NCBI GenBank assembly: GCA_937873695.1
Contig: CALMYL010000008.1
Coordinates: 361,369-425,368 of the forward strand
Source: an uncultured Ignavibacteria bacterium
Lineage (GTDB): Bacteria > Bacteroidota > Ignavibacteria > Tepidaquicellales > OLB5
DNA length: 64,000 nt
Direction of reading: 5' to 3'
This document shows, piece by piece, positions 1 through 64,000 of the stretch. The translations under genes were made by a program, and so were the position numbers. A model generated the notes under the pieces. The model saw only the letters and a program-made list of their open reading frames with translations. It was not told the DNA's origin and ran no database searches. Position 1 is the first letter of the stretch. Every line of letters starts with the position of its first letter.

Positions 1-57
1 TAACAATACGAAGGAGAAACAAGAATCATTCCGGCATATCGCTGAAATTCTGAAAAA

Positions 58-1299
58 TTACTTTGTAAGGATCATTTTGTTTACTTTTGTAATGCTGTTA
101 GAGCCATTTACTACATTAAGTCTGTAAAAATACACCCCGCTTGAAAGATTTGAAGCATTGAACTGAACACTGTGTTTACCTTCGTTCTGGTATCCTGAAA
201 ACAGTGACGCTACTTCTTTTCCTGTGATATCAAATACTTTGACAGTAACATTTGCATTATAAGGAAGTTCATAATTTATGACAGTCGAAGGATTGAACGG
301 GTTTGGATAGTTCTGCATTAAAGAAACACTCCTTGGTTTGCTTCCTGTAAATACCAGGTTTGCCGGGGCTGATTCAGTCCAGCTTGCTCCGCCATCTACT
401 GTGTATATCTCTTTGCCTTCGTTACCGGTCGAAATTCCGATATATGAATCATAAAATGATACTGCATGAAAATCATAATTATCAAGCCCCGGATCTTTTT
501 CGCTCTGCTGCCATGAGTATCCGGCATCTTCTGTTCTTAAAATTATTCCGTTCATACCGGTTAATACACCTGTATTTACATCAAAGAACACAACATCCAT
601 AAAATCCGATTCATACATAAGTCCATTTGGTCCGTACCATGTTTCGCCGCCATCATTGCTCAGAAATATTGTACCGGCATCACCAACTACACATATATTA
701 TTCTGATCTATTACTTCAATTGCGTTAAAATCCCTGGTAGTAAAACCGGTATTCAGTAAATCCCATGTTGAGCCGCCATCATTTGTCTTCAATACAACTC
801 CGTTATCGCCGGTCATATATCCGATATCAGCGGAATAAAGTTTTACGTCATTGATCCTGCTTGATGTCGGTACTGTTGAGCGTTCCCATGTTTCGCCGGC
901 ATCAAATGAAAAATAAACTGTTCCGCTATCTCCGCAAACTACCGCACTATTACCATTAAGCTCAATATCGTAAAAGTTAACTGTGGTTCCCGGCAGTATT
1001 ATATCCCATGTTGTTCCAAAATCAACTGAACGAAGCACAACGCCGTTTTCACCTGCTGCCAGTGATACTCCATTCTTTATTGCAGTGCCGTACAGAACAT
1101 TTGTTATATTGGTTGTTTGTTCTACCCAGTTTATCCCGTTGTTTGTGGTTCTCATTATAAGTCCACCTTCACCGACTATTGACACAGTTGTCGGATTTTC
1201 AAATTTCACCGCATATTCATTTAGCAGCGGATTCTGTGAAAATATTGCTGTTGATAGCACGAGTAAAAGGGTTAAAGATCTTAAAGTAAGTGTGAACAT
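58..1299 (-). CDS. Secreted YCF48/BNR-type beta-propeller protein with T9SS type A sorting domain
   Basis: The protein has 413 residues. Residues 1-22 form a signal peptide ending at FSQ. About seven repeats follow (roughly residues 40-320), each of the form G-x-G-x-hydrophobic ... T-x-D-G-G-x-x-W; examples are TGDNGVVLKTNDGGSTW and VGDAGTIFLSNDGGETW. This is the YCF48/BNR propeller pattern. Residues from about 327 to the end are a T9SS sorting domain (NYPNPFNPSTVINYELP, SSGVYFYRL, terminal MILTK). By family it would be exported by the type IX system and anchored at or released from the surface; no catalytic residues are apparent and its ligand is unknown. The ATG start is supported by a GGAGG ribosome-binding site about 9 bases upstream, and a Bacteroidota-type promoter lies about 100 bases before the start. 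It appears monocistronic. Confidence 0.85.
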   Translation of the reverse strand: MFTLTLRSLTLLLVLSTAIFSQNPLLNEYAVKFENPTTVSIVGEGGLIMRTTNNGINWVEQTTNITNVLYGTAIKNGVSLAAGENGVVLRSVDFGTTWDIILPGTTVNFYDIELNGNSAVVCGDSGTVYFSFDAGETWERSTVPTSSRINDVKLYSADIGYMTGDNGVVLKTNDGGSTWDLLNTGFTTRDFNAIEVIDQNNICVVGDAGTIFLSNDGGETWYGPNGLMYESDFMDVVFFDVNTGVLTGMNGIILRTEDAGYSWQQSEKDPGLDNYDFHAVSFYDSYIGISTGNEGKEIYTVDGGASWTESAPANLVFTGSKPRSVSLMQNYPNPFNPSTVINYELPYNANVTVKVFDITGKEVASLFSGYQNEGKHSVQFNASNLSSGVYFYRLNVVNGSNSITKVNKMILTK

Positions 1300-1401
1300 T
1301 TTTGTATCCTCCGTTTAGGGTTTGTTTAATAAAGAGTTATTGTTTCTGCTTTTTTCTTGTTTTTTTGTGTGATTTTTGTTACATAGGGAAATCTAACTAC
1401 A

Positions 1402-1432
1402 CAAAGTTAGCTGAAAGCGTGTAGAGAGGCAA
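1402..1432 (-). promoter_or_regulatory. Candidate Bacteroidota-type promoter of the YCF48 gene
   Basis: Read on the minus strand, TTG is followed after 20 bases by TAACTTTG, matching the -33/-7 pattern TTG-N19-21-TAnnTTTG known from Bacteroidota. It implies a leader of about 100 nt. Pattern match only; no transcript evidence. Confidence 0.4.
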
Positions 1433-1465
1433 TAACGAAAAACGTTAATTATTGATTTATAAGAA

Positions 1466-1490
1466 AGCCGGTCATTTTAAATAACCGGCT
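1466..1490 (-). terminator. Probable intrinsic terminator after the 1519-2922 gene
   Basis: AGCCGGT and ACCGGCT form a stem with a roughly 11-base A/T-rich loop. On the minus strand this lies about 30 bases after the stop of the preceding gene and is followed by a T-rich stretch. Confidence 0.55.
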
Positions 1491-1518
1491 GTATGGACTT
1501 ATCAAATGAAAATAATGA

Positions 1519-2922
1519 TTATTTAACCAGAACCATTTTCATAGTTTTGTTTAAAGTTTCGCTGCCTGAGCTTAGAGTTATTCTGTAGAAATAGATTCCG
1601 GAAGAAATGTTGCTGCCGTCAAACAGGGCAGTGTGGTAATCTGCATCCTGATAGCCATTAACAAGCTCTTTAACGGCTTTGCCTGTAATATCAAATACTG
1701 TCAGATTCACAATCCCTGCATAGGGAAGCTGATAGTCTATTCTGCTTACGGGATTGGAAGGATTAGGATAATTTTGATATAATCCAAACTCACGCGGTTC
1801 AGCAATCGTTATACTTTCTGAGTTTGAGGGGTAAAAATATTCAAAATTGCCGTTATAGTCAACCTGCTTCAAACGATACCTGAACTTTCCGGCTTTCAGT
1901 TTGTTATCCTGGTACTGGTATTCTTTAGGTTCATTTATTGTACCACAGCCGGGTACAAATCCAGTTTTATGCCATTGGGCAGAAGTGCTGCTGCCGATCT
2001 CGCTCCGTTCAATTTGGAAACCGGAATTGTTTATTTCATTCAAAGTGCTCCAGCTTAACAAAGCAGTCCTGCCAAAGCTGTTCAAAGTGAATGCGCCAAG
2101 TGTAACCGGCAGGGGAGTTCCTGCAAGATCATTGTGATAATCAAATTCATCCAGAAAAATATTCGCCGCGTTTCCGGCGCTGTTTAATCCGTAGAACATC
2201 CATGAATCAATGTTTACATCGTTAGCAATTTGACCTTTTGCAAGGTCATCACCGGCAAGAATTCCATCAATCCATATATCTACTTTTCCTGCTGCTAAAG
2301 ATTGAGATGTCCCATAAGTATAAATTTGCGATGCTGTTGTATTATTAGCGTAAATTTCAACAGTATAATCAGTTCCTTGCGAAAATACCGTGCCCGATAG
2401 TCCGGTGTTTGACCAGGAACTTCCGTTTCTGTATTTAGTTGTTAGGCTGCCACCTGCGCCAAATGTAATTTCTAGACCTGTAAACATTTGCGCGCCAGTA
2501 AATGCATTATTATCAGAGAACGAAGATCCGTCACCAAGGAAAAAATACCATATCCCCGAGGAGACGCCGGAAGAACCGTTATTTGCTCCAAGGCGTATTC
2601 TAAATTTGATAGTTGCGGTTTTAGTGGGCGAATAATCATACACTGAGAATTTATTCACCGCTCCTGTGCTTGGAGCAGCTATTCTTAAATATGTATCCGA
2701 GCCAAACGGAATGATCTGGTTTTCTAGATTAAATGATCCGCCGCCTGAGCCGACCCTGACTCTTGATGTTCCTGAGGGAGCAGAAGGTAAAAATGTTGTA
2801 CTTGGCGTTGTCGAAGTAAAATTACCCGTCGCATTACCAAAATCATAATGCCAGGGCTGGGCAAAAATATTTGTGCATGTAATGATAAAAAACAGAACAA
2901 AGAGTGTAAACGCTTTTTTCAT
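1519..2922 (-). CDS. Secreted protein with jelly-roll-like N-terminal domain and T9SS sorting domain
   Basis: The start is placed at the second in-frame ATG (MKKAFTLFVLFF), which has GGGGAA a few bases upstream; an ATG four codons earlier (2934) is also possible. A signal peptide ends near IFAQ. Residues ~25-260 are rich in G/S/T and aromatics and read like a beta-sandwich (concanavalin-like) domain, ending in a WMFYG...IFLDEFDYH stretch. PLPVTLGAF begins a short beta domain shared with two other proteins of this window (3141-9977 and 10452-13094). The last ~85 residues are the T9SS sorting domain (NYPNPSNPVSRIDYQLP, SSGIYFYRI, MKMVLVK). A sugar-binding role is possible from the fold impression but is not shown by specific residues. 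Confidence 0.82.
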   Translation of the reverse strand: MKKAFTLFVLFFIITCTNIFAQPWHYDFGNATGNFTSTTPSTTFLPSAPSGTSRVRVGSGGGSFNLENQIIPFGSDTYLRIAAPSTGAVNKFSVYDYSPTKTATIKFRIRLGANNGSSGVSSGIWYFFLGDGSSFSDNNAFTGAQMFTGLEITFGAGGSLTTKYRNGSSWSNTGLSGTVFSQGTDYTVEIYANNTTASQIYTYGTSQSLAAGKVDIWIDGILAGDDLAKGQIANDVNIDSWMFYGLNSAGNAANIFLDEFDYHNDLAGTPLPVTLGAFTLNSFGRTALLSWSTLNEINNSGFQIERSEIGSSTSAQWHKTGFVPGCGTINEPKEYQYQDNKLKAGKFRYRLKQVDYNGNFEYFYPSNSESITIAEPREFGLYQNYPNPSNPVSRIDYQLPYAGIVNLTVFDITGKAVKELVNGYQDADYHTALFDGSNISSGIYFYRITLSSGSETLNKTMKMVLVK

Positions 2923-3082
2923 AGTATTCCCCATAAATAGATTCTAATTGTATATCACAAAAATAACAATTGGAAATTAAAGTTTTGTTAGAAAAATTTT
3001 TACTTGTAAGAGTTTTGGCCCTAACTTTACAATTTATAATTGTTTGCTTTTTAAAATATTTTTAAAAAATCATTTGACTGCA

Positions 3083-3112
3083 TAAAAAAAGACCGGGTTT
3101 TTAAGCCCGGCC
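3083..3112 (-). terminator. Intrinsic terminator after the giant beta-helix gene
   Basis: CCGGGCTT and AACCCGG pair around a short A/T loop. On the minus strand the hairpin is followed by a run of T (TCTTTTTTT), about 30 bases beyond the stop of the 3141-9977 gene. Confidence 0.75.
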
Positions 3113-3140
3113 TTTGCTGTTTCTCTCTATCACAAACACA

Positions 3141-6100
3141 TTACTTGACAAGTATCATCTTCAACGTCTTTGTGAATTTCTGATTATCGCCCTCGGCAAC
3201 TATCCTGTAGAAATATGTTCCCGATGCTATATTAGTTCCGTCAAATTCAACGGTATAGAAATCAGCCGGTTTAAATTCATTGATCAGAGTTGCTACTTCT
3301 CTGCCCAGTATATCATAAACCCTGATGCTTACCTTGCCGTCAAACGGCATCGAAAAATCAATTTTCGATTTCGGGTTTGAAGGATTCGGATAGTTTTGGC
3401 TAATATCAAATTCGCCGGGTTTACCTATTGTCACATCAGTATTGCTGGTTGGGTTGAAATATTCAACATTGTTATTGAAATCAACCTGTCTCAGCCTGTA
3501 CTGGTAAACTCCTGCGTTCAGTTTAGAATCTTTCAATGTATATGCGTGCCTTTCATTGGATGTACCTGAACCGTTAATGAACCCGATCTCTTTCCATGAG
3601 CTGTAACCTGCATCGGTTTTCATTCTTCTTTCAACTCCAAAGCCTTTGTTGTTAATTTCACTTGCGGTTATCCAGTTTACCATAGCATCGCGTTTATTCA
3701 CTGCGATATCAAAGCTTTCCATTGTTACAGGAAGTGCTGAACCGTCATCAGTCAAAGCGAAAGTAGAGAAATCATACAAGCCTGCCACAGCAACATTGAA
3801 AGTTTGAGTTGAAGTATTATACGTTAACACAGAATTACTGTTTGGCTGTACTAAATGATACACTTCCCAGGCCGCGCTTGAACCATATTTAGCAAGTATA
3901 GTACTTGCACCCGGCGTGCCGATTGTATAAGTTTCGTTATCACCAAAATAATAAGTTATATCATATGTTGCGCCGGTAAGCGGTCCGCCTACTTCATTCA
4001 CTATTGTGTGAGAATTGGAGTAATTTCCGCCAAGTGTGTTAGGGGGATTTATACCTGAGTTGTAATATACATTCAATGAACCCGGATAAAGTGTACCGCC
4101 GGAACCCCATGCAATTCTTATAATAGGCCTTCCCCACAATGTGTATGTGGAAATTACGCCGTCACCGGGCGGATTATCAACAGATGCCGTGGGAGTATTC
4201 ATTCCCAAAGGACCGAACTCATCACTGCCGATATCTGTTGTCCCGCTACCAACTGATACATACCTGGCATCACCTGAAAAGTCGGTGTTCTGTCCTGTAA
4301 GAGCAATTCCTTTGCCTGATGCTATCCAAGCTTCTGCGTTGGCAGTATTGATGTTAAGATTACCGGAACCTATTCCTGCAAACAGATTTGACGGATTGAT
4401 ATCAGAGGTTGTTGTGCCCCATGACTGCTGGTCTCTTGCCAAGGAGGTCTTCCATTGTGCGAATGTCTGGTCAGTGGTATTCCACAGGCCAATTGTTGCA
4501 GCATTTGAACCGATATAAACATTGTAATTTGCATTCAATGAACCTGCAGTTGTTGATGTTGAATATACTACATAATGTTTACCCGTTGCTGAACCGCTGT
4601 TTGTCCTTGCATTCACCATAAGGTTATTTATGAAATTATGCGCTGAACTGGTCTTCCTGAAAGCGTAGGAGTTTGTTGCACCCGAACTTGCTGAACCACC
4701 TATATATACAGAATTATAGTACAGAGTCTGTACCCCGGTTGCATCATTATAAATTCCGTAGATTGTCATTCCATTGGTGTGGTCAGTCTGCGGTTCATAG
4801 CTTACTTTTACGGAGTTTTCAATAGCCGGCTCATCTTCGTTTACCGTAACTAAACCATCAATGGTATTTTCTCCGTCATCTTTTTTATCGCCATCCTTGT
4901 TTCCTGAACCTTCGCCGCTTTTCTTTTTGATATTTTTGACAGGTGTTTTGTTAACCGGGTTTTCATTAACAGGCGATTGATACTGGTTAACCGGATTTTC
5001 TTTCACAGGATTAATATTATCATGATTGTTGATATATTTCTTGCCTTTAATGTTATCCAGTGTTGCTTCGCCATTAGTTATGGTTATCTGGTTGTTTGTA
5101 ATAACACATCCTGCAGCGCCCCAATATTGATTGATACCTGTTATGACACCTGCGCCTGTGCTTTGATTTGTTAAACCATATATCTTGTTTCCGCTTTCTG
5201 TTACAGTGGCAGAGCTGCTTGTAATCTGCATACCATGGAGGTAAGTTGCATTTGCGCCCGTATAAGTATTGTTAATACTATAAATAGTATTGCCTGAAAT
5301 TGATGCGCCCGTCCCTGTTGATGTCAGCGAAATTCCGCACATTGTCATCGTACCCGAAAAACCGCCTGTAAGCGAGCTTCCGCTGTTTAAGTTATTAATG
5401 CTGCAGTTGTTTATTGCAACAGGGGTTGCTCCAGAGTGGGATATGCCTGTCATGAAACCGCCGCCTGAGCCAAGATCGGTCATATTCCTTACCGTATTGT
5501 TAGAATAACTGCAAAGCGCTGTCGGACCAGCCTGCGTGGATCTTATCCCGGTAAACTGACCGATTGTCGCGCCGCCTCTTGAATCATACATGCTGTTCGA
5601 TACCGTTCCGCCGATAGTATTGCCGGTTACGTTAATAACTGAAGTAGCCGCAGTAGAGCCTTCGTTTATACCGGCCATTATCAGTGTACCGGTGTTGCCG
5701 CCTGCAAATGTAAATCCTCCAACAGTGTTATTTGTTATTGATCCGGCTGCGCCTCTCATATCAATACCAAAGAAGGCAATTCCATTTACACCTGAGGTTA
5801 CAGTTATCTTGATATTATCATTGGCAGACTGCGAACCAACTGTATTGCCTGAAATATTCACATACCCAGTAGCTATAAGTATCGCGTCAAAATAAAGTGT
5901 GCCTGCCGCAGCCGGCGCGTCAAAAGTTATATCAAAGTTCGCGATAGTATTATTTGATATTGTAGTGAGATTTGAAGTTCCTCCTGCTGCGAATCTGATA
6001 GGGTATACAAAATTAGTGACTGCCGCTGTAGATGTTGTTATTGTCCACGGTGTTCCCCCGCAGTTGGGCGCTGAGCCTCCAATAGAGTTGCCTGTTATTG

Positions 6101-9100
6101 TGAATCCGTCACCAAGTGAATTGCTGAGGAAAATTATGTTATATCCAGTAGCTGCTGTAGTTGTCCTGGTACTTGTCTGGTATAAGCTGTTGTTGGTTAC
6201 TGTCCATGCAGTTGTACCTGTTGACATATAGAATCCCGCGTTTGCTGTTACGCCGTTTGTGTAGAAATCATGTACCATACAGCCGTCAAAGGTGTTATTG
6301 CTGTTTCCCTGTGCTACTGTTCCCGTGCTGCCTCCTGAAAATACCGCAATAGTTGGCTGACCTGTAGCGTCGCTGTTATCTCTTATCTCACAGTCTAAAA
6401 ATGAGTTGTTGTCATTACCGTCTGTATATAGTGTTGTACCGAACAATATTGTGCCCGGCAGCGTAGCAATATTTGTATTATTGCTTTCAATTATACAGTT
6501 TTTGATAACATTATTTTTGGAATCATTGAAGAAAGAAAATGTCGGACCTGAACCGTTGTTATTTCTGAACCTTAAATACTGGGTGCCCGATGCATCAAGC
6601 CCGTTATTACCGTCTATTGTTACATAATCATTACCGTCAAATCTGATTAATCCAGATGCAGCATTCCCCGAAATAACCTTTTCAGTAGCGTCGTTAGGAA
6701 TAATTGTAAGTGTATAATTGGCATTCGGAACGTCATAGCTTAAACTATTAAGATCGTTTGTGCCGTCTTCTGTTATACTGGTAGTTACTCTGACAGTAAT
6801 ATTACCTGTCATTACACCTGCGTTAAGCTGCGCAAAAAGACCTCCTGCACCTGTAAACGAAGTGAAATGATCGAATCCTGTTAAACCAACAGTGTAATTC
6901 CCTGAATAGGTTGCTGAAATAGTATACTGGTTTATAGTTCCGCCAAGAGGGAATATGTTGCCATAATCGGCTACACTCGATACTGTTCCTGCGGGAGTAC
7001 CGGAATTTATTGTAACATTTGGTGTGCCCGCAAGATCCTGTGCCACTACAAAATACTGGATCTGATCGCCTGTGGTCACGCCCAATCCTCCGAATAATAA
7101 ACTGTAATCAATCGTAAAATCAAAAGGTGAAGAACCGCCGTTGGATTCTACCCATTTCCATCCGTTATCAAAAAATGAATTTCCGGAATAACTGTTATTC
7201 TCTGTCGTTTTCTTATAATAGCATCTTGGTTTTGTCCCGGATGTCACGTTTATACCCGCTGCATCTGTGATTGATACACCTGTAAATGAACGGTTTGCAA
7301 CACTGTTTGTATTCCCTAAAATTGTATATGATATCACCGGTGGAACCTGGTCTAAAAACTCGCCGCCAAATTCATCGGCGCCGATATCTGGAGCGGTTGC
7401 TGTATAAGTTGAGCACTGCGGGTATCCCGCGTTTGGATACCTTGCGCTGCCTTCGTAATCATCAGTTATTGAAAAAGGCGATGAAATTACATTACCGCCG
7501 CTCTCGCATTGAGTTGGTGTGCACGTGTTAACTCTAAGATCGTATGGCGATACTGCTGTATTAATAAATGTCGTGTTCTCAGTTACTGAACTTTGATCTT
7601 TTGTGCCCCAATATGATTTGTATGCGGCAAGTGTTTGAATTGAATTTGTGTAATCATAGTATACCAGCCTGCTTGCTCCCGGAGTTCCGGCGTAAAAATT
7701 ATTCTTATCACTGCTTGCGCTGTAAGTACCCGGGCTAACGCCGTTCCTTACAAATGCAATTGTTAAACCGGCGCCGTTTGGCGTGGAATTATTGATGATA
7801 ATATTATTCTGCATGTTCTGTGTAGGGGTAATAGAGCAGTACATACCCATAGAGCCGAAGTTTGTGCCAACTGATGTTGCGTTAAGATAGATTGTATTAT
7901 TGAATATGTTGGCCTGTGAGCCGCCGTTAACCCAGATACCCATTATGCTGCCGTATGGGGCTGCTGCAGGGTTACCATTGGGTGCTTTGATCTCAGATAC
8001 GAAATTATTATAAACATTATAGATTGAAGCTGTATTAGAGTTCTGAAGCAGCATTCCGTATGTCTGCGGAGCGCCTGTTGTTCCTGCGCTTGATACATTA
8101 TAGATTTTATTCTTATAAATATTGCCTGTTGCTGCGTAGTTAGTGTAAAGCGCGCCGGTTTGACCCGTTCCGCCGGATATATTGTAAAAAGTATTACCAT
8201 ATATCTGCTTGGTTGGGAATGGGGCTGAAGCGCCTGTTGCAATATATGCGCCATAAGTCAGGCCCGTTGATGTTGCAGTCTGTGATATGTTATAAACTAT
8301 GTTATCGTAAAAGTTTTCAACACCGCTGTTAGCTGAACCGAAGTTATAATAACCGTAAAATGAACCGGTTGATGTACCCGATGCCGTTGACAGGTTACTT
8401 ATAGTGTTGCCATATGAAATAACGTTGGTTGTACTGTTGCTGGTGTACAATCCATACGTAGCACCGCTTGTATGACCGGCTAAACGCGTTAAATTGTTAA
8501 TGGTATTGTTTGAAAATGTATATGTAGCCCCGGTAACAGTAACAGCGTTATATATACCGGCCAATATGCTTGTAGTGCTGCTTCCGTTTGAAAGGTTTTG
8601 AACGCTGTTGTTATCAACAGTTGTTGTGTAAGACATACCTCCGAACTGAATACCCATCATTTGACCGGTGCCTGCTGCAGACTGGTTTCTTGTCAATCCG
8701 TTAACTGTATTATTTGAAACAGTGAGCGTTGCCCCGCTGTTAGAATTACCAGTTGAACTTAAAATGCCCGTTATTGTGCCGGTTGAAGTTGATGTACCCC
8801 CGCCAACTATATTATTACTTATTGTATTTCCTGTTATATTAATTGTGAATGCGCCCGCGGAGTTCTGAATATAAGAAACAGTTGGCACTGTCGCGAAATT
8901 ATGTACACAGTTTGAAATATTATTATTCTGAATATTAATTGTGTTATTTGTACCAGATGCTCCGAATGTATTTCCGATACCTATCTGCTGGGATGAGCCG
9001 GCAACATTTGTTGAATCTGAAACTGTATTGCTGATAATATCAATATTTGAATTTGTACCTGTTGATGTGAAAATACCGTAATGCGTGACGGCATTGGTAC

Positions 9101-9977
9101 CTGTAAACATACGGATCGTATTATTATTGAATTGAACGCTATCCCCGTATATTGCGTAAATACCATATTGAGTAATTGTATTGGTTGAACTCCTTGACCC
9201 CGCGATAATAGTATTGCCGGCATTTACTCCAACCTGAACATTGTTCGTATACAGGTTATACGGCGCAGTTGCATCAGTTGTGCCGTCAAAATACATTCCT
9301 GTTACAGATCTTTCGATAGTGTTGCCGTCAATAAAGATATTTTCATGCCTTCCTGCTATTGAAGTGGCCGAAAACAATGAGCCGGAAGAGGAATACTGTG
9401 ATACATAAATTCCATATCCAAGTGAAGTTGCATTTGTAAGCGCCAGCACTATTCTGCAGTTTTTTATGGTAATATTTTTGCATCCGTCTGATGCTGAAGC
9501 CCTGTTGAGCATAAAACCAGATTCTATCTTTGGCCCTGTAGTTGCCCCTGTATAATTATCGAGCAGATCAATTCCGTCAAATGTAACGTAATCTGTACCG
9601 TTCATCTTAAAAAAAGCGTCAGTATTTGAGCCATTGGTTGAAACGGTTACTGTTCCCAGTCCGGCTGCGGTGGTTGTACATATGGGATTTGCTCCGGCGC
9701 CTGATTTCTGAAATATGACCGGGTTCGAGGCGTTTGGCTGGTTAATTAATGTATTGATTACAAATCCCCCTGAGGGAATCTGCTCAACATAGCCTGCGGC
9801 AATATTAAATGTAACGCCGCCTGAACCTACACCGCTTGCGTTAAGCGCGGTTATTGCCGCTGAAATTGTCGCGTAATCACCCGGAATTGTTTTCGTTCCG
9901 CTGATCTGTGAAAAAGATGCCTGTGACATTACTGCAATCACAGCAATGATTGCAAAGAGAGAGAATAGCTTTTTCAT
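3141..9977 (-). CDS. Giant (2278 aa) secreted parallel beta-helix protein with T9SS sorting domain
   Basis: A signal peptide (residues 1-23, ending SFSQ) precedes two long blocks of right-handed beta-helix (NosD/pectate-lyase type) repeats. These are marked by dozens of N-N-x-I/V turns such as FIDGNTIERS, INITGNTISNN and ISGNTIYSINN. The blocks run from about residue 30 to 820 and from about 1090 to 1900, with a beta domain (QVPPVISYTILGN) between them. Around residues 1640-1725 a highly charged, Pro/Asn/Lys-rich segment with repeated N-P-V motifs (NPVKENPVNQ, then KKKSGEGSGNKDGDKKDDGE) interrupts the helix. The C-terminal domain (about 2195-2278) is a T9SS sorting module (NYPNPSNPKSKIDFSMP). 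Beta-helix proteins of this kind bind or cleave polysaccharides or act as adhesins; no catalytic site is recognisable here. The gene stands alone, with its own terminator downstream and about 470 bases of non-coding DNA upstream. Confidence 0.88.
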   Translation of the reverse strand: MKKLFSLFAIIAVIAVMSQASFSQISGTKTIPGDYATISAAITALNASGVGSGGVTFNIAAGYVEQIPSGGFVINTLINQPNASNPVIFQKSGAGANPICTTTAAGLGTVTVSTNGSNTDAFFKMNGTDYVTFDGIDLLDNYTGATTGPKIESGFMLNRASASDGCKNITIKNCRIVLALTNATSLGYGIYVSQYSSSGSLFSATSIAGRHENIFIDGNTIERSVTGMYFDGTTDATAPYNLYTNNVQVGVNAGNTIIAGSRSSTNTITQYGIYAIYGDSVQFNNNTIRMFTGTNAVTHYGIFTSTGTNSNIDIISNTVSDSTNVAGSSQQIGIGNTFGASGTNNTINIQNNNISNCVHNFATVPTVSYIQNSAGAFTINITGNTISNNIVGGGTSTSTGTITGILSSTGNSNSGATLTVSNNTVNGLTRNQSAAGTGQMMGIQFGGMSYTTTVDNNSVQNLSNGSSTTSILAGIYNAVTVTGATYTFSNNTINNLTRLAGHTSGATYGLYTSNSTTNVISYGNTISNLSTASGTSTGSFYGYYNFGSANSGVENFYDNIVYNISQTATSTGLTYGAYIATGASAPFPTKQIYGNTFYNISGGTGQTGALYTNYAATGNIYKNKIYNVSSAGTTGAPQTYGMLLQNSNTASIYNVYNNFVSEIKAPNGNPAAAPYGSIMGIWVNGGSQANIFNNTIYLNATSVGTNFGSMGMYCSITPTQNMQNNIIINNSTPNGAGLTIAFVRNGVSPGTYSASSDKNNFYAGTPGASRLVYYDYTNSIQTLAAYKSYWGTKDQSSVTENTTFINTAVSPYDLRVNTCTPTQCESGGNVISSPFSITDDYEGSARYPNAGYPQCSTYTATAPDIGADEFGGEFLDQVPPVISYTILGNTNSVANRSFTGVSITDAAGINVTSGTKPRCYYKKTTENNSYSGNSFFDNGWKWVESNGGSSPFDFTIDYSLLFGGLGVTTGDQIQYFVVAQDLAGTPNVTINSGTPAGTVSSVADYGNIFPLGGTINQYTISATYSGNYTVGLTGFDHFTSFTGAGGLFAQLNAGVMTGNITVRVTTSITEDGTNDLNSLSYDVPNANYTLTIIPNDATEKVISGNAASGLIRFDGNDYVTIDGNNGLDASGTQYLRFRNNNGSGPTFSFFNDSKNNVIKNCIIESNNTNIATLPGTILFGTTLYTDGNDNNSFLDCEIRDNSDATGQPTIAVFSGGSTGTVAQGNSNNTFDGCMVHDFYTNGVTANAGFYMSTGTTAWTVTNNSLYQTSTRTTTAATGYNIIFLSNSLGDGFTITGNSIGGSAPNCGGTPWTITTSTAAVTNFVYPIRFAAGGTSNLTTISNNTIANFDITFDAPAAAGTLYFDAILIATGYVNISGNTVGSQSANDNIKITVTSGVNGIAFFGIDMRGAAGSITNNTVGGFTFAGGNTGTLIMAGINEGSTAATSVINVTGNTIGGTVSNSMYDSRGGATIGQFTGIRSTQAGPTALCSYSNNTVRNMTDLGSGGGFMTGISHSGATPVAINNCSINNLNSGSSLTGGFSGTMTMCGISLTSTGTGASISGNTIYSINNTYTGANATYLHGMQITSSSATVTESGNKIYGLTNQSTGAGVITGINQYWGAAGCVITNNQITITNGEATLDNIKGKKYINNHDNINPVKENPVNQYQSPVNENPVNKTPVKNIKKKSGEGSGNKDGDKKDDGENTIDGLVTVNEDEPAIENSVKVSYEPQTDHTNGMTIYGIYNDATGVQTLYYNSVYIGGSASSGATNSYAFRKTSSAHNFINNLMVNARTNSGSATGKHYVVYSTSTTAGSLNANYNVYIGSNAATIGLWNTTDQTFAQWKTSLARDQQSWGTTTSDINPSNLFAGIGSGNLNINTANAEAWIASGKGIALTGQNTDFSGDARYVSVGSGTTDIGSDEFGPLGMNTPTASVDNPPGDGVISTYTLWGRPIIRIAWGSGGTLYPGSLNVYYNSGINPPNTLGGNYSNSHTIVNEVGGPLTGATYDITYYFGDNETYTIGTPGASTILAKYGSSAAWEVYHLVQPNSNSVLTYNTSTQTFNVAVAGLYDFSTFALTDDGSALPVTMESFDIAVNKRDAMVNWITASEINNKGFGVERRMKTDAGYSSWKEIGFINGSGTSNERHAYTLKDSKLNAGVYQYRLRQVDFNNNVEYFNPTSNTDVTIGKPGEFDISQNYPNPSNPKSKIDFSMPFDGKVSIRVYDILGREVATLINEFKPADFYTVEFDGTNIASGTYFYRIVAEGDNQKFTKTLKMILVK

Positions 9978-10391
9978 ATAATTGAATTAATTAAATTAAA
10001 AATCGATATTATGAAGCAAATAGCGGAAGCCAAAGCCCGCTATTCACAAAACTTTAATTATTGATGAAAAATGTATTAAATTGATGTTACCCCACACGCT
10101 ATTTACTAAACAAACTCCTTATTTTCAAGGGTTTTCAAGCCAATTTGTAAAAATACCAGCTAGTGGTTATGTTTTTTGCATTGACTTATGGTTTTGGTTT
10201 AAAAGAATAGAACTAACTTTATATATTTATATAGTTTAATTTTTTGTTAGTTTTTTTGTTTTGTAGGAATTCAGGAAGTATGCAATTATGTGTATATTAC
10301 TAATTCACGGTATAAGGGATATAAGTCATATGTTTTGAATGAGGATAATTCGGAATTTTCATTTGAGCCAATACATATTGTTTCTAAATGT
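9978..10391. other. Intergenic region upstream of the giant gene
   Basis: About 410 A/T-rich bases with no supportable ORF. It must hold the promoter for the minus-strand beta-helix gene, but no clear TTG-N20-TAnnTTTG match was found. No repeats or RNA genes were recognised. Confidence 0.5.
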
Positions 10392-10422
10392 AAAAGGGCT
10401 GCCTGAAACCGGCAACCCTTTT
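10392..10422 (-). terminator. Intrinsic terminator after the 10452-13094 gene
   Basis: On the minus strand AAGGGTTGCC pairs with GGCAGCCCTT around a short loop. The stem also carries A- and T-runs on its flanks, so it could act in both directions. It lies about 30 bases after the stop of the upstream gene. Confidence 0.65.
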
Positions 10423-10451
10423 TTGATGATATGTTATTTTACTAAAAAGTT

Positions 10452-13094
10452 CTATTTAACCAGAATAAGTTTCATAGTTTTTGAGTAAGTTTCGCCGTTT
10501 ACCCCGAAGGCTAGGATCCTGTAAAAATATACCCCTGATGAAAGATCCGTTCCGTTGAATTCCGCTGTATGGTAACCTGAATTTACATTTCCATCAGCCA
10601 GTACAGAAACTTCCTTACCTGTCAGGTCATAAACTCTAAGACTTACTTTCGCGTTAAAAGGCAGCTGATAGTCGATCTTTGATACCGGATTCGAAGGATT
10701 TGGATAGTTTTGTGAAATTTCAAATTTTACCGGTTTCCCTATCACAGATTCAGTTGTATTCTGCGGTGAAAAATATTCAAAATTTCCGTTAAGGTCTACC
10801 TGTTTTATCCTGAACCGGTATGTACCGTCAGTTAATTTCTTTGCCCGGTAAACGTATTCAATTTCCGTGTTTGAATTACCGTTGCCGTTTACAAAAGCTG
10901 TTTTTTCCCATGGTGAAAATGAACCGGTGCTTTCCTCTTTCCTGCAGTATTCTATCTCAAATCCTTTGTTGTTGATTTCCAATGAAGTTACCCAAGTCAG
11001 TAAAACATCCCGGTTTATCACGCTGCACGTAAACGATGCAAGTGTCACCGGAAGTGGATTTCCTGCAGAAGCGCCAATCGAAAATGAATTTCCGTTTCCA
11101 TTGCTCCCGCCCAGATCAGTTATGTTCATTCCCTGCCTGTTCACTTCAGGTTTGGAAGGAGACCCGGTTCCGCTCAAAAACGTTCCTCCAGCCTTAACAC
11201 TGTTATTAACAATTGTCAGGCCGCTGACGTCGTTAATGCCATCAAGTCCTTCGGAACTTATCTTAACTGAAATTGTTCTGGAACCCAGGCTCCAGCTGCC
11301 GCTTTGTGTAACAAGCCAGGACATTTTGCTTTTCTTATCTATTGTATATATTCCGTCATTAAAGGGCGGGATTGATTCAGAGCCGGGAAGGTCTGTGTGT
11401 TTAACAGTAAGCATTCCGCCATTTGTAATTGAAGAGTTTGAAAAGGCTAATGAAATACCCCTGTTATTTGCTCCGGCACCCATCGGGAAAGTGAATGTTA
11501 AAGTTGTTGGTAAACCTGATTTACTGAACCATCTGCTGAATGAGCCTGAACCCGTCAAAAAACCGGAAGTATAAGTTAACGTCCCGGGTTCAGTAGTACC
11601 TGAACCAAGGACTATATTGCTGCTTTGCATTTCTATGCTGCCGCCCTGCATTTTAAGTACGTTTGCTGAGCCTCTTGAGAGTTTTATATTTGAACTTCCA
11701 CCTTTTTCAGAGAGTGTAATTCCTTCAGGGTTTAAAATAGTAAGACTATTGAGTTCCAGATCTTTATTGTTCATTTCAACTACCTGCATCTCGCTGCCCC
11801 TCATAACCAATTCAGCAAGATCCGCGAAACCGCTTGTGAGTGATGCCGAAGAGCTGAATTTTAAATTTCCGCCTATTTGCAGTTTGAATTTTCCGGTACC
11901 GTTGTTGTTAAGTCTGGTATTAACAAGTTCAAGATCTTTCTTTATCAGCAGGTCCGGCGAATTGATACTGAAACTGTAAGTATGTCCGCCGCCTGAGTTT
12001 AACAAAAGGTTTTCGTAAGTTGATTCAGCCGGAATTCCCGCAAGTGAAGATGAAAACAATACCTCTAAATATGAACCGGGATAAAGATTCCCGAATACCG
12101 GTAAATTGCTTGTTGACTGGCTGATAACCAGTTTTGAGCCCTTTCGGATATCGGTAACAGCATTAAGCTGCGCGCTGTTTATGGTTTTAAGTACGGTTTC
12201 GGTCACTCCGTTCCCGATAATTACTTTTGAATTTGTTCCGCTTACTGTCCAGTATTCGCTGAAATTGATCACAGTTCCGGTGCTTATTACAAAATTCTGG
12301 TAACCATCTGTGAAGTTGTCCGGCCTTTCACCATTACCCTCTGGTGTTGATGACCAGCTTCCGGTTGAACTTAAATTACCGGTACCTTTGTAATAGTAGT
12401 ATGTTACTTTACCGTAAGCAGCAACATCAATGTTATCTATTGCAAATCCGGGGTAGCTGCCTGTGCCGGTAATTTCTCTTGATGACCATCTTACCTGAAC
12501 AACGTTTTGATTGTCGCACTCAGCAGGTAGTTCAACAGAGAATATTTTGCTGTTTTGCCCTGATGTAGTTGTACCTGTTTGAGTTGTGGTATTATTTATA
12601 TATACCCTTGAATTGAGCGATTTGAATTCACCGGATGTACCGACCCTGTATTGAAGCTCAACTCCGTTTATTCTCGTGTTTGTGGATCCGCTGTAAGGAT
12701 TTCGTAATGTCATGATCTCGTACTCAACAACTACATTGGTGTTGCCGGCGGTTTTCAGGGAAAGAACGAGTGAATAGTCGCCATCTACGGCATTTAAGAA
12801 CCCCAGCTTTCCATTGTAATTGTAAATGCCCTTTGCTGTGCTCGAAGCGTATCCTCTTGATGTAAGCGAGCTGTTGTTGGCAGCAGGATTTAGGTCGAAA
12901 TCTGTGCCTGATTGCGAAGAAACTTTCCATCCCTGCCATCCTGCCGGATAAGTTGAGGAATTGTGACTTAATCCTGAAAAATCTGTGTTATATGGAATCT
13001 GCTGTGCTGCCGGATTGGATTGTGAATAAATAAATGAAGGTATTAAAACAGACGTAAAGATAAGTGAAAATAGGATAATAAGTGTTTTGTTCAT
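10452..13094 (-). CDS. Large secreted beta-rich protein with T9SS sorting domain
   Basis: 880 residues with a signal peptide (1-25, ending FIYSQ). Residues ~30-230 look like a beta-sandwich module (ends GFAIDNIDVAAYG). From about 235, GTGNLSSTGSWSS opens a Gly/Ser/Asn-rich region that reads as beta-solenoid up to ~690. This is followed by the PLPVTLASF linker domain also seen in two neighbouring secreted proteins and the sorting domain from about 790 (NYPNPSNPVSKIDYQLP, SSGVYFYRI, MKLILVK). No enzymatic motif is visible. The gene is flanked by a candidate promoter at 13169-13200 and a terminator at 10392-10422, so it is probably its own transcription unit. It shares its last ~200 residues' architecture with the genes at 1519 and 3141, which suggests family expansion of T9SS clients. 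Confidence 0.85.
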   Translation of the reverse strand: MNKTLIILFSLIFTSVLIPSFIYSQSNPAAQQIPYNTDFSGLSHNSSTYPAGWQGWKVSSQSGTDFDLNPAANNSSLTSRGYASSTAKGIYNYNGKLGFLNAVDGDYSLVLSLKTAGNTNVVVEYEIMTLRNPYSGSTNTRINGVELQYRVGTSGEFKSLNSRVYINNTTTQTGTTTSGQNSKIFSVELPAECDNQNVVQVRWSSREITGTGSYPGFAIDNIDVAAYGKVTYYYYKGTGNLSSTGSWSSTPEGNGERPDNFTDGYQNFVISTGTVINFSEYWTVSGTNSKVIIGNGVTETVLKTINSAQLNAVTDIRKGSKLVISQSTSNLPVFGNLYPGSYLEVLFSSSLAGIPAESTYENLLLNSGGGHTYSFSINSPDLLIKKDLELVNTRLNNNGTGKFKLQIGGNLKFSSSASLTSGFADLAELVMRGSEMQVVEMNNKDLELNSLTILNPEGITLSEKGGSSNIKLSRGSANVLKMQGGSIEMQSSNIVLGSGTTEPGTLTYTSGFLTGSGSFSRWFSKSGLPTTLTFTFPMGAGANNRGISLAFSNSSITNGGMLTVKHTDLPGSESIPPFNDGIYTIDKKSKMSWLVTQSGSWSLGSRTISVKISSEGLDGINDVSGLTIVNNSVKAGGTFLSGTGSPSKPEVNRQGMNITDLGGSNGNGNSFSIGASAGNPLPVTLASFTCSVINRDVLLTWVTSLEINNKGFEIEYCRKEESTGSFSPWEKTAFVNGNGNSNTEIEYVYRAKKLTDGTYRFRIKQVDLNGNFEYFSPQNTTESVIGKPVKFEISQNYPNPSNPVSKIDYQLPFNAKVSLRVYDLTGKEVSVLADGNVNSGYHTAEFNGTDLSSGVYFYRILAFGVNGETYSKTMKLILVK

Positions 13095-13168
13095 TTAATA
13101 GATTTAATTAAAGATTAATATAAAGCTCTATTCTGCATCTTTAGTTTCCCTACTAAATTGATGATATA

Positions 13169-13200
13169 CAAAAATAACTGGCTAATGGCAACTAATTCAA
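13169..13200 (-). promoter_or_regulatory. Candidate Bacteroidota-type promoter
   Basis: On the minus strand TTG is followed after 21 bases by TATTTTTG, about 75 bases upstream of the ATG at 13094. It fits the same pattern as the site at 1402-1432. Confidence 0.4.
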
Positions 13201-13321
13201 TAATGCCGGCCATGAGTTCTCAAATTACTCTCTAAACTGATTTAGTAATACTTTCACGGGTTACAAAACTCTGAGTTTCGGTTAAAGTGTTTTAGTGAGG
13301 CTCTGTAAGAATTCAGGCAAG

Positions 13322-13978
13322 TTAGCTGTTTACAGCTATATAGGATTTCGTGAGGAAAAAGTACTTTTCTTTAATTATCCTGCAGCCTCGAAAATGATTT
13401 TTTAGTTCTTTTAGCTTTAATAAGGAGTTTTCTTGAAGAAGCCTTTGGGCTTCTGCGCTGTTCTGGCACTTTTTAAACCATCCCATATCGAAGTTTAGCA
13501 GAAAAAACATCTTAACTGATTTCGGCATAAACTGAAAACATGGGAATAAAAAATGCGGCTCAAAAGGAAAGTAGAAGCTTGGAGTCTGAACGAAATATTT
13601 CTTGCCAACACGTTTTATCTCATCTGCCATCTTCTGCCGGTTTTCTTTCAAAGGAATGTGCTCTATAACAGAATTTGAAAATACAACACCAAAACTGGCT
13701 GTTTTAAATTGCGATAGATCCGCAGCGTTGCCTGCTATGAATTTCAGATTTTTCGAACTACCGGGTCCCAAATCTGTAAGATTCAGGATAGTTATGAAAT
13801 AATCACTGTTATCTATTATACCCATCTGCTTCCAGAAATCAAAAGTACCTCCTACATCAAGTATAGTAACAGGCGGTGGAACATCTTTTGTGTACTCCAG
13901 GAAATTTCTGAATCTTTTTCTGCGAAACTTGTTTGCAAGGGAATCACTATCAGTATTATCAAGCAGTTTCTTAAACAC
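13322..13978 (-). CDS. Class I SAM-dependent methyltransferase
   Basis: 218 residues, beginning with GTG three bases after the TAG of the upstream gene and preceded by AGTAGG, so it is probably translationally coupled. The SAM-binding motif I is ILDVGGTFDFW (about residues 39-49). An acidic strand end and the post-motif FSNSVIEHI (about 107-115) follow, as in methyltransferase type 11 / UbiE-like enzymes. It is the last gene of the long glycan operon that begins at 30081. A substrate cannot be named; modification of a sugar or lipid carrier of the same pathway is an inference from context. Confidence 0.8.
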   Translation of the reverse strand: MFKKLLDNTDSDSLANKFRRKRFRNFLEYTKDVPPPVTILDVGGTFDFWKQMGIIDNSDYFITILNLTDLGPGSSKNLKFIAGNAADLSQFKTASFGVVFSNSVIEHIPLKENRQKMADEIKRVGKKYFVQTPSFYFPFEPHFLFPCFQFMPKSVKMFFLLNFDMGWFKKCQNSAEAQRLLQENSLLKLKELKNHFRGCRIIKEKYFFLTKSYIAVNS

Positions 13979-13981
13979 AAC

Positions 13982-16669
13982 CTACTTAACTACTATCATT
14001 TTCTTAATATCAGTAAATTTACCCGCAGAAAGCCTGTAGAAATATACCCCGCTGGCAAAACCGGATGCGTTCCAAACCGCGCTGTATTTGCCCGGCCGCA
14101 AAGCTGAATTCACCAGTACGGCGGCAATTCTGCCGGTAACATCATAAATAACCAGCTCTACATCAGTGTCCACACCGGAAGGTATATCAAAATTAATGGT
14201 TGTAACAGGATTAAATGGATTCGGATAATTATTATAGAGCATATATCTATCCGGTATTATGGAGCTGATCGGTTCTATCCCGATTACCTGAGTTGTAAAT
14301 CGCCAGGTTACCGACCATGGCCCGAATCCCCCCACATTGAATCCCCTTACACGCCAGTAATATACAGAACTTCCGCTCAAAAGACCTGAAGGCATAGCAG
14401 ACTGTGATGGCACTATCGTAGTATCAAGCAGAGTTGTATTAAAAAGTGAATCAGAAGAAACAAGCAGTTTATAACCTGCTGTACCGAATACATCGTTCCA
14501 ATCCAGTGTAAGATTGAGAGGCTGGTTAACCGCGCCGTTCGGCGGCGCAAGCAGTGTAGGCGCGGCAACAGGCGGTGATATCACAGTATGGAAGTGCCAA
14601 ACCTGCGAATAAGGACCCGTTCCGGCATTATTGGTTGCATTTACCCGCCAATAATATGTTGTATTATTGCTGAGTATTCCGCCCGGCACATTATATTGCG
14701 AAAAAGTTAAACCGCCGGCATTTATTAAATTAGGAATAGTAAATGTTGAATCAGTTGAAAGCTGCACCCTGAATGAAGCTGCATACTGAACGCTGTCCCA
14801 ATTCAATGTTGGAGTTGTTGATATATCCACTGCGCCGTTTGGCGGATCAACAAGTACAGGCGCAACGGGGGGAATAAGCAATGTCATAAACCTGAACGGA
14901 TTTGCCCACGGACCCGTGCCTATAGGATTTGTTGTTCTTACCCGCCAGAAATATGTCTGTACATTAGTAAGCAAGCCGGTTCTGACAGGAACCTGTGAAA
15001 TACTGAACCCTGAAGTATCCCATAATACTGTAGCAAATGTTGAATCCTGCGAGAGCTGCACCTGGTATGATGTTGCCGAAATATCTTCAACCCAGTCCAG
15101 CAGGGGAGTGAGGCTTACCCCTGTAGCAAAATTTGCGGGTGAAAGAAGTGCAGGCGCGGCAGGCATTCCAAGCAGCGTTGTGAAATTGAATATCGACGAC
15201 CATGGACCTGTGCCTGCAATATTTGTCGCGCTAACGCGCCAATAGTACCTGAAGTTATTCTGGAGTTGGGGTGTAACTAAATTTAGAAATGACTGCGTTA
15301 TGCCCGAGATGAATACCGGTGCATTTGAAAACGAAGTATCAAGTGCCGCTTGCAAAGTGTATGAATCAGCAGGTGAGGTGCTGTCCCAGTCAAAAAATGG
15401 CGTTAAAGAAACATTGGATGCACCATTTACAGGTGTGATCAGTCCCGGCGCGTTAGGAAGTGCAACAATCGTTCTGAAACTGAAGCTGTATGACCATGGA
15501 CCTATTCCGCCTTCACTTTGCCCCCGAACGCGCCAGAAATAACGTGTATTATTAAGCAGGCTGCCTCCGGGGATATTAATATTACTGAAGACTATCTGCG
15601 ATGAATCAACAACCGGCGAAGCATAAGCGGTATCTTCATCTATTTGAACCTGGTATGTTTTGGCAGTAGTTATTGAATCCCAGTCCAGCAGGGCATTCAG
15701 GTTCACATTCACTGCACCGTTAACCGGTGCGGTTAAAACCGGTGCACCCGGTATCTGGAATCCGCCGTTTACCGTAAAAATTATATTTCCTGCTGAGCCC
15801 GCAATGAAACCTGTTTGAACATTCACAAATGATACGCCGTTCCAGTCCTGACCCGCCAACGGGCTTACCTGTGATACCCAGCTTACCCCGCCATTTGTTG
15901 TGCGGATAATGAAATTACCATTGGCACTACCAGTGCCGGTGTTCGCGTTTAAAAAACTGAAATTAGTTATCCTGCCTGTTATCCCAGAAGTAAGTACACT
16001 CCAGCTTGTGCCGCCATCGGTTGATTTGATGAGTTTACCGCTTTCGCCTCCGGCGTAAACTACATTCGCGTTAATTACACTTAATGCAAAAAGGTGATCT
16101 GGTATGCCTGTTGTCATTGCTGACCAGTTTGCACCTCCATCAGTTGTTTTAAGTATTGTACCGCCATATCCTGAGACAAAACCTGTTGATGCATCAATGA
16201 ACTTTATATTGCTCAGGTTCTGAGTTGTACCTGATGTTAACGCCGTCCACACTGAGCCGCCGTTGGTGGTTTTATCCAATGCGCCGACGCCCGAGCAGGT
16301 ATATCCTGTATTTGCGTCAACAAAAAATATCCCGCGGTGCAGCCTTACAGGTCCGCCCGGGTCGACCCAGGTAGTGCCGCCGTTAGTGGTTTTATAAAAT
16401 ACAGCATCGCCGCTGATAAATCCAGTGGATGCGTTCAGCATAAATATTCCGTACAGGTTATCAGCCGGTACGGTTTGAGTGAACCAGTTTGAACCGCCGT
16501 TCGTGGTCTTTCGGATAGTACCCGAAAGTCCTATGGCAAAACCTGTGTTTGCGTCTGTAAAAAAAATATTCGTAAGCGGATTTGATGTACCGCTGGTCTG
16601 TGAAAACCACTGGGAATTAATTCCCGCAGTGGATATAAAGAATGATAATATTAATAATAAATATTTCAA
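13982..16669 (-). CDS. Secreted YCF48 propeller plus fibronectin-III-like repeat protein, T9SS sorted
   Basis: 895 residues. The signal peptide ends GINSQ. Residues ~20-310 hold six to seven YCF48/BNR repeats (IRKTTNGGSNW, ILKTTDGGANW, LIKSTDGGTSW). Residues ~310-800 hold five near-identical Fn3-like modules, each opening with A-P-x-L-x-x-P-x-N-G-A and closing with YFWRV/YYWRV...GTGPW. The sorting domain starts near 812 (NYPNPFNPVTTINFDIP, SGVYFYRL, MIVVK). The gene starts with TTG directly after the TAA of the C25 peptidase gene, with no spacer, so the two are probably translated in tandem. The architecture suggests a surface adhesin or scaffold; being co-transcribed with a PorU-type peptidase makes it a likely client of that enzyme (inference). 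Confidence 0.83.
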   Translation of the reverse strand: MKYLLLILSFFISTAGINSQWFSQTSGTSNPLTNIFFTDANTGFAIGLSGTIRKTTNGGSNWFTQTVPADNLYGIFMLNASTGFISGDAVFYKTTNGGTTWVDPGGPVRLHRGIFFVDANTGYTCSGVGALDKTTNGGSVWTALTSGTTQNLSNIKFIDASTGFVSGYGGTILKTTDGGANWSAMTTGIPDHLFALSVINANVVYAGGESGKLIKSTDGGTSWSVLTSGITGRITNFSFLNANTGTGSANGNFIIRTTNGGVSWVSQVSPLAGQDWNGVSFVNVQTGFIAGSAGNIIFTVNGGFQIPGAPVLTAPVNGAVNVNLNALLDWDSITTAKTYQVQIDEDTAYASPVVDSSQIVFSNINIPGGSLLNNTRYFWRVRGQSEGGIGPWSYSFSFRTIVALPNAPGLITPVNGASNVSLTPFFDWDSTSPADSYTLQAALDTSFSNAPVFISGITQSFLNLVTPQLQNNFRYYWRVSATNIAGTGPWSSIFNFTTLLGMPAAPALLSPANFATGVSLTPLLDWVEDISATSYQVQLSQDSTFATVLWDTSGFSISQVPVRTGLLTNVQTYFWRVRTTNPIGTGPWANPFRFMTLLIPPVAPVLVDPPNGAVDISTTPTLNWDSVQYAASFRVQLSTDSTFTIPNLINAGGLTFSQYNVPGGILSNNTTYYWRVNATNNAGTGPYSQVWHFHTVISPPVAAPTLLAPPNGAVNQPLNLTLDWNDVFGTAGYKLLVSSDSLFNTTLLDTTIVPSQSAMPSGLLSGSSVYYWRVRGFNVGGFGPWSVTWRFTTQVIGIEPISSIIPDRYMLYNNYPNPFNPVTTINFDIPSGVDTDVELVIYDVTGRIAAVLVNSALRPGKYSAVWNASGFASGVYFYRLSAGKFTDIKKMIVVK

Positions 16670-19600
16670 TTATTTCAATATGGCTAATTTCTGGATGGAT
16701 GTTTCGGTTTTGCCGCTGCCTTCAAGTATTAGCTTATACAAATATATGCCGTTTGCCATAGTCTCGCCATCGCCATCTTTGCCATCCCAGTATATCTGGT
16801 TAAAACCAACTCTTGCTGAACCCGTGACATCTCTCACATGCCTGCCGGCAACTGTGAATATTTTTATCAGGCAGGATTGCGGCGCTTCTGATGCAAAAAG
16901 ATCGAAAGTGAAATATGTATCACCCTGCATGGGATTTGGATAGTTGAAAAGATTGCGAACTGCAAAATCATAGCTTACATAGGCATTATCTATCAATGTA
17001 TCCCTGTTGCCGTCCTTATCTGTACCGTAATACTGCAGAAGGTGTGTGCCTGCCGATAGCTCAGGCTTGTAAAGCACGCTCGTTTTCAGATTGCCGTCAT
17101 TCACTGCGGTGAAAGTTATTTCCGGATTTTGCTGCCCTGCGTTATAATAATTTATCCTTCTGCCGTCAAGCTTAATGTAAATTCCTGTAGTATCTGTAAT
17201 GCTGTATTCAAGTTTACTCTCATCAAAGAATCTGAAAAGTATTTCAGGTTTTGCAGCTATAAGATCACCGTTTAAGATCTTTATCCCGTCATAAGTAACA
17301 TCTATTGCCGGACCCGTTGAATCACCATAAATTACAATATCCGTAAATGCAAAATTGTTGAAGGGGTAATAGTCGTTCTGGTTATTCAGCATCAATACTT
17401 CGAAATTAATATCCAGTGTATCAATTGTTGACTGAGGATTCTTTAACCCCTGTGTATTGAATGTTACCTGGGATAAATAATTGCTGTCAGGCATCAGTGG
17501 AGTATAAATTGTATCCTGCTTCAGGGTTACCAGTCCGTTATATGCATTTGCTGTCCATTTGTATACTATAGTACCTGCCGGAACAAACCCGATATTATGA
17601 TTCCTGACGCTTATTGTTACCTGTGCTCCTTCATCAACAACTGAATCGCTGCGGATAAATGAATAATTATCAGGTATAATCTCAGCAGGTGGTGTGTACT
17701 TGAAGTATAATGATCTGAATTCCGGGGATTCCAGTCCGGAAAGAGTATCAATTTCAATATTCGCTTTCAATCTGAGATCAGGGTAAACAAAACTATTTAC
17801 TGTATCAAGATTTGAGAATACATTTGAACTTAAATTTGTGTGCAACGGCACAGAATTTCCGAAAATGTCTATACCGGTTACATCAAAGTTTACTGAAGAA
17901 CCGCCCGGCAATGTCCTGTTCCATGAAAAATACTTCCATCTGTGTGCCGGCCCGATCGAAAAATTAATTGTGCCAAGAGTGCTAAGAAAGACCGGATTCA
18001 AATTGGCAAATGAAGGTGTCCAGACAAAATTTGAAGAATATCTGTGGAATTGTTCGGAAGCGTTCTGCGGCTGAGCATTAAGATATCCAATGAACGCATA
18101 TGAATCAAACTGGTCAAACCTGGTTACTGAATCGATCAAAGTAGCGCCAAACTGTCTTATCTTGTTTTTGGCAGTTTGTTTCAAACTATCAGAAACAGGT
18201 ACAAATGATGCCATCATTATCATAACATAATGTGTGGTATCAAATGTATTCATGAAATTCAGGACTGAATCAGATGAAGAAGCAGATGACATTCTGAAGT
18301 TTTTTATCTCCACTATGCCGCCTGTCAATTTCCTTACTTTTGCTATATTCAATCCGGTGTTTTGACCACCATCAGCATATGATGAAAACTGATTAATTAT
18401 GAAGTATGAAGCTTCGCTTCCGTTGCTGCCAAACGATTTTACTTCAAGCGAACCTGACGAATTATTCAGTTTAAACCCGCTGCCGGTATAATACAAGCCT
18501 GAATATGAATTAGCCGGAAATTGTCCCAATAACCGCGGATATAATGTTACGATCGAATCATTATTAACTGACTTTGATGAAGTCTGTACAATTGCGGGAT
18601 TGTAAACAAATTTATTTGTTTCAGACCAACCGGCGCTATCGCCATTAATTATTGCGTTGGTTCTCCAGTAGTAAACTTTGTTTGAATCAAGCAGCGGTAT
18701 ACGATAACGTACTTTATTGGCAACACCGCTTATACTACTGTTTGAATAATTCAGCAACAAAGTGTTAAATGAAGATGATGTATCAACCTGTAAAATTACT
18801 TTCACGCTGTTCCTCCGCAGATCAACCTGCGGATTCAAACCCACAAACTCTACGGAATCTTCAGCAATTACTGAATTATTTATTGGTTTTAAGGGAGTAT
18901 ATGAAATATTTCTCAGTGGAAGCGGCAGAACAATTACATTGTTCGATGGATCCTCATTCGGATAAATATTACCGTAATCTATCGTAGCCTTCAGTGAATA
19001 ATTCCCAAGAGTATCAATACTGAAAGTATATGACAGCGTATCGTAAATTTTAAAATTAACAATATTAGTATCTTTAAAACGGAACTGCTGTCCGTTTTTC
19101 AGTATCTCAAACCTGACCGGGCAATTAGGAACGAACAATCCGTAATTTTTAGGGAAAATTTTCCACGTAACTGTTTCACCAACAAGAGGGTACTGGTCTG
19201 TTATCCTGTAATCAGTTTGTCCAATCACAAATTCGGGTCCCGCAGGCAGCAGAAGTTTTGCCGCCGGGTCGCCCAGCAGGTTGTAACAATTAATCATATT
19301 ACGTACCTGGAAATTGGAAGTATCCGGAAGCATTCTGTTATTGGCAAATTTTATAAGTGAACCCAGTCTTCTGATAGTATCCTGAGATAACCCTATAAAT
19401 ACGTGCTTATTAATTTCATTGCCTGCCCCTGAAAAACTCCAGCCGGTTGTACCCAGAAATCCCAAAGCTCCCCGGTTAGGCGTGAACACAAATTTCTCGC
19501 CAAAGCTCCTGAAATTCGCATCGGCGTTTATTCCGGTAAAACACGTCATGCTCAGAACCAGTGGCAGACGGTTACCGTTTGAAAGCGTCTGAGGTTCTTC

Positions 19601-21538
19601 AAGTCCCAGCTCCCAGTTTTGGCTGGCTGCGTGACCGATGAAATTAACAATCAGGCCGCCGCGGTTTATGGCATTTTTTATTGAATCGGCATAGTTGAAT
19701 GTTATGTACCCCGCTGAATCATTCCGGTAAATCTTTTCTGCTATGCCTGATATCGGCGCGGGTGTGATATAGTTATTTACAAGCTCGTTCGATTGCGTCT
19801 GGTACTGTATCTGCTCAATTCGGTTCGGTCCGCCGGTTATCATATTAAAATTCTTCCACCAGCTTTGCGGCGGTTCATTTTCATAGGCAATTATCTTGTT
19901 TACCATATCCTGTGCTTCCTGCTGCGTATATGCGGGCAGCCTCCCTATGGCAGCTTCGTGAAAATATGTGAAACCATTCAGATTGAAATTAACAAAATAC
20001 CCGTCACTTGGCGGATTGCCGTAAACTGGCACCATGTTCCTGTAATAACTGTTAGTTAGCCTGTTATTCTTCGGGTCAAGCGAGCCTCTGCCTAACAAAA
20101 CAACATATCCGGGTCTTGGAAGCTGCCAGTTATCATAAGCAAATTTTACAAATCTTCTTACCGCAACCGGACTTTCCATCCCGAAATTGAAGATATCAAT
20201 TATATCATCAATTGGTGCTTTAATTGAACGGAAATTATCTCTGCTCTGCCTGTATGAACGAAGCTGTTCAGCCTGAGATTCAAAAAGACGGTTGTAAATC
20301 ACAATGTAATCGGCGCCGTTTGATGAAGCTGTAAGGTTCAATACCTGTCTGGAATGGCTTCTAAACGGGCGCTGTGTTATTGCCTGGTTATAAATTTCAA
20401 AATCACCGTTCTGCTTGCCGGTAAAAAACAATGTGTCGGCTTCGTTGCTTATACTGGTTATTTTGATATTGTTCTTTATATCGTAAATTGAATAGGGGGC
20501 TGATGAATTGAAACCGGTTACTCTGAATACCCTACTGGATGTATCAGTGGAATTAAGTGTTATCCTGCAATGAGCGTTAGTAAACCTGAACTGCTTTGGG
20601 TATGTAAGTTCCACCAGATCAAAATAAAGACTCGGCGTAGCGTTTGAGTTCGAAAAAGTAGGTGTATAAGTTACAGTTACAGTATTCTGTGAGGTGTTAA
20701 ATAGACTGCTCTGGAATGTTACCGTAGTATCAAATCTTTCATAGTCATTTTTTGCCAGAGTTGTTATGTTGGTTGAGTTAAGTGTAAGTACAAGCTTGTG
20801 CTCATTAAAGGAAGTATCCCTGGAATTGGGATACGCGAAGATACGGAATGTGCAATTTACGGGGATTGTATTCAGCTGCGGCAATGAGAACACGCGGCTC
20901 ACAGAGTAACCTTGTGCAGCGGTCAGGTTCCGCCAATACCAGCCTTCACCTGATATTTTTTCGTTGTTAAAGAACCTGAAATCAGTATTCGCGTTAATTG
21001 TCTGCCCCAGGCTGTAAACTGAATCTACTTCAAAGTGTATCTTTTCAAATGAATAATTCAGAGGGTACTCCGTACCCGCGTTATAAGATGACAGCGTATA
21101 CCTTAAGCCGTTGCTGCCATCCCATCCTATCCAATATACACTTGTATCGGAATACAGGTCATTATACTCATTTGTGGAATAATCAAATACAGTAGGGCCG
21201 AAACTGGCGAGATACGTAGTTGTTAAGCCTCCGTAATTTCTCTGTCCGTAGAAATCTATATAATCATTCGCATCAAAAGAGCCATCCTGCTCGCCTTCAA
21301 AATATACCGGGATTTCGCTGCCTTTGTAATAAACTTTTACTGTACGGGGATCTATGTTAGAAGTACTTATTCCGGAATTTGTAAACTCATTACGGGTTAT
21401 CCTGTTAATCCCATCAGCTGAAACATACATTTTCAGGTATGTTTTATTGGGCGTTATCCAGTTATAATTCTGGCTTAGTGCTGCACTGGCTAAAAGCAGC
21501 GTTAGTAATAAACAATAACGTAATTTCAGGGCACTCAT
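16670..21538 (-). CDS. Gingipain-like C25 cysteine peptidase, PorU-type sortase candidate
   Basis: 1622 residues with a signal peptide (1-22, ending ALSQ). The N-terminal region resembles the PorU family prodomain (YKGSEIPVYFEGEQDG, YIDFYGQRNYGG). The C25 domain lies at about 400-780. Its likely dyad is His636 in NFIGHAASQNWELG and Cys666 in LSMTCFTG, 30 residues apart, similar to gingipains. Beta domains follow, and an FlgD-like/T9SS C-terminal module starts near 1535 (NYPNPMQGDTYFTFDL, ANGIYLYKL, LAILK). PorU removes sorting domains and links proteins to anionic LPS in Porphyromonas; this protein is longer than the ~1160-residue PorU. It may instead be a secreted C25 protease that is itself a T9SS client. 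Its ATG overlaps the TGA of the upstream WecB-like gene (ATGA), placing it firmly in the glycan operon. Confidence 0.83.
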   Translation of the reverse strand: MSALKLRYCLLLTLLLASAALSQNYNWITPNKTYLKMYVSADGINRITRNEFTNSGISTSNIDPRTVKVYYKGSEIPVYFEGEQDGSFDANDYIDFYGQRNYGGLTTTYLASFGPTVFDYSTNEYNDLYSDTSVYWIGWDGSNGLRYTLSSYNAGTEYPLNYSFEKIHFEVDSVYSLGQTINANTDFRFFNNEKISGEGWYWRNLTAAQGYSVSRVFSLPQLNTIPVNCTFRIFAYPNSRDTSFNEHKLVLTLNSTNITTLAKNDYERFDTTVTFQSSLFNTSQNTVTVTYTPTFSNSNATPSLYFDLVELTYPKQFRFTNAHCRITLNSTDTSSRVFRVTGFNSSAPYSIYDIKNNIKITSISNEADTLFFTGKQNGDFEIYNQAITQRPFRSHSRQVLNLTASSNGADYIVIYNRLFESQAEQLRSYRQSRDNFRSIKAPIDDIIDIFNFGMESPVAVRRFVKFAYDNWQLPRPGYVVLLGRGSLDPKNNRLTNSYYRNMVPVYGNPPSDGYFVNFNLNGFTYFHEAAIGRLPAYTQQEAQDMVNKIIAYENEPPQSWWKNFNMITGGPNRIEQIQYQTQSNELVNNYITPAPISGIAEKIYRNDSAGYITFNYADSIKNAINRGGLIVNFIGHAASQNWELGLEEPQTLSNGNRLPLVLSMTCFTGINADANFRSFGEKFVFTPNRGALGFLGTTGWSFSGAGNEINKHVFIGLSQDTIRRLGSLIKFANNRMLPDTSNFQVRNMINCYNLLGDPAAKLLLPAGPEFVIGQTDYRITDQYPLVGETVTWKIFPKNYGLFVPNCPVRFEILKNGQQFRFKDTNIVNFKIYDTLSYTFSIDTLGNYSLKATIDYGNIYPNEDPSNNVIVLPLPLRNISYTPLKPINNSVIAEDSVEFVGLNPQVDLRRNSVKVILQVDTSSSFNTLLLNYSNSSISGVANKVRYRIPLLDSNKVYYWRTNAIINGDSAGWSETNKFVYNPAIVQTSSKSVNNDSIVTLYPRLLGQFPANSYSGLYYTGSGFKLNNSSGSLEVKSFGSNGSEASYFIINQFSSYADGGQNTGLNIAKVRKLTGGIVEIKNFRMSSASSSDSVLNFMNTFDTTHYVMIMMASFVPVSDSLKQTAKNKIRQFGATLIDSVTRFDQFDSYAFIGYLNAQPQNASEQFHRYSSNFVWTPSFANLNPVFLSTLGTINFSIGPAHRWKYFSWNRTLPGGSSVNFDVTGIDIFGNSVPLHTNLSSNVFSNLDTVNSFVYPDLRLKANIEIDTLSGLESPEFRSLYFKYTPPAEIIPDNYSFIRSDSVVDEGAQVTISVRNHNIGFVPAGTIVYKWTANAYNGLVTLKQDTIYTPLMPDSNYLSQVTFNTQGLKNPQSTIDTLDINFEVLMLNNQNDYYPFNNFAFTDIVIYGDSTGPAIDVTYDGIKILNGDLIAAKPEILFRFFDESKLEYSITDTTGIYIKLDGRRINYYNAGQQNPEITFTAVNDGNLKTSVLYKPELSAGTHLLQYYGTDKDGNRDTLIDNAYVSYDFAVRNLFNYPNPMQGDTYFTFDLFASEAPQSCLIKIFTVAGRHVRDVTGSARVGFNQIYWDGKDGDGETMANGIYLYKLILEGSGKTETSIQKLAILK

Positions 21539-22287
21539 TGTGCCAATTTACGCATTTTTGTACTAATAATTCTATATAAAAATAGTGGGTTCCCGATGAT
21601 ATATCTCCTGAAATACTTCACAGGATTTCCCAGAAATCTCCATAACCACTCTAACCCTACAGAGCGCAGAAAAGCAGGGCCTCGACTTTTGCTGCCCGCA
21701 AAAACTTTTATGCCTTCACCAACGCATAATATGACTTTACTGTTTATTTTGTCCCTGTTTGCCGCTGCCCATTGTTCCTGCTTTGGAGTACCAAGACCTA
21801 CTATCAGAATATCAGCAGAATTACGGTTGATATCTTGAAGCACCTCTTCATCTCTGAAATTGTAACCTTCATGTGTCCCCGTCACTATCAATTCCGGGTT
21901 CACTTCAGAAATCCTGCTTAGTGTGCCGCTGTCATGTCCTAAAAAGTAAAAAGTAAATTTATTCCTGATTGCTTCATTTATGAGCAGGGGATACAGATCG
22001 CTTCCCGTGAATTTACTTGATGCTGTAAGCGGCTTATTCAGGATCCTGGCCGCGATACGTATACCTGAGCCATCGGGATGTATAATATCAAACTTGTTTA
22101 GCCAATTCTGCAGTTCAGGAAATTCATATAATGAGTTTATCGAATTTGCGTTTGCGTATGCTATTGCCGTTTGCCTGCCTTCTAAAATACTTTTCTTAAT
22201 AATAGCCAGCAGTCCTGAGTACCCTATATTACTTATACTGATACCCCTGATTACCAATCCATTTGTATTTACAGGCAAACTACTCAA
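21535..22287 (-). CDS. WecB/TagA/CpsF family glycosyltransferase (GT26)
   Basis: 250 residues, starting at TTG with AAGG about 7 bases upstream. Family signatures are in order: ANANSINSLYEFPELQNWL, the HPDGSGIRIAARIL segment carrying the likely catalytic Asp, IVGLGTPKQEQWAAANRDKI, and the C-terminal WLWRFLGNPVKYFRRYIIGN basic/aromatic membrane-association region. These enzymes transfer an N-acetyl-aminosugar (ManNAc or ManNAcA) to an undecaprenyl-linked acceptor on the cytoplasmic face during surface polysaccharide synthesis. The gene overlaps the downstream C25 peptidase gene by 4 bases and follows the GT4 gene by 2 bases. The precise sugar is unknown. Confidence 0.87.
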   Translation of the reverse strand: MSSLPVNTNGLVIRGISISNIGYSGLLAIIKKSILEGRQTAIAYANANSINSLYEFPELQNWLNKFDIIHPDGSGIRIAARILNKPLTASSKFTGSDLYPLLINEAIRNKFTFYFLGHDSGTLSRISEVNPELIVTGTHEGYNFRDEEVLQDINRNSADILIVGLGTPKQEQWAAANRDKINSKVILCVGEGIKVFAGSKSRGPAFLRSVGLEWLWRFLGNPVKYFRRYIIGNPLFLYRIISTKMRKLAQ

Positions 22288-22289
22288 AA

Positions 22290-23363
22290 TTACCTTAATA
22301 ATGTTTTGTAAAGGTTTTCGATCTTCGGAATTATGAATTCCTGGGTATAATTGTTAATAACATCCCTGTGCAGGTTTACGGCGCAAGCTTCAGCGAATTT
22401 TTTATTGTTCTTAAAATGCATGATCTTTTCTGCCAGTTCTTCTTCATTACCGGCACTGAACAACAAACCGTTTTCTCCTTCGTTTATGAGTTCACCAATA
22501 CCATCTACGTTAGCCCCAATAAATGGGACGCGGTGCAGCCCTGATTGAAGCATAAAGTTAGGGAAAGGGTCCCGGGTTGAAGGAAGTACGCATATATCCG
22601 CTATCAGGAAATACTGCAGCAGATTTTTCTGCGGCACAATGATCTCCACGTTCAGATCATTTTTAGCTATATATCTCCGGTAATCTATATCATTGTTGCC
22701 TTCACCTACCAGTATCAGCCCTATTTTTTCCTTTTTCAGGATATTCAGTGCTTTTAGAAGCGTTTCAAAATCTTTATCGTTATGAAATCTGCCTATGGCA
22801 AGAATGACGAAAAAATTACTATGCTCTCTGGCGCGCGGAGATATTATCTCGAGTTCGTGAATTTCATCTGTATCGGTAAAATTGTTTATAACAGATACTT
22901 TCTTCCTGCTGAGTCTGAACTTTTTCAGCAGCATTTCTTCTACCGAATTACTTACTGCTATGATGCGGTCAGAACGGTATTCTATATTATATTTCCGTTT
23001 AACTATGCTCAATGAAGTGAAAACAGATGCAGGCCTGTTCTTCTTTATCCGCTTAATTGACTGAAGGGCGATAACTTCAGCAAGCCTGTGATGTGTGTGC
23101 ACTACGCGTATATCATTTTTAATGATGTATTGCTTAACGCGTGAAATGTTACCGGCAATAGAGATAGGATTTTTTGATTTGAGCCCTTTTAATATCCGGT
23201 AATTTATTCCTGATTCTTCCAGCCTCTCAATTGAATCGCCGCCATTGGTTATTACATGTACTTTATGCTTTTTGCCAAGATACTTGGAAAGAAGGTAAAC
23301 GTAATAAGACCTTCCGCAGGCGTAATTAAAATCAGGAGTAATATGAAGAATATTTAATTTCAA
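22290..23363 (-). CDS. GT4-family glycosyltransferase
   Basis: 357 residues with the GT-B layout. The N-terminal acceptor domain opens HITPDFNYACGRSYYVYLL. The C-terminal donor domain has FFVILAIGRFHNDKDFETLL, and the donor-site loop DICVLPSTRDPFPNFMLQSG includes the position corresponding to the E-x7-E region. This is followed by GANVDGIGELINEGENGLLF. It lacks a signal peptide or TM helices and is expected to be cytoplasmic, adding a sugar to a lipid-linked oligosaccharide. It starts at TTG, seven bases after the preceding gene. Donor and linkage cannot be inferred. Confidence 0.85.
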   Translation of the reverse strand: MKLNILHITPDFNYACGRSYYVYLLSKYLGKKHKVHVITNGGDSIERLEESGINYRILKGLKSKNPISIAGNISRVKQYIIKNDIRVVHTHHRLAEVIALQSIKRIKKNRPASVFTSLSIVKRKYNIEYRSDRIIAVSNSVEEMLLKKFRLSRKKVSVINNFTDTDEIHELEIISPRAREHSNFFVILAIGRFHNDKDFETLLKALNILKKEKIGLILVGEGNNDIDYRRYIAKNDLNVEIIVPQKNLLQYFLIADICVLPSTRDPFPNFMLQSGLHRVPFIGANVDGIGELINEGENGLLFSAGNEEELAEKIMHFKNNKKFAEACAVNLHRDVINNYTQEFIIPKIENLYKTLLR

Positions 23364-23369
23364 ATTATT

Positions 23370-25010
23370 TCAAAATATCTTTCTGAAACCCAGTTTCCCG
23401 GCAACAAAACACTCAATTTCTGAAGATAAGATCGCAAGATTAAGTTTTATCGGTTTATCAACAGTATTGAATTCAGTGAATTCTACAGATATATCTTTGT
23501 TCCTGAAACCGGTCCTTATGCGTTCACTGTTATAACCTTCAATATAAAAAAACTGTTTTGGCGCGGTGCATTTTATCTCAAATTCTGTAGATGAAATACT
23601 CTTAACTTCAAACTCTGCTCCTATAGAGCTTTCCTGGAAAGCAGCGGATTGAATTACATCGTTTATTGTATCATTAATTATGTACTGTTTATTCTTCCAG
23701 AAATTGTATGCACCTGTCATTTTGTCAAACATCAATGTCTGTTTATAACGGCCCGGGTTTCCTATGATCACCATTCTTTTTTGCGGGTCACGATCAGTTG
23801 AAATAAGATTATTAACATTAATCAATGCCTTGCTGTAAGAAGTATTCCAGTCCAGAACCGTTCCGCCTGACCAAAGACACCAGAAAAGAACGGTAACTGT
23901 AAATGAGACCCTGAGAACCTTCCTGTTGAGCTTCAGGCTCAGCCTGCGCTGCTGGCTGTATATATACATAACGAATATGCAAATCACCGCAAAAGGCAGC
24001 AGGATCATCTGGGGTCTGATATACCCCACAATCGCGTATGGAGTGATCAGAACAAAGAAAAATGAGGCTAACTGACCAATAATCCTGTATATATCTGTTC
24101 TTACCGCAGACCAAAGCAAATAAAACCCGGAGCCGTACAGCACAAGCAGATATAGAAGGATAAGTTTGTTATCGTTTCGAAGCTGGAAATTGAGAGTTAT
24201 AAAATCCATGGGAATGGAGAGCGCAATAAGAGCTCTTGCAAATACACCCGGGGCATTGCTCAGCGGAAATGACTGGTAAAGAGTCGCTATTTCTGTCATG
24301 TTATTCCCCAGTATGATTATCCTGAATACGAAATATGAAACAAGTATAACCGCAAATGATATCACAAGAGGGAGTGTTTGTTTTATACCAGGTTTACCCT
24401 TTCTGAAATATTCAATGAGGAAAATTACTGCCGGAAAAGTTATGGCAAGCTCTTTGGTAAACAATGCTATCAGAAAAGTGAAAAGTGAAATGTAAAAGAA
24501 TAGCTTTTTTCCTGAATCGCTGTAAAGAAGGAACAGCAGCACTGAAATAAGATAAAAAAAACAGCAAATAAGATCTACCCTTGCAGCCATCCAGCAGATA
24601 TTATTGATGTTATTGGGGTATACCAGAATTGCTGCCGAGCTGACCAGCGATACAGATGCCCTTTTGGTTAAATAAAATACCGTTAGCCCGGCGGTAAATG
24701 CAATGAATATAAGCAGTACAAGGTTTTGTATCCTGAACCACAGGAAATTATCAGTAGAAAAGCCAAGCCACGAACTGATGTTTATGCTTTTTTCGAGGGA
24801 AAGATAGTAAACAGGCCTTATGTGAAACGCGTTTGTGAAAGGGAGCGCTCCGGTAAGCTTTTGGTAAAAAGTTGAGTTCAGCGCGTCGTAAATATTAAGG
24901 TAATCATCTGAAACCAGGCCAATATTGTAAAACCCGAGGAAATGCATTAATGCCGCATAAAGCGCGTACATTCCAAGTGAATAATAGATGAACTTCCTGG
25001 ACTCTCTCAA
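23370..25010 (-). CDS. Polytopic membrane protein, GT-C-like
   Basis: 546 residues with about ten to eleven hydrophobic helices between residues ~10 and ~370 and a soluble C-terminal domain from about 385. The first periplasmic loop has an acidic pair (GLVSDDYLNIYDAL), as in GT-C glycosyltransferases that use polyprenyl-phosphate sugars. Later loops carry AARVDLICC and FTKELAITFP, which recall bacterial mannosyltransferase-like membrane proteins. Its place inside a glycosyltransferase operon supports a role in adding a sugar on the periplasmic side. A Wzy-type polymerase is the main alternative, and no motif decides between them. The start is TTG; no strong ribosome-binding site was seen. Confidence 0.7.
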   Translation of the reverse strand: MRESRKFIYYSLGMYALYAALMHFLGFYNIGLVSDDYLNIYDALNSTFYQKLTGALPFTNAFHIRPVYYLSLEKSINISSWLGFSTDNFLWFRIQNLVLLIFIAFTAGLTVFYLTKRASVSLVSSAAILVYPNNINNICWMAARVDLICCFFYLISVLLFLLYSDSGKKLFFYISLFTFLIALFTKELAITFPAVIFLIEYFRKGKPGIKQTLPLVISFAVILVSYFVFRIIILGNNMTEIATLYQSFPLSNAPGVFARALIALSIPMDFITLNFQLRNDNKLILLYLLVLYGSGFYLLWSAVRTDIYRIIGQLASFFFVLITPYAIVGYIRPQMILLPFAVICIFVMYIYSQQRRLSLKLNRKVLRVSFTVTVLFWCLWSGGTVLDWNTSYSKALINVNNLISTDRDPQKRMVIIGNPGRYKQTLMFDKMTGAYNFWKNKQYIINDTINDVIQSAAFQESSIGAEFEVKSISSTEFEIKCTAPKQFFYIEGYNSERIRTGFRNKDISVEFTEFNTVDKPIKLNLAILSSEIECFVAGKLGFRKIF

Positions 25011-25043
25011 ATTATTCGAACTTTAAAATTCTGTTGGTATAAA

Positions 25044-25994
25044 CTAATCTAGTAATGAAGCAAGCTCCTTCTTGAAGAAGCTCTTATTTTTGAAACAACT
25101 ACCCAGCCTGTACCTGAAATGTGAATTTATAAACTTAAAGAAATATTTATCAGGTAAAAATGTAGTAAAATATGCAGTAAGGTTCTTCAGAGAAAATGAG
25201 TTTTTGAAGTAGCCTCTTGAGCTTTTCCTTGAACCGTAAAAATAGTTAAGCCATGCAGCCACAGATGCCCAGTAAAAATGATCACCTTTTGATTTTGAGT
25301 CTACCATTTTCCGGAATGCGTTGGTATTAAGCATGTCATACAGGTTATCGCGGCTGCCAGAAAGTGTTCTGGAGTTGGCGCGCAATCTGGTATATACCAG
25401 ATATTCGGGCATATTTGCCAGTTTAAAATCGTCCCGAAGCCTGTAAAACAGCTCAAAATCTTCATTGCTGTTTAGCTCCTCGCTGAACTGATACCTGCTG
25501 AAGATCTTCTTCCTGCACATCAAAGCTGATTGATTCAACGGATTGTGCAGGTCAAGGTACTTGTATATTTCTTCATGTTCCAGCGGCTCTGCAAGCAAAA
25601 AAAGTATTTTTGCGGGATCTCTGAAATAAACTGACCATGATGAAAGTATATCAATATCCGGATTCTTTGCCAGGTATTGCACCTGCTTTTCCAGCCTGCT
25701 GGGGATGTTCAGGTCATCAGCGTCAATCCTCGCGATCCACTCATTGCTGCACAAAGTAATACCGTGGTTCAGCGCTGATGCTGTACCCCTGTGCCCGGTT
25801 TTATGATAAATTATTCTCTTGTCACTAAAACCCCTGATAATTGTTTCTGTATTATCTGTTGAACCATCATCTATAATTATGAACTCAAAGTCTGTGAAAG
25901 TCTGGTTAAGTACGCTTTTAACAGCCTCCCGGATATACTTTCCGCAGTTATATGCCGGCATCAGCACCGATATTTTTTTTATCACTTCAGGCAT
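25044..25994 (-). CDS. GT2-family glycosyltransferase
   Basis: 316 residues with the classical GT-A start ISVLMPAYNCGKYIREAVKS, then FIIIDDGSTDNTE and the metal-binding DxD equivalent in WIARIDADDLNIPSRLEKQ. Further on, SNEDFELFYRL contains the usual ED of the catalytic-base region. No TM segment is predicted, so it is likely peripheral at the inner membrane. It overlaps the downstream end of the upstream GT4 gene by 13 bases, indicating co-translation. Substrate unknown. Confidence 0.88.
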   Translation of the reverse strand: MPEVIKKISVLMPAYNCGKYIREAVKSVLNQTFTDFEFIIIDDGSTDNTETIIRGFSDKRIIYHKTGHRGTASALNHGITLCSNEWIARIDADDLNIPSRLEKQVQYLAKNPDIDILSSWSVYFRDPAKILFLLAEPLEHEEIYKYLDLHNPLNQSALMCRKKIFSRYQFSEELNSNEDFELFYRLRDDFKLANMPEYLVYTRLRANSRTLSGSRDNLYDMLNTNAFRKMVDSKSKGDHFYWASVAAWLNYFYGSRKSSRGYFKNSFSLKNLTAYFTTFLPDKYFFKFINSHFRYRLGSCFKNKSFFKKELASLLD

Positions 25995-27049
25995 TGTTCA
26001 TACAGTGATAAGTGTTTATCTATCATAACGGGAATTGTAAATTCCTTTATCGCAAACTCGTAAAATGACTGTGAAAGGGGAATGTAATCTGAGTAATTTA
26101 TTATTACTTCATTTAGCAGCATGCTCAGCTTATCTGAACTGTTATTTCTGTATATCAGCCCGTTCACACCATGCTTTATAACATCTTCTGCCCCTGCAAA
26201 ATCTGAACTTACAACAAGCGTATTTGTTGCTGCTGCTTCGGTCAGAATTGCCGGGAAACCTTCATTGGGTGAACGGGATGAATTGACAAGAACGTGCACT
26301 GAATTCAGGAAAGTATAAATATCAAGCACCTTTCCGGTAAAAGTTATTGAGCTGCCTAATTTGTAATTCAGATCTTTAAGTTCATCCTCAAGTTCGCCTT
26401 CACCGGCAATGATGAACTCAGCTTTTTCTCTTAAATCCGCAGGAAGTTTTTTTACTGCATTTATATATATATCCAGACCTTTGCCATGTGTGAATCTTGA
26501 TGCCGCAGCGATCTTAAGTTTGCCGTTATTGACTTTGGGCTTAACATTCTTAACTACAGGTATTCCGCATCTTATGAAAGCAATATCGCTGCCCGATGCT
26601 ATTCGGTTTTCAAGCAGGTACCTCTGAATGTGTTCATTTATCGCAACATATTTTTCAGCATTGAAGTGTTTAAGCCTTCCCATTTCCTGCAGGATACCGT
26701 GATTTGTCTGGATTGTTGGCCTGCGGGTAAGCTGAGACGCCCTTCGGGCGGCAGCTGCGCCGTAATGATAGTGTGAATGCAGAATTTCGATATCATTATT
26801 TCTTATAAAGCGTGTCAGGTAATTTATTGCTGAAATAAACCCTGAAAAGCTGCGGTTTATATGAAGGAATCTTTCATCAGATATAATGTTCACATCAATA
26901 TCACTGAAGCGGTTTATGCCATTGCCGCCGCCGCAAATTATCCATAATTTTACTTTCCCGGTTGATGTGAGTCCACGTGATAAATGAAGCAGGTGGTTGG
27001 TAACACCGCATGTGTATCTAAGCTCATTTGCCAGCAGAAGTACATTCAT
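25982..27049 (-). CDS. GT4-family glycosyltransferase
   Basis: 355 residues, GT-B fold. The N-terminal domain begins LLANELRYTCGVTNHLLHLS. The donor half has KIAAASRFTHGKGLDIYINA, FIIAGEGELEDELKDL, and the E-x7-E region SSRSPNEGFPAILTEAAATN followed by GVNGLIYRNN. The ATG start overlaps the TGA of the upstream gene (ATGA). Acts in the cytoplasm on a lipid-linked intermediate, as judged from family and operon. Confidence 0.87.
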   Translation of the reverse strand: MNVLLLANELRYTCGVTNHLLHLSRGLTSTGKVKLWIICGGGNGINRFSDIDVNIISDERFLHINRSFSGFISAINYLTRFIRNNDIEILHSHYHYGAAAARRASQLTRRPTIQTNHGILQEMGRLKHFNAEKYVAINEHIQRYLLENRIASGSDIAFIRCGIPVVKNVKPKVNNGKLKIAAASRFTHGKGLDIYINAVKKLPADLREKAEFIIAGEGELEDELKDLNYKLGSSITFTGKVLDIYTFLNSVHVLVNSSRSPNEGFPAILTEAAATNTLVVSSDFAGAEDVIKHGVNGLIYRNNSSDKLSMLLNEVIINYSDYIPLSQSFYEFAIKEFTIPVMIDKHLSLYEQCLK

Positions 27050-28164
27050 TTCACAGCTTCCCTGTAGAGTTCCTCGTACATTTCAGTTACATACTCCCAT
27101 CGCAGTTCCCGTGCGGTATCTGCTGCCGCGCTGCTGATCCTGTTTTTCTCCTCTTGCGGAATATTGCAAAGATTGTTGAGTATGGCAGCAAGAGTTTTGC
27201 TGTCAGTATAATCAAATGTAAATCCGTTTATACCGCTATCTATGTACCGGCTTATCCCTGTCTGTGATGTAACCACAGGTATTAACCCGGCAGCCATTGC
27301 TTCTGCGGAAGAAATCGAAAATGTATCGTACTCGTTCAGAGAAAGAAACACATGCTTATCAGCATAAAATCGCGGTAATTCCGCTGAAGGCATCATCTTA
27401 TGTGTGAACAAGGCTACATACTCAGATTGCGGTATATTTATGTTCTCATCAGTTATCAAATGTATTTCAATTGGTAATTCAATTGCGCCAAGCGTCCTTT
27501 TAAGCAGCTCTATCCCGGACCGGTTCAGTTCATTCCTGTAATGTAATACTGCTTTGATAATTCGGGTTTTGCTCCTGTCATCTGATTTCATGAAGAATGC
27601 TTCTGATACTCCGTTAGGAAGTAAAACTGACTTTTTTTCATCAATACTGTAATATTTACACGCTATATCCATAGCAGGCTTAGAGGGAAAAATTAATTTG
27701 TCGGAATACTTCAGAAAGATCTTTTCACAAAAAGCATCTTTAAATCTGTTGTAAGCGGATAATTCTTTGAAACTGGAATTTTCATGCTGAATAATGCCGT
27801 GTGAATTATATATTACCTTCACCTTAAATAACATTTTATAAATGAAAAAAATTACGGCAAACCGTTCAAATGTTATTAAATGTATAACTTCAGGCTGCCT
27901 TCTGCGAACCTCAGGCAATAACCTGAATAACCCGAGAGTAATTATTTTGCCGCCTTTTTCTAAGGCTTTGCCAAAAAGTTTTTGAAAAACTGAAAATTTC
28001 CTTCCATCAAAAAAATACTGAATAAACACTGAACTGCAATTCTTGGTGTGCTCATCAAAAATGCTTTTTGCCGCGTTCCCCGGGCCTGAAATGATCCCGG
28101 TATCAGGATACCTGCCTGCGAACAGAACACTTATTTTACCCTCGGTTTTTTTCAAATCTTTCAA
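27046..28164 (-). CDS. GT4-family glycosyltransferase
   Basis: 372 residues. The opening KISVLFAGRYPDTGIISGPG is typical of the acceptor domain. The donor domain has SLNEYDTFSISSAEAMAAGL, which carries the E-x7-E-like motif and the usual A-M-A-x-G-x-P context, then SGINGFTFDYTD. It starts with TTG within the last codons of the upstream methyltransferase gene (29-base overlap); a later start is possible. It overlaps the downstream GT4 gene by 4 bases. Sequence divergence from the other two GT4 proteins suggests a different linkage. Confidence 0.84.
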   Translation of the reverse strand: MKDLKKTEGKISVLFAGRYPDTGIISGPGNAAKSIFDEHTKNCSSVFIQYFFDGRKFSVFQKLFGKALEKGGKIITLGLFRLLPEVRRRQPEVIHLITFERFAVIFFIYKMLFKVKVIYNSHGIIQHENSSFKELSAYNRFKDAFCEKIFLKYSDKLIFPSKPAMDIACKYYSIDEKKSVLLPNGVSEAFFMKSDDRSKTRIIKAVLHYRNELNRSGIELLKRTLGAIELPIEIHLITDENINIPQSEYVALFTHKMMPSAELPRFYADKHVFLSLNEYDTFSISSAEAMAAGLIPVVTSQTGISRYIDSGINGFTFDYTDSKTLAAILNNLCNIPQEEKNRISSAAADTARELRWEYVTEMYEELYREAVK

Positions 28165-28801
28165 TGATCTTTTTCAGTCCCAGCCTGTGTTTCAAAACAT
28201 TCTTAAACCTGAAATACTTCCCGTATTTTTCAGTGAATTTTATCTTTTCATTTGAAATCAGTATCACGCTGTATTCGCGCTGGGTCAGGTCGTAAAATGT
28301 TTTTATCTTGTGATGCTTATACCCTGTAAAATCATTGTTATACCATATGCTTTTATGTTCCTCATATGGATTTTCATCCGTGCCTTCCTGTGCCCAGTTA
28401 TTGCCGATCGGAATATTGATGAGCACATAATTTCCCTTCCGGAGGGCAATTTCGATCATCCTTTTGCCGTCTTCTTTATCGAGATGCTCAATTACATCCC
28501 CGAAATTTATCAGATCATAGTGTTTGCCGGTTCTTTCAAGATACGCTGCCGCGTTTTCTGTAAATATCTCGCTGTAAAAATACTTGTGATACTCCTTAAT
28601 GTATCCCGGGTATATCTCAACGCCGTCAATAACCCTCTGCCATTTACCGTTGTATCTTCCGCCATCCCAAATTTCCAGAAATTCCCTGAAAAGAATTCCC
28701 CATCTGCCGAAACCAACACCAACATCAAGTATCGATGAAGGATCAAGCTTTCTGATAAGCCCAATATTGTATGAAATATTCTGCCAGTTGGATGTTCCCA
28801 T
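28136..28801 (-). CDS. Class I SAM-dependent methyltransferase of the glycan operon
   Basis: 221 residues. Motif I is SSILDVGVGFGRWGILFREF (about residues 19-38). An acidic motif II-like GVEIYPGY follows, and LINFGDVIEHLDKEDGKRM corresponds to the post-I/motif III region. No TM helix. It begins at ATG 8 bases after the flippase gene and overlaps the following GT4 gene. A sugar O-methyltransferase, capping or decorating the repeat unit, is the simplest inference from context. Confidence 0.8.
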   Translation of the reverse strand: MGTSNWQNISYNIGLIRKLDPSSILDVGVGFGRWGILFREFLEIWDGGRYNGKWQRVIDGVEIYPGYIKEYHKYFYSEIFTENAAAYLERTGKHYDLINFGDVIEHLDKEDGKRMIEIALRKGNYVLINIPIGNNWAQEGTDENPYEEHKSIWYNNDFTGYKHHKIKTFYDLTQREYSVILISNEKIKFTEKYGKYFRFKNVLKHRLGLKKIIERFEKNRG

Positions 28802-28809
28802 ACTATTGT

Positions 28810-30081
28810 TTACGCCGTTTCAGTTGTTTTAGACTGCAAGTTAACCAATATTTTCTTCAGGTAATACCACTCAAGGGCAAATATAAAAAATTCAGTAACT
28901 ACTGTTAATACTGCTGATGCTGTTATTCCGTATTTGGGGATCAAAACAAAATTCAGTACTGCATTCATTATCAATGCGTATAGCGTAATAAACATCACTA
29001 TTTTAAAATACCCCATTCCGTTTAGAATTATTCCTGTGAGATTGTTAAGTCCCATAGCAATTATCCCAATTGAAAGTATGCGCAGAATATTTACTGAATT
29101 TTCAAACTTGCCGGTATAAATGACAGTTATGATAAATTCAGCGAAAACAAATAGTATCACTGAACAAATGATACATATAATGCTTATCAGCGTTGCATGT
29201 TCTTTAAGGAATTCCCCGATAGAAGCCGGCTCCCTGTGTAATTCGGCAACCCTTGTAAAACCGCTCACAAGCAAAAAGGAAAATGCTATTGAAGAGGACT
29301 TAAATAAACCGTAAGCAATACTGTAGAACGCAGCCTCATCAAATCCGCGAAGTTTGGAGATCAGCAATATATCGATCTTATCGTAGAGCAGGTTGAAGAT
29401 CACTGCGATGCCAAGCGGCAATGAAATTGCCAGTATCTTTTTTATTCCTGAAAATGAAAAGTATTTGACCGAAATTCTGATATCATTTTTGCGAAGTAAC
29501 AATGCGGATATTAACAGGTTAAGCCCTGTCCCTGCAAACATAACTCCCAGCAGAATATTAACACTCATTGAATACAGGTATATACCCGGGATAAATACTG
29601 CTAAAATTAAAACCCTTGGAAGAACGAAAGACTGGAACTGCTTTTTGTATTCATTGATACCCGATAATGTTTTGTTATTAACAGTCACCAAAAAAGAAAC
29701 ATACATCATAAGTGAAATGATGATGAACAAAGTATATGGAATATCACTGTATACGACCAAAACTGCTGCTGAGCCCAGAGCGAAATATATTACAATTAAC
29801 AAGGAACCAAGAATGAATACCCGGCTGTATATTTCAGAAGCGATCTGCCTGTTTACCGCAATTTCACGCTGAATGAATATAGGCAATCCAAGATCAAAAA
29901 TTGATACAAGAACTATGCTTAAGGTAATAAGAGTTACAACCTGGCCATATATAACCGCCGTGAAATTGCGAGCCAAAAGCATCATAATGATAAATGAAAA
30001 GATCTTATCACTTAGATTGAGCAGGAATATATATTTGCTTCCCGCCAGTAAGCCTTTATATTTACTTAAATTAATTGCCAA
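28810..30081 (-). CDS. Oligosaccharide flippase (Wzx/MATE-MVF superfamily)
   Basis: 423 residues with about 12 hydrophobic helices spanning almost the entire length. The N-terminus LAGSKYIFLLNLSDKIFSFI and the helix-4 region LPIFIQREIAVNRQI are typical of the polysaccharide biosynthesis (RfbX/Wzx) family. The protein would move undecaprenyl-linked oligosaccharide across the inner membrane. It is the first gene of the 17-kb glycan operon; a 69-base gap separates it from the ABC permease upstream, with no clear terminator, so read-through is possible. The apparent start is TTG without a strong ribosome-binding site. Confidence 0.85.
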   Translation of the reverse strand: MAINLSKYKGLLAGSKYIFLLNLSDKIFSFIIMMLLARNFTAVIYGQVVTLITLSIVLVSIFDLGLPIFIQREIAVNRQIASEIYSRVFILGSLLIVIYFALGSAAVLVVYSDIPYTLFIIISLMMYVSFLVTVNNKTLSGINEYKKQFQSFVLPRVLILAVFIPGIYLYSMSVNILLGVMFAGTGLNLLISALLLRKNDIRISVKYFSFSGIKKILAISLPLGIAVIFNLLYDKIDILLISKLRGFDEAAFYSIAYGLFKSSSIAFSFLLVSGFTRVAELHREPASIGEFLKEHATLISIICIICSVILFVFAEFIITVIYTGKFENSVNILRILSIGIIAMGLNNLTGIILNGMGYFKIVMFITLYALIMNAVLNFVLIPKYGITASAVLTVVTEFFIFALEWYYLKKILVNLQSKTTETA

Positions 30082-30150
30082 GTAAGTAAAATTAACGATG
30101 TTTTTATGATTAATAAAGAAGAATTGAAGTGCCCTGTTTTAAAGAATCCT

Positions 30151-31026
30151 TCAGTCCTTCTTCTCGTAGGGAATGCCATCAGCTGCAGGTGGATTTGCCT
30201 TACCTATAAATCCTGCCAGTACTATTATAGTCAGTACATATGGCAGAACCTGAATGAATTGCGTTGGAATCCCTGAATCCTGGAACTGAAGTGTGAAACT
30301 TTCCGCCAGTCCAAACAACAGGCATGCCGCTGCCGCGCCCAATGGATTCCATTTCCCGATTATCATTGCTGCAAGTGCAATGTAACCCCTGCCGGCTGAC
30401 ATGCCGTCAGTAAAACTATGCTGATCCATTGCAAGCCATGCCCCGCCCAGTCCTCCCAGCGCGCCGCTGATAAGAACACCAATATATCTTATTCTGCTTA
30501 CATTAATGCCCAGTGAATCAGCTGCCTCAGGATTTTCGCCAACTGCTCTTAATCTCAGCCCGAAACGCGTTTTATATATCACAAAATATGTTACAGCCAG
30601 TATTACTACAGACAGCAGTAAAAAAAGATTAAATGGCAGGTTTAATGTTTCAAGTCCGGGGATACGTTCGGAATTACTGGAACTGCCGAACAGGAACTTG
30701 CAGAAAAATTTTGTTATGCCGAAAGCGAAAATATTCAGCGCTATGCCTGAAACAATTTGGTTAGCTTTAAAAGTTATGGTAACGATGCTGTGTATCAGCG
30801 ATATCAAAACTCCCGCAATTACTCCGCACAAAATTCCGAACAGGACATTTCCCGTGTAAAATGTACCTGTTGCCGCGGCAAAAGCTCCGCTTAGCAGAAT
30901 ACCTTCGAGCGCTATATTCACAACCCCGCCCTTTTCAGAATATACAGCTCCCAGGGACGGAAGAAGGTAGGGGATAGTTATCCTCAGCGTTTGTAATACA
31001 AATGTTATTGTAAGCAGTTCCTGCAA
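30151..31026 (-). CDS. Nucleoside-type ABC transporter permease (second subunit)
   Basis: 291 residues with about eight TM helices and the BPD_transp_2 signature. GAVYSEKGGVVNIALEGILL lies near the N-terminus, and the coupling region RFGLRLRAVGENPEAADSLG is where the subunit contacts the ATPase. AAMIIGKWNPLGAAAACLLF follows. The family includes NupQ/YufQ subunits that import purine or pyrimidine nucleosides with a BMP-type lipoprotein. It is the last gene of the four-gene transporter operon and begins at TTG 4 bases after the other permease. Confidence 0.86.
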   Translation of the reverse strand: MQELLTITFVLQTLRITIPYLLPSLGAVYSEKGGVVNIALEGILLSGAFAAATGTFYTGNVLFGILCGVIAGVLISLIHSIVTITFKANQIVSGIALNIFAFGITKFFCKFLFGSSSNSERIPGLETLNLPFNLFLLLSVVILAVTYFVIYKTRFGLRLRAVGENPEAADSLGINVSRIRYIGVLISGALGGLGGAWLAMDQHSFTDGMSAGRGYIALAAMIIGKWNPLGAAAACLLFGLAESFTLQFQDSGIPTQFIQVLPYVLTIIVLAGFIGKANPPAADGIPYEKKD

Positions 31027-31030
31027 ATTT

Positions 31031-32077
31031 CTATGTATTAGTCAGTTTGATCCGTTTATCGAATAACTTTGTGAACATAATTATCAGTAGTATAATTATG
31101 CCCTGTAAGATTGTAACAATTTCTTTCGGGACAAGTGTATTGACTGTTAAACCGCCGTACTCAAGTATTCCGAAAAATACCGCAACCAGAACGATAGCAA
31201 AAGGATTGTTACGCGCAATAAGCGCAACAGCAATGCCAACATATCCGGCATTTTCTGAAAAGCCAAGCTCGAAGTAATGCTTGTACCCATTTACAAAGTT
31301 CAGGCCTCCAAGGCCAGCAAATCCGCCTGCTATTGCCATTGCATAAACTGTAAGTTTCTTAATGTTCATTCCGGCGTATTCAGCAGCGTTTGCATTATAT
31401 CCCAAAGTTTTTATCCGGTAGCCAAATGGAGTTTTTTGAATCATATAATACATCAGACAACAAGCTGCAAGAGCGATAACAAAACTCAGGTTAAACGGTG
31501 AACCCTTGAAAAGACCGGTAATTAGATCAAATCTAAGCAGTACAGCATTTGGAGAGATTTCCGGGGTATGAATTGTCGCGGGCACCATATATACATTATT
31601 TACCAGGTAACTTACTACAGCAAGAGCGATAAAATTGAGCATAATTGTATTTATTACTTCATGTGAGCCGAATCTTGCCTTCAAATATCCCGCTATTCCT
31701 GCCCAAAGCGCTCCCGCCAGAAAACCGGCAATCACACAAAGGGGTATCAGTAAAATCCATGGCAAAGATACAAATGTAAATCCCGTCCATGCTGAAGCGA
31801 AAGCGCCAATTGTCAGCTGACCCTCTGCGCCGATGTTAAATAATCCCGCGCGGAACGCAAAAGCCACTGATAGACCTGTTAATACCAAAGGGGTTGCTTT
31901 AAATAATACCTGACCAATTCCGTATGTATTGCCCAGAGTTTCACTAAACAGTTTTATGTATACTTCAATTGGGTTCTGTCCAATAAGTGCAATTAACAGA
32001 CCCCCAATTACCAAAGAAAGAATTATTGAAATTACTGGACCCGCTGCAAAAAGAACATATTTATTCGGTTTCTTCAA
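31031..32077 (-). CDS. Nucleoside-type ABC transporter permease (first subunit)
   Basis: 348 residues, about nine to ten TM helices. It has the family signature SVAFAFRAGLFNIGAEGQLT near residues 69-88 and the coupling stretch PFGYRIKTLGYNANAAEYAG, resembling NupP/YufP. It pairs with the permease at 30151-31026 as a heterodimer in the inner membrane. It starts (TTG) 1 base after the ATPase gene, which implies strong translational coupling. Confidence 0.86.
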   Translation of the reverse strand: MKKPNKYVLFAAGPVISIILSLVIGGLLIALIGQNPIEVYIKLFSETLGNTYGIGQVLFKATPLVLTGLSVAFAFRAGLFNIGAEGQLTIGAFASAWTGFTFVSLPWILLIPLCVIAGFLAGALWAGIAGYLKARFGSHEVINTIMLNFIALAVVSYLVNNVYMVPATIHTPEISPNAVLLRFDLITGLFKGSPFNLSFVIALAACCLMYYMIQKTPFGYRIKTLGYNANAAEYAGMNIKKLTVYAMAIAGGFAGLGGLNFVNGYKHYFELGFSENAGYVGIAVALIARNNPFAIVLVAVFFGILEYGGLTVNTLVPKEIVTILQGIIILLIIMFTKLFDKRIKLTNT

Positions 32078-32078
32078 T

Positions 32079-33578
32079 TTAACTGTCCTTAACTCCCAGC
32101 ATAAATTCGCCTATTTCACGTTCATTTGTCTGCTTTGCATTTAATACTACTGCAAATTTGCCGTTGTACATTACTGCTATCCTGTCACTCAGTTTCAGCA
32201 GTTCTCCAAGATCTGAAGAAACCAGCAGTATTGCCTTCCCTTTTTTGCTTTCGCCAAGCAGGGTTTTATATACAAAGTTTGCGGCTTTTATATCAAGGCC
32301 CCGCGCGGGATGACTTACCGCAATTACATCAGTTTGTTTTGTCATCTCTCGTGCCGCAACTACCTTCTGCTGATTTCCCCCGGAAAGCCCCGATATAAGT
32401 GTATTATTATCCCGTGGTCTTATATCATACTCTTCTATCAGATTATCAGTGAAAGAATCAATTGCGTTTTTTTTAAGGAGCAGAGTGCCTGAAAATTGCG
32501 GTTCATTTTCTCTGCCAAGCAGAATGTTTTCTGAAAGGCTGTATTCAGCGACCATGCCGTGCTTATGCCTGTTGGCGGGAATGTGCGCTATTGCGGTGTT
32601 TCGGGTGATTTCCCTACCATTTATCTTAATACTCCCTGATTCAATTTTGCGCAGACCGCAAACAGCCTCAATGAGCTCGGTTTGTCCGTTGCCTTCAACA
32701 CCCGCAATACCAAGTATTTCGCCTGCTGAAATTTCAAATGATACATCTCTGACTGCAGGGAATGATCTTTCATTCTTTACCATAAGACCCGATACTTCAA
32801 GGATGATTCTTGCACCCGGATTATCAGTTTTTGAATCCTGCTGAATGAATTTCTCTCCGATAATTAATTCGGAAAGCTCGGTTCTGCCTGTTTTTGCTGT
32901 TTGCAGAACTCCGGTAACTTTTCCTCTGCGCAATACGGTTACCATATCGCTTACTTCAAGCACTTCACCAAGCTTGTGAGTAATGAGTATTATTGTTTTC
33001 CCTTCTTTTTTCAGTTCTCTTAAGGTTCTGAAAAGTTCATCAGTTTCCCGGGGTGTTAACACCGCTGTCGGTTCATCAAGTATCAGAATATCAGCATTCC
33101 TGTAAAGCAGCTTAAGTATCTCAATTTTTTGCTGTGTGCCAACAGGCAGTCTGCCTGTTGTTTCATCAAGATCTATACTGATATCAAAACTATTGAGGAT
33201 ACTTTTAACTTTCTGCCTGCATCTTCTTATATCTACAGTATCAAATGCACCTGTTATCTCATCACCCAGAATTATATTTTCAAGTACGCTAAGAGTACTT
33301 ACCAGCATAAAATGCTGGTGTACCATTCCGATGCCAAGCTTTATTGCTTCAGCAGGGGAGTGAATTGAAACATTATTTCCATTTATTGTGATGGTTCCTT
33401 CATCAGGGTGATACATACCGTATAGTATGTTCATCAATGTCGATTTGCCCGCACCGTTCTCGCCAACTAATGCATGAATTTCACCGGCTTTTACATTAAG
33501 GTCAACTGAATCATTTGCCTTAAAATTATCACCAAATGTTTTGGTGATACCGTTCATTTTAACAGCAAGAAGAACCAT
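32079..33578 (-). CDS. Nucleoside-type ABC transporter ATP-binding protein (two ATPase domains)
   Basis: 499 residues. The first domain has Walker A GENGAGKST, a divergent signature (LPVGTQQKIEILK) and Walker B ILILDEPTAVLTPRE. The second has GVEGNGQTELI in place of a full Walker A, LSGGNQQKVVAARE as signature, and VIAVSHPARGLDI at Walker B, where the usual catalytic Glu is absent. Such asymmetry is normal for NupO/YufO/RbsA-type duplicated ATPases. It powers the two permeases encoded just downstream. The start is ATG; a second ATG at codon 8 is also plausible. Confidence 0.88.
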   Translation of the reverse strand: MVLLAVKMNGITKTFGDNFKANDSVDLNVKAGEIHALVGENGAGKSTLMNILYGMYHPDEGTITINGNNVSIHSPAEAIKLGIGMVHQHFMLVSTLSVLENIILGDEITGAFDTVDIRRCRQKVKSILNSFDISIDLDETTGRLPVGTQQKIEILKLLYRNADILILDEPTAVLTPRETDELFRTLRELKKEGKTIILITHKLGEVLEVSDMVTVLRRGKVTGVLQTAKTGRTELSELIIGEKFIQQDSKTDNPGARIILEVSGLMVKNERSFPAVRDVSFEISAGEILGIAGVEGNGQTELIEAVCGLRKIESGSIKINGREITRNTAIAHIPANRHKHGMVAEYSLSENILLGRENEPQFSGTLLLKKNAIDSFTDNLIEEYDIRPRDNNTLISGLSGGNQQKVVAAREMTKQTDVIAVSHPARGLDIKAANFVYKTLLGESKKGKAILLVSSDLGELLKLSDRIAVMYNGKFAVVLNAKQTNEREIGEFMLGVKDS

Positions 33579-33650
33579 TATAATTTTGCTTTTTTAATAA
33601 TTTAATAATTTCAGAAAGAAAAAACGGGCGTTATTTCTGCTCCGACAAAA

Positions 33651-33710
33651 TCTTAGCGGCTAAAGCCGGCTACTGCTACCGTAAAAAACCACGACCTGAA
33701 AGTCGTGGCA
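33651..33710. repeat. Composite two-hairpin palindromic element (copy 1)
   Basis: CGGCT-AA-AGCCG at 33657-33668 and the hairpin CCACGACC/AGTCGTGG at 33689-33708. The same pair recurs at 40280-40330 and 41500-41551 in the other orientation. It sits between the BMP lipoprotein gene and the ATPase gene of one transporter operon, so it is probably transcribed. Confidence 0.75.
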
Positions 33711-33765
33711 ATTATTATATTTTAAGAAAATTTGTAATTTGGTTTTTGTTATTTGATATTTGAAT

Positions 33766-34782
33766 TCATTTCGTGGGAATCGTTATCTGACCGTCAATGA
33801 TCTCTTTTCTGATCAATTCTGCTTTTGTCCTTACGCTTTCAGGTATCATGTTTTTGTTCTTATCGGTATATGCGTAATCAACGCCTTTTGTATCCAGGCC
33901 AAATGTCTCAACCTTGCCTCCCTTGAATGTCCCTTCTTTTACTTGCCTGATCACTTCAAAAACCGAAACATCAACTACTTTTACCATGCTTGTAATAATA
34001 TAACCCGGCGCTTCATCGTTTTGGTCTGAATCTACACCTATTGCGAATTTTTTGGTTTCGCGTGCGGCTTCAAACACACCAAGTCCTGTTACGCCGGAGG
34101 CGTGATAAATAATATCAACCCCATCGTTATACTGACCCAGAGCAATTTCCTTGCCTTTGCCCGGATTCTTGAACGCATCACCTGTAACCCCCGCATAACC
34201 GATCAGTATCTGGCAGTTTGGATTAACATGCTTTACGCCGGCTTCGTATGATACCTGGAATTTTTTGATCAATGGCGATTCCATACCGCCGACAAATCCC
34301 ACTTTATTCGATTTTGTCATTAAGCCTGCAATTGCTCCAACCAAAAAAGACCCTTCTTCTTCTCTGAACTCAAGTGCAACCAGGTTTGGCGGTATAGTTT
34401 TAGATGGGTCAACAGTATAATCAACGCATGCATATTTTTTATCGGGGAATTCCTGCGCCATCTTTGTAATTTCATCTGTGAATATAAAACCGATACCGAA
34501 TATAATGCTGATATCAGAACGATTGGAAAATTGTCTGAGCGCCGCTTCTCTATCTGCGCCCGGACCCGGCTCAATATACTCGAATTCAATACCAAGCTCC
34601 TGTTTCGCTTTTTCCAGTCCCCTGTATGCAGCATCGTTAAATGATTTATCGCCCCTGCCGCCGACATCAAAAACCAATCCAACCTTAAATTTGCCCGTGT
34701 TGTTCTGAGTTGTTTCTTTCTTCCCGCAGGAAGAAACGAAAAACTGTGATACTATTAATACTAAAAATATCTTCTTTATCAC
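33766..34782 (-). CDS. BMP-family nucleoside-binding lipoprotein
   Basis: Start placed at GTG 34780-34782, giving 338 residues. AGGGG lies 7 bases upstream, and the protein then begins with a lipoprotein signal (basic MIKK, hydrophobic core, lipobox VSSC with Cys19). A longer reading from 34857 would put a palindrome into the coding region. The mature part matches the BMP/PnrA family: GLVFDVGGRGDKSFNDAAYR, SNRSDISIIFGIGF, KVGFVGGMESPLIKKFQVSY and a ligand-pocket segment IIYHASGVTGLGVFEAAR. These bind nucleosides outside the inner membrane for the ABC permeases encoded downstream. The 187-base gap to the ATPase gene holds a palindromic element, which may adjust transcript levels within the operon. 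Confidence 0.87.
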   Translation of the reverse strand: MIKKIFLVLIVSQFFVSSCGKKETTQNNTGKFKVGLVFDVGGRGDKSFNDAAYRGLEKAKQELGIEFEYIEPGPGADREAALRQFSNRSDISIIFGIGFIFTDEITKMAQEFPDKKYACVDYTVDPSKTIPPNLVALEFREEEGSFLVGAIAGLMTKSNKVGFVGGMESPLIKKFQVSYEAGVKHVNPNCQILIGYAGVTGDAFKNPGKGKEIALGQYNDGVDIIYHASGVTGLGVFEAARETKKFAIGVDSDQNDEAPGYIITSMVKVVDVSVFEVIRQVKEGTFKGGKVETFGLDTKGVDYAYTDKNKNMIPESVRTKAELIRKEIIDGQITIPTK

Positions 34783-34819
34783 TATATACCCCTGATTCTT
34801 ATCAAAAATCGATAGTTCT

Positions 34820-34845
34820 CTATCCCAAACTCCAGTTTGGGATAG
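34820..34845. repeat. Perfect hairpin upstream of the BMP gene
   Basis: CTATCCCAAACT and its exact complement AGTTTGGGATAG are separated by CC. The hairpin lies about 40 bases before the GTG start of the lipoprotein gene, in its likely leader or promoter. Confidence 0.7.
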
Positions 34846-34942
34846 TAAATACTGCAATCAATTGAATTAAACCTCTAATTTTTATCAAAATTACAGCATT
34901 TTTTTTACAGGTGCAATTACATAATGATTGAAAGAACAATTA

Positions 34943-35060
34943 TCTCACCCCTCAGAAGGAGTCCGTTGGCCTAAACCCCTCCTGGAAGGTGAAGGGAACA
35001 TAAAATCTTAAATTATTTCTCCCCTCTCCCTTTGGGAGAGGGGGTCGGGGGTGAGGGTCA
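34943..35060. repeat. Palindromic repeat cluster between divergent genes
   Basis: Contains a perfect hairpin CCCCTCTCCC-TTT-GGGAGAGGGG (35022-35044) followed by a G-rich tail (GTCGGGGGTGAGGG). Before it, at about 34943-34995, lies a partly symmetrical CCCCTC/GAAGG-rich stretch of the same kind. Repeats of this composition are widespread between genes in many bacteria. Confidence 0.65.
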
Positions 35061-35129
35061 CGGTGTTCAATCCATTAACATTCTTTTAACAGATAATTGT
35101 TATATTTGTAGTTCAAACCAAATTATTTT

Positions 35130-36674
35130 ATGAGAATTATACTAATATTACTTACGGCAATATTTGCCTTTAATACATATGCGCAGGAACTTAAAGAAGT
35201 GACAATTCTGCACTGGAATGACTTCCATGCGCGCAACCAGCCATATAAAGTGTCTAAGAAGGACTCAATTACCGGAGAACCGGTTTACTATTGGGTGGGG
35301 GGAGTTGGCAGCATGACCGGTTACTTAAATAAATACCGCACGCCAAATTCACTTGTGCTCAATGCAGGTGATGATTTCCAGGGAACACCTATTTCCAACT
35401 TTACACGCGGCAGATCGCAAATAGAAATACTGAATTCATACAATATTGACGCATTTGTTCTTGGAAACCATGAATTTGACTACAGCCAATACTCACTCGA
35501 TTCAGCGCTTGCACTGGCAAAGTTCGACTACCTTAGCAGTAATGTTTACATGCAGTCACAAAACAAACTTATGGGCAAGCCTTATGTTATCAAAGAAATT
35601 AACGGTGTGAAGTTCGGTATTATCGGGCTTACACTGCCTGACCTCTTTGAAACATCACTGCCTGCCAATGTTACTGATCTTGTTATGCTGAATGTTGATT
35701 CAGTGCTCACAGTTAATATTAAAGAAGTAAAATCAAAGGGAGCTGATGTTGTTGTTCTGCTTTCACACTCAGGACTTGATGAAGATAAAATGATCGCCGA
35801 AAAATTCTATGCTGATATAGATATTATTGTAGGCGGACACTCACACTCCACACTATTTAAACCTGTCCGCAAAAACGGTGTTGTCATTGTGCAGGCTGGT
35901 TCATACGGCAGAAATTTGGGAAAGCTTGACCTGAAAATAGATACCGAAAAAGATACAGTTACTGATTCATACGGCACGCTTATTGAAACTGTGCTTGATT
36001 CCGCAATATACGATAAAAATGCCGCCGCAAAAGTTGATAATCTGATAGCGGAATATCTTCCGCAATTGAGCGTTAAGATAGGAAAACTCGAAGTTGACTG
36101 GCGCGCATCATACAGCGATGAAAGCAATCTGGGGCAGTTCGAAGCGGATGCATTCAGAACAAAAACAGGCACTGATATTGGCTTTGTCAATGGCGGGGGA
36201 CTGAGGAAGAGCCTTCTGAAAGGAGATATACTGGTTGGTGATATTTGGGAGATAAATCCTTTTGGCAATGAGATACAAACCATTACTGTATCAGGCAAAA
36301 CCCTGAAACAGATGTTAAAGAATAATATTAAGATAAGACTTGAAAAAATAAGTAAAGGCGAGGGGGCTGAATTACTGCATAATTCAGGCTTAACTTACAG
36401 CTATGATTCAAAAAAAGCAAATGAGGGCAGCGATGATTTTATTGTAAGCATGAATGTTGGAAGGGCAGAAGTTAATGATGAAGCTATGTATACAATTGCT
36501 ACCAATAATTATGTTATCAGCCAGTTCAAAAAATTCTTTGGTGAAATAAGCGAGCCTATAACGCCCAAAGAAACTGGCTGGAACGACCGCGACCTGATAA
36601 TAGAAGTTGTAAAGCAAACGGGTGTGATAAATAACGTAGTTGAAAAAAGAGTGGTAGATGTTTCAAAACAGTGA
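35130..36674 (+). CDS. Secreted 5'-nucleotidase / 2',3'-cyclic phosphodiesterase family (UshA-like)
   Basis: 514 residues with a signal peptide (1-19, ending TYAQ). Two-metal calcineurin-like site: ILHWNDFHAR (Asp31, His33), AGDDFQG (Asp81), LGNHEFD (Asn113, His114), LLSHSGLDED and IIVGGHSHS. The C-terminal substrate domain (about 320-500) has GQFEADAFRTKTGTDIGFVN and WEINPFGNEIQTITVSGK. These enzymes strip phosphate from extracellular nucleotides. There is no T9SS sorting domain, so it is probably periplasmic. It is divergent from the BMP/Nup nucleoside transporter: the enzyme would produce nucleosides and the transporter would take them up (inference). TATATTTG at 35101-35108 may be its -7 box, and a strong terminator follows. 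Confidence 0.88.
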   Translation: MRIILILLTAIFAFNTYAQELKEVTILHWNDFHARNQPYKVSKKDSITGEPVYYWVGGVGSMTGYLNKYRTPNSLVLNAGDDFQGTPISNFTRGRSQIEILNSYNIDAFVLGNHEFDYSQYSLDSALALAKFDYLSSNVYMQSQNKLMGKPYVIKEINGVKFGIIGLTLPDLFETSLPANVTDLVMLNVDSVLTVNIKEVKSKGADVVVLLSHSGLDEDKMIAEKFYADIDIIVGGHSHSTLFKPVRKNGVVIVQAGSYGRNLGKLDLKIDTEKDTVTDSYGTLIETVLDSAIYDKNAAAKVDNLIAEYLPQLSVKIGKLEVDWRASYSDESNLGQFEADAFRTKTGTDIGFVNGGGLRKSLLKGDILVGDIWEINPFGNEIQTITVSGKTLKQMLKNNIKIRLEKISKGEGAELLHNSGLTYSYDSKKANEGSDDFIVSMNVGRAEVNDEAMYTIATNNYVISQFKKFFGEISEPITPKETGWNDRDLIIEVVKQTGVINNVVEKRVVDVSKQ

Positions 36675-36701
36675 AAAATAAAAAGTGAAAAGGCAAAAAA
36701 G

Positions 36702-36728
36702 AAAAGCAGGTAATTTACCTGCTTTTTT
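36702..36728 (+). terminator. Intrinsic terminator of the 5'-nucleotidase gene
   Basis: AAAAGCAGGTAA pairs with TTACCTGCTTTT and is followed by further T. It begins 28 bases after the stop codon at 36674. Confidence 0.85.
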
Positions 36729-36744
36729 GTTCTCCAAGCTTTTC

Positions 36745-36770
36745 GAACAAGGGGTTGCAACCCCTTGTTC
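36745..36770. repeat. 26-bp perfect palindrome
   Basis: GAACAAGGGGTTG is followed immediately by its exact reverse complement, with no loop. It sits between the nucleotidase terminator and the stop of the convergent PLD gene. Confidence 0.8.
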
Positions 36771-36781
36771 ATAAAATCCAT

Positions 36782-39112
36782 TTACTTAACTAAAACCATC
36801 TTCTTTGAATCTATCCTAACACCATCAGCTTCAAGAATATAAAAGTAAACACCTGATGCCATGTTCAGCGCAGTCATATTCACACGGTAAGTGCCTGATA
36901 CCTGCATCTCATTCACAAGTACCTGTACTTCTCTTCCTGCAACATCATATACCTTGAGCAATACATTGCTTGCTTTAGGCACGTTGTATTCAATGCTGGT
37001 TGAAGGATTAAACGGATTCGGGAAATTCTGCTTAAGCTCAAACCTATGCGGAATTTCCGCTGAGATCTGCTCAATACCAATAACAGCGGTGCCGCCTGAA
37101 ATTTTGTATCTTTTGTACCATTCCTGCACGTACAAATTTGCAACCCTGGGACTGAATACAAAAAGCATGTTTTCATCATTGCTGTTGTTAGCGGCATTGC
37201 TGTAGTTATATGAACCTGTTTCAACAACAGGATTACTTGAAGTATGCAGCGGATCAAGTATCATATACTTATGATGATATATTCCTGAACCTTCGGCAAA
37301 ATCAATGAGAACATCAGCCGGCGGATTCCATGCAAACGGACCGTATCCTTTCATTTCCTCGTAAACACCACCCGAAGTATCCCTGTCAAAAACGCCCTTA
37401 ACATACCTGCCGTTTGTGAAACGCGATTTCATCCTGTTTGCGATATTGTAATCTGTAAAAACGTATATACTGAAATAACAATCATAATCAAAATTGGAGT
37501 TGATCAGGTTTTGAAGCTGGTTAGAACTGTTATCTCCGGGTGTAAAATAGCATTCAACAGAAGTTCCGTTAAGATTCAATTTCTTCGGCGTATTATCAGT
37601 CTTATTTGCGCCGAATTTTGAACGCGAAATTATAGGCTGGTCTGTTGCAGAGCCCCACATTTCTTCAAACTCGCGGGTGTAAACGGCTGCAAGCGTCCTG
37701 TCCTGCAATTCAATTACATTATTTGCATCCGTAAAAAATTGTGCATTTGTTATGTTTGTTGAACCTGTCCATACCCAGCAGTCATTATGAGAAGTGTTAT
37801 ACCTGTAATCAAAAATAAAGAACTTATTATGCATAATAGCGCTTGTTGTTGTGCGTTTTATCATTGGTATTCCTGCGGCAATAAGGTCATTAACAAGCGC
37901 CTGGTTATCCCGGGAATCATAAACGAACCTTATTTTTACCCCGCGTACCTTTGCGCTTATAAGCGCATCCCTTATCTGCGTAAGATCGTTAAGGCTGTAT
38001 AGTGCCATATCAATAGAGTACTGCGCGGCATTTATCCGCTGCAGCAGCTTCGTCTGGAAGTTCACGTTACCCTGTGCAATTTCGCCGGAATTAAGCGTAG
38101 TATCTACCGAACGGTTGAAATACACATTTATTGCACCTGTTGAATTGGACTGTGTGCAGAAATACTGCGTGGAACTGGTTGTAGTGCCGTTGCCATCAGT
38201 TGAACTGACGTTATAATAATATATTCTGCCTGCCTGCAAACCTGAGAGCACTACAGAATGATTTGTTACATTGCTTTCATTTGTAACTGAATCGGTATAT
38301 GCAATAGCCTGGTAATTGGAATCAGCAGCCTGCCAGCGAACCTTTGAATTTGATGCGGTAGAAGACTGCCAGTTTATTGTAACACTTGTCTGCTGTATGT
38401 TTGAGTAACTTATTGAGCTTAGTAATGGACCAGAACCTCCCTGTGTGTAAAAATCACTTAATGAGCGGGGGAGTATCTGATAACCTGATGTATAAGGCGC
38501 AGAACCATCAAACTGGCTGACAAGCGCGACAACATCAAACGGAAAGGATGGAACAGGTGAATTTGCAATATTTGTTGAAGAATATATTCTTATTTCTACT
38601 GAATCATTACCTACAAGAATCCTGTAATTTGTACCTGAGCCTGAAGTCGTCCATGTGGTTACGTTCGCGCCGGAAGTATTATGAACGGCTGTTACTCCGT
38701 TAATCCTTATCAACTGGGCTTCATAGGTTTCTCCATCCAGTCTAACATTGCCGCATGTTACTATTCTGGGAGTATATGGTATGTTTGTAGCCAGAACGGT
38801 CGAGCTGTTGACAGGTGTAAATTCAGTAAGTCCGTTATACTGAGTTACTACTCCTGTAACCTGAACGCTGTCACCATTATCAGTATTTGACCAGAAAGTG
38901 CCGTCATAACCTATAGTTCCACCGGTTGGGTCCTGCAGGTAAACCAAAGGAGTGCCAAGCTCCTGTGACATGGTTACTACTCCCCGTACTGTTACAGTCT
39001 GCCCTAAAAGCAATGGAACGCCATTGGCATCCTGCCTGCGAAGCGAATCAATAGGAATTACCTGGGCGTAAACTGATATGCACATTACTAAAAAAAATAT
39101 TACTTTTTTCAT
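36782..39112 (-). CDS. Secreted phospholipase D-fold (HKD) enzyme with OB-fold and Fn3 modules, T9SS sorted
   Basis: 776 residues; signal peptide 1-16 (ends VYAQ). Residues ~20-220 resemble extracellular OB-fold modules (TVRGVVTMSQELGTPLVYLQ, DSVQVTGVVTQYNGLTEF). About 232-325 is a fibronectin-III domain (TSVTINWQSS, LSGLQAGRIYYYNVSSTDG). Two HxKxxxxD motifs follow: HNKFFIFD with His428 and HHKYMILD with His613, each followed by a G-S-x-N/Y-x-T/S-N element (TGSTNITN, TGSYNYSN), which makes a complete active site. The sorting domain starts near 695 (NFPNPFNPSTSIEYNVP, SGVYFYIL, MVLVK). PLD-fold enzymes cleave phosphodiesters; nuclease versus phospholipase cannot be settled here. OB-fold and PLD together favour a nuclease, as does the neighbouring nucleotidase. 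Confidence 0.86.
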   Translation of the reverse strand: MKKVIFFLVMCISVYAQVIPIDSLRRQDANGVPLLLGQTVTVRGVVTMSQELGTPLVYLQDPTGGTIGYDGTFWSNTDNGDSVQVTGVVTQYNGLTEFTPVNSSTVLATNIPYTPRIVTCGNVRLDGETYEAQLIRINGVTAVHNTSGANVTTWTTSGSGTNYRILVGNDSVEIRIYSSTNIANSPVPSFPFDVVALVSQFDGSAPYTSGYQILPRSLSDFYTQGGSGPLLSSISYSNIQQTSVTINWQSSTASNSKVRWQAADSNYQAIAYTDSVTNESNVTNHSVVLSGLQAGRIYYYNVSSTDGNGTTTSSTQYFCTQSNSTGAINVYFNRSVDTTLNSGEIAQGNVNFQTKLLQRINAAQYSIDMALYSLNDLTQIRDALISAKVRGVKIRFVYDSRDNQALVNDLIAAGIPMIKRTTTSAIMHNKFFIFDYRYNTSHNDCWVWTGSTNITNAQFFTDANNVIELQDRTLAAVYTREFEEMWGSATDQPIISRSKFGANKTDNTPKKLNLNGTSVECYFTPGDNSSNQLQNLINSNFDYDCYFSIYVFTDYNIANRMKSRFTNGRYVKGVFDRDTSGGVYEEMKGYGPFAWNPPADVLIDFAEGSGIYHHKYMILDPLHTSSNPVVETGSYNYSNAANNSNDENMLFVFSPRVANLYVQEWYKRYKISGGTAVIGIEQISAEIPHRFELKQNFPNPFNPSTSIEYNVPKASNVLLKVYDVAGREVQVLVNEMQVSGTYRVNMTALNMASGVYFYILEADGVRIDSKKMVLVK

Positions 39113-39146
39113 AATGAAACTATTTAATTGAAATTAATTTTTGTTC

Positions 39147-40265
39147 TTAATTATTATCAGTAGAAAGTATAAATCTGAGTATGCGGTTATTGCCTGTATC
39201 GCAAATGTATAATGTCCTGTTGAAGAAGGCAACACCGAGGGGATTAGAGAACTGGGTTGGTGATATCCCTTCGCCGCCAAACGACTCTGATTTCAGCTTG
39301 CCGAGTGAATTGAATTTGTAAAGTGAATCCTTGTATGAATCGATAATATAAATATTATTGAACTGGTCAAGCGTTATATCAGCAGGTTCTATCAATAATC
39401 CGTTTCTCAGCAGATCAACCCCCGATGATGGCTCAAATTTTGCGGTATATATTTCGTCTATATCATCATATATGCACCACTGCACTTTAAATGCAGCATT
39501 TGATGATTTCTGTATGTAGATCAGATCTGTATTGCTGTATGTAAAAGTCGTGATGCCGGATATCTGCTGAAGTGAAAGTAAGCCTTGTCCTTCCACCTCG
39601 AATCCTGATAACCTTTCAGGCACGGGGATGGTATTATCAAACCTGTCTATTTTAAATATTGCGTTGTCGGGGTCAATAGGACTTGAATTATTATTTCCCG
39701 ATCGTGTTACGAGGTAATAATTATCCTGGAATGTTGATATTCCGGTAAAACTGCCATGATCACCCGGTATCGGAGTTGGTTGGTTTGAACGGAATGCGAT
39801 AGTTGGTGCAACTCCGCTTAGCGTGCCGCCGTTAGGCTGAAGCTTGAAGCGGTAAACTACATCCACAGTATCAAGTACATTGGGGGGAATAGTATCAATA
39901 ACCGATGCAATTACAAGCAGGTCAAAATTCCTGTCCTGAGTAATTTTTTTGGGTCTTAGAATAAAGTTTGAATAACTTACAATCCCGCCAGCAAGATTAA
40001 GCTGAACAATCCTGTCATTATTTTTATCTGCAATGTATAGCTGCTGGTCGTATCCAAAATGTATATCTACGGGCTCGTTGAATCCCGTAATAACCGGTGT
40101 AATGGGAATATAAGTAGTATCGCCAATTGTACCCGGGTCAATATTTATAGGATAATCCGAGAGCTTTACGTTCTCATCATCAGCGCATGCATTAAAAAAT
40201 AGTGCAAGTGCCATGATAACGCTTGCTGTTAGTAATCTCGTTGTATTTCTGAAATTGTATTTCAA
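39147..40265 (-). CDS. NHL-repeat beta-propeller lipoprotein
   Basis: 372 residues, beginning at TTG. A signal with lipobox-like FFNAC puts the acylated Cys at 27. NHL-type repeats are visible: FNEPVDIHFGYDQQLYIADK with NDRIVQLN, ITLDQFNNIYIIDSYKDSLY, and FSNPLGVAFFNRTLYICDTG followed by NNRILRF. The family forms a six-bladed propeller used for binding; no catalytic residues are evident. It lies 34 bases upstream of the PLD gene on the same strand and is probably co-transcribed with it. Exact role unknown. Confidence 0.8.
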   Translation of the reverse strand: MKYNFRNTTRLLTASVIMALALFFNACADDENVKLSDYPINIDPGTIGDTTYIPITPVITGFNEPVDIHFGYDQQLYIADKNNDRIVQLNLAGGIVSYSNFILRPKKITQDRNFDLLVIASVIDTIPPNVLDTVDVVYRFKLQPNGGTLSGVAPTIAFRSNQPTPIPGDHGSFTGISTFQDNYYLVTRSGNNNSSPIDPDNAIFKIDRFDNTIPVPERLSGFEVEGQGLLSLQQISGITTFTYSNTDLIYIQKSSNAAFKVQWCIYDDIDEIYTAKFEPSSGVDLLRNGLLIEPADITLDQFNNIYIIDSYKDSLYKFNSLGKLKSESFGGEGISPTQFSNPLGVAFFNRTLYICDTGNNRILRFILSTDNN

Positions 40266-40279
40266 TTATTATTGTGTTG

Positions 40280-40437
40280 CCACGACCTTCAGGTCGTGGA
40301 TAAAATTTGAGTTATAAACGGCTTTAGCCGCTAATGTTTTTGGTCCCAATCCGGGGCTACTTCTGAAGCTCCGCTTCATAAGTCAAGAAAGCCACTTGTG
40401 ATATTTCACGTTCAAGAAAATGTCTTTAGACATTTTC
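40280..40437. repeat. Cluster of four different hairpins (composite element copy 2 plus two others)
   Basis: CCACGACCTTCAGGTCGTGG at 40280-40299, CGGCTTTAGCCG at 40319-40330, GAAGC-TCC-GCTTC at 40365-40377, and GAAAATGTC-TTTA-GACATTTTC at 40416-40437. All lie in the 200-base gap between the PorV-like gene and the NHL lipoprotein gene. Confidence 0.8.
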
Positions 40438-40465
40438 GAACTCCCGCTGTAGCTGGATCACTTGA

Positions 40466-41461
40466 TCATTTCTTCTTATTATTCAGCAGCAAATTAATGC
40501 TCAGTCTGTGCGTAAAGCCAAGATCCTTAAAATTAGCCACTGAATAATCCAGCGCAGCGGTTGTCATCGCTATTGGTGCTTTTACACCAATGCCTGCGGA
40601 ATAATTTTCTGATTCAACATTAAACTTATATCCTGCCCTTAAATACAGAAAATTCTTGTAGGAATATTCCGCGCCGAGATTTAGATTCTCGGCGTTATCA
40701 TTGGGATGATTAAGCTGAATTGATGTTGTCAGCTTGTTTACCGCATTATCTATCGGGTCATACGCAAAACCGATCCTGAACATTGTCGGCGGCGGAAATG
40801 CCTGGAAATCGGATACCGTTCCGCCTGTTGAAGTTGTTACAGACCCGCTTGGTTTAACCTGCGGTCCGAAATTCGAAATAGTAACTGCGAAGCGTGTATT
40901 CGAAAGTCCCGTCCAGTAATATGTCCCAAGATCAAACATAAATCCGCGCATCTTAAGTTCAGCAAGTGTTTCTTCAACATATCTAACCGTGACACCAAAG
41001 GAGAACTGTTGTGTTAACTTTCTTGAAAAAGTGAGACCCACACCAAGATCGCCGTATTTAAAATACTCTCCCGTACCATTGGGCTGAAATTCTGTTGTCT
41101 TCTGCATCGCGGGAGTATTGAGTGATATGACACTCAGTCCAAGCGCATTGTTGCCGCCAAAGCGGTACACACCGCCAAAAAATTCATGGTTCAGGTCAAC
41201 AAGCCACTCTGTATGCGAAAAATGAACACCGTTCTCTTCAAACTGCATAAGTCCGGCTGGATTCCAGTACAGAGCAGTAACATCATTAGATACTGCAATG
41301 AATGTTTCACCCATACCTGTAGCCCTGCCTCCCACGCCAATTTTTAAGAATTGCAGTGATGAAGTTCCCGCACGCTGGTTACCAAGCTGCGGAATAAGCT
41401 GGCTGAATGAACAAGCTCCGGTTAAAATGAAAATCAGTAATATGTATGAATATTTCTTCAA
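40466..41461 (-). CDS. PorV/PorQ family outer-membrane beta-barrel protein
   Basis: 331 residues. A signal peptide (MKKYSYILLIFILTGACSFS) is followed by the PorV/PorQ hallmark SLQFLKIGVGGRATGMGETF...YWNPAGL, as in the FadL-like barrel family. The remainder alternates as antiparallel strands with short turns and ends RLSINLLLNNKKK. PorV is the outer-membrane shuttle that carries T9SS clients from the SprA translocon to PorU; Ignavibacteria carry several paralogues, so this may be one used with a specific receptor or client. It lies downstream of a TonB-dependent receptor. Start codon TTG. Confidence 0.82.
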   Translation of the reverse strand: MKKYSYILLIFILTGACSFSQLIPQLGNQRAGTSSLQFLKIGVGGRATGMGETFIAVSNDVTALYWNPAGLMQFEENGVHFSHTEWLVDLNHEFFGGVYRFGGNNALGLSVISLNTPAMQKTTEFQPNGTGEYFKYGDLGVGLTFSRKLTQQFSFGVTVRYVEETLAELKMRGFMFDLGTYYWTGLSNTRFAVTISNFGPQVKPSGSVTTSTGGTVSDFQAFPPPTMFRIGFAYDPIDNAVNKLTTSIQLNHPNDNAENLNLGAEYSYKNFLYLRAGYKFNVESENYSAGIGVKAPIAMTTAALDYSVANFKDLGFTHRLSINLLLNNKKK

Positions 41462-41499
41462 ACTCTATAATTCTCTATCAAACTTATTTTTCTTAATTG

Positions 41500-41621
41500 C
41501 CACGACCTTCAGGTCGTGGTTGAGGTTATTTTGTTATCCCGGCTTTAGCCGCTAATTATACTCTGTTATGGGCTGAATCCCAAATATTTTCAGACTTTTA
41601 TCCACGACCTGAAGGTCGTGG
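41500..41621. repeat. Composite two-hairpin element (copy 3) with an inverted partner (copy 4)
   Basis: CCACGACCTTCAGGTCGTGG at 41500-41519 and CGGCTTTAGCCG at 41540-41551, then the reverse complement of the first hairpin at 41602-41621. This head-to-head arrangement occupies the gap between the TonB receptor and PorV-like genes. Confidence 0.8.
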
Positions 41622-41716
41622 CAACAATGATACTAAAAAACACGTTTGAGAATAAAACCTGCTTCAAATTTAACTTGAAGCTCTTTTACCACTTCATTAT
41701 TTCGTTATCTCGCAAA

Positions 41717-44554
41717 TCAATACTGGAACGAAATACCGAATCTAAGCTGGCGGGGTGAAAGGAACCTTGCCGGATTATACGGATATGGTGAAAGCGGCGC
41801 CTGAAGATCAGGATACAACGGGTCATTCCACCCGTTCGGAGTCGCATCGCCGTATTCATATGCTTTGCCCGTCACAGGATTAATTATAGCCGCATTCTTT
41901 ATATTAAAAATATTCGTCACTTCAAAAGTTAAAGTGATCTTCATGTTGTTAAACCTGAAATACTTATCAATACTCATATCCATCCAGTACCAGTTAGCAG
42001 CAAGTTTACTAAGCGGATTGTTAATATCCGATTCATATTCAGGTCTGCCGTTACTCAGATATCCAACAAGTATCTGCGGTGTGTACCGTTTGCCTGACTG
42101 GAAGAACGCGCGGAACTTAAATGAAATATCATCAACAATATTTTTCCCAAAGCCAAATATTCCCGTACCTTTAGCAAAGAAGAAACTTGTGTTTGCAGAG
42201 ACCTGGATGGGTCTATCCCAGCTTAAATAATTCTCTCCTATAGTTTCAAACGCTCCACCTGTTGCTACCAGGTATCCCTGATCAGGCGAGGAGCTCTTTC
42301 CCGTTGCTATAGAATAAGTAGCGTTAATATTTCCGTTAAACCATTTGCCAATACGCTTTTTGTAGTCAAGTTCAATACCGCGTGATTTGGTATAATCCTG
42401 GTTAACGTAGGTGATAAAACTCTCACCTGCGAATCTTGGGTCGCTTATCTTAGCCGAAACTGTTGCAACGTAATCGTAGATATCTTTATAGTATGCGGTA
42501 ATTGTGAAAACGTCATCATTTGTGAACTGGTTACGCAGTCCGAGCTCATACGATACTGTCGTTTCGGGATTAAGGTTTGGGTTGCCGAATTTCTGGAATG
42601 ATGACTTTGAGCTTACATTTGCTATCTTTGCGTAAACGAACTGCGGCTTTGGCCGCTTTGAAAAATGCCCGTAACTGAAAAACAGTGTCTGGTTATCCGT
42701 GATCGGATGAGAGATACCTATCCTTGGAGATAGTCTGCCTTTCCACCTTCTGCCGAACAGGCCGTAGGTATCTTCCATGTACTGCTTCTTAACTTCTTCG
42801 GGTATAGTAACTGCAAGCGGGTTGTTGATTGCGTCATCAACAAGTTTTCCGGGGAACCAGTAATCAAACCGTAACCCAAAATTAAGGATCATTCCTTTGA
42901 ATGTAATTTTATCCTGCGCGTACAATGCGCCGAACATCGGGTAAACCCTGTATGCATCGTTGTTAAGCCCAAATGTTCCTATCCACGGTTTGTAAATATC
43001 AATAAGCTGCATATCCTGGTATGCTGCTTCAAATCCTGCCTTAAAGCGGTTTTTGGGGTTGAAAGTATGGCTTAAGTCGAACTTGAACCTGTACTCATCA
43101 ACAAAGTGGTCATGCCATGTATAAGCGTTGCCTATATCAAAAAAACCATCTCCGGGTATAATGCCGTAAGGATTATTTGTATCACCCGTTGGATAATATA
43201 CAAAAGGCGGCTTAATGATATCCTGAGGCTCAGTGTATTCATCCCAATTAAGTCCGTTTGCATCAACCCTTAGCTGTGTAAAAAATTTCGTGAGTTTTAA
43301 CTCGTAGAATGTCTTTGTTCCAATTGCATGCTCCCACCCGATGCTGTTAAAGATATTGAGGTGAGTATAGGTATTCGCGTTATCCAGTATTTCCTGGAAG
43401 TTATACTGGTAACCCGGATCAGGTTCAACATACTCAAGATTCGTCTGCAGACTTTGTGAGTTCTGGTTTATCGCCACAGACTGGTTCCATGAATATGTGA
43501 GCTTCATGTTCTCTTTAAGCTTCCATGTGCCCTTGGCAAGCCAGTACCAGTTATTATTCTGTCTTGGCGCGAATTTTGTTCCTTTGAATATAGATGAATA
43601 AAGCTGCTTTGCTTTATAACCGGGGAAGTTATCGTCTGTAATTCCCGCAACTGATGTAAACCCATCGGAAATATTCATGAAGAAATTGCCAAAGAATGTA
43701 ATTGTGCCCGGCAGTTTTATTCCAAGCAGTTTTTTGAAAATGTATTTTGTGACAGGCTCCGGACCGCTGAAGTTCGCTTCAAAAATTTCTGTGTTAAAAG
43801 ATGATCTCGAATCTTTGTTAAAACCTAAATTATCGCGCTTGTATGAAAGATTGATATTATATTTATCGTATGCGCCGTCTTTTGTCTTTACGTTTACTAC
43901 ACCTGATGTGGCCTGGCCGTACTCAGCGTTGTAACCGCCGGTAATGACCTCAACCTCTTCAAGCGCCTGCGCGGATAGCTGAAGACCAAATCCTGTACCA
44001 GCAAGGGGATCCTGAACTGAAACGCCATCAAGTAAGAATGAATTATCATCAGACCTTCCGCCCCTTATAAAAAGGGCGTCATCCTGCTTAATAACTCCCG
44101 GCTGAAGTGTAACAACATCAACAACGTTTTCAACTATCTTGCCTTCAATATCTTTGGAGTTCATTACATGTTTGCTTTCGGTCTGCTCGATATCAAGCAG
44201 CGGGCGCTCGCCAACCACAAGTATTTCTTCGCCAACTGTGAAAGATGATGTGTTCAGATTAATGTTAAGCTCTGTAGTTTCACCGTTCTTAACTTTGATA
44301 TCAGTATATTCAACTGTCTTATAGCCGATTGATGAAACTGAAATTGTGTATTCTCCTTCAGGCACCTTATCCAGGAAATATTTTCCGTCAATATCCGATG
44401 CTGTGCCGATGTAACTTCCTTTTATTTTAATGTTAACATCCGGTACCGGGTTCTTTGCGGAATCAACAACAACCCCTATGATCAAACCGCCCTGCGCATG
44501 TAAACCTGCGCTTAAAAAGAGTAGAAATAACAATATTTTATATATATGTTTCAT
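41717..44554 (-). CDS. TonB-dependent outer-membrane receptor with carboxypeptidase-regulatory-like N-terminal domain
   Basis: 945 residues; signal peptide 1-20. About 22-105 is a CarboxypepD_reg-like domain (VVDSAKNPVPDVNIKIKGSY, YTISVSSIGYKTVEYTDIKV). The plug domain lies at about 125-235 (ALFIRGGRSDDNSFLLDGVS, ALEEVEVITGGYNAEYGQAT). The rest is a 22-strand-type barrel ending LRFGISFQY with the expected terminal aromatic. It takes up an unknown ligand energised by TonB. There is no SusD partner next to it; instead the neighbours are a lipoprotein gene 4 bases upstream and a PorV-like gene downstream. Confidence 0.88.
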   Translation of the reverse strand: MKHIYKILLFLLFLSAGLHAQGGLIIGVVVDSAKNPVPDVNIKIKGSYIGTASDIDGKYFLDKVPEGEYTISVSSIGYKTVEYTDIKVKNGETTELNINLNTSSFTVGEEILVVGERPLLDIEQTESKHVMNSKDIEGKIVENVVDVVTLQPGVIKQDDALFIRGGRSDDNSFLLDGVSVQDPLAGTGFGLQLSAQALEEVEVITGGYNAEYGQATSGVVNVKTKDGAYDKYNINLSYKRDNLGFNKDSRSSFNTEIFEANFSGPEPVTKYIFKKLLGIKLPGTITFFGNFFMNISDGFTSVAGITDDNFPGYKAKQLYSSIFKGTKFAPRQNNNWYWLAKGTWKLKENMKLTYSWNQSVAINQNSQSLQTNLEYVEPDPGYQYNFQEILDNANTYTHLNIFNSIGWEHAIGTKTFYELKLTKFFTQLRVDANGLNWDEYTEPQDIIKPPFVYYPTGDTNNPYGIIPGDGFFDIGNAYTWHDHFVDEYRFKFDLSHTFNPKNRFKAGFEAAYQDMQLIDIYKPWIGTFGLNNDAYRVYPMFGALYAQDKITFKGMILNFGLRFDYWFPGKLVDDAINNPLAVTIPEEVKKQYMEDTYGLFGRRWKGRLSPRIGISHPITDNQTLFFSYGHFSKRPKPQFVYAKIANVSSKSSFQKFGNPNLNPETTVSYELGLRNQFTNDDVFTITAYYKDIYDYVATVSAKISDPRFAGESFITYVNQDYTKSRGIELDYKKRIGKWFNGNINATYSIATGKSSSPDQGYLVATGGAFETIGENYLSWDRPIQVSANTSFFFAKGTGIFGFGKNIVDDISFKFRAFFQSGKRYTPQILVGYLSNGRPEYESDINNPLSKLAANWYWMDMSIDKYFRFNNMKITLTFEVTNIFNIKNAAIINPVTGKAYEYGDATPNGWNDPLYPDLQAPLSPYPYNPARFLSPRQLRFGISFQY

Positions 44555-44558
44555 CTTG

Positions 44559-45929
44559 TCAATTTGTGATACCCAGGTCTGTGCCTATGGCTCTTCTTAA
44601 GAAATAAGTAGCATTCCCGTTACCGTTCATCCTGTTAAGCGGGATGGATAAAAACATTACTTTTGTATTCACTGCAGCATCTTTTATGCATACAGTAAGC
44701 TGAGCCGGATCGTACGGCGGATTAAACGGTAAATTATAAATTACCGGGGTGCCGTTTGTAAATTTTATTCCTCTTACCAATTCAGGAGAAGGGGAACCCG
44801 CCTCGAGTACAGGATAAGAATTATCAACAACTACTATCTGTGTCTGGAAAGGCATATTTGCCTGAAAATTAGTAACACTATCAACAGGCGCAAAATTTAT
44901 GATGCTGCCTTGTTGTTCAATTGCATTAGGAAAACCTGTAGAAAAGAATACTTTACCCCCGGTTGCAAGATAAAAGGGAAGCGTTTGCTGGGCCAGATCA
45001 AAATTTGCGTTATCTGCAGATGAATTACCCCGGTTTGCGTACCACACAACACACTGGAAAAGTTTCATTGTTTCGGTAAACATTGAAACTATCTTTGGTA
45101 AATTTGCTCCTGAAGAAGTTTTGATATCCAGTTTGCTGTACAAACCGAATGAATCCAGGGCATTCTGATAAAAAACTGCCGCTGCCCCGTTATCCAAAAC
45201 CGTTGAGGGATAGTCATCGATCAGTAAAATTCTTCCCTGCGGCTGCCTTACATACCACGTGTCCGAAGAATCAGGCATTGTTACCACCTGACTGAATATT
45301 CCGGCGATATCTCTTACTTTTAAATAAAGCTTATTGTTTGAATTCGGTATAATCCCGTTGCTTTCTCTGAGAGTCAATGAATTGGTAGTTGCAGAAACTT
45401 CATTCCAGGCTGAAGTATCGTTTAAAGCCCAGTAATATTTACTGATAGAATTATTCCCGTCAGGATCACTGCCTGTCCATGAAAATACCCCAACTGTAAA
45501 AGAAGTATCAGGAATTTCTGTGCCTGTATTGAAACTTACACTCGGCGGGGAGTTAAAAACCGGATACAGATTTGATGCCGGCGTAGGATCTATATTTCCC
45601 TTATCATCAACTGCTGATACCCAAAAACGAAAAGTGCTGTCATTGCCGACAATCACTAACTGAAACGTGGAGTCGTTACCTTCGGAATAAGTCCAGTTGG
45701 TACTATCGAAGGAGAACCTGTAGCCCTGTATTAACCCGTCCGGGTCATCGCCCCACCATGTTATTTTTATTCTCGTTATATGCGGACTTATGATGCTATC
45801 CGGAAATAACGAAAGAAATGTCTCCGGCGCGGAATTGGTCACAAGACCTTCAGGCACGTCAGTGCAGTTGTACAATGTTACTGTACAAATAAAAAGTAAT
45901 ATGTAATATTTAAGTTTTTTGATATTCAT
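44559..45929 (-). CDS. Putative lipoprotein with Ig-like and GATase-like regions
   Basis: Start placed at ATG 45929 (456 residues), which has GGAAG a few bases upstream. The hydrophobic leader MNIKKLKYYILLF is followed by LYNC (Cys22), a lipobox candidate. Residues ~35-220 look like two Ig/Fn3-like modules (TRIKITWWGDDPDGLIQGYR, VGVFSWTGSDPDGNNSISKY). About 230-350 reads as an alpha/beta domain (GRILLIDDYPSTVLDNGAAA, CVVWYANRGNSS, LATGGKVFFSTGFP) similar in pattern to GATase1/ThuA-like folds, without a visible catalytic triad. Four bases separate it from the TonB receptor gene, so it may be an accessory surface protein of that receptor. Function not known. Confidence 0.72.
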   Translation of the reverse strand: MNIKKLKYYILLFICTVTLYNCTDVPEGLVTNSAPETFLSLFPDSIISPHITRIKITWWGDDPDGLIQGYRFSFDSTNWTYSEGNDSTFQLVIVGNDSTFRFWVSAVDDKGNIDPTPASNLYPVFNSPPSVSFNTGTEIPDTSFTVGVFSWTGSDPDGNNSISKYYWALNDTSAWNEVSATTNSLTLRESNGIIPNSNNKLYLKVRDIAGIFSQVVTMPDSSDTWYVRQPQGRILLIDDYPSTVLDNGAAAVFYQNALDSFGLYSKLDIKTSSGANLPKIVSMFTETMKLFQCVVWYANRGNSSADNANFDLAQQTLPFYLATGGKVFFSTGFPNAIEQQGSIINFAPVDSVTNFQANMPFQTQIVVVDNSYPVLEAGSPSPELVRGIKFTNGTPVIYNLPFNPPYDPAQLTVCIKDAAVNTKVMFLSIPLNRMNGNGNATYFLRRAIGTDLGITN

Positions 45930-45936
45930 TTCTTCC

Positions 45937-45960
45937 AATTCCCCTCCAGAGAGGGGAATT
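45937..45960. repeat. Palindrome next to a ribosome-binding site
   Basis: AATTCCCCTC-CAGA-GAGGGGAATT, a simple relative of the repeats that flank the DUF559 gene. It begins 8 bases before the ATG at 45929, close enough to hide or expose the ribosome-binding site. Confidence 0.7.
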
Positions 45961-45981
45961 CATAAATCTATTATTTAAAGA

Positions 45982-48234
45982 TTACTTCACCAATACCATT
46001 TTCTTAACTTCCCTGAAACGGCTGCCGCTTAACGAATTGGCTTCTATAACGTAAATGTACATTCCTGATGCGAGATTCATTCCATCAAACTTCACTTCAT
46101 ATTTGCCTTTGTTCTGCACACCGCTTACAAGTGTCCTTACTTCCTGTCCAACCAGGTTATAAATCTTCAGAGTTACTTCTGATTCAGCCGGCAGGTTGTA
46201 AACAATATTTGTTACAGGGTTAAACGGATTAGGATAATTCTGCCTGATCCAGTACTGAGTAGCTATTTCTCCTATTGGCTCAACACCAATAATGCTGCCA
46301 AAATCTGCATTTGTTCTGGGTACCATTTTGTATTTGCCAAAAGCGTAATACAATACACCCTGCAGCGAAGCTATTCCGTCCCATTTCCATAATAATGAAC
46401 CGGGCAGAGAAGGATTGTAATAGTTTGCTTTATTCCTGTCCCATCCGTTCACTTTATCATGATTACCATCCTGAAGTTCTATTCTTGCTTCAACGTTTTC
46501 ACCCGGGTATACCACAAGTATCTCGCCAAAATTTCTGCGGAATGACGTATCAGGTACAGGAAATTCGCTTGTGCAGCCTGATGATGATGCAGCATTTACA
46601 CAGGAAATTACTGATTGAGATGCGAACCTGATCAGAACACTTTCCCATTTCTCAGCAGTGGTATCGCCGTCTATCTTGTTATCTGCAACAACTGCCGGCG
46701 TTAAAATTTCAAAATTTGGCAATGGCTGACCTGTTGCCAGTATCTGAACATCACCCGGAGTTGCTATGATAAGCCTTGTCATTCCGTTTGTTTCACTTAC
46801 AGTTCCGCGTACACGTACTCTTTGACCCTTTACAAGCGGATCTGTGGCATTGCCGTCAATCCATATTCCGCTCCAGCCTCCTGCTATGTTACCATCCTGA
46901 ATGATCACTCTGCGCGGAGAGGTCTGAGTGCCGCCTTCACCGGTGAAAGAAAATGACGGAATGTCAGACGTGTCGGCCGTTACAATTCCCTCTGTTGTCA
47001 CATCATAACCGTTGTATCCCGAAAAACCACCATTATTCGGGGTATACTGGATATCCTTTATTGACATTGTATCATTGCTTCTGACGTAATAAAAATATGT
47101 AGATTTCGATGTATCAGAAGGATTCAGTCTGGTAGCCCCCTGGTTATCTTTTGCTTTGATAAAATACTCAACTAAAGTACCTAATGGCTGTGCAGGCATT
47201 GTGGCAGAATAAATATTACCGGTTGGGGTCATATTCAGTTTTGTATATGCGCCCTTATTGATCCTGTAATAAAGCTGGCAGCTATCCACTGAAAGCGGAC
47301 GGTCTAATGTATCAGCAACAACTGCGTTTACTTGTACTGTGTTTACCGGCTTTGGAACACCCGGGCTTCTGGAAACACTGCTGATAAACGGAGGTGTGTT
47401 GCCAAGTGTAAGATCATTTGGGTATAAAGGCACTATAACATAGCCGTACAGTCCATTGTTTGCATCTGCATAAGCACTGTTTATGATAACTCCTCTTATT
47501 GATGTAACTGTAGCCCCAATTGATGGAGGAGTCCATACTGGGAATCCAGTATCATTTGGAGATATTGAAAAGAAATTGGAAAAATCCCTCAAATAAATTT
47601 TGTTGCCCTGTGCATCAAGTAAAGATCTGATATTTCTTGCTCCTAGCGGACTCTGCGGACCAACAGTTACGTTGCTAATCTGAACATACATGCCTTCATA
47701 TTTTTCACCTGAGAGAAATTTCACTGTCCCCAGTGAATCAAAATCAGAAATATTTACATTAATCGGTGCAGGGCGTTTTTTAATAGTAGGAAGTTCTGTT
47801 ACTATCAGGGTTGTATCAAGAGCTATTTGTGTAGCACCTGATGATATAATGTCGGGAAATTCTCCAACTATTCCTGTTACTATTACTTTTGCCCCGGTAT
47901 CAAGCGTAGTGAATTGTGTATTAGCTGTAATGCTTCCCTGCCTCACGATAATACCGCCAAACAGAGCATTACTGGTATCCTGAATATATGCGGTTCTGGA
48001 TGTTGTTCCGCGCAAAAGAACCCTGTTATCTACACCAGATTTAACAAGCGGCGGTGCAACTACTCTGCCGGTAAAAGTTACAGTATCACCTGCTTTAAGA
48101 GAGCGGTCATGACCGATAGCAAGAGAATCATTCGGAACGGTCTGAACTACCATAATGGTAGTGTTGTAAACTAAGTAAAAACCAATTGCCGCTAAAAACA
48201 ATATTGCTGCGAAAAATGGTATTATTTTTTTCAT
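45982..48234 (-). CDS. Secreted OB-fold-containing protein with T9SS sorting domain
   Basis: Start placed at ATG 48234 (MKKIIPFFAAILFLAAIGFY), giving 750 residues. A longer reading would add 26 residues without signal character and would overlap the neighbouring gene. Residues ~35-280 and ~390-520 contain repeated beta-barrel modules (AGDTVTFTGRVVAP, TGAKVIVTGIVGEF, KGQRVRVRGTVSETNGMTRL) typical of extracellular OB-fold domains, with an Ig-like piece between (PVNTVQVNAVVADTLDRPLS). The sorting domain starts near 664 (NYPNPFNPVTNIVYNLP, SGMYIYVIEAN, MVLVK). No catalytic motif. Similar N-terminal modules occur in the secreted PLD protein at 36782. A ligand-binding or nuclease-accessory role is possible but not shown. 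Confidence 0.8.
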   Translation of the reverse strand: MKKIIPFFAAILFLAAIGFYLVYNTTIMVVQTVPNDSLAIGHDRSLKAGDTVTFTGRVVAPPLVKSGVDNRVLLRGTTSRTAYIQDTSNALFGGIIVRQGSITANTQFTTLDTGAKVIVTGIVGEFPDIISSGATQIALDTTLIVTELPTIKKRPAPINVNISDFDSLGTVKFLSGEKYEGMYVQISNVTVGPQSPLGARNIRSLLDAQGNKIYLRDFSNFFSISPNDTGFPVWTPPSIGATVTSIRGVIINSAYADANNGLYGYVIVPLYPNDLTLGNTPPFISSVSRSPGVPKPVNTVQVNAVVADTLDRPLSVDSCQLYYRINKGAYTKLNMTPTGNIYSATMPAQPLGTLVEYFIKAKDNQGATRLNPSDTSKSTYFYYVRSNDTMSIKDIQYTPNNGGFSGYNGYDVTTEGIVTADTSDIPSFSFTGEGGTQTSPRRVIIQDGNIAGGWSGIWIDGNATDPLVKGQRVRVRGTVSETNGMTRLIIATPGDVQILATGQPLPNFEILTPAVVADNKIDGDTTAEKWESVLIRFASQSVISCVNAASSSGCTSEFPVPDTSFRRNFGEILVVYPGENVEARIELQDGNHDKVNGWDRNKANYYNPSLPGSLLWKWDGIASLQGVLYYAFGKYKMVPRTNADFGSIIGVEPIGEIATQYWIRQNYPNPFNPVTNIVYNLPAESEVTLKIYNLVGQEVRTLVSGVQNKGKYEVKFDGMNLASGMYIYVIEANSLSGSRFREVKKMVLVK

Positions 48235-48308
48235 GTTAGTATAATTTAATTTTTTCCTAATCCTGAACGTAGTGAAGGATCTCATAGATAGAACTAATAA
48301 TTGATCCT

Positions 48309-48722
48309 TCAATCAAATTCCCCTCTTGAGAGGGGTGGCACCGCTGAAAGCGGTGACGGGGTGTGTATTCTGATCCATTCTTTAATATGATCAACAACAT
48401 CACCCAAATTCTGTTTTACATCTCCATCGTAGTATCTTAAAACAGTGAGATCAAAACTTTCCAAAATTTTCTGTCGTCTCTGGTCTTCGTCAAATTTATC
48501 ATTGTGTGAATCTCCATCAATTTCTATAACAAGGTCTAACTCAGCACAATAAAAATCTATAACAAATTCGTCAATTGGTTTTTGCCTGTGGAAATCATAT
48601 CCAAGTTTCTTTCCTTTTAATTCATTCCGCAACAATACTTCAGATAAAATTCCTTGTTTCCTTAACTTCTTGGCAACTTCCTTCAGCCTGGGGTTATATG
48701 GAATTATTTTCCGTTTTATCAT
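48309..48722 (-). CDS. DUF559 (Vsr-like / PD-(D/E)xK fold) endonuclease-domain protein
   Basis: Start placed at ATG 48722 (MIKRKIIPYNPRLKEVAKKL), giving 137 residues; a GTG two codons earlier lies in a repeat. The DUF559 hallmark is VIDFYCAELDLVIEIDGDSH, with Asp56, Glu67 and Asp69 as likely metal ligands. It is preceded by FHRQKPIDEF and followed by DQRRQKILESFDLTVLRYYD. The domain is related to very-short-patch repair nucleases; biological substrates are not established. The last ~19 codons (IHTPSPLSAVPPLSRGEFD) are encoded by a palindromic repeat whose inverted partner sits at the other end of the gene. The gene therefore looks like a small cassette inserted between two secreted-protein genes. 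Confidence 0.82.
   Translation of the reverse strand: MIKRKIIPYNPRLKEVAKKLRKQGILSEVLLRNELKGKKLGYDFHRQKPIDEFVIDFYCAELDLVIEIDGDSHNDKFDEDQRRQKILESFDLTVLRYYDGDVKQNLGDVVDHIKEWIRIHTPSPLSAVPPLSRGEFD
48313..48366. repeat. Left inverted repeat of the DUF559 cassette
   Basis: Compound element with CCCCTCTTGAGAGGGG (48320-48335) and a second hairpin CACCGCTGAAAGCGGTG (48339-48355), then GGGGTGTGT. Its outer 24 bases match the reverse complement of the right repeat (48725-48770) with one mismatch. It forms the 3' end of the nuclease coding sequence. Confidence 0.75.
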
Positions 48723-48724
48723 AA

Positions 48725-48770
48725 ACACACCCCGCGGCTAAAGCCGCACCCCTCTGAAGAGGGGAATTTG
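48725..48770. repeat. Right inverted repeat of the DUF559 cassette
   Basis: ACACACCCC, the hairpin GCGGCT-AA-AGCCGC (48734-48747), then CCCCTCT-GA-AGAGGGG (48749-48764) and AATTTG. The outer part mirrors the left repeat, but the inner hairpin is different and is the CGGCTTTAGCCG type found in the composite elements at 33.6, 40.3 and 41.5 kb. Confidence 0.75.
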
Positions 48771-50870
48771 TTACTTTATCACCAAAAACTTACCTTTTTT
48801 GATAAACCCGGTTTTTTGATTCTTGACTGTAAATAAATAAAGCCCGGTTGCAATTGCCTGATCATCTTTTGTTATCAGGTCCCATGCATGCTCGCCGCCT
48901 GCAAGTATCTGCGTGCCATCAGCGAAAGTTTTGAACCATTGGATATCACTTCCGTTGTACGTCAATGCGTTATGTGTGAACTTATCAACTACATCACCTG
49001 CGACAGTATAAATAGTAATTTCAGCCTGCTCAGGGAGGTTAAAGAAATAGATCTTTCTCTCGCGCTCCTGCGCGCCGTCCCATGCCGCATTAACATAATA
49101 GGGATTCGGGTAAACACCTATCGGTGTTGATTCGTCATCCAGTGAACCTGTGCCGGGTATAAGCCTGAATGAATTTGAAAGCAAACTGCTTTCAAGTGAT
49201 ACCAGGTCGTTAGTTGTATCACCCTTATCATATGCCGTCAATGAATAGACATACTGCCAGCCTCTTAGCTGATTGTTATACTCAAACTTGTACCAATATT
49301 GGTTCGTATCATTCGGGAAGGTCTTAGCCTGCTGAAGCTTTATATAATTAAAACCCGTATTGTTGCCGATATTATTAATACTGTCAAAATCACCATTCAA
49401 GATAAATGATGAAAGCAGTGGATTTGTCGGGTCAATATCAGCGCCGGCATTTGTTCTGTATATTCTGTATCCTTCAAAATCCTGCAGCAATGATATTGGG
49501 TCAATGCTTCTTTCAGCATTTGCCGCCCAGTATACGGTTACTTTGTTTTCTTCGTTAACAACTTTAGTAACCGGACTGTTTGGAGGTGATGGAAGTAAAT
49601 ATCTGTCCAGAAAATTATTACCATTAATATCTTCACCCGGATCAAGCCTTCCATTGCCGTTTTTATCTTCTCCATTATATGCTTTTTGGCACCAGTCAGC
49701 GTGGCTGCGAAGTTCAGTGCGCTGGTAGCTGGAGTCCCAGCTTTGCGGGTCGTTACCTGTTTTCTTTGCGCAGATAATCCCATAAACAACTTCAAGCGTA
49801 TCTAAATAATTCAAAGTTGTGTAGGGACCATTCGATACCATCACAGATCTGTTTGAAGGCTGCTTTATCTGGGTGTTGATAGAAGCATTCATTTTTACAC
49901 CGTTTGTGAAATAGCCATTCATCTTGCTGTACCTGCCCAGGTTTACACCGTCTGCATCAGTTTGCGGTGCGAAATATGTAGGATCAACAGTGTTACGGAA
50001 CTGCCATGAAACAAAATTTCTGCCGGTGGGTAAAGTATCAGCTAATGTTTTGCCGTATGGAGTAGATCCAAGTATCTTGACGCCAATGTAACTGTTAGTG
50101 TACCCAACATCGCCTGTTGCGTCAAATTCATAACCCATGTTATATATTGAATCCCAGCCATTGCCGCCCTTTGTGAAAAACGACGACCCTCCGGGTCTGG
50201 TTATCTGCGTATTCCTTACCACCAGGTCAGTCCACATGCCTGTAAATATGCTGTCAATCGGTGAGTTATCACCCCTGTAACCAATGTTAACTATCCTGTA
50301 GCGCATTATCACAAAAAAATCAGCATATGGGTAGTTCCAGCAGTAAGATGACTGAATAATTTTCAATCCCATTGGATTATGGTTCACAATCAATTGACCG
50401 CCGATAGATGTGGCTGTATCTGTATATTCACATATAAAATCCTGGTGAGAAACCGCAAGAGGCGAGTAAAATGGTGATGTTAACAGCGATGATCGCTGTG
50501 TTATGATCTGTCCTGCGGCATTTGTATATTCAAAACCTTCGCCGCGGTTTGATGATGATGCATCAATAGCTCCTGTTGTAACCCTAATCACACCGTTCTT
50601 TTTTCCGCCGATCCATAAACCGCCGTCAAATATATGCTCTATCTGTGAGCCTTTTGGATATTCACATGATGGCTGTCCCGGCCAGAGTGTAAAACCGTGA
50701 CCGATAGTACCGAAATTAGTAATGGTCAAACCAATATTACCAACGTTGGTGTAATGATTGATATCGTCATCAGCTATAGCAAATCCGCCATACAAAATTA
50801 TGCATGTCAGCAGGGTAGAAATGGAATATTTGAAAATACGGCTAAAAAAAGAACCTGTAAAAATTCTCAT
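48771..50870 (-). CDS. Large secreted protein with EF-hand-like segment and divergent T9SS/FlgD-like C-terminal domain
   Basis: 699 residues; the hydrophobic leader runs to about residue 32 (ends GGFAIADDD). The body is beta-rich, with Trp/Tyr-rich segments (SYCWNYPYADFFVIMRYRIV). NGEDKNGNGRLDPGEDINGN near residue 410 reads as a calcium-binding EF-hand/dockerin-type loop. An Fn3-like module follows (KVTVYWAANAERSIDPISLL). The C-terminus from about 585 (GVYPNPYYVNAAWDG, EITIYTVAGDVVDKF, ATGLYLFTV, GKFLVIK) is a longer, divergent relative of the sorting domains of its neighbours. It has no recognisable enzyme motif. It is the most upstream gene of the minus-strand envelope cluster. Confidence 0.8.
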   Translation of the reverse strand: MRIFTGSFFSRIFKYSISTLLTCIILYGGFAIADDDINHYTNVGNIGLTITNFGTIGHGFTLWPGQPSCEYPKGSQIEHIFDGGLWIGGKKNGVIRVTTGAIDASSSNRGEGFEYTNAAGQIITQRSSLLTSPFYSPLAVSHQDFICEYTDTATSIGGQLIVNHNPMGLKIIQSSYCWNYPYADFFVIMRYRIVNIGYRGDNSPIDSIFTGMWTDLVVRNTQITRPGGSSFFTKGGNGWDSIYNMGYEFDATGDVGYTNSYIGVKILGSTPYGKTLADTLPTGRNFVSWQFRNTVDPTYFAPQTDADGVNLGRYSKMNGYFTNGVKMNASINTQIKQPSNRSVMVSNGPYTTLNYLDTLEVVYGIICAKKTGNDPQSWDSSYQRTELRSHADWCQKAYNGEDKNGNGRLDPGEDINGNNFLDRYLLPSPPNSPVTKVVNEENKVTVYWAANAERSIDPISLLQDFEGYRIYRTNAGADIDPTNPLLSSFILNGDFDSINNIGNNTGFNYIKLQQAKTFPNDTNQYWYKFEYNNQLRGWQYVYSLTAYDKGDTTNDLVSLESSLLSNSFRLIPGTGSLDDESTPIGVYPNPYYVNAAWDGAQERERKIYFFNLPEQAEITIYTVAGDVVDKFTHNALTYNGSDIQWFKTFADGTQILAGGEHAWDLITKDDQAIATGLYLFTVKNQKTGFIKKGKFLVIK

Positions 50871-51299
50871 TCAATAATTTTATAGCTTTAATAGATGAAC
50901 CTGTAGATGTGACCCGCTAAAGAGCGGGGTAGTAAATAACCCTTAAATTTACTGACGCAAAATAGGCAAAGTAGCCCAAAAAAGCAATTCTTAATTTATT
51001 AGTTAGCTTTTAATCTGTTAAGTATTTTCTGCAAATTAAGGTTTAAATTCAAAAAAGCAGTTAGAAAAGTGTTAAGAATTAGTTTGGCCTTGCTGTCCAT
51101 GACCTCCTCTTATGAGATCATTCAGGCAATTTCCGGTTTCAGAAGTAAATATCAATTGTTATTCGTATAATCCGTGAAAACTATGTGCTGATTTTTACGC
51201 TTTCCTATGAGTTATTTAGTCCGTGTCCTCAATATAACAAAATAACCCTGCAAGGTTTTTATAACCTGGCAGGGTTGTGTTAATAGTAATCCAATTATA
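50871..51299. other. Intergenic region with REP-like hairpins
   Basis: Holds CCCGCT-AAAG-AGCGGG (50913-50928) just upstream of the 48771-50870 gene, and the imperfect hairpin AACCCTGC.AGGTT at 51244-51276. No ORF or RNA gene is supported. Confidence 0.6.
51244..51276 (-). terminator. Hairpin that may terminate ribE
   Basis: AACCCTGCCAGGTT pairs with AACCTTGCAGGGTT (one mismatch) around an A/T loop. On the minus strand it starts 24 bases after the ribE stop and is followed by ATTTTGTTAT. It could equally be a REP-type repeat. Confidence 0.5.
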
Positions 51300-51950
51300 T
51301 TATTTCAATAATTTCTTTATCTTCGGATTTAACCCTAATAGATTAATTACATACTTCCCTAAAAAATCAAATTCAAGATTTACCCTATCACGGACCTTAT
51401 ACCTGCCGAAATTTGTATAACGGTATGTATAAGGAATTATAGCCACCTTAATATCAAAATAATTACCCTTTGGTTTTGTAACTTCGGCTACTGTAAGACT
51501 CACTCCATCTACTGCAATTGAGCCGACATAAATTACAAATTTAGCATGCTTTTTATGAATCTTAATTCTGTATTCCCAGTTATCGGAATCTTCTTTTTTT
51601 ACTGACTTTATCTGTTTAACTTGTGTAATTACGCCGGTATCGTCAACATGCCCTGCAACAAAATGACCACCGAGCTTTTTGTTCATCGTCAGCGATCCTT
51701 CAAGGTTTACTTTATCACCAACGTTTAACTCGCCGATGTTGGTTTTTTTAAGGGTTTCATGCATACTCACAAAATCGAACTCCGTTTTGCTCATAGATGT
51801 AACTGTATGACATACGCCGTTAATACAAACACTGTCAGATTTTGCAAGTTTTCTTCCAACCTGTTTTGCTCTGACCCTGAATTTAAAACCTTCGTTAATT
51901 TTGGTTTTCCTTACTACGATTCCCTGTTCTTCTACTATTCCTGTAAACAT
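51300..51950 (-). CDS. ribE: Riboflavin synthase, alpha subunit
   Basis: 216 residues. The N-terminus MFTGIVEEQGIVVRK is the family signature. Two lumazine-binding repeats follow: residues 1-~97 with VCINGVCHTVTSM, and ~98-200 with GGHFVAGHVDDTGVI and SIAVDGVSLTVAEV. The enzyme converts two 6,7-dimethyl-8-ribityllumazine molecules into riboflavin in the cytoplasm. The C-terminal tail is Lys-rich (LGLNPKIKKLLK). TAAGGA lies just before the ATG. It lies downstream of ribD but is separated from it by a RAYT gene. No FMN riboswitch was seen upstream. Confidence 0.93.
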   Translation of the reverse strand: MFTGIVEEQGIVVRKTKINEGFKFRVRAKQVGRKLAKSDSVCINGVCHTVTSMSKTEFDFVSMHETLKKTNIGELNVGDKVNLEGSLTMNKKLGGHFVAGHVDDTGVITQVKQIKSVKKEDSDNWEYRIKIHKKHAKFVIYVGSIAVDGVSLTVAEVTKPKGNYFDIKVAIIPYTYRYTNFGRYKVRDRVNLEFDFLGKYVINLLGLNPKIKKLLK

Positions 51951-51960
51951 TTTTTCCTTA

Positions 51961-51978
51961 TTCCCGCACAGGCGGGAA
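51961..51978. repeat. REP-like hairpin upstream of ribE
   Basis: TTCCCGC-ACAG-GCGGGAA, directly upstream of the ribE ribosome-binding site on the minus strand. Confidence 0.65.
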
Positions 51979-52062
51979 ACTTAATATTTATTGAATAACG
52001 TTATGTTCACAAACCATTTGATTTTTCAAAAACAAACAGGTTTGTTTTGCTGCAAAAAGAAA

Positions 52063-52599
52063 TTAATCTGTATTAAATTCATCTTTACTCCATTTTTGTG
52101 GATTGTAATGAATATAAGCTCTGATATTGTTTAGTTCTTTCTCGCTCCGTATTATCCGATCGTGAAATCTGCCTTGCCATCTAAATGAATTGTCAAATGT
52201 TGTAATTCTCTTTGTACACAGTGATTTAAACTGTCCGATTATTGAACCTATTGAGTTAGGTTTCAAGGTTCTCGATTCTTTTGTAGAGACGACCCGGTGG
52301 GTCGTCTCAGGGTTAGATTGAACAGAAGTCCTTTCCAATGCAATTATTCCGTGAAAATGATTCGGCATTACGACGTATTCATCAAGAATTACGTTTTCTC
52401 TTACAATAGCATTGTTCAGCCATTCTTCATTTACAATTTTTCCTGTTTCTGAGAGTATTACTTCACCCTTATTAATCTCCCCAAAAAACTTTTTCATTTT
52501 ATATGTGCAAATTGTAATGTAATATAATCCTGTATTCGAATAATCCCAGCCATTTAACCTGGCAGATTCGACTCGATATTTATTATTAAAAAGTGTCAT
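52063..52599 (-). CDS. REP-associated tyrosine transposase (RAYT, Y1_Tnp/HUH family)
   Basis: 178 residues. The HUH motif is PNHFHGII (His81, His83). The catalytic Tyr is most likely in IRAYIHYNPQKW near the C-terminus. The N-terminal YRVESARLNGWDYSNTGLYY and FRWQGRFHDRIIRSE segments fit the TnpA_REP family. These act on single-stranded REP hairpins. Residues ~98-105 (ETTHRVVS) are encoded by a REP palindrome (52286-52308), and a second copy in the opposite orientation precedes the start codon (52610-52630). The gene separates ribE from ribD. The coding sequence is intact, so activity is possible. Confidence 0.9.
   Translation of the reverse strand: MTLFNNKYRVESARLNGWDYSNTGLYYITICTYKMKKFFGEINKGEVILSETGKIVNEEWLNNAIVRENVILDEYVVMPNHFHGIIALERTSVQSNPETTHRVVSTKESRTLKPNSIGSIIGQFKSLCTKRITTFDNSFRWQGRFHDRIIRSEKELNNIRAYIHYNPQKWSKDEFNTD
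52286..52308. repeat. REP palindrome inside the RAYT coding sequence
   Basis: GAGACGACCC-GGT-GGGTCGTCTC, a 10-bp perfect stem. It is read in frame and encodes part of ETTHRVVS. With its flanks it matches the inverted copy at 52610-52630 in 26 of 28 positions. Confidence 0.85.
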
Positions 52600-52609
52600 T
52601 GTAATTTAA

Positions 52610-52630
52610 GACGACCCACCGGGTCGTCTC
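52610..52630. repeat. REP palindrome upstream of the RAYT start
   Basis: GACGACCC-ACC-GGGTCGTC, the same element as at 52286-52308 in opposite orientation, lying between the RAYT start and the ribD stop. Confidence 0.85.
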
Positions 52631-52644
52631 TACAGGCAATATTT

Positions 52645-53727
52645 TCAATTTTCCAATTTCCTCAAATTCACCAATATATCCCTGCCGGATGTGTAATAAT
52701 TCACATTCTTGAAATCCTTAAAACCCTTTTTATCATTGAATGCCGTAATTCCGCTGCCCATAATATCGGGGGCTATGAATATTAACATCTCGTCCGCCAA
52801 TCCTGCTTTCAGGAACTCATTGTACACGAAGGCTCCGCCTTCTATCATAATGCTTGTTATATTATGTGCGGCCAGTTTCTTCAAAGCATCCGCAAGATCA
52901 ATCTTACTGTTTCTTGTCTTACACGGCAGAACAATGATATTTTTCTTCTGTAACAATTTTATTCTGCTTATATCCGCATTCAGCGAAGTGAATACAATTG
53001 TTTTTCCATCTGCATATTTGTAAACATTGTAGCCATACTTTAATGCCAGGTCTTTATCAATAATAATTCTGTATGGATTCCTGCCCTTAACATCCCTCAC
53101 ATTTAGCTTTGGATTATCATATTTCACAGTATTTGCGCCAACCAGAACTGCATCATAAACTGAGCGAAGCTTATGCACTGTGCGGCGTGACTCAGTGGAT
53201 GAGATCCACTTTGACCTGTATTTATCATCCGCGATCTTTCCGTCAATTGTTTGCGCAGCTTTAATTGTAATGTAGGGAAGTCCTGTGGTAATATACTTAA
53301 AAAAGAATTTATTCAATTCTTTAGCTTGTTCTTCAAGCACACCGGTTATGACCTTAATGCCTGCTTTTTCCATCCGGGCAATTCCTTTGCCTGCAACTTC
53401 ATGGTAAGGATCTTTTACTCCAATTACAACCTTGGAAAATTTATGCTCAATGATCAGGTCACTGCACGGGGGAGTCTTACCGAAATGTGCGCATGGCTCA
53501 AGATTCACATAAATCTCGGTCCCTTTTAAGTTTATTCCTTTTTTTACCGCTAGATTGATTGCATTTCTTTCAGCGTGATACTCACCATACTTTTTATGAT
53601 AACCTTCTGCAACGATCTTACCGTTTTTTACAATAACGCAACCCACCAAAGGATTCGGCGATACCTGCCCCGCACCTTTTAATGCAAGCTCAAAACACCG
53701 CGTCATGTATTGTTCGTCTTTTGTCAT
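52645..53727 (-). CDS. ribD: Bifunctional diaminohydroxyphosphoribosylaminopyrimidine deaminase / 5-amino-6-(5-phosphoribosylamino)uracil reductase
   Basis: Start placed at ATG 53727 (360 residues), which has AGGGAAGG just upstream; a TTG five codons earlier is less likely. The deaminase domain (1-~145) has the zinc site H51-A-E53 plus Cys79 and Cys88 in EPCAHFGKTPPC and begins with SPNPLVGCVIV. The reductase domain (~148-360) has TIKAAQTIDGKIA and MIEGGAFVYNEFL. It performs the second and third steps of riboflavin synthesis from the GTP branch. It is on the same strand as ribE, interrupted by the RAYT; the remaining rib genes are not in this window. Confidence 0.92.
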   Translation of the reverse strand: MTKDEQYMTRCFELALKGAGQVSPNPLVGCVIVKNGKIVAEGYHKKYGEYHAERNAINLAVKKGINLKGTEIYVNLEPCAHFGKTPPCSDLIIEHKFSKVVIGVKDPYHEVAGKGIARMEKAGIKVITGVLEEQAKELNKFFFKYITTGLPYITIKAAQTIDGKIADDKYRSKWISSTESRRTVHKLRSVYDAVLVGANTVKYDNPKLNVRDVKGRNPYRIIIDKDLALKYGYNVYKYADGKTIVFTSLNADISRIKLLQKKNIIVLPCKTRNSKIDLADALKKLAAHNITSIMIEGGAFVYNEFLKAGLADEMLIFIAPDIMGSGITAFNDKKGFKDFKNVNYYTSGRDILVNLRKLEN

Positions 53728-53807
53728 AAACCTTCCCTGCAAATGATGCGATATTGTCTATCTATGTCTAGTTCTTTCTTGATCTCTAATACTAATTCAT
53801 GTAAATT

Positions 53808-53850
53808 GCTCATTGCTCATTGCTCATTGCTCATTGCTCATTGCACATTG
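53808..53850. repeat. 7-bp tandem repeat (GCTCATT, about six copies)
   Basis: Five exact copies of GCTCATT and one variant (GCACATT) in the gap between ribD and the Nudix gene, a likely site of replication slippage. It is too far from a start codon to suggest translational phase variation directly. Confidence 0.8.
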
Positions 53851-53853
53851 AAT

Positions 53854-54312
53854 CTAAACTTCCACTAATTTCGAAAACAAATCCCTGTCATCCAGATACC
53901 GTTTGATTATATCCAGACTATCCACCTGGTTTGGCCAGTGAATCATATCTTTTGCCAGTTCATACCCCGCCCACTGGAATTCCGAATGCTCCGCAGATAT
54001 TTTTACGTTCTCATCTTCAACTATTGTCAAAAAAACGGGTGACATGCAAATCTTATCGGATATTGCCAGGTAAAATGTGTTTATCCTTGGAATGCTGTAT
54101 ATCTTCGCAGGCTTAAGTCCCGTTTCTTCTTCAAGCTCACGAATAAGTGTATCCTTTGTATGTTCGTGTGATTCAATTGTACCCGTTATCATCTGCCAAA
54201 TGCCGGGATATATCTTTGCATCATCAGCCCTTTTAAGCAAAAGGAATTTATCGCCCTGGTCAGTTTTTCTGCAAATGTGAAGCTCGATGTAATTAGTTAC
54301 TATCTGCGGCAA
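53854..54312 (-). CDS. Nudix hydrolase
   Basis: The Nudix box G-x5-E-x7-R-E-U-x-E-E-x-G-U is complete: GTIESHEHTKDTL followed by IRELEEETGL. The start is placed at TTG 54312 (152 residues, beginning PQIVTNYIELHICRK), which has AGAAAG upstream and fits family N-termini. A TTG 15 codons earlier (54357) would add a poorly conserved leader. Members hydrolyse nucleoside diphosphates linked to another group, including damaged nucleotides and dihydroneopterin triphosphate. Proximity to ribD might hint at pterin or flavin precursors, but the 330-base stretch and the 7-bp repeat between them weaken an operon argument. Cytoplasmic. Confidence 0.85.
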   Translation of the reverse strand: MPQIVTNYIELHICRKTDQGDKFLLLKRADDAKIYPGIWQMITGTIESHEHTKDTLIRELEEETGLKPAKIYSIPRINTFYLAISDKICMSPVFLTIVEDENVKISAEHSEFQWAGYELAKDMIHWPNQVDSLDIIKRYLDDRDLFSKLVEV

Positions 54313-54444
54313 TTTCTTTCTGTTAATATTTATAAAATCAAAAAAAATTTCAATCAAAAAATCAATAAAAGATTACATGAATCTCTGAAGATTTGCCCTT
54401 TCCTCTTCCCAACGGGACTCCTTCGGAGGAGTGAGGTTTAAAAC

Positions 54445-55473
54445 CTATTTTACAATTATCATCTTTTTCGTATCCGTGAAATTCTGTGTAGTGCCCTGCA
54501 AAACGTCGTTGGCAAATATTCTGTAAATATAAACTCCGCTCGCAAGACCCGCTGCATCAAAATTAATTGTGTACCTTCCCCGGTGGAAATTATAATCAGC
54601 AAGTACGGCAACTTCCTTACCTGTTATGTCATACACGGCAAGCTTCACATATGATAACTTGCCTATATCAAAAGTTATTGAAGTGTTCGGGTTAAACGGG
54701 TTCGGGTAATTCTGTCCAAGCGAAAATGTTTCAGGATAAATTCCCTGGTTGTTTGAAATTCCCGTTGTTTGCCATTGGTTGAAAAGAATCTGCAGTGAAT
54801 CGATAGGATCATGACCAGACAGCGTATTTTGAACATTGAGATCAAGCCAGTAAGGACCGCTTTGCGGATCAGTTGGTTTCGCAACTCTGATAAATGCTGA
54901 AATTGTTGATGTATTCCTCACGAAGCATCTTGTATCTGCACCTATGACTTTGGCTCCCTGCAAGGCCGCCATTAATTTTTCTGCCATTGTACCCGGTGTG
55001 TTTAGGTACCTGTTGTACATTGAATCAAGTATCTGCTGGCCGAGCAGAATATTCCCCTGTACTGTAAAAGTGGGTCCGAGATTATGATTTTTATAGTCTG
55101 AGCAATTTACACCCGTATAGCCTGCAGTTCTGACGGTGCTGCCGATAAAATCTGTAATACCGTATTGTCTAATTGCCGGGTTATTTTGCTCGTCATGTGC
55201 AACTAATGAATCAATAATTTGCTGAGGTGTTAGTCCCATATTCATTAAACCCCTTGCATAGATCTGATTTGCAGCGCGGTAATAAGCCTGCGTATGAATG
55301 ACGCCGCGGTTTGGATGCACGTCGCTTAATATAATTGAGCCGGCAACGCAAGATGCACCCGCGCTGCCAACAAGTCCTGTAACCGGATCAACTGCTGTAA
55401 TTGAAAATGTATCCTGCCCAAACGATGAATTGATAAAAGTTATAATGAGAAGTAAAGCTGCTATTTTGTTCAT
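54445..55473 (-). CDS. Secreted DUF1028 protein with T9SS sorting domain
   Basis: 342 residues; signal peptide 1-19 (ends SSFGQ). Residues ~20-225 are a DUF1028 domain, recognised from TFSITAVDPVTGLVGSAGAS and GVIHTQAYYRAANQIYARGL, and from a repeated pattern of small residues typical of this Ntn-hydrolase-like family. The mature protein begins DTFSITA; no nucleophile can be assigned with confidence. The sorting domain starts near 252 (NYPNPFNPNTSITFDIG, SGVYIYRI, MIIVK). Known DUF1028 proteins are often secreted, with unknown substrate. Monocistronic by spacing. Confidence 0.85.
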   Translation of the reverse strand: MNKIAALLLIITFINSSFGQDTFSITAVDPVTGLVGSAGASCVAGSIILSDVHPNRGVIHTQAYYRAANQIYARGLMNMGLTPQQIIDSLVAHDEQNNPAIRQYGITDFIGSTVRTAGYTGVNCSDYKNHNLGPTFTVQGNILLGQQILDSMYNRYLNTPGTMAEKLMAALQGAKVIGADTRCFVRNTSTISAFIRVAKPTDPQSGPYWLDLNVQNTLSGHDPIDSLQILFNQWQTTGISNNQGIYPETFSLGQNYPNPFNPNTSITFDIGKLSYVKLAVYDITGKEVAVLADYNFHRGRYTINFDAAGLASGVYIYRIFANDVLQGTTQNFTDTKKMIIVK

Positions 55474-55691
55474 AATTTCAGATTATTATTTCCCCAAAAT
55501 AATAAGAAATTAAGACTTTTTTAGCCCAATATTTATTGAATTTACATTAATTAACCTGTAACATTTATTTACAGTATGATTACATTAAAATCATAATATT
55601 TGTAATAGTTAAACATATTTTTGTAGCGAAAGTTAAGTTATAAAATTAAACAGCTGTTATAAATTGCTGGTAAATAAAGGAGCATTTAAAA

Positions 55692-56246
55692 ATGTCTGAT
55701 ATGAATACGTTCAACAATCCCCCGGAAGTAACAGAAACTGCACCAAATAAGAAACCAAACAAAAGGAAAAAAATTATTGTAAGCTCAATTCTGCTTATAG
55801 TGATTATTACAGGTATCGCCGGACTTGGTTTCGCAAAAGGATTTTATGATAAACACAGGCCGCATGGTCCGTTGGGTTTCTTAATGGAAATGGCAGTAAA
55901 GGATCTTGACCTGAGCGATCAGCAGAGAAATGAAGTGGCAAAAATTAAAGATGAGATACAGGCAAAGATGGATTCCAGAAAGAAAGAGGACAGGAAAGCG
56001 GAAATGGAAGAAATGATGCAGATGTTCCGCGGCGATACTTTTGATAAAACTAAAGCGCTTGAATTGATGAAGAAACGTGATGCAGAGCGTGATGAGATGA
56101 GGCAATTTATGCTTGATGAGACTGCAAAATTTCATGCGATATTGACCCCTGATCAGCGTAATAAAGCTGTTGATAAGATGAAGGAATTCCACGATAAAAA
56201 ACGTGAAATGAGGGATAAGTTCAGAAAAGAAGACGGCAAGCAGTGA
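55692..56246 (+). CDS. Membrane-anchored Spy/CpxP-like protein
   Basis: 184 residues. One TM helix (about 27-47, IIVSSILLIVIITGIAGLGF) follows a Lys-rich cytoplasmic start. The rest is a highly charged alpha-helical domain with two copies of the LTxxQ-type motif of the Spy/CpxP family (LDLSDQQRNEV near 74 and ILTPDQRNKAV near 150), separated by a Met/Lys/Glu-rich helix. Spy and CpxP are envelope chaperones that also restrain a CpxA-type kinase. A response regulator and a histidine kinase follow immediately, which fits a CpxP-CpxR-CpxA arrangement (inference). ATG start with AGGAG about 10 bases upstream. Confidence 0.8.
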   Translation: MSDMNTFNNPPEVTETAPNKKPNKRKKIIVSSILLIVIITGIAGLGFAKGFYDKHRPHGPLGFLMEMAVKDLDLSDQQRNEVAKIKDEIQAKMDSRKKEDRKAEMEEMMQMFRGDTFDKTKALELMKKRDAERDEMRQFMLDETAKFHAILTPDQRNKAVDKMKEFHDKKREMRDKFRKEDGKQ

Positions 56247-56309
56247 TCATTGATAAGTGAAACATTTTATGTGTAGTAACTGTATTTATTGATATGTATT
56301 TTTATAGTT

Positions 56310-56333
56310 AAAGGGGGGAGCGAATCCCCCTTT
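56310..56333 (+). terminator. Hairpin between the CpxP-like and response-regulator genes
   Basis: AAAGGGGG and CCCCCTTT pair around a short loop, followed by TGTTTG. It is a possible partial terminator or mRNA-stability element between the genes at 55692 and 56377. Confidence 0.55.
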
Positions 56334-56376
56334 GTTTGAAGAAAAAGTGAATAATAGAAAGAGCAGCTAATATATA

Positions 56377-57081
56377 ATGTCAAAATCAATACTGATAATA
56401 GATGATGATGCGAAGTTAAATGAGCTTCTGCAGGAATATTTGGGTAAAAATAATTTTGTGACAACTGCAGTTGAAAATCCAAAGGATGGCCTTGTAAAGC
56501 TTAAGAATAATCATTACGACCTCATCATCCTTGATGTGATGCTGCCTGAAATGGACGGATTTGAAACTGTTAAGCATATAAGGAAAGACCACGAGACTCC
56601 AGTTGTAATGCTTACCGCAAGGGGAGAAGTGACTGATAAAGTTGTGGGACTTGAACTTGGCGCTGATGATTACCTGCCTAAACCGTTTGAGCCGCGTGAG
56701 CTGCTTGCAAGAATTCAATCTGTACTCCGCAGAAGCGAGCTTAAACTGAAAAAGAATGAGAACATTTTGCTTAAAGATCTGGTAGTTGACCCCAACAAAC
56801 GTACAGCATCTTTCCATAATAAAGATATGGAACTTACTTCAACTGAATACGAACTACTTCTGTTGTTTGTTAAAAATAACGGCAAGGTTCTCTCACGTGA
56901 TGAGATAATGCAGAATACCCGCGGAATATCCTGGATGTCTTTTGACCGTTCAGTTGATGTTATGGTATCCCGCTTAAGAAATAAATTCAAGTCACTTGGC
57001 AGCAAAAAAGATAAGGAACAGGTCATAAAAACAGTGCACAGCATTGGCTATATGTTCTTTCTGGAAGAGGCAGCAAAGTGA
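56377..57081 (+). CDS. OmpR/CpxR-family response regulator
   Basis: 234 residues. Receiver domain (1-~120): ILIIDDD, phospho-acceptor Asp53 in LIILDVMLPEMDGFE, the T in VVMLTARGE and the Lys in DDYLPKPFEPREL. The winged-helix DNA-binding domain (~135-232) has LTSTEYELLLLFVKNNGKVL, the recognition region RSVDVMVSRLRNKFKSLG and IKTVHSIGYMFF. It would act as a transcription factor phosphorylated by the histidine kinase encoded 16 bases downstream. Target genes likely include the CpxP-like gene upstream, by analogy with Cpx systems. Confidence 0.9.
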   Translation: MSKSILIIDDDAKLNELLQEYLGKNNFVTTAVENPKDGLVKLKNNHYDLIILDVMLPEMDGFETVKHIRKDHETPVVMLTARGEVTDKVVGLELGADDYLPKPFEPRELLARIQSVLRRSELKLKKNENILLKDLVVDPNKRTASFHNKDMELTSTEYELLLLFVKNNGKVLSRDEIMQNTRGISWMSFDRSVDVMVSRLRNKFKSLGSKKDKEQVIKTVHSIGYMFFLEEAAK

Positions 57082-57097
57082 GATTAGGAGCATTTAG

Positions 57098-58390
57098 TTG
57101 AAACTGAAAATACCAAATCTATCCATATTTATCAAACTGATACTGATAGTATTCATTTTTGGTATTATGCTCAATGTAATAGTGCTGTTTGTCTTCGAAG
57201 CTACCTCGGATAAAAAACCGCGCAAGTTCCTTCGCGATTTCTCACGGCGAATGGAGCGAAGCCTTATATATGAAATTGGAGTTCCGCCCGATACCCTGAA
57301 AGCCAAACAGATCTGCGATGATCTTGAAATTGAAATGAGGTATGAAGGCAGCCGGGGAGATCTGTGGTCAACCGCGGAAGATATGCCCCATCTGACTGAT
57401 ATACTTTCAGACACTGAAACCCGCAAAAGATTTGAAGAAGATGAGTCCTTTATAGTTTCATACAAGGGCAATCCTTATTCCATTATCAGGTTTCCTCAGG
57501 GAGTATTTATCATAAAGCCGTTTGATCCGCGGATGTTTAAGCCCGAAAGGGCTATTATTATGCTGATACTTTTTATCAGTATGATAATTGTAGTATTGTA
57601 TTTCCTTTTAAGGAGCCTTTTCAGTCCGCTGAAAGAACTTTCGGCTGCTGTTGAAAATATAGGTGAAGGTAATTATGATGTCAAACTCCCTAAAGGAAGG
57701 AAAGATGAACTTGGTGAACTTGCCGATTCAATTGGGGAAATGTCAGATAAGATCAACAGTTCAATTAAATCCAAAGAACAATTGTTAATAGATGTTTCGC
57801 ATGAATTACGCTCTCCGCTTACGCGCATTAAGCTTGGACTTGAAGTTGGCTCTTCAAAAGAAAAAATTGAAGAAGATGTGCTTGAAATGGAACGTATGAT
57901 AACCGGGCTGCTGGAAAACTACAGGGCCGATGCGGGTTTTAATCATATTAAAGCTCAGAAAGCAGATGCGGCTGAGCTGCTTGAGGAGACCGTCCTTGAG
58001 TATGATGATCAATCAAGGCTTAACTTTATTAAGCCTTCTCAAGAGATCTTCGCCAATATTGATATGGATAAGTTACAGGTTGTCTTTCGAAATCTCATAG
58101 ATAATGCGCTCAAATATTCAGAAGGCAAAATTGAAATTTCGATATCCGAACATAAAGGCAGCGTGGTGATAAGTTTTAAGGATTCCGGTACCGGTATATC
58201 TCCGGAAGACCTGAAGAATATTTTTGAGCCTTTCTACAGAGCTGATAGGTCACGCTCCAGAAATACCGGCGGTTTTGGGCTGGGACTTTCAATCTGCAAA
58301 AAAATTATTGATGCCCACAAAGGCGAACTTATTATCACCAGCAAAATAAACGAAGGTACCGATGTACTGATAAAACTTAAATCCATGTGA
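57098..58390 (+). CDS. Sensor histidine kinase, CpxA-like
   Basis: 430 residues, starting at TTG with TAGGAG 7 bases upstream. TM1 at about 9-30 and TM2 at about 152-173 enclose a ~120-residue extracytoplasmic sensor domain. A HAMP domain follows (SPLKELSAAVENIGEGNYDV). The HisKA region has LIDVSHELRSPLTRIKLGLE with phospho-accepting His235. The ATPase domain has NLIDNALKYS (N box), DSGTGISPEDL (G1) and FGLGLSICKKI (G2). It is an inner-membrane kinase paired with the response regulator directly upstream. The extracytoplasmic domain has no recognisable ligand-binding motif. Confidence 0.9.
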   Translation: MKLKIPNLSIFIKLILIVFIFGIMLNVIVLFVFEATSDKKPRKFLRDFSRRMERSLIYEIGVPPDTLKAKQICDDLEIEMRYEGSRGDLWSTAEDMPHLTDILSDTETRKRFEEDESFIVSYKGNPYSIIRFPQGVFIIKPFDPRMFKPERAIIMLILFISMIIVVLYFLLRSLFSPLKELSAAVENIGEGNYDVKLPKGRKDELGELADSIGEMSDKINSSIKSKEQLLIDVSHELRSPLTRIKLGLEVGSSKEKIEEDVLEMERMITGLLENYRADAGFNHIKAQKADAAELLEETVLEYDDQSRLNFIKPSQEIFANIDMDKLQVVFRNLIDNALKYSEGKIEISISEHKGSVVISFKDSGTGISPEDLKNIFEPFYRADRSRSRNTGGFGLGLSICKKIIDAHKGELIITSKINEGTDVLIKLKSM

Positions 58391-58755
58391 TCATTTTTCA
58401 AAAGATACTGAATCAATAATCACTAATTCATTAGAAATTGAATCAAATATTATTCCGGCCTTTGAAAATTTCCGTACGACTGCATTTGCAGTCAGTGAAA
58501 TTATTTGAGCAGATACAACACCATGAAAATTTGTTTGAGTCACGCTTGAAGCGTGACGAGCCGAAGGACTTAAACTGCATAGGCAGAGGAAGTTTATTTT
58601 CCTGTGAAGCGAAAATAATTTCAGGAAATTTTCAACAGCCTTGATTTTTTTGGTACTTTTTGTATCAAGACAAAAAGTACATAAACATTTTTTAAAAGTC
58701 TGGAAATTACACTAAGAAACCTTAAATGTTATACATTCTGGCCTAGATTATAATA
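58391..58755. repeat. Non-coding region with three palindromes
   Basis: GACTGCA-TT-TGCAGTC (58478-58493), GTCACGC-TTGAA-GCGTGAC (58539-58557) and GTACTTTTTGT-ATCAAG-ACAAAAAGTAC (58653-58680). No ORF here has protein-like composition. Confidence 0.7.
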
Positions 58756-58786
58756 AAAAAGAGCGTCCAACCGGAACGCTCTTTTT
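58756..58786. terminator. Bidirectional intrinsic terminator
   Basis: AAAAAGAGCGT pairs with ACGCTCTTTTT around a 9-base loop, flanked by A- and T-runs. It lies between the plus-strand histidine kinase and the minus-strand gene at 58838. Confidence 0.8.
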
Positions 58787-58837
58787 AATTGAGTAGTGTA
58801 ACTATTAATTAACTAAGCACAGTTAAAAATCTGATTG

Positions 58838-59311
58838 TCAAATCTCTTTCTTAAGTAGATTCAATGCCTTATTGAATGATTCAACACTGTCAATTGTAAT
58901 TTCGCTGTAATTGTTTTCCCAGAAAACCCTGCCATGTGTACCGTGAAACTGGTTCAGCAGTATTGTAGAGCGGTTCTTGAAAGATGTAAGTATCCTTGGT
59001 ATATATTTGCGCGGATTTTCAAGCGCTTGTGAATTATCTATCATTATTATGCCGCTGAAAGAATCAGGGCATACTGAATAATCTCCAAGTATGCACACAG
59101 GGAATTTTGAAGGGAGCTCTTTCCACGATTTAACCACTATTTTGCCTTCCAGCTTTTCACGGAATTCGCCGTTTTCAATTATACCAAAGTAGTGTTTATC
59201 CTGCTTAGGTTTAAAAGAAACATAGCAAATGGTATATTTGCTGAATCCCACCGGCGAGAGTCCGCTTAAAAATTTGTAAATAAATATGTTTTTCTGGACC
59301 TGCTGAAGCAC
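58838..59311 (-). CDS. Conserved-looking hypothetical protein
   Basis: 157 residues without signal peptide or TM helix. The reading frame has protein-like composition, with features such as YKFLSGLSPVGFSKYTICYV, KHYFGIIENGEFREKLEGKI, PRKYIPRILTSFKNRSTILL and QFHGTHGRVFWENNYSEITI. The pattern of alternating beta strands and helices suggests a small globular alpha/beta protein, with a His-rich, Trp-containing segment near 118-130. Not recognised. It is followed on its own strand by the terminator at 58756-58786, which supports it being a real transcription unit. Confidence 0.6.
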   Translation of the reverse strand: MLQQVQKNIFIYKFLSGLSPVGFSKYTICYVSFKPKQDKHYFGIIENGEFREKLEGKIVVKSWKELPSKFPVCILGDYSVCPDSFSGIIMIDNSQALENPRKYIPRILTSFKNRSTILLNQFHGTHGRVFWENNYSEITIDSVESFNKALNLLKKEI

Positions 59312-59852
59312 TTTTCTCTTAATTGGTTATTTTCACAAATATAAATTTTAGTTACGATATAACCCTAACGCAAATAGGGTATATTGTTAGGGCTCGTTTT
59401 TGCGGTTTTTGTAAATTTTTTAACTCTTTTGGGTTATTTCCAACCGCAAAAAAATAAATTGGACAAATACTCAAAGAAATCGAAAAAATAATCAGCAATT
59501 TCACTCCGGCCATATAGAGCAAAGCGAAAGAATGAGTTACACAAATTTTCATAATAGAATCTTATATGAATACTTGCCAGAAATTGAAGAACTATTGTTT
59601 AACATTTTGCAAAGCCATTTAGATTCGTTTCAATTGTAACTCCATTGGGTTGTTCGGTAACTAAGCCTTTGCCTTTGTCCGTGTCAAACAGTTGTATCGG
59701 TCAAATCCGTGTTCTGTTTCCGGAACTTTTAATTAAATTTTATCTTTCTCATTAAACTCATATCTTTGCTGATTCTAATAATATCACAAAACTAACCGGC
59801 ATAACTGGTCTTGCCTGACTGGTTTTTCAGTTGGCCAACAATCATAGTAATA
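59312..59852. other. Non-coding region upstream of the peptide-binding lipoprotein gene
   Basis: About 540 A/T-rich bases. TATCTTTG at 59761-59768 matches a -7 box about 85 bases before the ATG, but the -33 position reads TTT instead of TTG. A CCCTAAC/GTTAGGG pair at about 59363-59392 could form a weak stem. No convincing gene. Confidence 0.5.
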
Positions 59853-61532
59853 ATGAAAACCAATATCACTCACGTTATCACGATCATATTCTTTACTATA
59901 CTCTTCTCATCATGTTCAAAAAAGGAATCCTCATCCAATATCTTTCGTTATAATGAATCACAGGGCATAGAGAACCTTGACCCTATCATGTGCAGCAATT
60001 ACCCGACGGGTTGGCCATTGCAGCAGATAACTGAAGGACTGCTGGAATATACACAGGCAATGAACCTGGAAGATAATCTCGCATCCTCGCACAGCATATC
60101 TGAGGACGGCCTGACTTATACTTTCATAATTCGAAAAGGGGTTTACTTCCATGATAATCCGTGCTTCCCGGATGGCAAGGGCAGGGAAGTGAAGGCAAGT
60201 GACTTCAAGTTCTGCTTTGAGCGGGTTTGTGACCCTTCAACCAAAACACGCGGCGCATGGCTTTTCCGTGATAAGGTCAAAGGCGCTATAGAGTATATCA
60301 CTTCAATAAAAGAAAAGTATAATAATGTAAAGGAAATTACAGGCATTCAGGCGCCAAATGATACTACACTTATTATCACACTCACAAAACCTTTCGCGCC
60401 GTTTTTAAGCATTCTCACAATGCCGTACGCATTTGTTTATCCAAAAGAAGCCGTGGAGTATTACAAAGATAATTTCGGATACAATCCCGTTGGTACCGGT
60501 CCATTTAAATTTGTGAAGTGGGAAGTTGACCGTGAGCTTGAAATGGCGAAGAATCCGAACTATTGGAACCTGAACAAAGCGGGCAAGCCCGCAGTATATC
60601 TTGATGGAATTAAAGTAAATTTCATCAAATCCAGCGAAACCGCATTCCTGGATTTCCAGCAGGGAAAGTTTGATTACTACGAACCTTCGCCCGAAGTTCT
60701 AAGCCAGATAACAGATGAGAACGGTAAACTAAAACCTGAGTATGACTTTGAGCTTGTTAAACAGCCATGGCTTAATACAGTTTACCTTGGCGTTCAGCTT
60801 GATAAGAACGTTCCCGGCGGGAAGAATAATGTGCTTACAGATAACCGCAAGTTAAGACAGGCAATAAATTACGCTATAGATAGAGTGAAGATCATTAATT
60901 ATGTTCTTAAGTTTCGCGGAACGCCGGCAGTTAACGGACCCATACCGCCCGGTATGCCGGGCTTTAACAAAGATCTGAAGGGCTATAGCTATGATGTTGC
61001 CAAAGCCAAACAGCTCCTTAACGAAGCGGGCTACCCCGATGGCAAAGGATTATCCGTAAAGCTTGTAGTATCAAATGATGATACTCAAAAGCTAATTGGT
61101 GAATCAGTTCAGGCACAGCTGAAAGATATTGGCATTGATGCCCAGCTTGATTTTATGCAGGCATCTACAATGCGCTCATCACAAGTAGGTGGAGAGCTTC
61201 CCTTCTGGCGCGGCAACTGGGGCGCTGATTACTTTGACCCCGAAAACTTTATGGCGCTTTTTTACAGCAAAAATCACTCACCTATGGGACCCAACTATAC
61301 TCATTACCAAAATGCCGCCGCTGATTCTTTATACGAGCTTGCCATGAAGCTAACCGATTTTGAAGTGCGAAAAAAATTATACAATGAAATGGAACAGATA
61401 GTCCTTGAGGATTCTCCAATGATTATTCTGTATTACAACCAGATAGTTTATCTGAAGAATAAGAAAGTAAGCGGTATGTATATTGATGGATTGAATACGA
61501 TGATACTAAAAAATGCTAAAATCACTGAGTGA
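59853..61532 (+). CDS. Oligopeptide-type ABC transporter substrate-binding lipoprotein (SBP_bac_5)
   Basis: Start placed at ATG 59853 (559 residues): MKTNITHVITIIFFTILFSS precedes the lipobox Cys21. An earlier ATG (59811) would precede the signal peptide with 14 residues and is unlikely. Family features in order: NLDPIMCSNYPTGWPLQQIT, LTYTFIIRKGVYFHDNPCF, KASDFKFCFERVCDP, VGTGPFKFVKWEVDRELEMA, NRKLRQAINYAIDRVKI and AKQLLNEAGYPDGKGL. The two-lobed protein binds peptides (or, in some relatives, nickel or sugars) outside the inner membrane. No permease or ATPase gene lies next to it, so the transporter partner is elsewhere, or it is an orphan binding protein. Confidence 0.86.
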   Translation: MKTNITHVITIIFFTILFSSCSKKESSSNIFRYNESQGIENLDPIMCSNYPTGWPLQQITEGLLEYTQAMNLEDNLASSHSISEDGLTYTFIIRKGVYFHDNPCFPDGKGREVKASDFKFCFERVCDPSTKTRGAWLFRDKVKGAIEYITSIKEKYNNVKEITGIQAPNDTTLIITLTKPFAPFLSILTMPYAFVYPKEAVEYYKDNFGYNPVGTGPFKFVKWEVDRELEMAKNPNYWNLNKAGKPAVYLDGIKVNFIKSSETAFLDFQQGKFDYYEPSPEVLSQITDENGKLKPEYDFELVKQPWLNTVYLGVQLDKNVPGGKNNVLTDNRKLRQAINYAIDRVKIINYVLKFRGTPAVNGPIPPGMPGFNKDLKGYSYDVAKAKQLLNEAGYPDGKGLSVKLVVSNDDTQKLIGESVQAQLKDIGIDAQLDFMQASTMRSSQVGGELPFWRGNWGADYFDPENFMALFYSKNHSPMGPNYTHYQNAAADSLYELAMKLTDFEVRKKLYNEMEQIVLEDSPMIILYYNQIVYLKNKKVSGMYIDGLNTMILKNAKITE

Positions 61533-61563
61533 AGCAATCATATATTACGAAACTTGCTTGTAG

Positions 61564-61600
61564 GCGTCACGGCTTAGTTTACTCCTTTGGAGCCTGACGC
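61564..61600. repeat. Imperfect palindrome after the peptide-binding gene
   Basis: GCGTCA-c-GGCT pairs with AGCCTGACGC around a 16-base loop, 32 bases after the stop at 61532. It is either a REP-like repeat or a terminator; no T-run follows. Confidence 0.55.
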
Positions 61601-61844
61601 TTTAAGACTGTTCATACGTTTAATTAAAATGGTGTGAAGTAATAATGACTTCATTTTCTATAATTAAAACTTTCAATCCATCATGCCAAACTGCGATCAT
61701 TTTAACTCAACCGAAATCAAAAAAGCAAAAGCTTACGTATGCGATGAGTGTACTTGTCTTAACACACGTTAGTGGAGGAAGATCAAAACCGGTGATAGCT
61801 GGGTGCACCTGCGTACATGCCAGACCTGCGGCGGCACACACTGT

Positions 61845-61887
61845 TGAGAGCAGGTCTTGACCTGATTGAAATCTGCTTCCGGCAGAC
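61845..61887. repeat. Two-hairpin insertion in the zf-UBP pseudogene
   Basis: CAGGTC-TT-GACCTG and TCTGC-TTCCG-GCAGA, separated by ATTGAAA. It interrupts the gene between a TGT and a TGC codon, possibly with TG repeated at both ends. Confidence 0.7.
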
Positions 61888-61971
61888 TGCAATAACTCAC
61901 CCAATAAACACGCAACCAAACATTACCACAGCACTAAAAATTCAGTAGTGATATCAGCCGAACCCGGCGAA

Positions 61972-62168
61972 GCATGGGCGTGGCATGCCTTACTCTGCGG
62001 AGCAGAGGAAGGTGCTGCAGTGACGAAGTATTCATCAGATATTGAGCTATGCATGGCGTGGTATGCCTTACTCTGCGGAGCAGAGGAAGGTGCTGCAGTG
62101 ACGAAGTATTCATCAGATATTGAGCTATGCATGGCGTGGCATGCCTTACTCTGCGGAGCAGAGGAAGG
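61972..62168. repeat. 78-bp tandem array with an internal hairpin in the zf-UBP pseudogene
   Basis: Three copies spaced exactly 78 bases apart. Each has GCATGG(G)CGTGG, a 29-base segment with a hairpin (CCTTACTCTGC and GCAGAGGAAGG around GGA; hairpins at 61988, 62066 and 62144), a 33-base C-terminal coding tail ending TGA, and GCTAT. The third copy joins a diverged tail that ends the pseudogene. Confidence 0.85.
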
Positions 62169-62221
62169 TGTTACGATGATGAAGTGTTTATGAAGTATTG
62201 ATAAAGTCCGGAAGTACACAT

Positions 62222-62443
62222 TCATGTTCTCCATGTGTTGTGCTCACCGCAATTCCAGTTGAAGTAAACGAATACTTTGTGCTTCAGACAGAATTTCTGT
62301 CCATATTCATATTCAAGCTTCGCATCGGATTCTTCGACCATCTTCAATGCATCCCTTATAGATGTAGTTCTATTATAGTGCTGACATGTTAAGCATGGTT
62401 TGCTCAGGTCCATGTAATACGGAAATAATAGGCTGCTTATCAT
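62222..62443 (-). CDS. Small Cys-rich hypothetical protein
   Basis: 73 residues, or 63 if the internal ATG (62413, MDLSKPCLTCQHYNR) is used. Cys pairs (CLTC, then FCLKHK and NCGEH) suggest a small zinc-binding fold. The central helix TSIRDALKMVEESDAKLEYE has normal protein composition. No strong ribosome-binding site was seen. It is convergent with the zf-UBP pseudogene and not recognised as a known family. It could be a real small protein or a chance ORF; the Cys pattern favours the former. Confidence 0.5.
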   Translation of the reverse strand: MISSLLFPYYMDLSKPCLTCQHYNRTTSIRDALKMVEESDAKLEYEYGQKFCLKHKVFVYFNWNCGEHNTWRT

Positions 62444-62853
62444 ATTTGTTCGTTTAGTATAAAATTTATTACAAAAGCAATATAATGATCAAAGTTTTTG
62501 CATGTGTATCATTGGGTGATATTTGTAGATGAAATTACGTATTACTCCCTCTTAGTCTCTCCCTGTCAGGGGGAGATGTTAGTTGTATCCTGCAGGTCTT
62601 TAGTATATTTTTCAGAACACAATTTGTTATATATAATGCTGGTTTACAACTCCTGTGTCATTTTCGATAATGAATGGCAGCATTAGTGGTACATTGGCGC
62701 TTCCTGGCGTACTTGGCGGTTGTTAAATTAATGCAATTTGTGATTAATTCTTTGCTTTTCACTCAAATTCACACTTTCAAGTTTCTTAAATTTTCCATAT
62801 ATTTGTATTCTATACTAATAATAAATCAATAAAACATATCTTTTTAGGCATAA
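62444..62853. other. Intergenic region upstream of atpD
   Basis: About 410 bases. It contains a hairpin TCTCCC...GGGAGA (62558-62576) and a GGCG-rich run (GGCGTACTTGGCGG near 62706-62720) resembling common intergenic repeats. TATATTTG at 62798-62805 could be the -7 box of atpD, about 50 bases before its ATG, without a clear TTG at -33. No supportable gene. Confidence 0.5.

Positions 62854-64000
<1,147 letters not shown>

Follow-up and report, generated by a model that had tools for sequence, protein, structure and literature searches.

A PorU2-type C25 protein encoded in a surface-glycan operon of an Ignavibacteria bacterium may be a second T9SS sortase dedicated to its own glycan

A run of glycan genes in the genome of an Ignavibacteria bacterium also encodes a C25 peptidase and a T9SS cargo, and raises the question of whether a single operon can supply both a surface glycan and the enzyme that would attach protein to it. 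In the A-LPS system, the acceptor for cargo is a linking sugar carried by an O-polysaccharide (PMC13086638, PMC7468200). The original prediction held that the operon makes a dedicated anchor glycan together with a PorU-type peptidase that uses it and one cargo protein. We followed up this proposal in the window, by which we mean the whole 64,000-nucleotide stretch of DNA that was analysed, from contig C8 in a draft genome of 3.78 Mb and 30 contigs, and in related genomes.

The operon occupies positions 13322-30081 and its proposed tight packing was borne out, with eleven ORFs on the minus strand whose spacing in ORF coordinates ranges from a 29-nt overlap to a 33-nt gap (overlaps of 4-29 nt, gaps of no more than 33 nt). 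It begins with a Wzx-type flippase (28810-30081; PF01943 at 55.7 bits and PF13440 at 46.8 bits, 11 hydrophobic segments), which leads the gene order in all complete family loci. There follow a 221-aa putative SAM methyltransferase, MT2 (28136-28801), two GT4-type glycosyltransferases, GT4a (27046-28164; PF00534, 46.2 bits) and GT4b (25982-27049; PF00534, 100 bits), a GT2-type glycosyltransferase (25044-25994; PF00535, 121.5 bits), a 546-aa polytopic membrane protein (23370-25010) and a third GT4-type enzyme, GT4c (22290-23363; PF00534 at 82 bits, PF13439 at 70.6 bits). The remaining genes encode a WecG/TagA/CpsF-family glycosyltransferase (21535-22287), the 1622-aa C25 protein (16670-21538), an 895-aa T9SS cargo (13982-16669) and a SAM-dependent methyltransferase, MT1 (13322-13978; PF08241, 32.2 bits), the last being conserved in position in most family loci. 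Pfam and NCBIfam models agree with the predicted flippase and five glycosyltransferases, assigning one Wzx, three GT4, one GT2 and one WecG/TagA/CpsF protein. With regard to the two predicted methyltransferases, MT1 is supported by its model, whereas MT2 has no Pfam or NCBIfam match; its name, like the GT-C label proposed for the 546-aa protein, comes from sequence appearance because neither protein matches any family. Both are conserved in position, MT2 at 67-77% identity within the family, and the 546-aa protein, with eight predicted transmembrane segments, is a candidate GT-C enzyme or polymerase.

The glycosyltransferase that precedes the C25 protein had been described as WecB-like; the models identify it instead as WecG/TagA/CpsF, exceeding both cut-offs (147 bits against 27.4 for PF03808 and 99.2 against 69 for TIGR00696) and falling below the equivalog cut-offs for ManNAc- and ManNAcA-transferases (104 bits against 350 and 71 against 323). 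It is the only PF03808 match found in the genome by profile search, and the same model is matched by all 20 WecG proteins sampled, namely that of the window and 19 upstream neighbours of PorU2-type genes. The predicted ATGA overlap, in which the stop codon of wecG meets the start codon of the C25 gene, was found at 21535-21538 on the minus strand; the same 4-nt overlap is exact in most family members and at loci L098, L101, L102, L105, L106 and L134, an arrangement that suggests translational coupling of the two genes.

Conservation of the gene order, raised at the outset as a check on the proposal, proved complete in the relatives whose contigs span the cluster, with all eleven genes in the identical order in seven of seven (G014, G004, G007, G009, G013, G006 and G001). 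Cut contigs in the family agree as far as they reach, the exception being G008, which has no MT1 behind the cargo gene. Since this order is kept among spanning relatives at protein identities of 40-85% to the window products, the arrangement is more than chance. Mean identity to the window rises from 47% for GT4a, the fastest-evolving member of the operon (40-59%), to 73% for the C25 protein, the best-conserved member in the family comparison, which is present in 15 of 15 family genomes at 62-85% identity. Scans of the operon for consensus promoters and terminators gave chance-level results and do not delimit a transcript; a search for defence systems returned no match. Adjoining the operon in the window (30151-36674), and in most family genomes, are genes for a BmpA-like lipoprotein, a nucleoside-uptake-like ABC transporter and, divergently, a 5'-nucleotidase-like protein. 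We place these transport-like genes outside the unit because several relatives have opposite-strand genes between them and wzx.

What kind of protein, then, is the C25 member? It comprises a signal peptide, a PorU-type N-domain, a C25 domain (residues 411-762; PF01364, 231.8 bits), Ig-like domains, an ILEI domain and a PorU-type CTD. The predicted catalytic residues His-636 and Cys-666 are indeed intact; they do not vary in an alignment of 19 relatives, and a wider alignment has the corresponding His and Cys in 50 of 50 diverse PorU2-type proteins. Against the NCBIfam models the protein scores 349.7 bits to PorU (NF033707, model positions 5-736), below the curated cut-off of 420, and 390.5 bits to PorU2 (NF052324, residues 9-867 on positions 7-879 of 879), narrowly missing the cut-off of 450. 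It is hence nearer to the PorU2 model, the reverse of the genome's canonical PorU (181.7 bits to PorU2 against 922 to PorU), and a class relative in the same WecG context, L161, does exceed the PorU2 cut-off (457.5 bits against 450). A further protein, that of the KSB1 locus L152, also passes the canonical PorU cut-off (428.4 bits against 420).

The N-terminal half was modelled with AlphaFold2 (pLDDT 90), and its top Foldseek match is PorU (PDB 6za2, E of 4e-30), with gingipains behind; the fold match spans model residues 1-746, and VIA gives a Z of 22.4 over 584 residues. For the catalytic domain alone the closest structural alignment is to gingipains, with a Z of about 42. Against a profile built from the CTDs of eleven canonical PorU proteins, 27 PorU2-type CTDs score 70-92 bits, nine cargo CTDs 18-29 bits and the CTD of the window protein 80 bits; in P. 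gingivalis, PorU is reported to keep its CTD (PMC10202324). These features show common ancestry with PorU and an intact active site, and leave transpeptidation as a putative activity. Compared with canonical PorU (NF033707; P. gingivalis, PDB 6za2), the window protein has in common the signal peptide, the N-domain, the C25 His and Cys and the PorU-type CTD, and the job proposed for it is the same, namely to cleave a CTD and pass the cargo to a glycan on the surface. It differs in its length (1622 against about 1160-1390 aa), its extra Ig/CARDB and ILEI domains, its score under the NF033707 cut-off and the position of its gene, which lies in a glycan operon and not beside porV. With PorU2 (NF052324) it shares full-length similarity and size class, although it scores below the cut-off and four loci above that cut-off (L186-L189) adjoin a PorV-like gene.

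The original prediction was to be refuted by a separate canonical porU near T9SS core genes together with evidence that the C25 protein is only a secreted protease. The first of these was found. The genome encodes three C25 proteins, and one, on contig C30 (41796-45149), scores 922 bits against NF033707 (cut-off 420) and is followed directly by porV. This rules out the window protein as the genome's only PorU and exposes the claim to that extent: the PorU-type character and the link to a glycan operon stand, and the PorU of this genome is the C30 copy. Given that canonical porU adjoins porV on another contig, the window protein is an additional, PorU2-type paralogue; a separate canonical PorU is likewise present in nearly all of the 15 family genomes. 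The genome also encodes a PorV match (111.3 bits) and a SprA/Sov translocon (916.5 bits with neighbours included in the frame, a frame of 2208 codons).

The second, that the protein acts as a protease or adhesin at the surface, displayed with the polysaccharide layer or trimming it, and is no transpeptidase, we consider quite improbable. Such a role would be in keeping with the gingipain-type proteases included in C25, one gingipain-like example of which, carrying a P-domain and a CTD of cargo type, is the third C25 protein of this genome (contig C6; L005:8876-11893, G000), and with a score below the threshold of both sortase models. However, the N-domain, the catalytic fold and the CTD are all of PorU type, with PorU as the top Foldseek match, so the protease-only alternative is unsupported and the predicted sortase-class identity is upheld.

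The cargo encoded behind the C25 gene was also as predicted. The 895-aa protein combines Ycf48/BNR-like repeats (PF14870) and fn3-like domains (PF00041) with a type A sorting CTD, which scores 38.7 bits against TIGR04183 (cut-off 23), and its gene adjoins the C25 gene in all family loci that reach that far. A second, much larger T9SS cargo of 2278 aa is encoded elsewhere in the window (3141-9977); PVN/KENPVN and charged residues abound in a low-complexity stretch within it. Linkage to the cargo gene is limited to the family, whereas linkage to WecG is class-wide.

We examined this wider linkage among 85 non-identical full-length PorU2-type genes, 83 of which have their upstream neighbour in view. 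At the order level PorU2-type proteins occur in 42 of 44 genomes, and the sister family often has two or more, in tandem. The gene directly upstream is WecG in 44 of the 83 (on the same strand in 41); in 17 it is a further PorU2-type gene and in 7 a GT2 or GT4 gene. At three KSB1 loci it is a WecA-like gene, among glycosyltransferases and Wzx, and at L122 a methyltransferase, with WecG behind it; L155 and L183 have glycosyltransferase-like neighbours and L147 a Wzy/ligase-like gene alongside. About eight of the 83 have no adjoining glycan gene. Among the class-level loci L172-L185, picked by PorU2 score alone, the majority terminate in Wzx...WecG-PorU2. The canonical control, 18 porU loci from the same groups plus that of the window genome, has WecG upstream in none of 19 and porV next in all 19; Fisher tests of the contrast give p of about 1e-5 and 2e-4, values that ignore shared ancestry and are illustrative only. 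In P. gingivalis the sortase gene is not known to belong to the glycan locus. Next to the canonical porU of the window genome is a GT9 gene, 243 nt upstream and with no Wzx operon, and a similar-sized gene precedes canonical porU in its close relatives. The linkage between PorU2-type genes and glycan operons is real, non-random and evolutionarily old.

Some of these operons differ in content from that of the window. PorU2-type pairs at L135, L144, L119, L082-L083 and L085 lie behind operons with very long GT2-matching proteins, the longest of 2474 aa, that look like fusions of several glycosyltransferases. TPR, DUF4292 and M23-peptidase genes precede the class-level operons at L174:1151-7444 (by Pfam) and L178:1623-5415 (by matching ORF sizes), and the L174 operon includes a UDP-galactopyranose mutase, which suggests galactofuranose in some of these glycans.

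In a tree of PorU2-type proteins the grouping follows operon type and tandem position, with modest support at some deep nodes: in WecG-type pairs the first copies mostly fall into clades apart from the second copies, the two copies in multi-GT2-type pairs separate likewise, and one clade consists of six stand-alone genes with no glycan operon nearby. Several genomes carry all three kinds, and the tree fits a set of specialised paralogues. These patterns also bear on the idea that the protein is a genuine T9SS sortase in an operon for a general surface polysaccharide (O-antigen or exopolysaccharide), with co-location serving coordinated expression and any LPS anchor being used. Ordinary O-antigen clusters would behave as the sister family does, where glycosyltransferase content near PorU2 varies and PorU2 stays; Wzy_C/WaaL candidates are encoded elsewhere in the genome; and the A-LPS of P. 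gingivalis is itself an ordinary O-polysaccharide plus a short linker (PMC13086638). Yet canonical porU has no such linkage, PorU2 clades track operon type and tandem position, and the overlap with wecG suggests coupling at translation, and we therefore regard a general polysaccharide as an unlikely explanation.

Linkage of a different kind is seen in Cytophagia-type genomes, where PorU2 lies beside a PorV-like gene and not beside glycan genes; in four phylum-sample genomes whose PorU2 exceeds the curated cut-off (L186-L189), the gene before PorU2 is PorV-like. PorU2-type proteins might accordingly handle a special cargo subset that a PorV-like shuttle of their own picks out, with the link to glycans secondary, and the window does encode a second PorV-family protein (PF19572, 46.8 bits; 40466-41461), whose neighbour is a TonB-dependent receptor (41717-44554). 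However, no PorV-like gene lies within the Ignavibacteria PorU2 operons examined, and that of the window is 10 kb off with unrelated genes between, which leaves a shuttle-based explanation very improbable.

The ILEI domain of the window protein (residues about 1027-1184) is a further departure from canonical PorU, in which Pfam finds no ILEI match, and is found by Pfam in 43 of 45 PorU2-type members. Foldseek on the C-terminal half of the protein returned mostly strings of Ig domains, and we therefore used only the VIA domain match for this half, in which the closest fold to the ILEI domain is the POMGnT1 stem (Z of about 20 over 146 residues). Both the POMGnT1 stem and FAM3C are carbohydrate-binding, and the contacts to GlcNAc are made by Arg-129, Asp-179 and Arg-207 (PMC9802357). 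The likeness to POMGnT1 stem/FAM3 domains lies in the fold and the Pfam match; the difference is that the Arg/Asp/Arg triad is replaced by Thr/Val/Phe in the window protein, so that GlcNAc binding exactly as in POMGnT1 is not supported. The triad is kept in KSB1 (L152, L153 and L154) and in some class-level, deep-branching proteins, and is lost in Ignavibacteriales. A glycan-reading role for the domain is plausible across the PorU2-type family on the basis of these alignments, and the window domain may share it.

Together these data suggest how the operon might work. The five glycosyltransferases, one of WecG/TagA type, and the methyltransferases would build a lipid-linked glycan in the cytoplasm. 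There is no initiating transferase in the operon, and a search for a WecA-type enzyme gave a single PF00953 match in the genome, which resembles MraY by sequence; initiation would hence probably fall to a PF02397 enzyme encoded elsewhere. Wzx would flip the glycan and a Wzy_C/WaaL-type protein encoded elsewhere would ligate it to LPS, while the PorU2-type protein would be exported via the T9SS. At the cell surface this sortase would cleave the cargo CTD and join the new C terminus to the glycan of the same operon, the canonical PorU-PorV pair probably serving the general cargo set. Every step beyond gene content is inferred, including the transpeptidase chemistry, the choice of acceptor sugar, a reading of the glycan by the ILEI domain and the 895-aa protein as a preferred cargo.

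Known systems offer partial parallels. As with A-LPS and the Wbp/Vim pathway of P. gingivalis and T. forsythia (PMC7468200, PMC13086638), the cargo C terminus would sit on a lipid-linked glycan that is made by dedicated glycosyltransferases, flipped and ligated to LPS, but no Wbp/Vim linking-sugar genes were recognised in the window operon; a FemAB-like match elsewhere in the genome is sub-threshold (74 bits against a cut-off of 260). Exosortase/PEP-CTERM loci in exopolysaccharide clusters (PMC7468200) likewise place a C-terminal sorting enzyme inside a polysaccharide operon, although exosortase is an unrelated inner-membrane enzyme and the protein considered here a C25 enzyme of the T9SS outer surface.

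On balance we think it rather probable that the window C25 protein is an additional T9SS sortase, one that serves specifically the glycan made by the operon encoding it. Against this reading stand the sub-cut-off scores, the six stand-alone genes, the PorV-like context in Cytophagia-type genomes, the lost GlcNAc triad, the GT9 gene near canonical porU and an operon with neither an initiating transferase nor recognisable Wbp/Vim genes, and our confidence in it is moderate with these taken into account. The PorU-type peptidase of the original prediction and its tie to a glycan operon are retained, as one PorU-type protein beside another, and the anchor and cargo roles are proposed ones. More speculatively, and we would put it no higher than possible, T9SS bacteria of the Ignavibacteria and KSB1 may use several sortases at once, each encoded with its own glycan and specific for it (WecG-type, multi-GT2-type and stand-alone), with a FAM3/POMGnT1-like reader replacing or joining the PorZ delivery protein.

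In partial coverage of the literature we found no paper on PorU2 by name and no report of a PorU-type gene in glycan operons, including those of Ignavibacteria; the closest idea that we found in print links vim-type genes to exosortase loci (PMC7468200). As coverage was partial, we make no claim to priority for the linkage.

Detailed knowledge of how a glycan is chosen for T9SS cargo is confined to a few oral pathogens. The overlap of a sortase gene with the last glycosyltransferase gene of a glycan operon, in a linkage that is class-wide, supplies natural glycan-sortase pairs for comparing and testing acceptor specificity. The findings also give a FAM3/POMGnT1-stem-like domain a place in a bacterial enzyme for protein sorting. 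The data suggest a possible role for the PorU2 family, in NCBIfam merely a "putative" sortase, and with it a testable idea of matched sugar-and-sortase pairs; if this is true, chemically different glycans on one cell would anchor different cargo.
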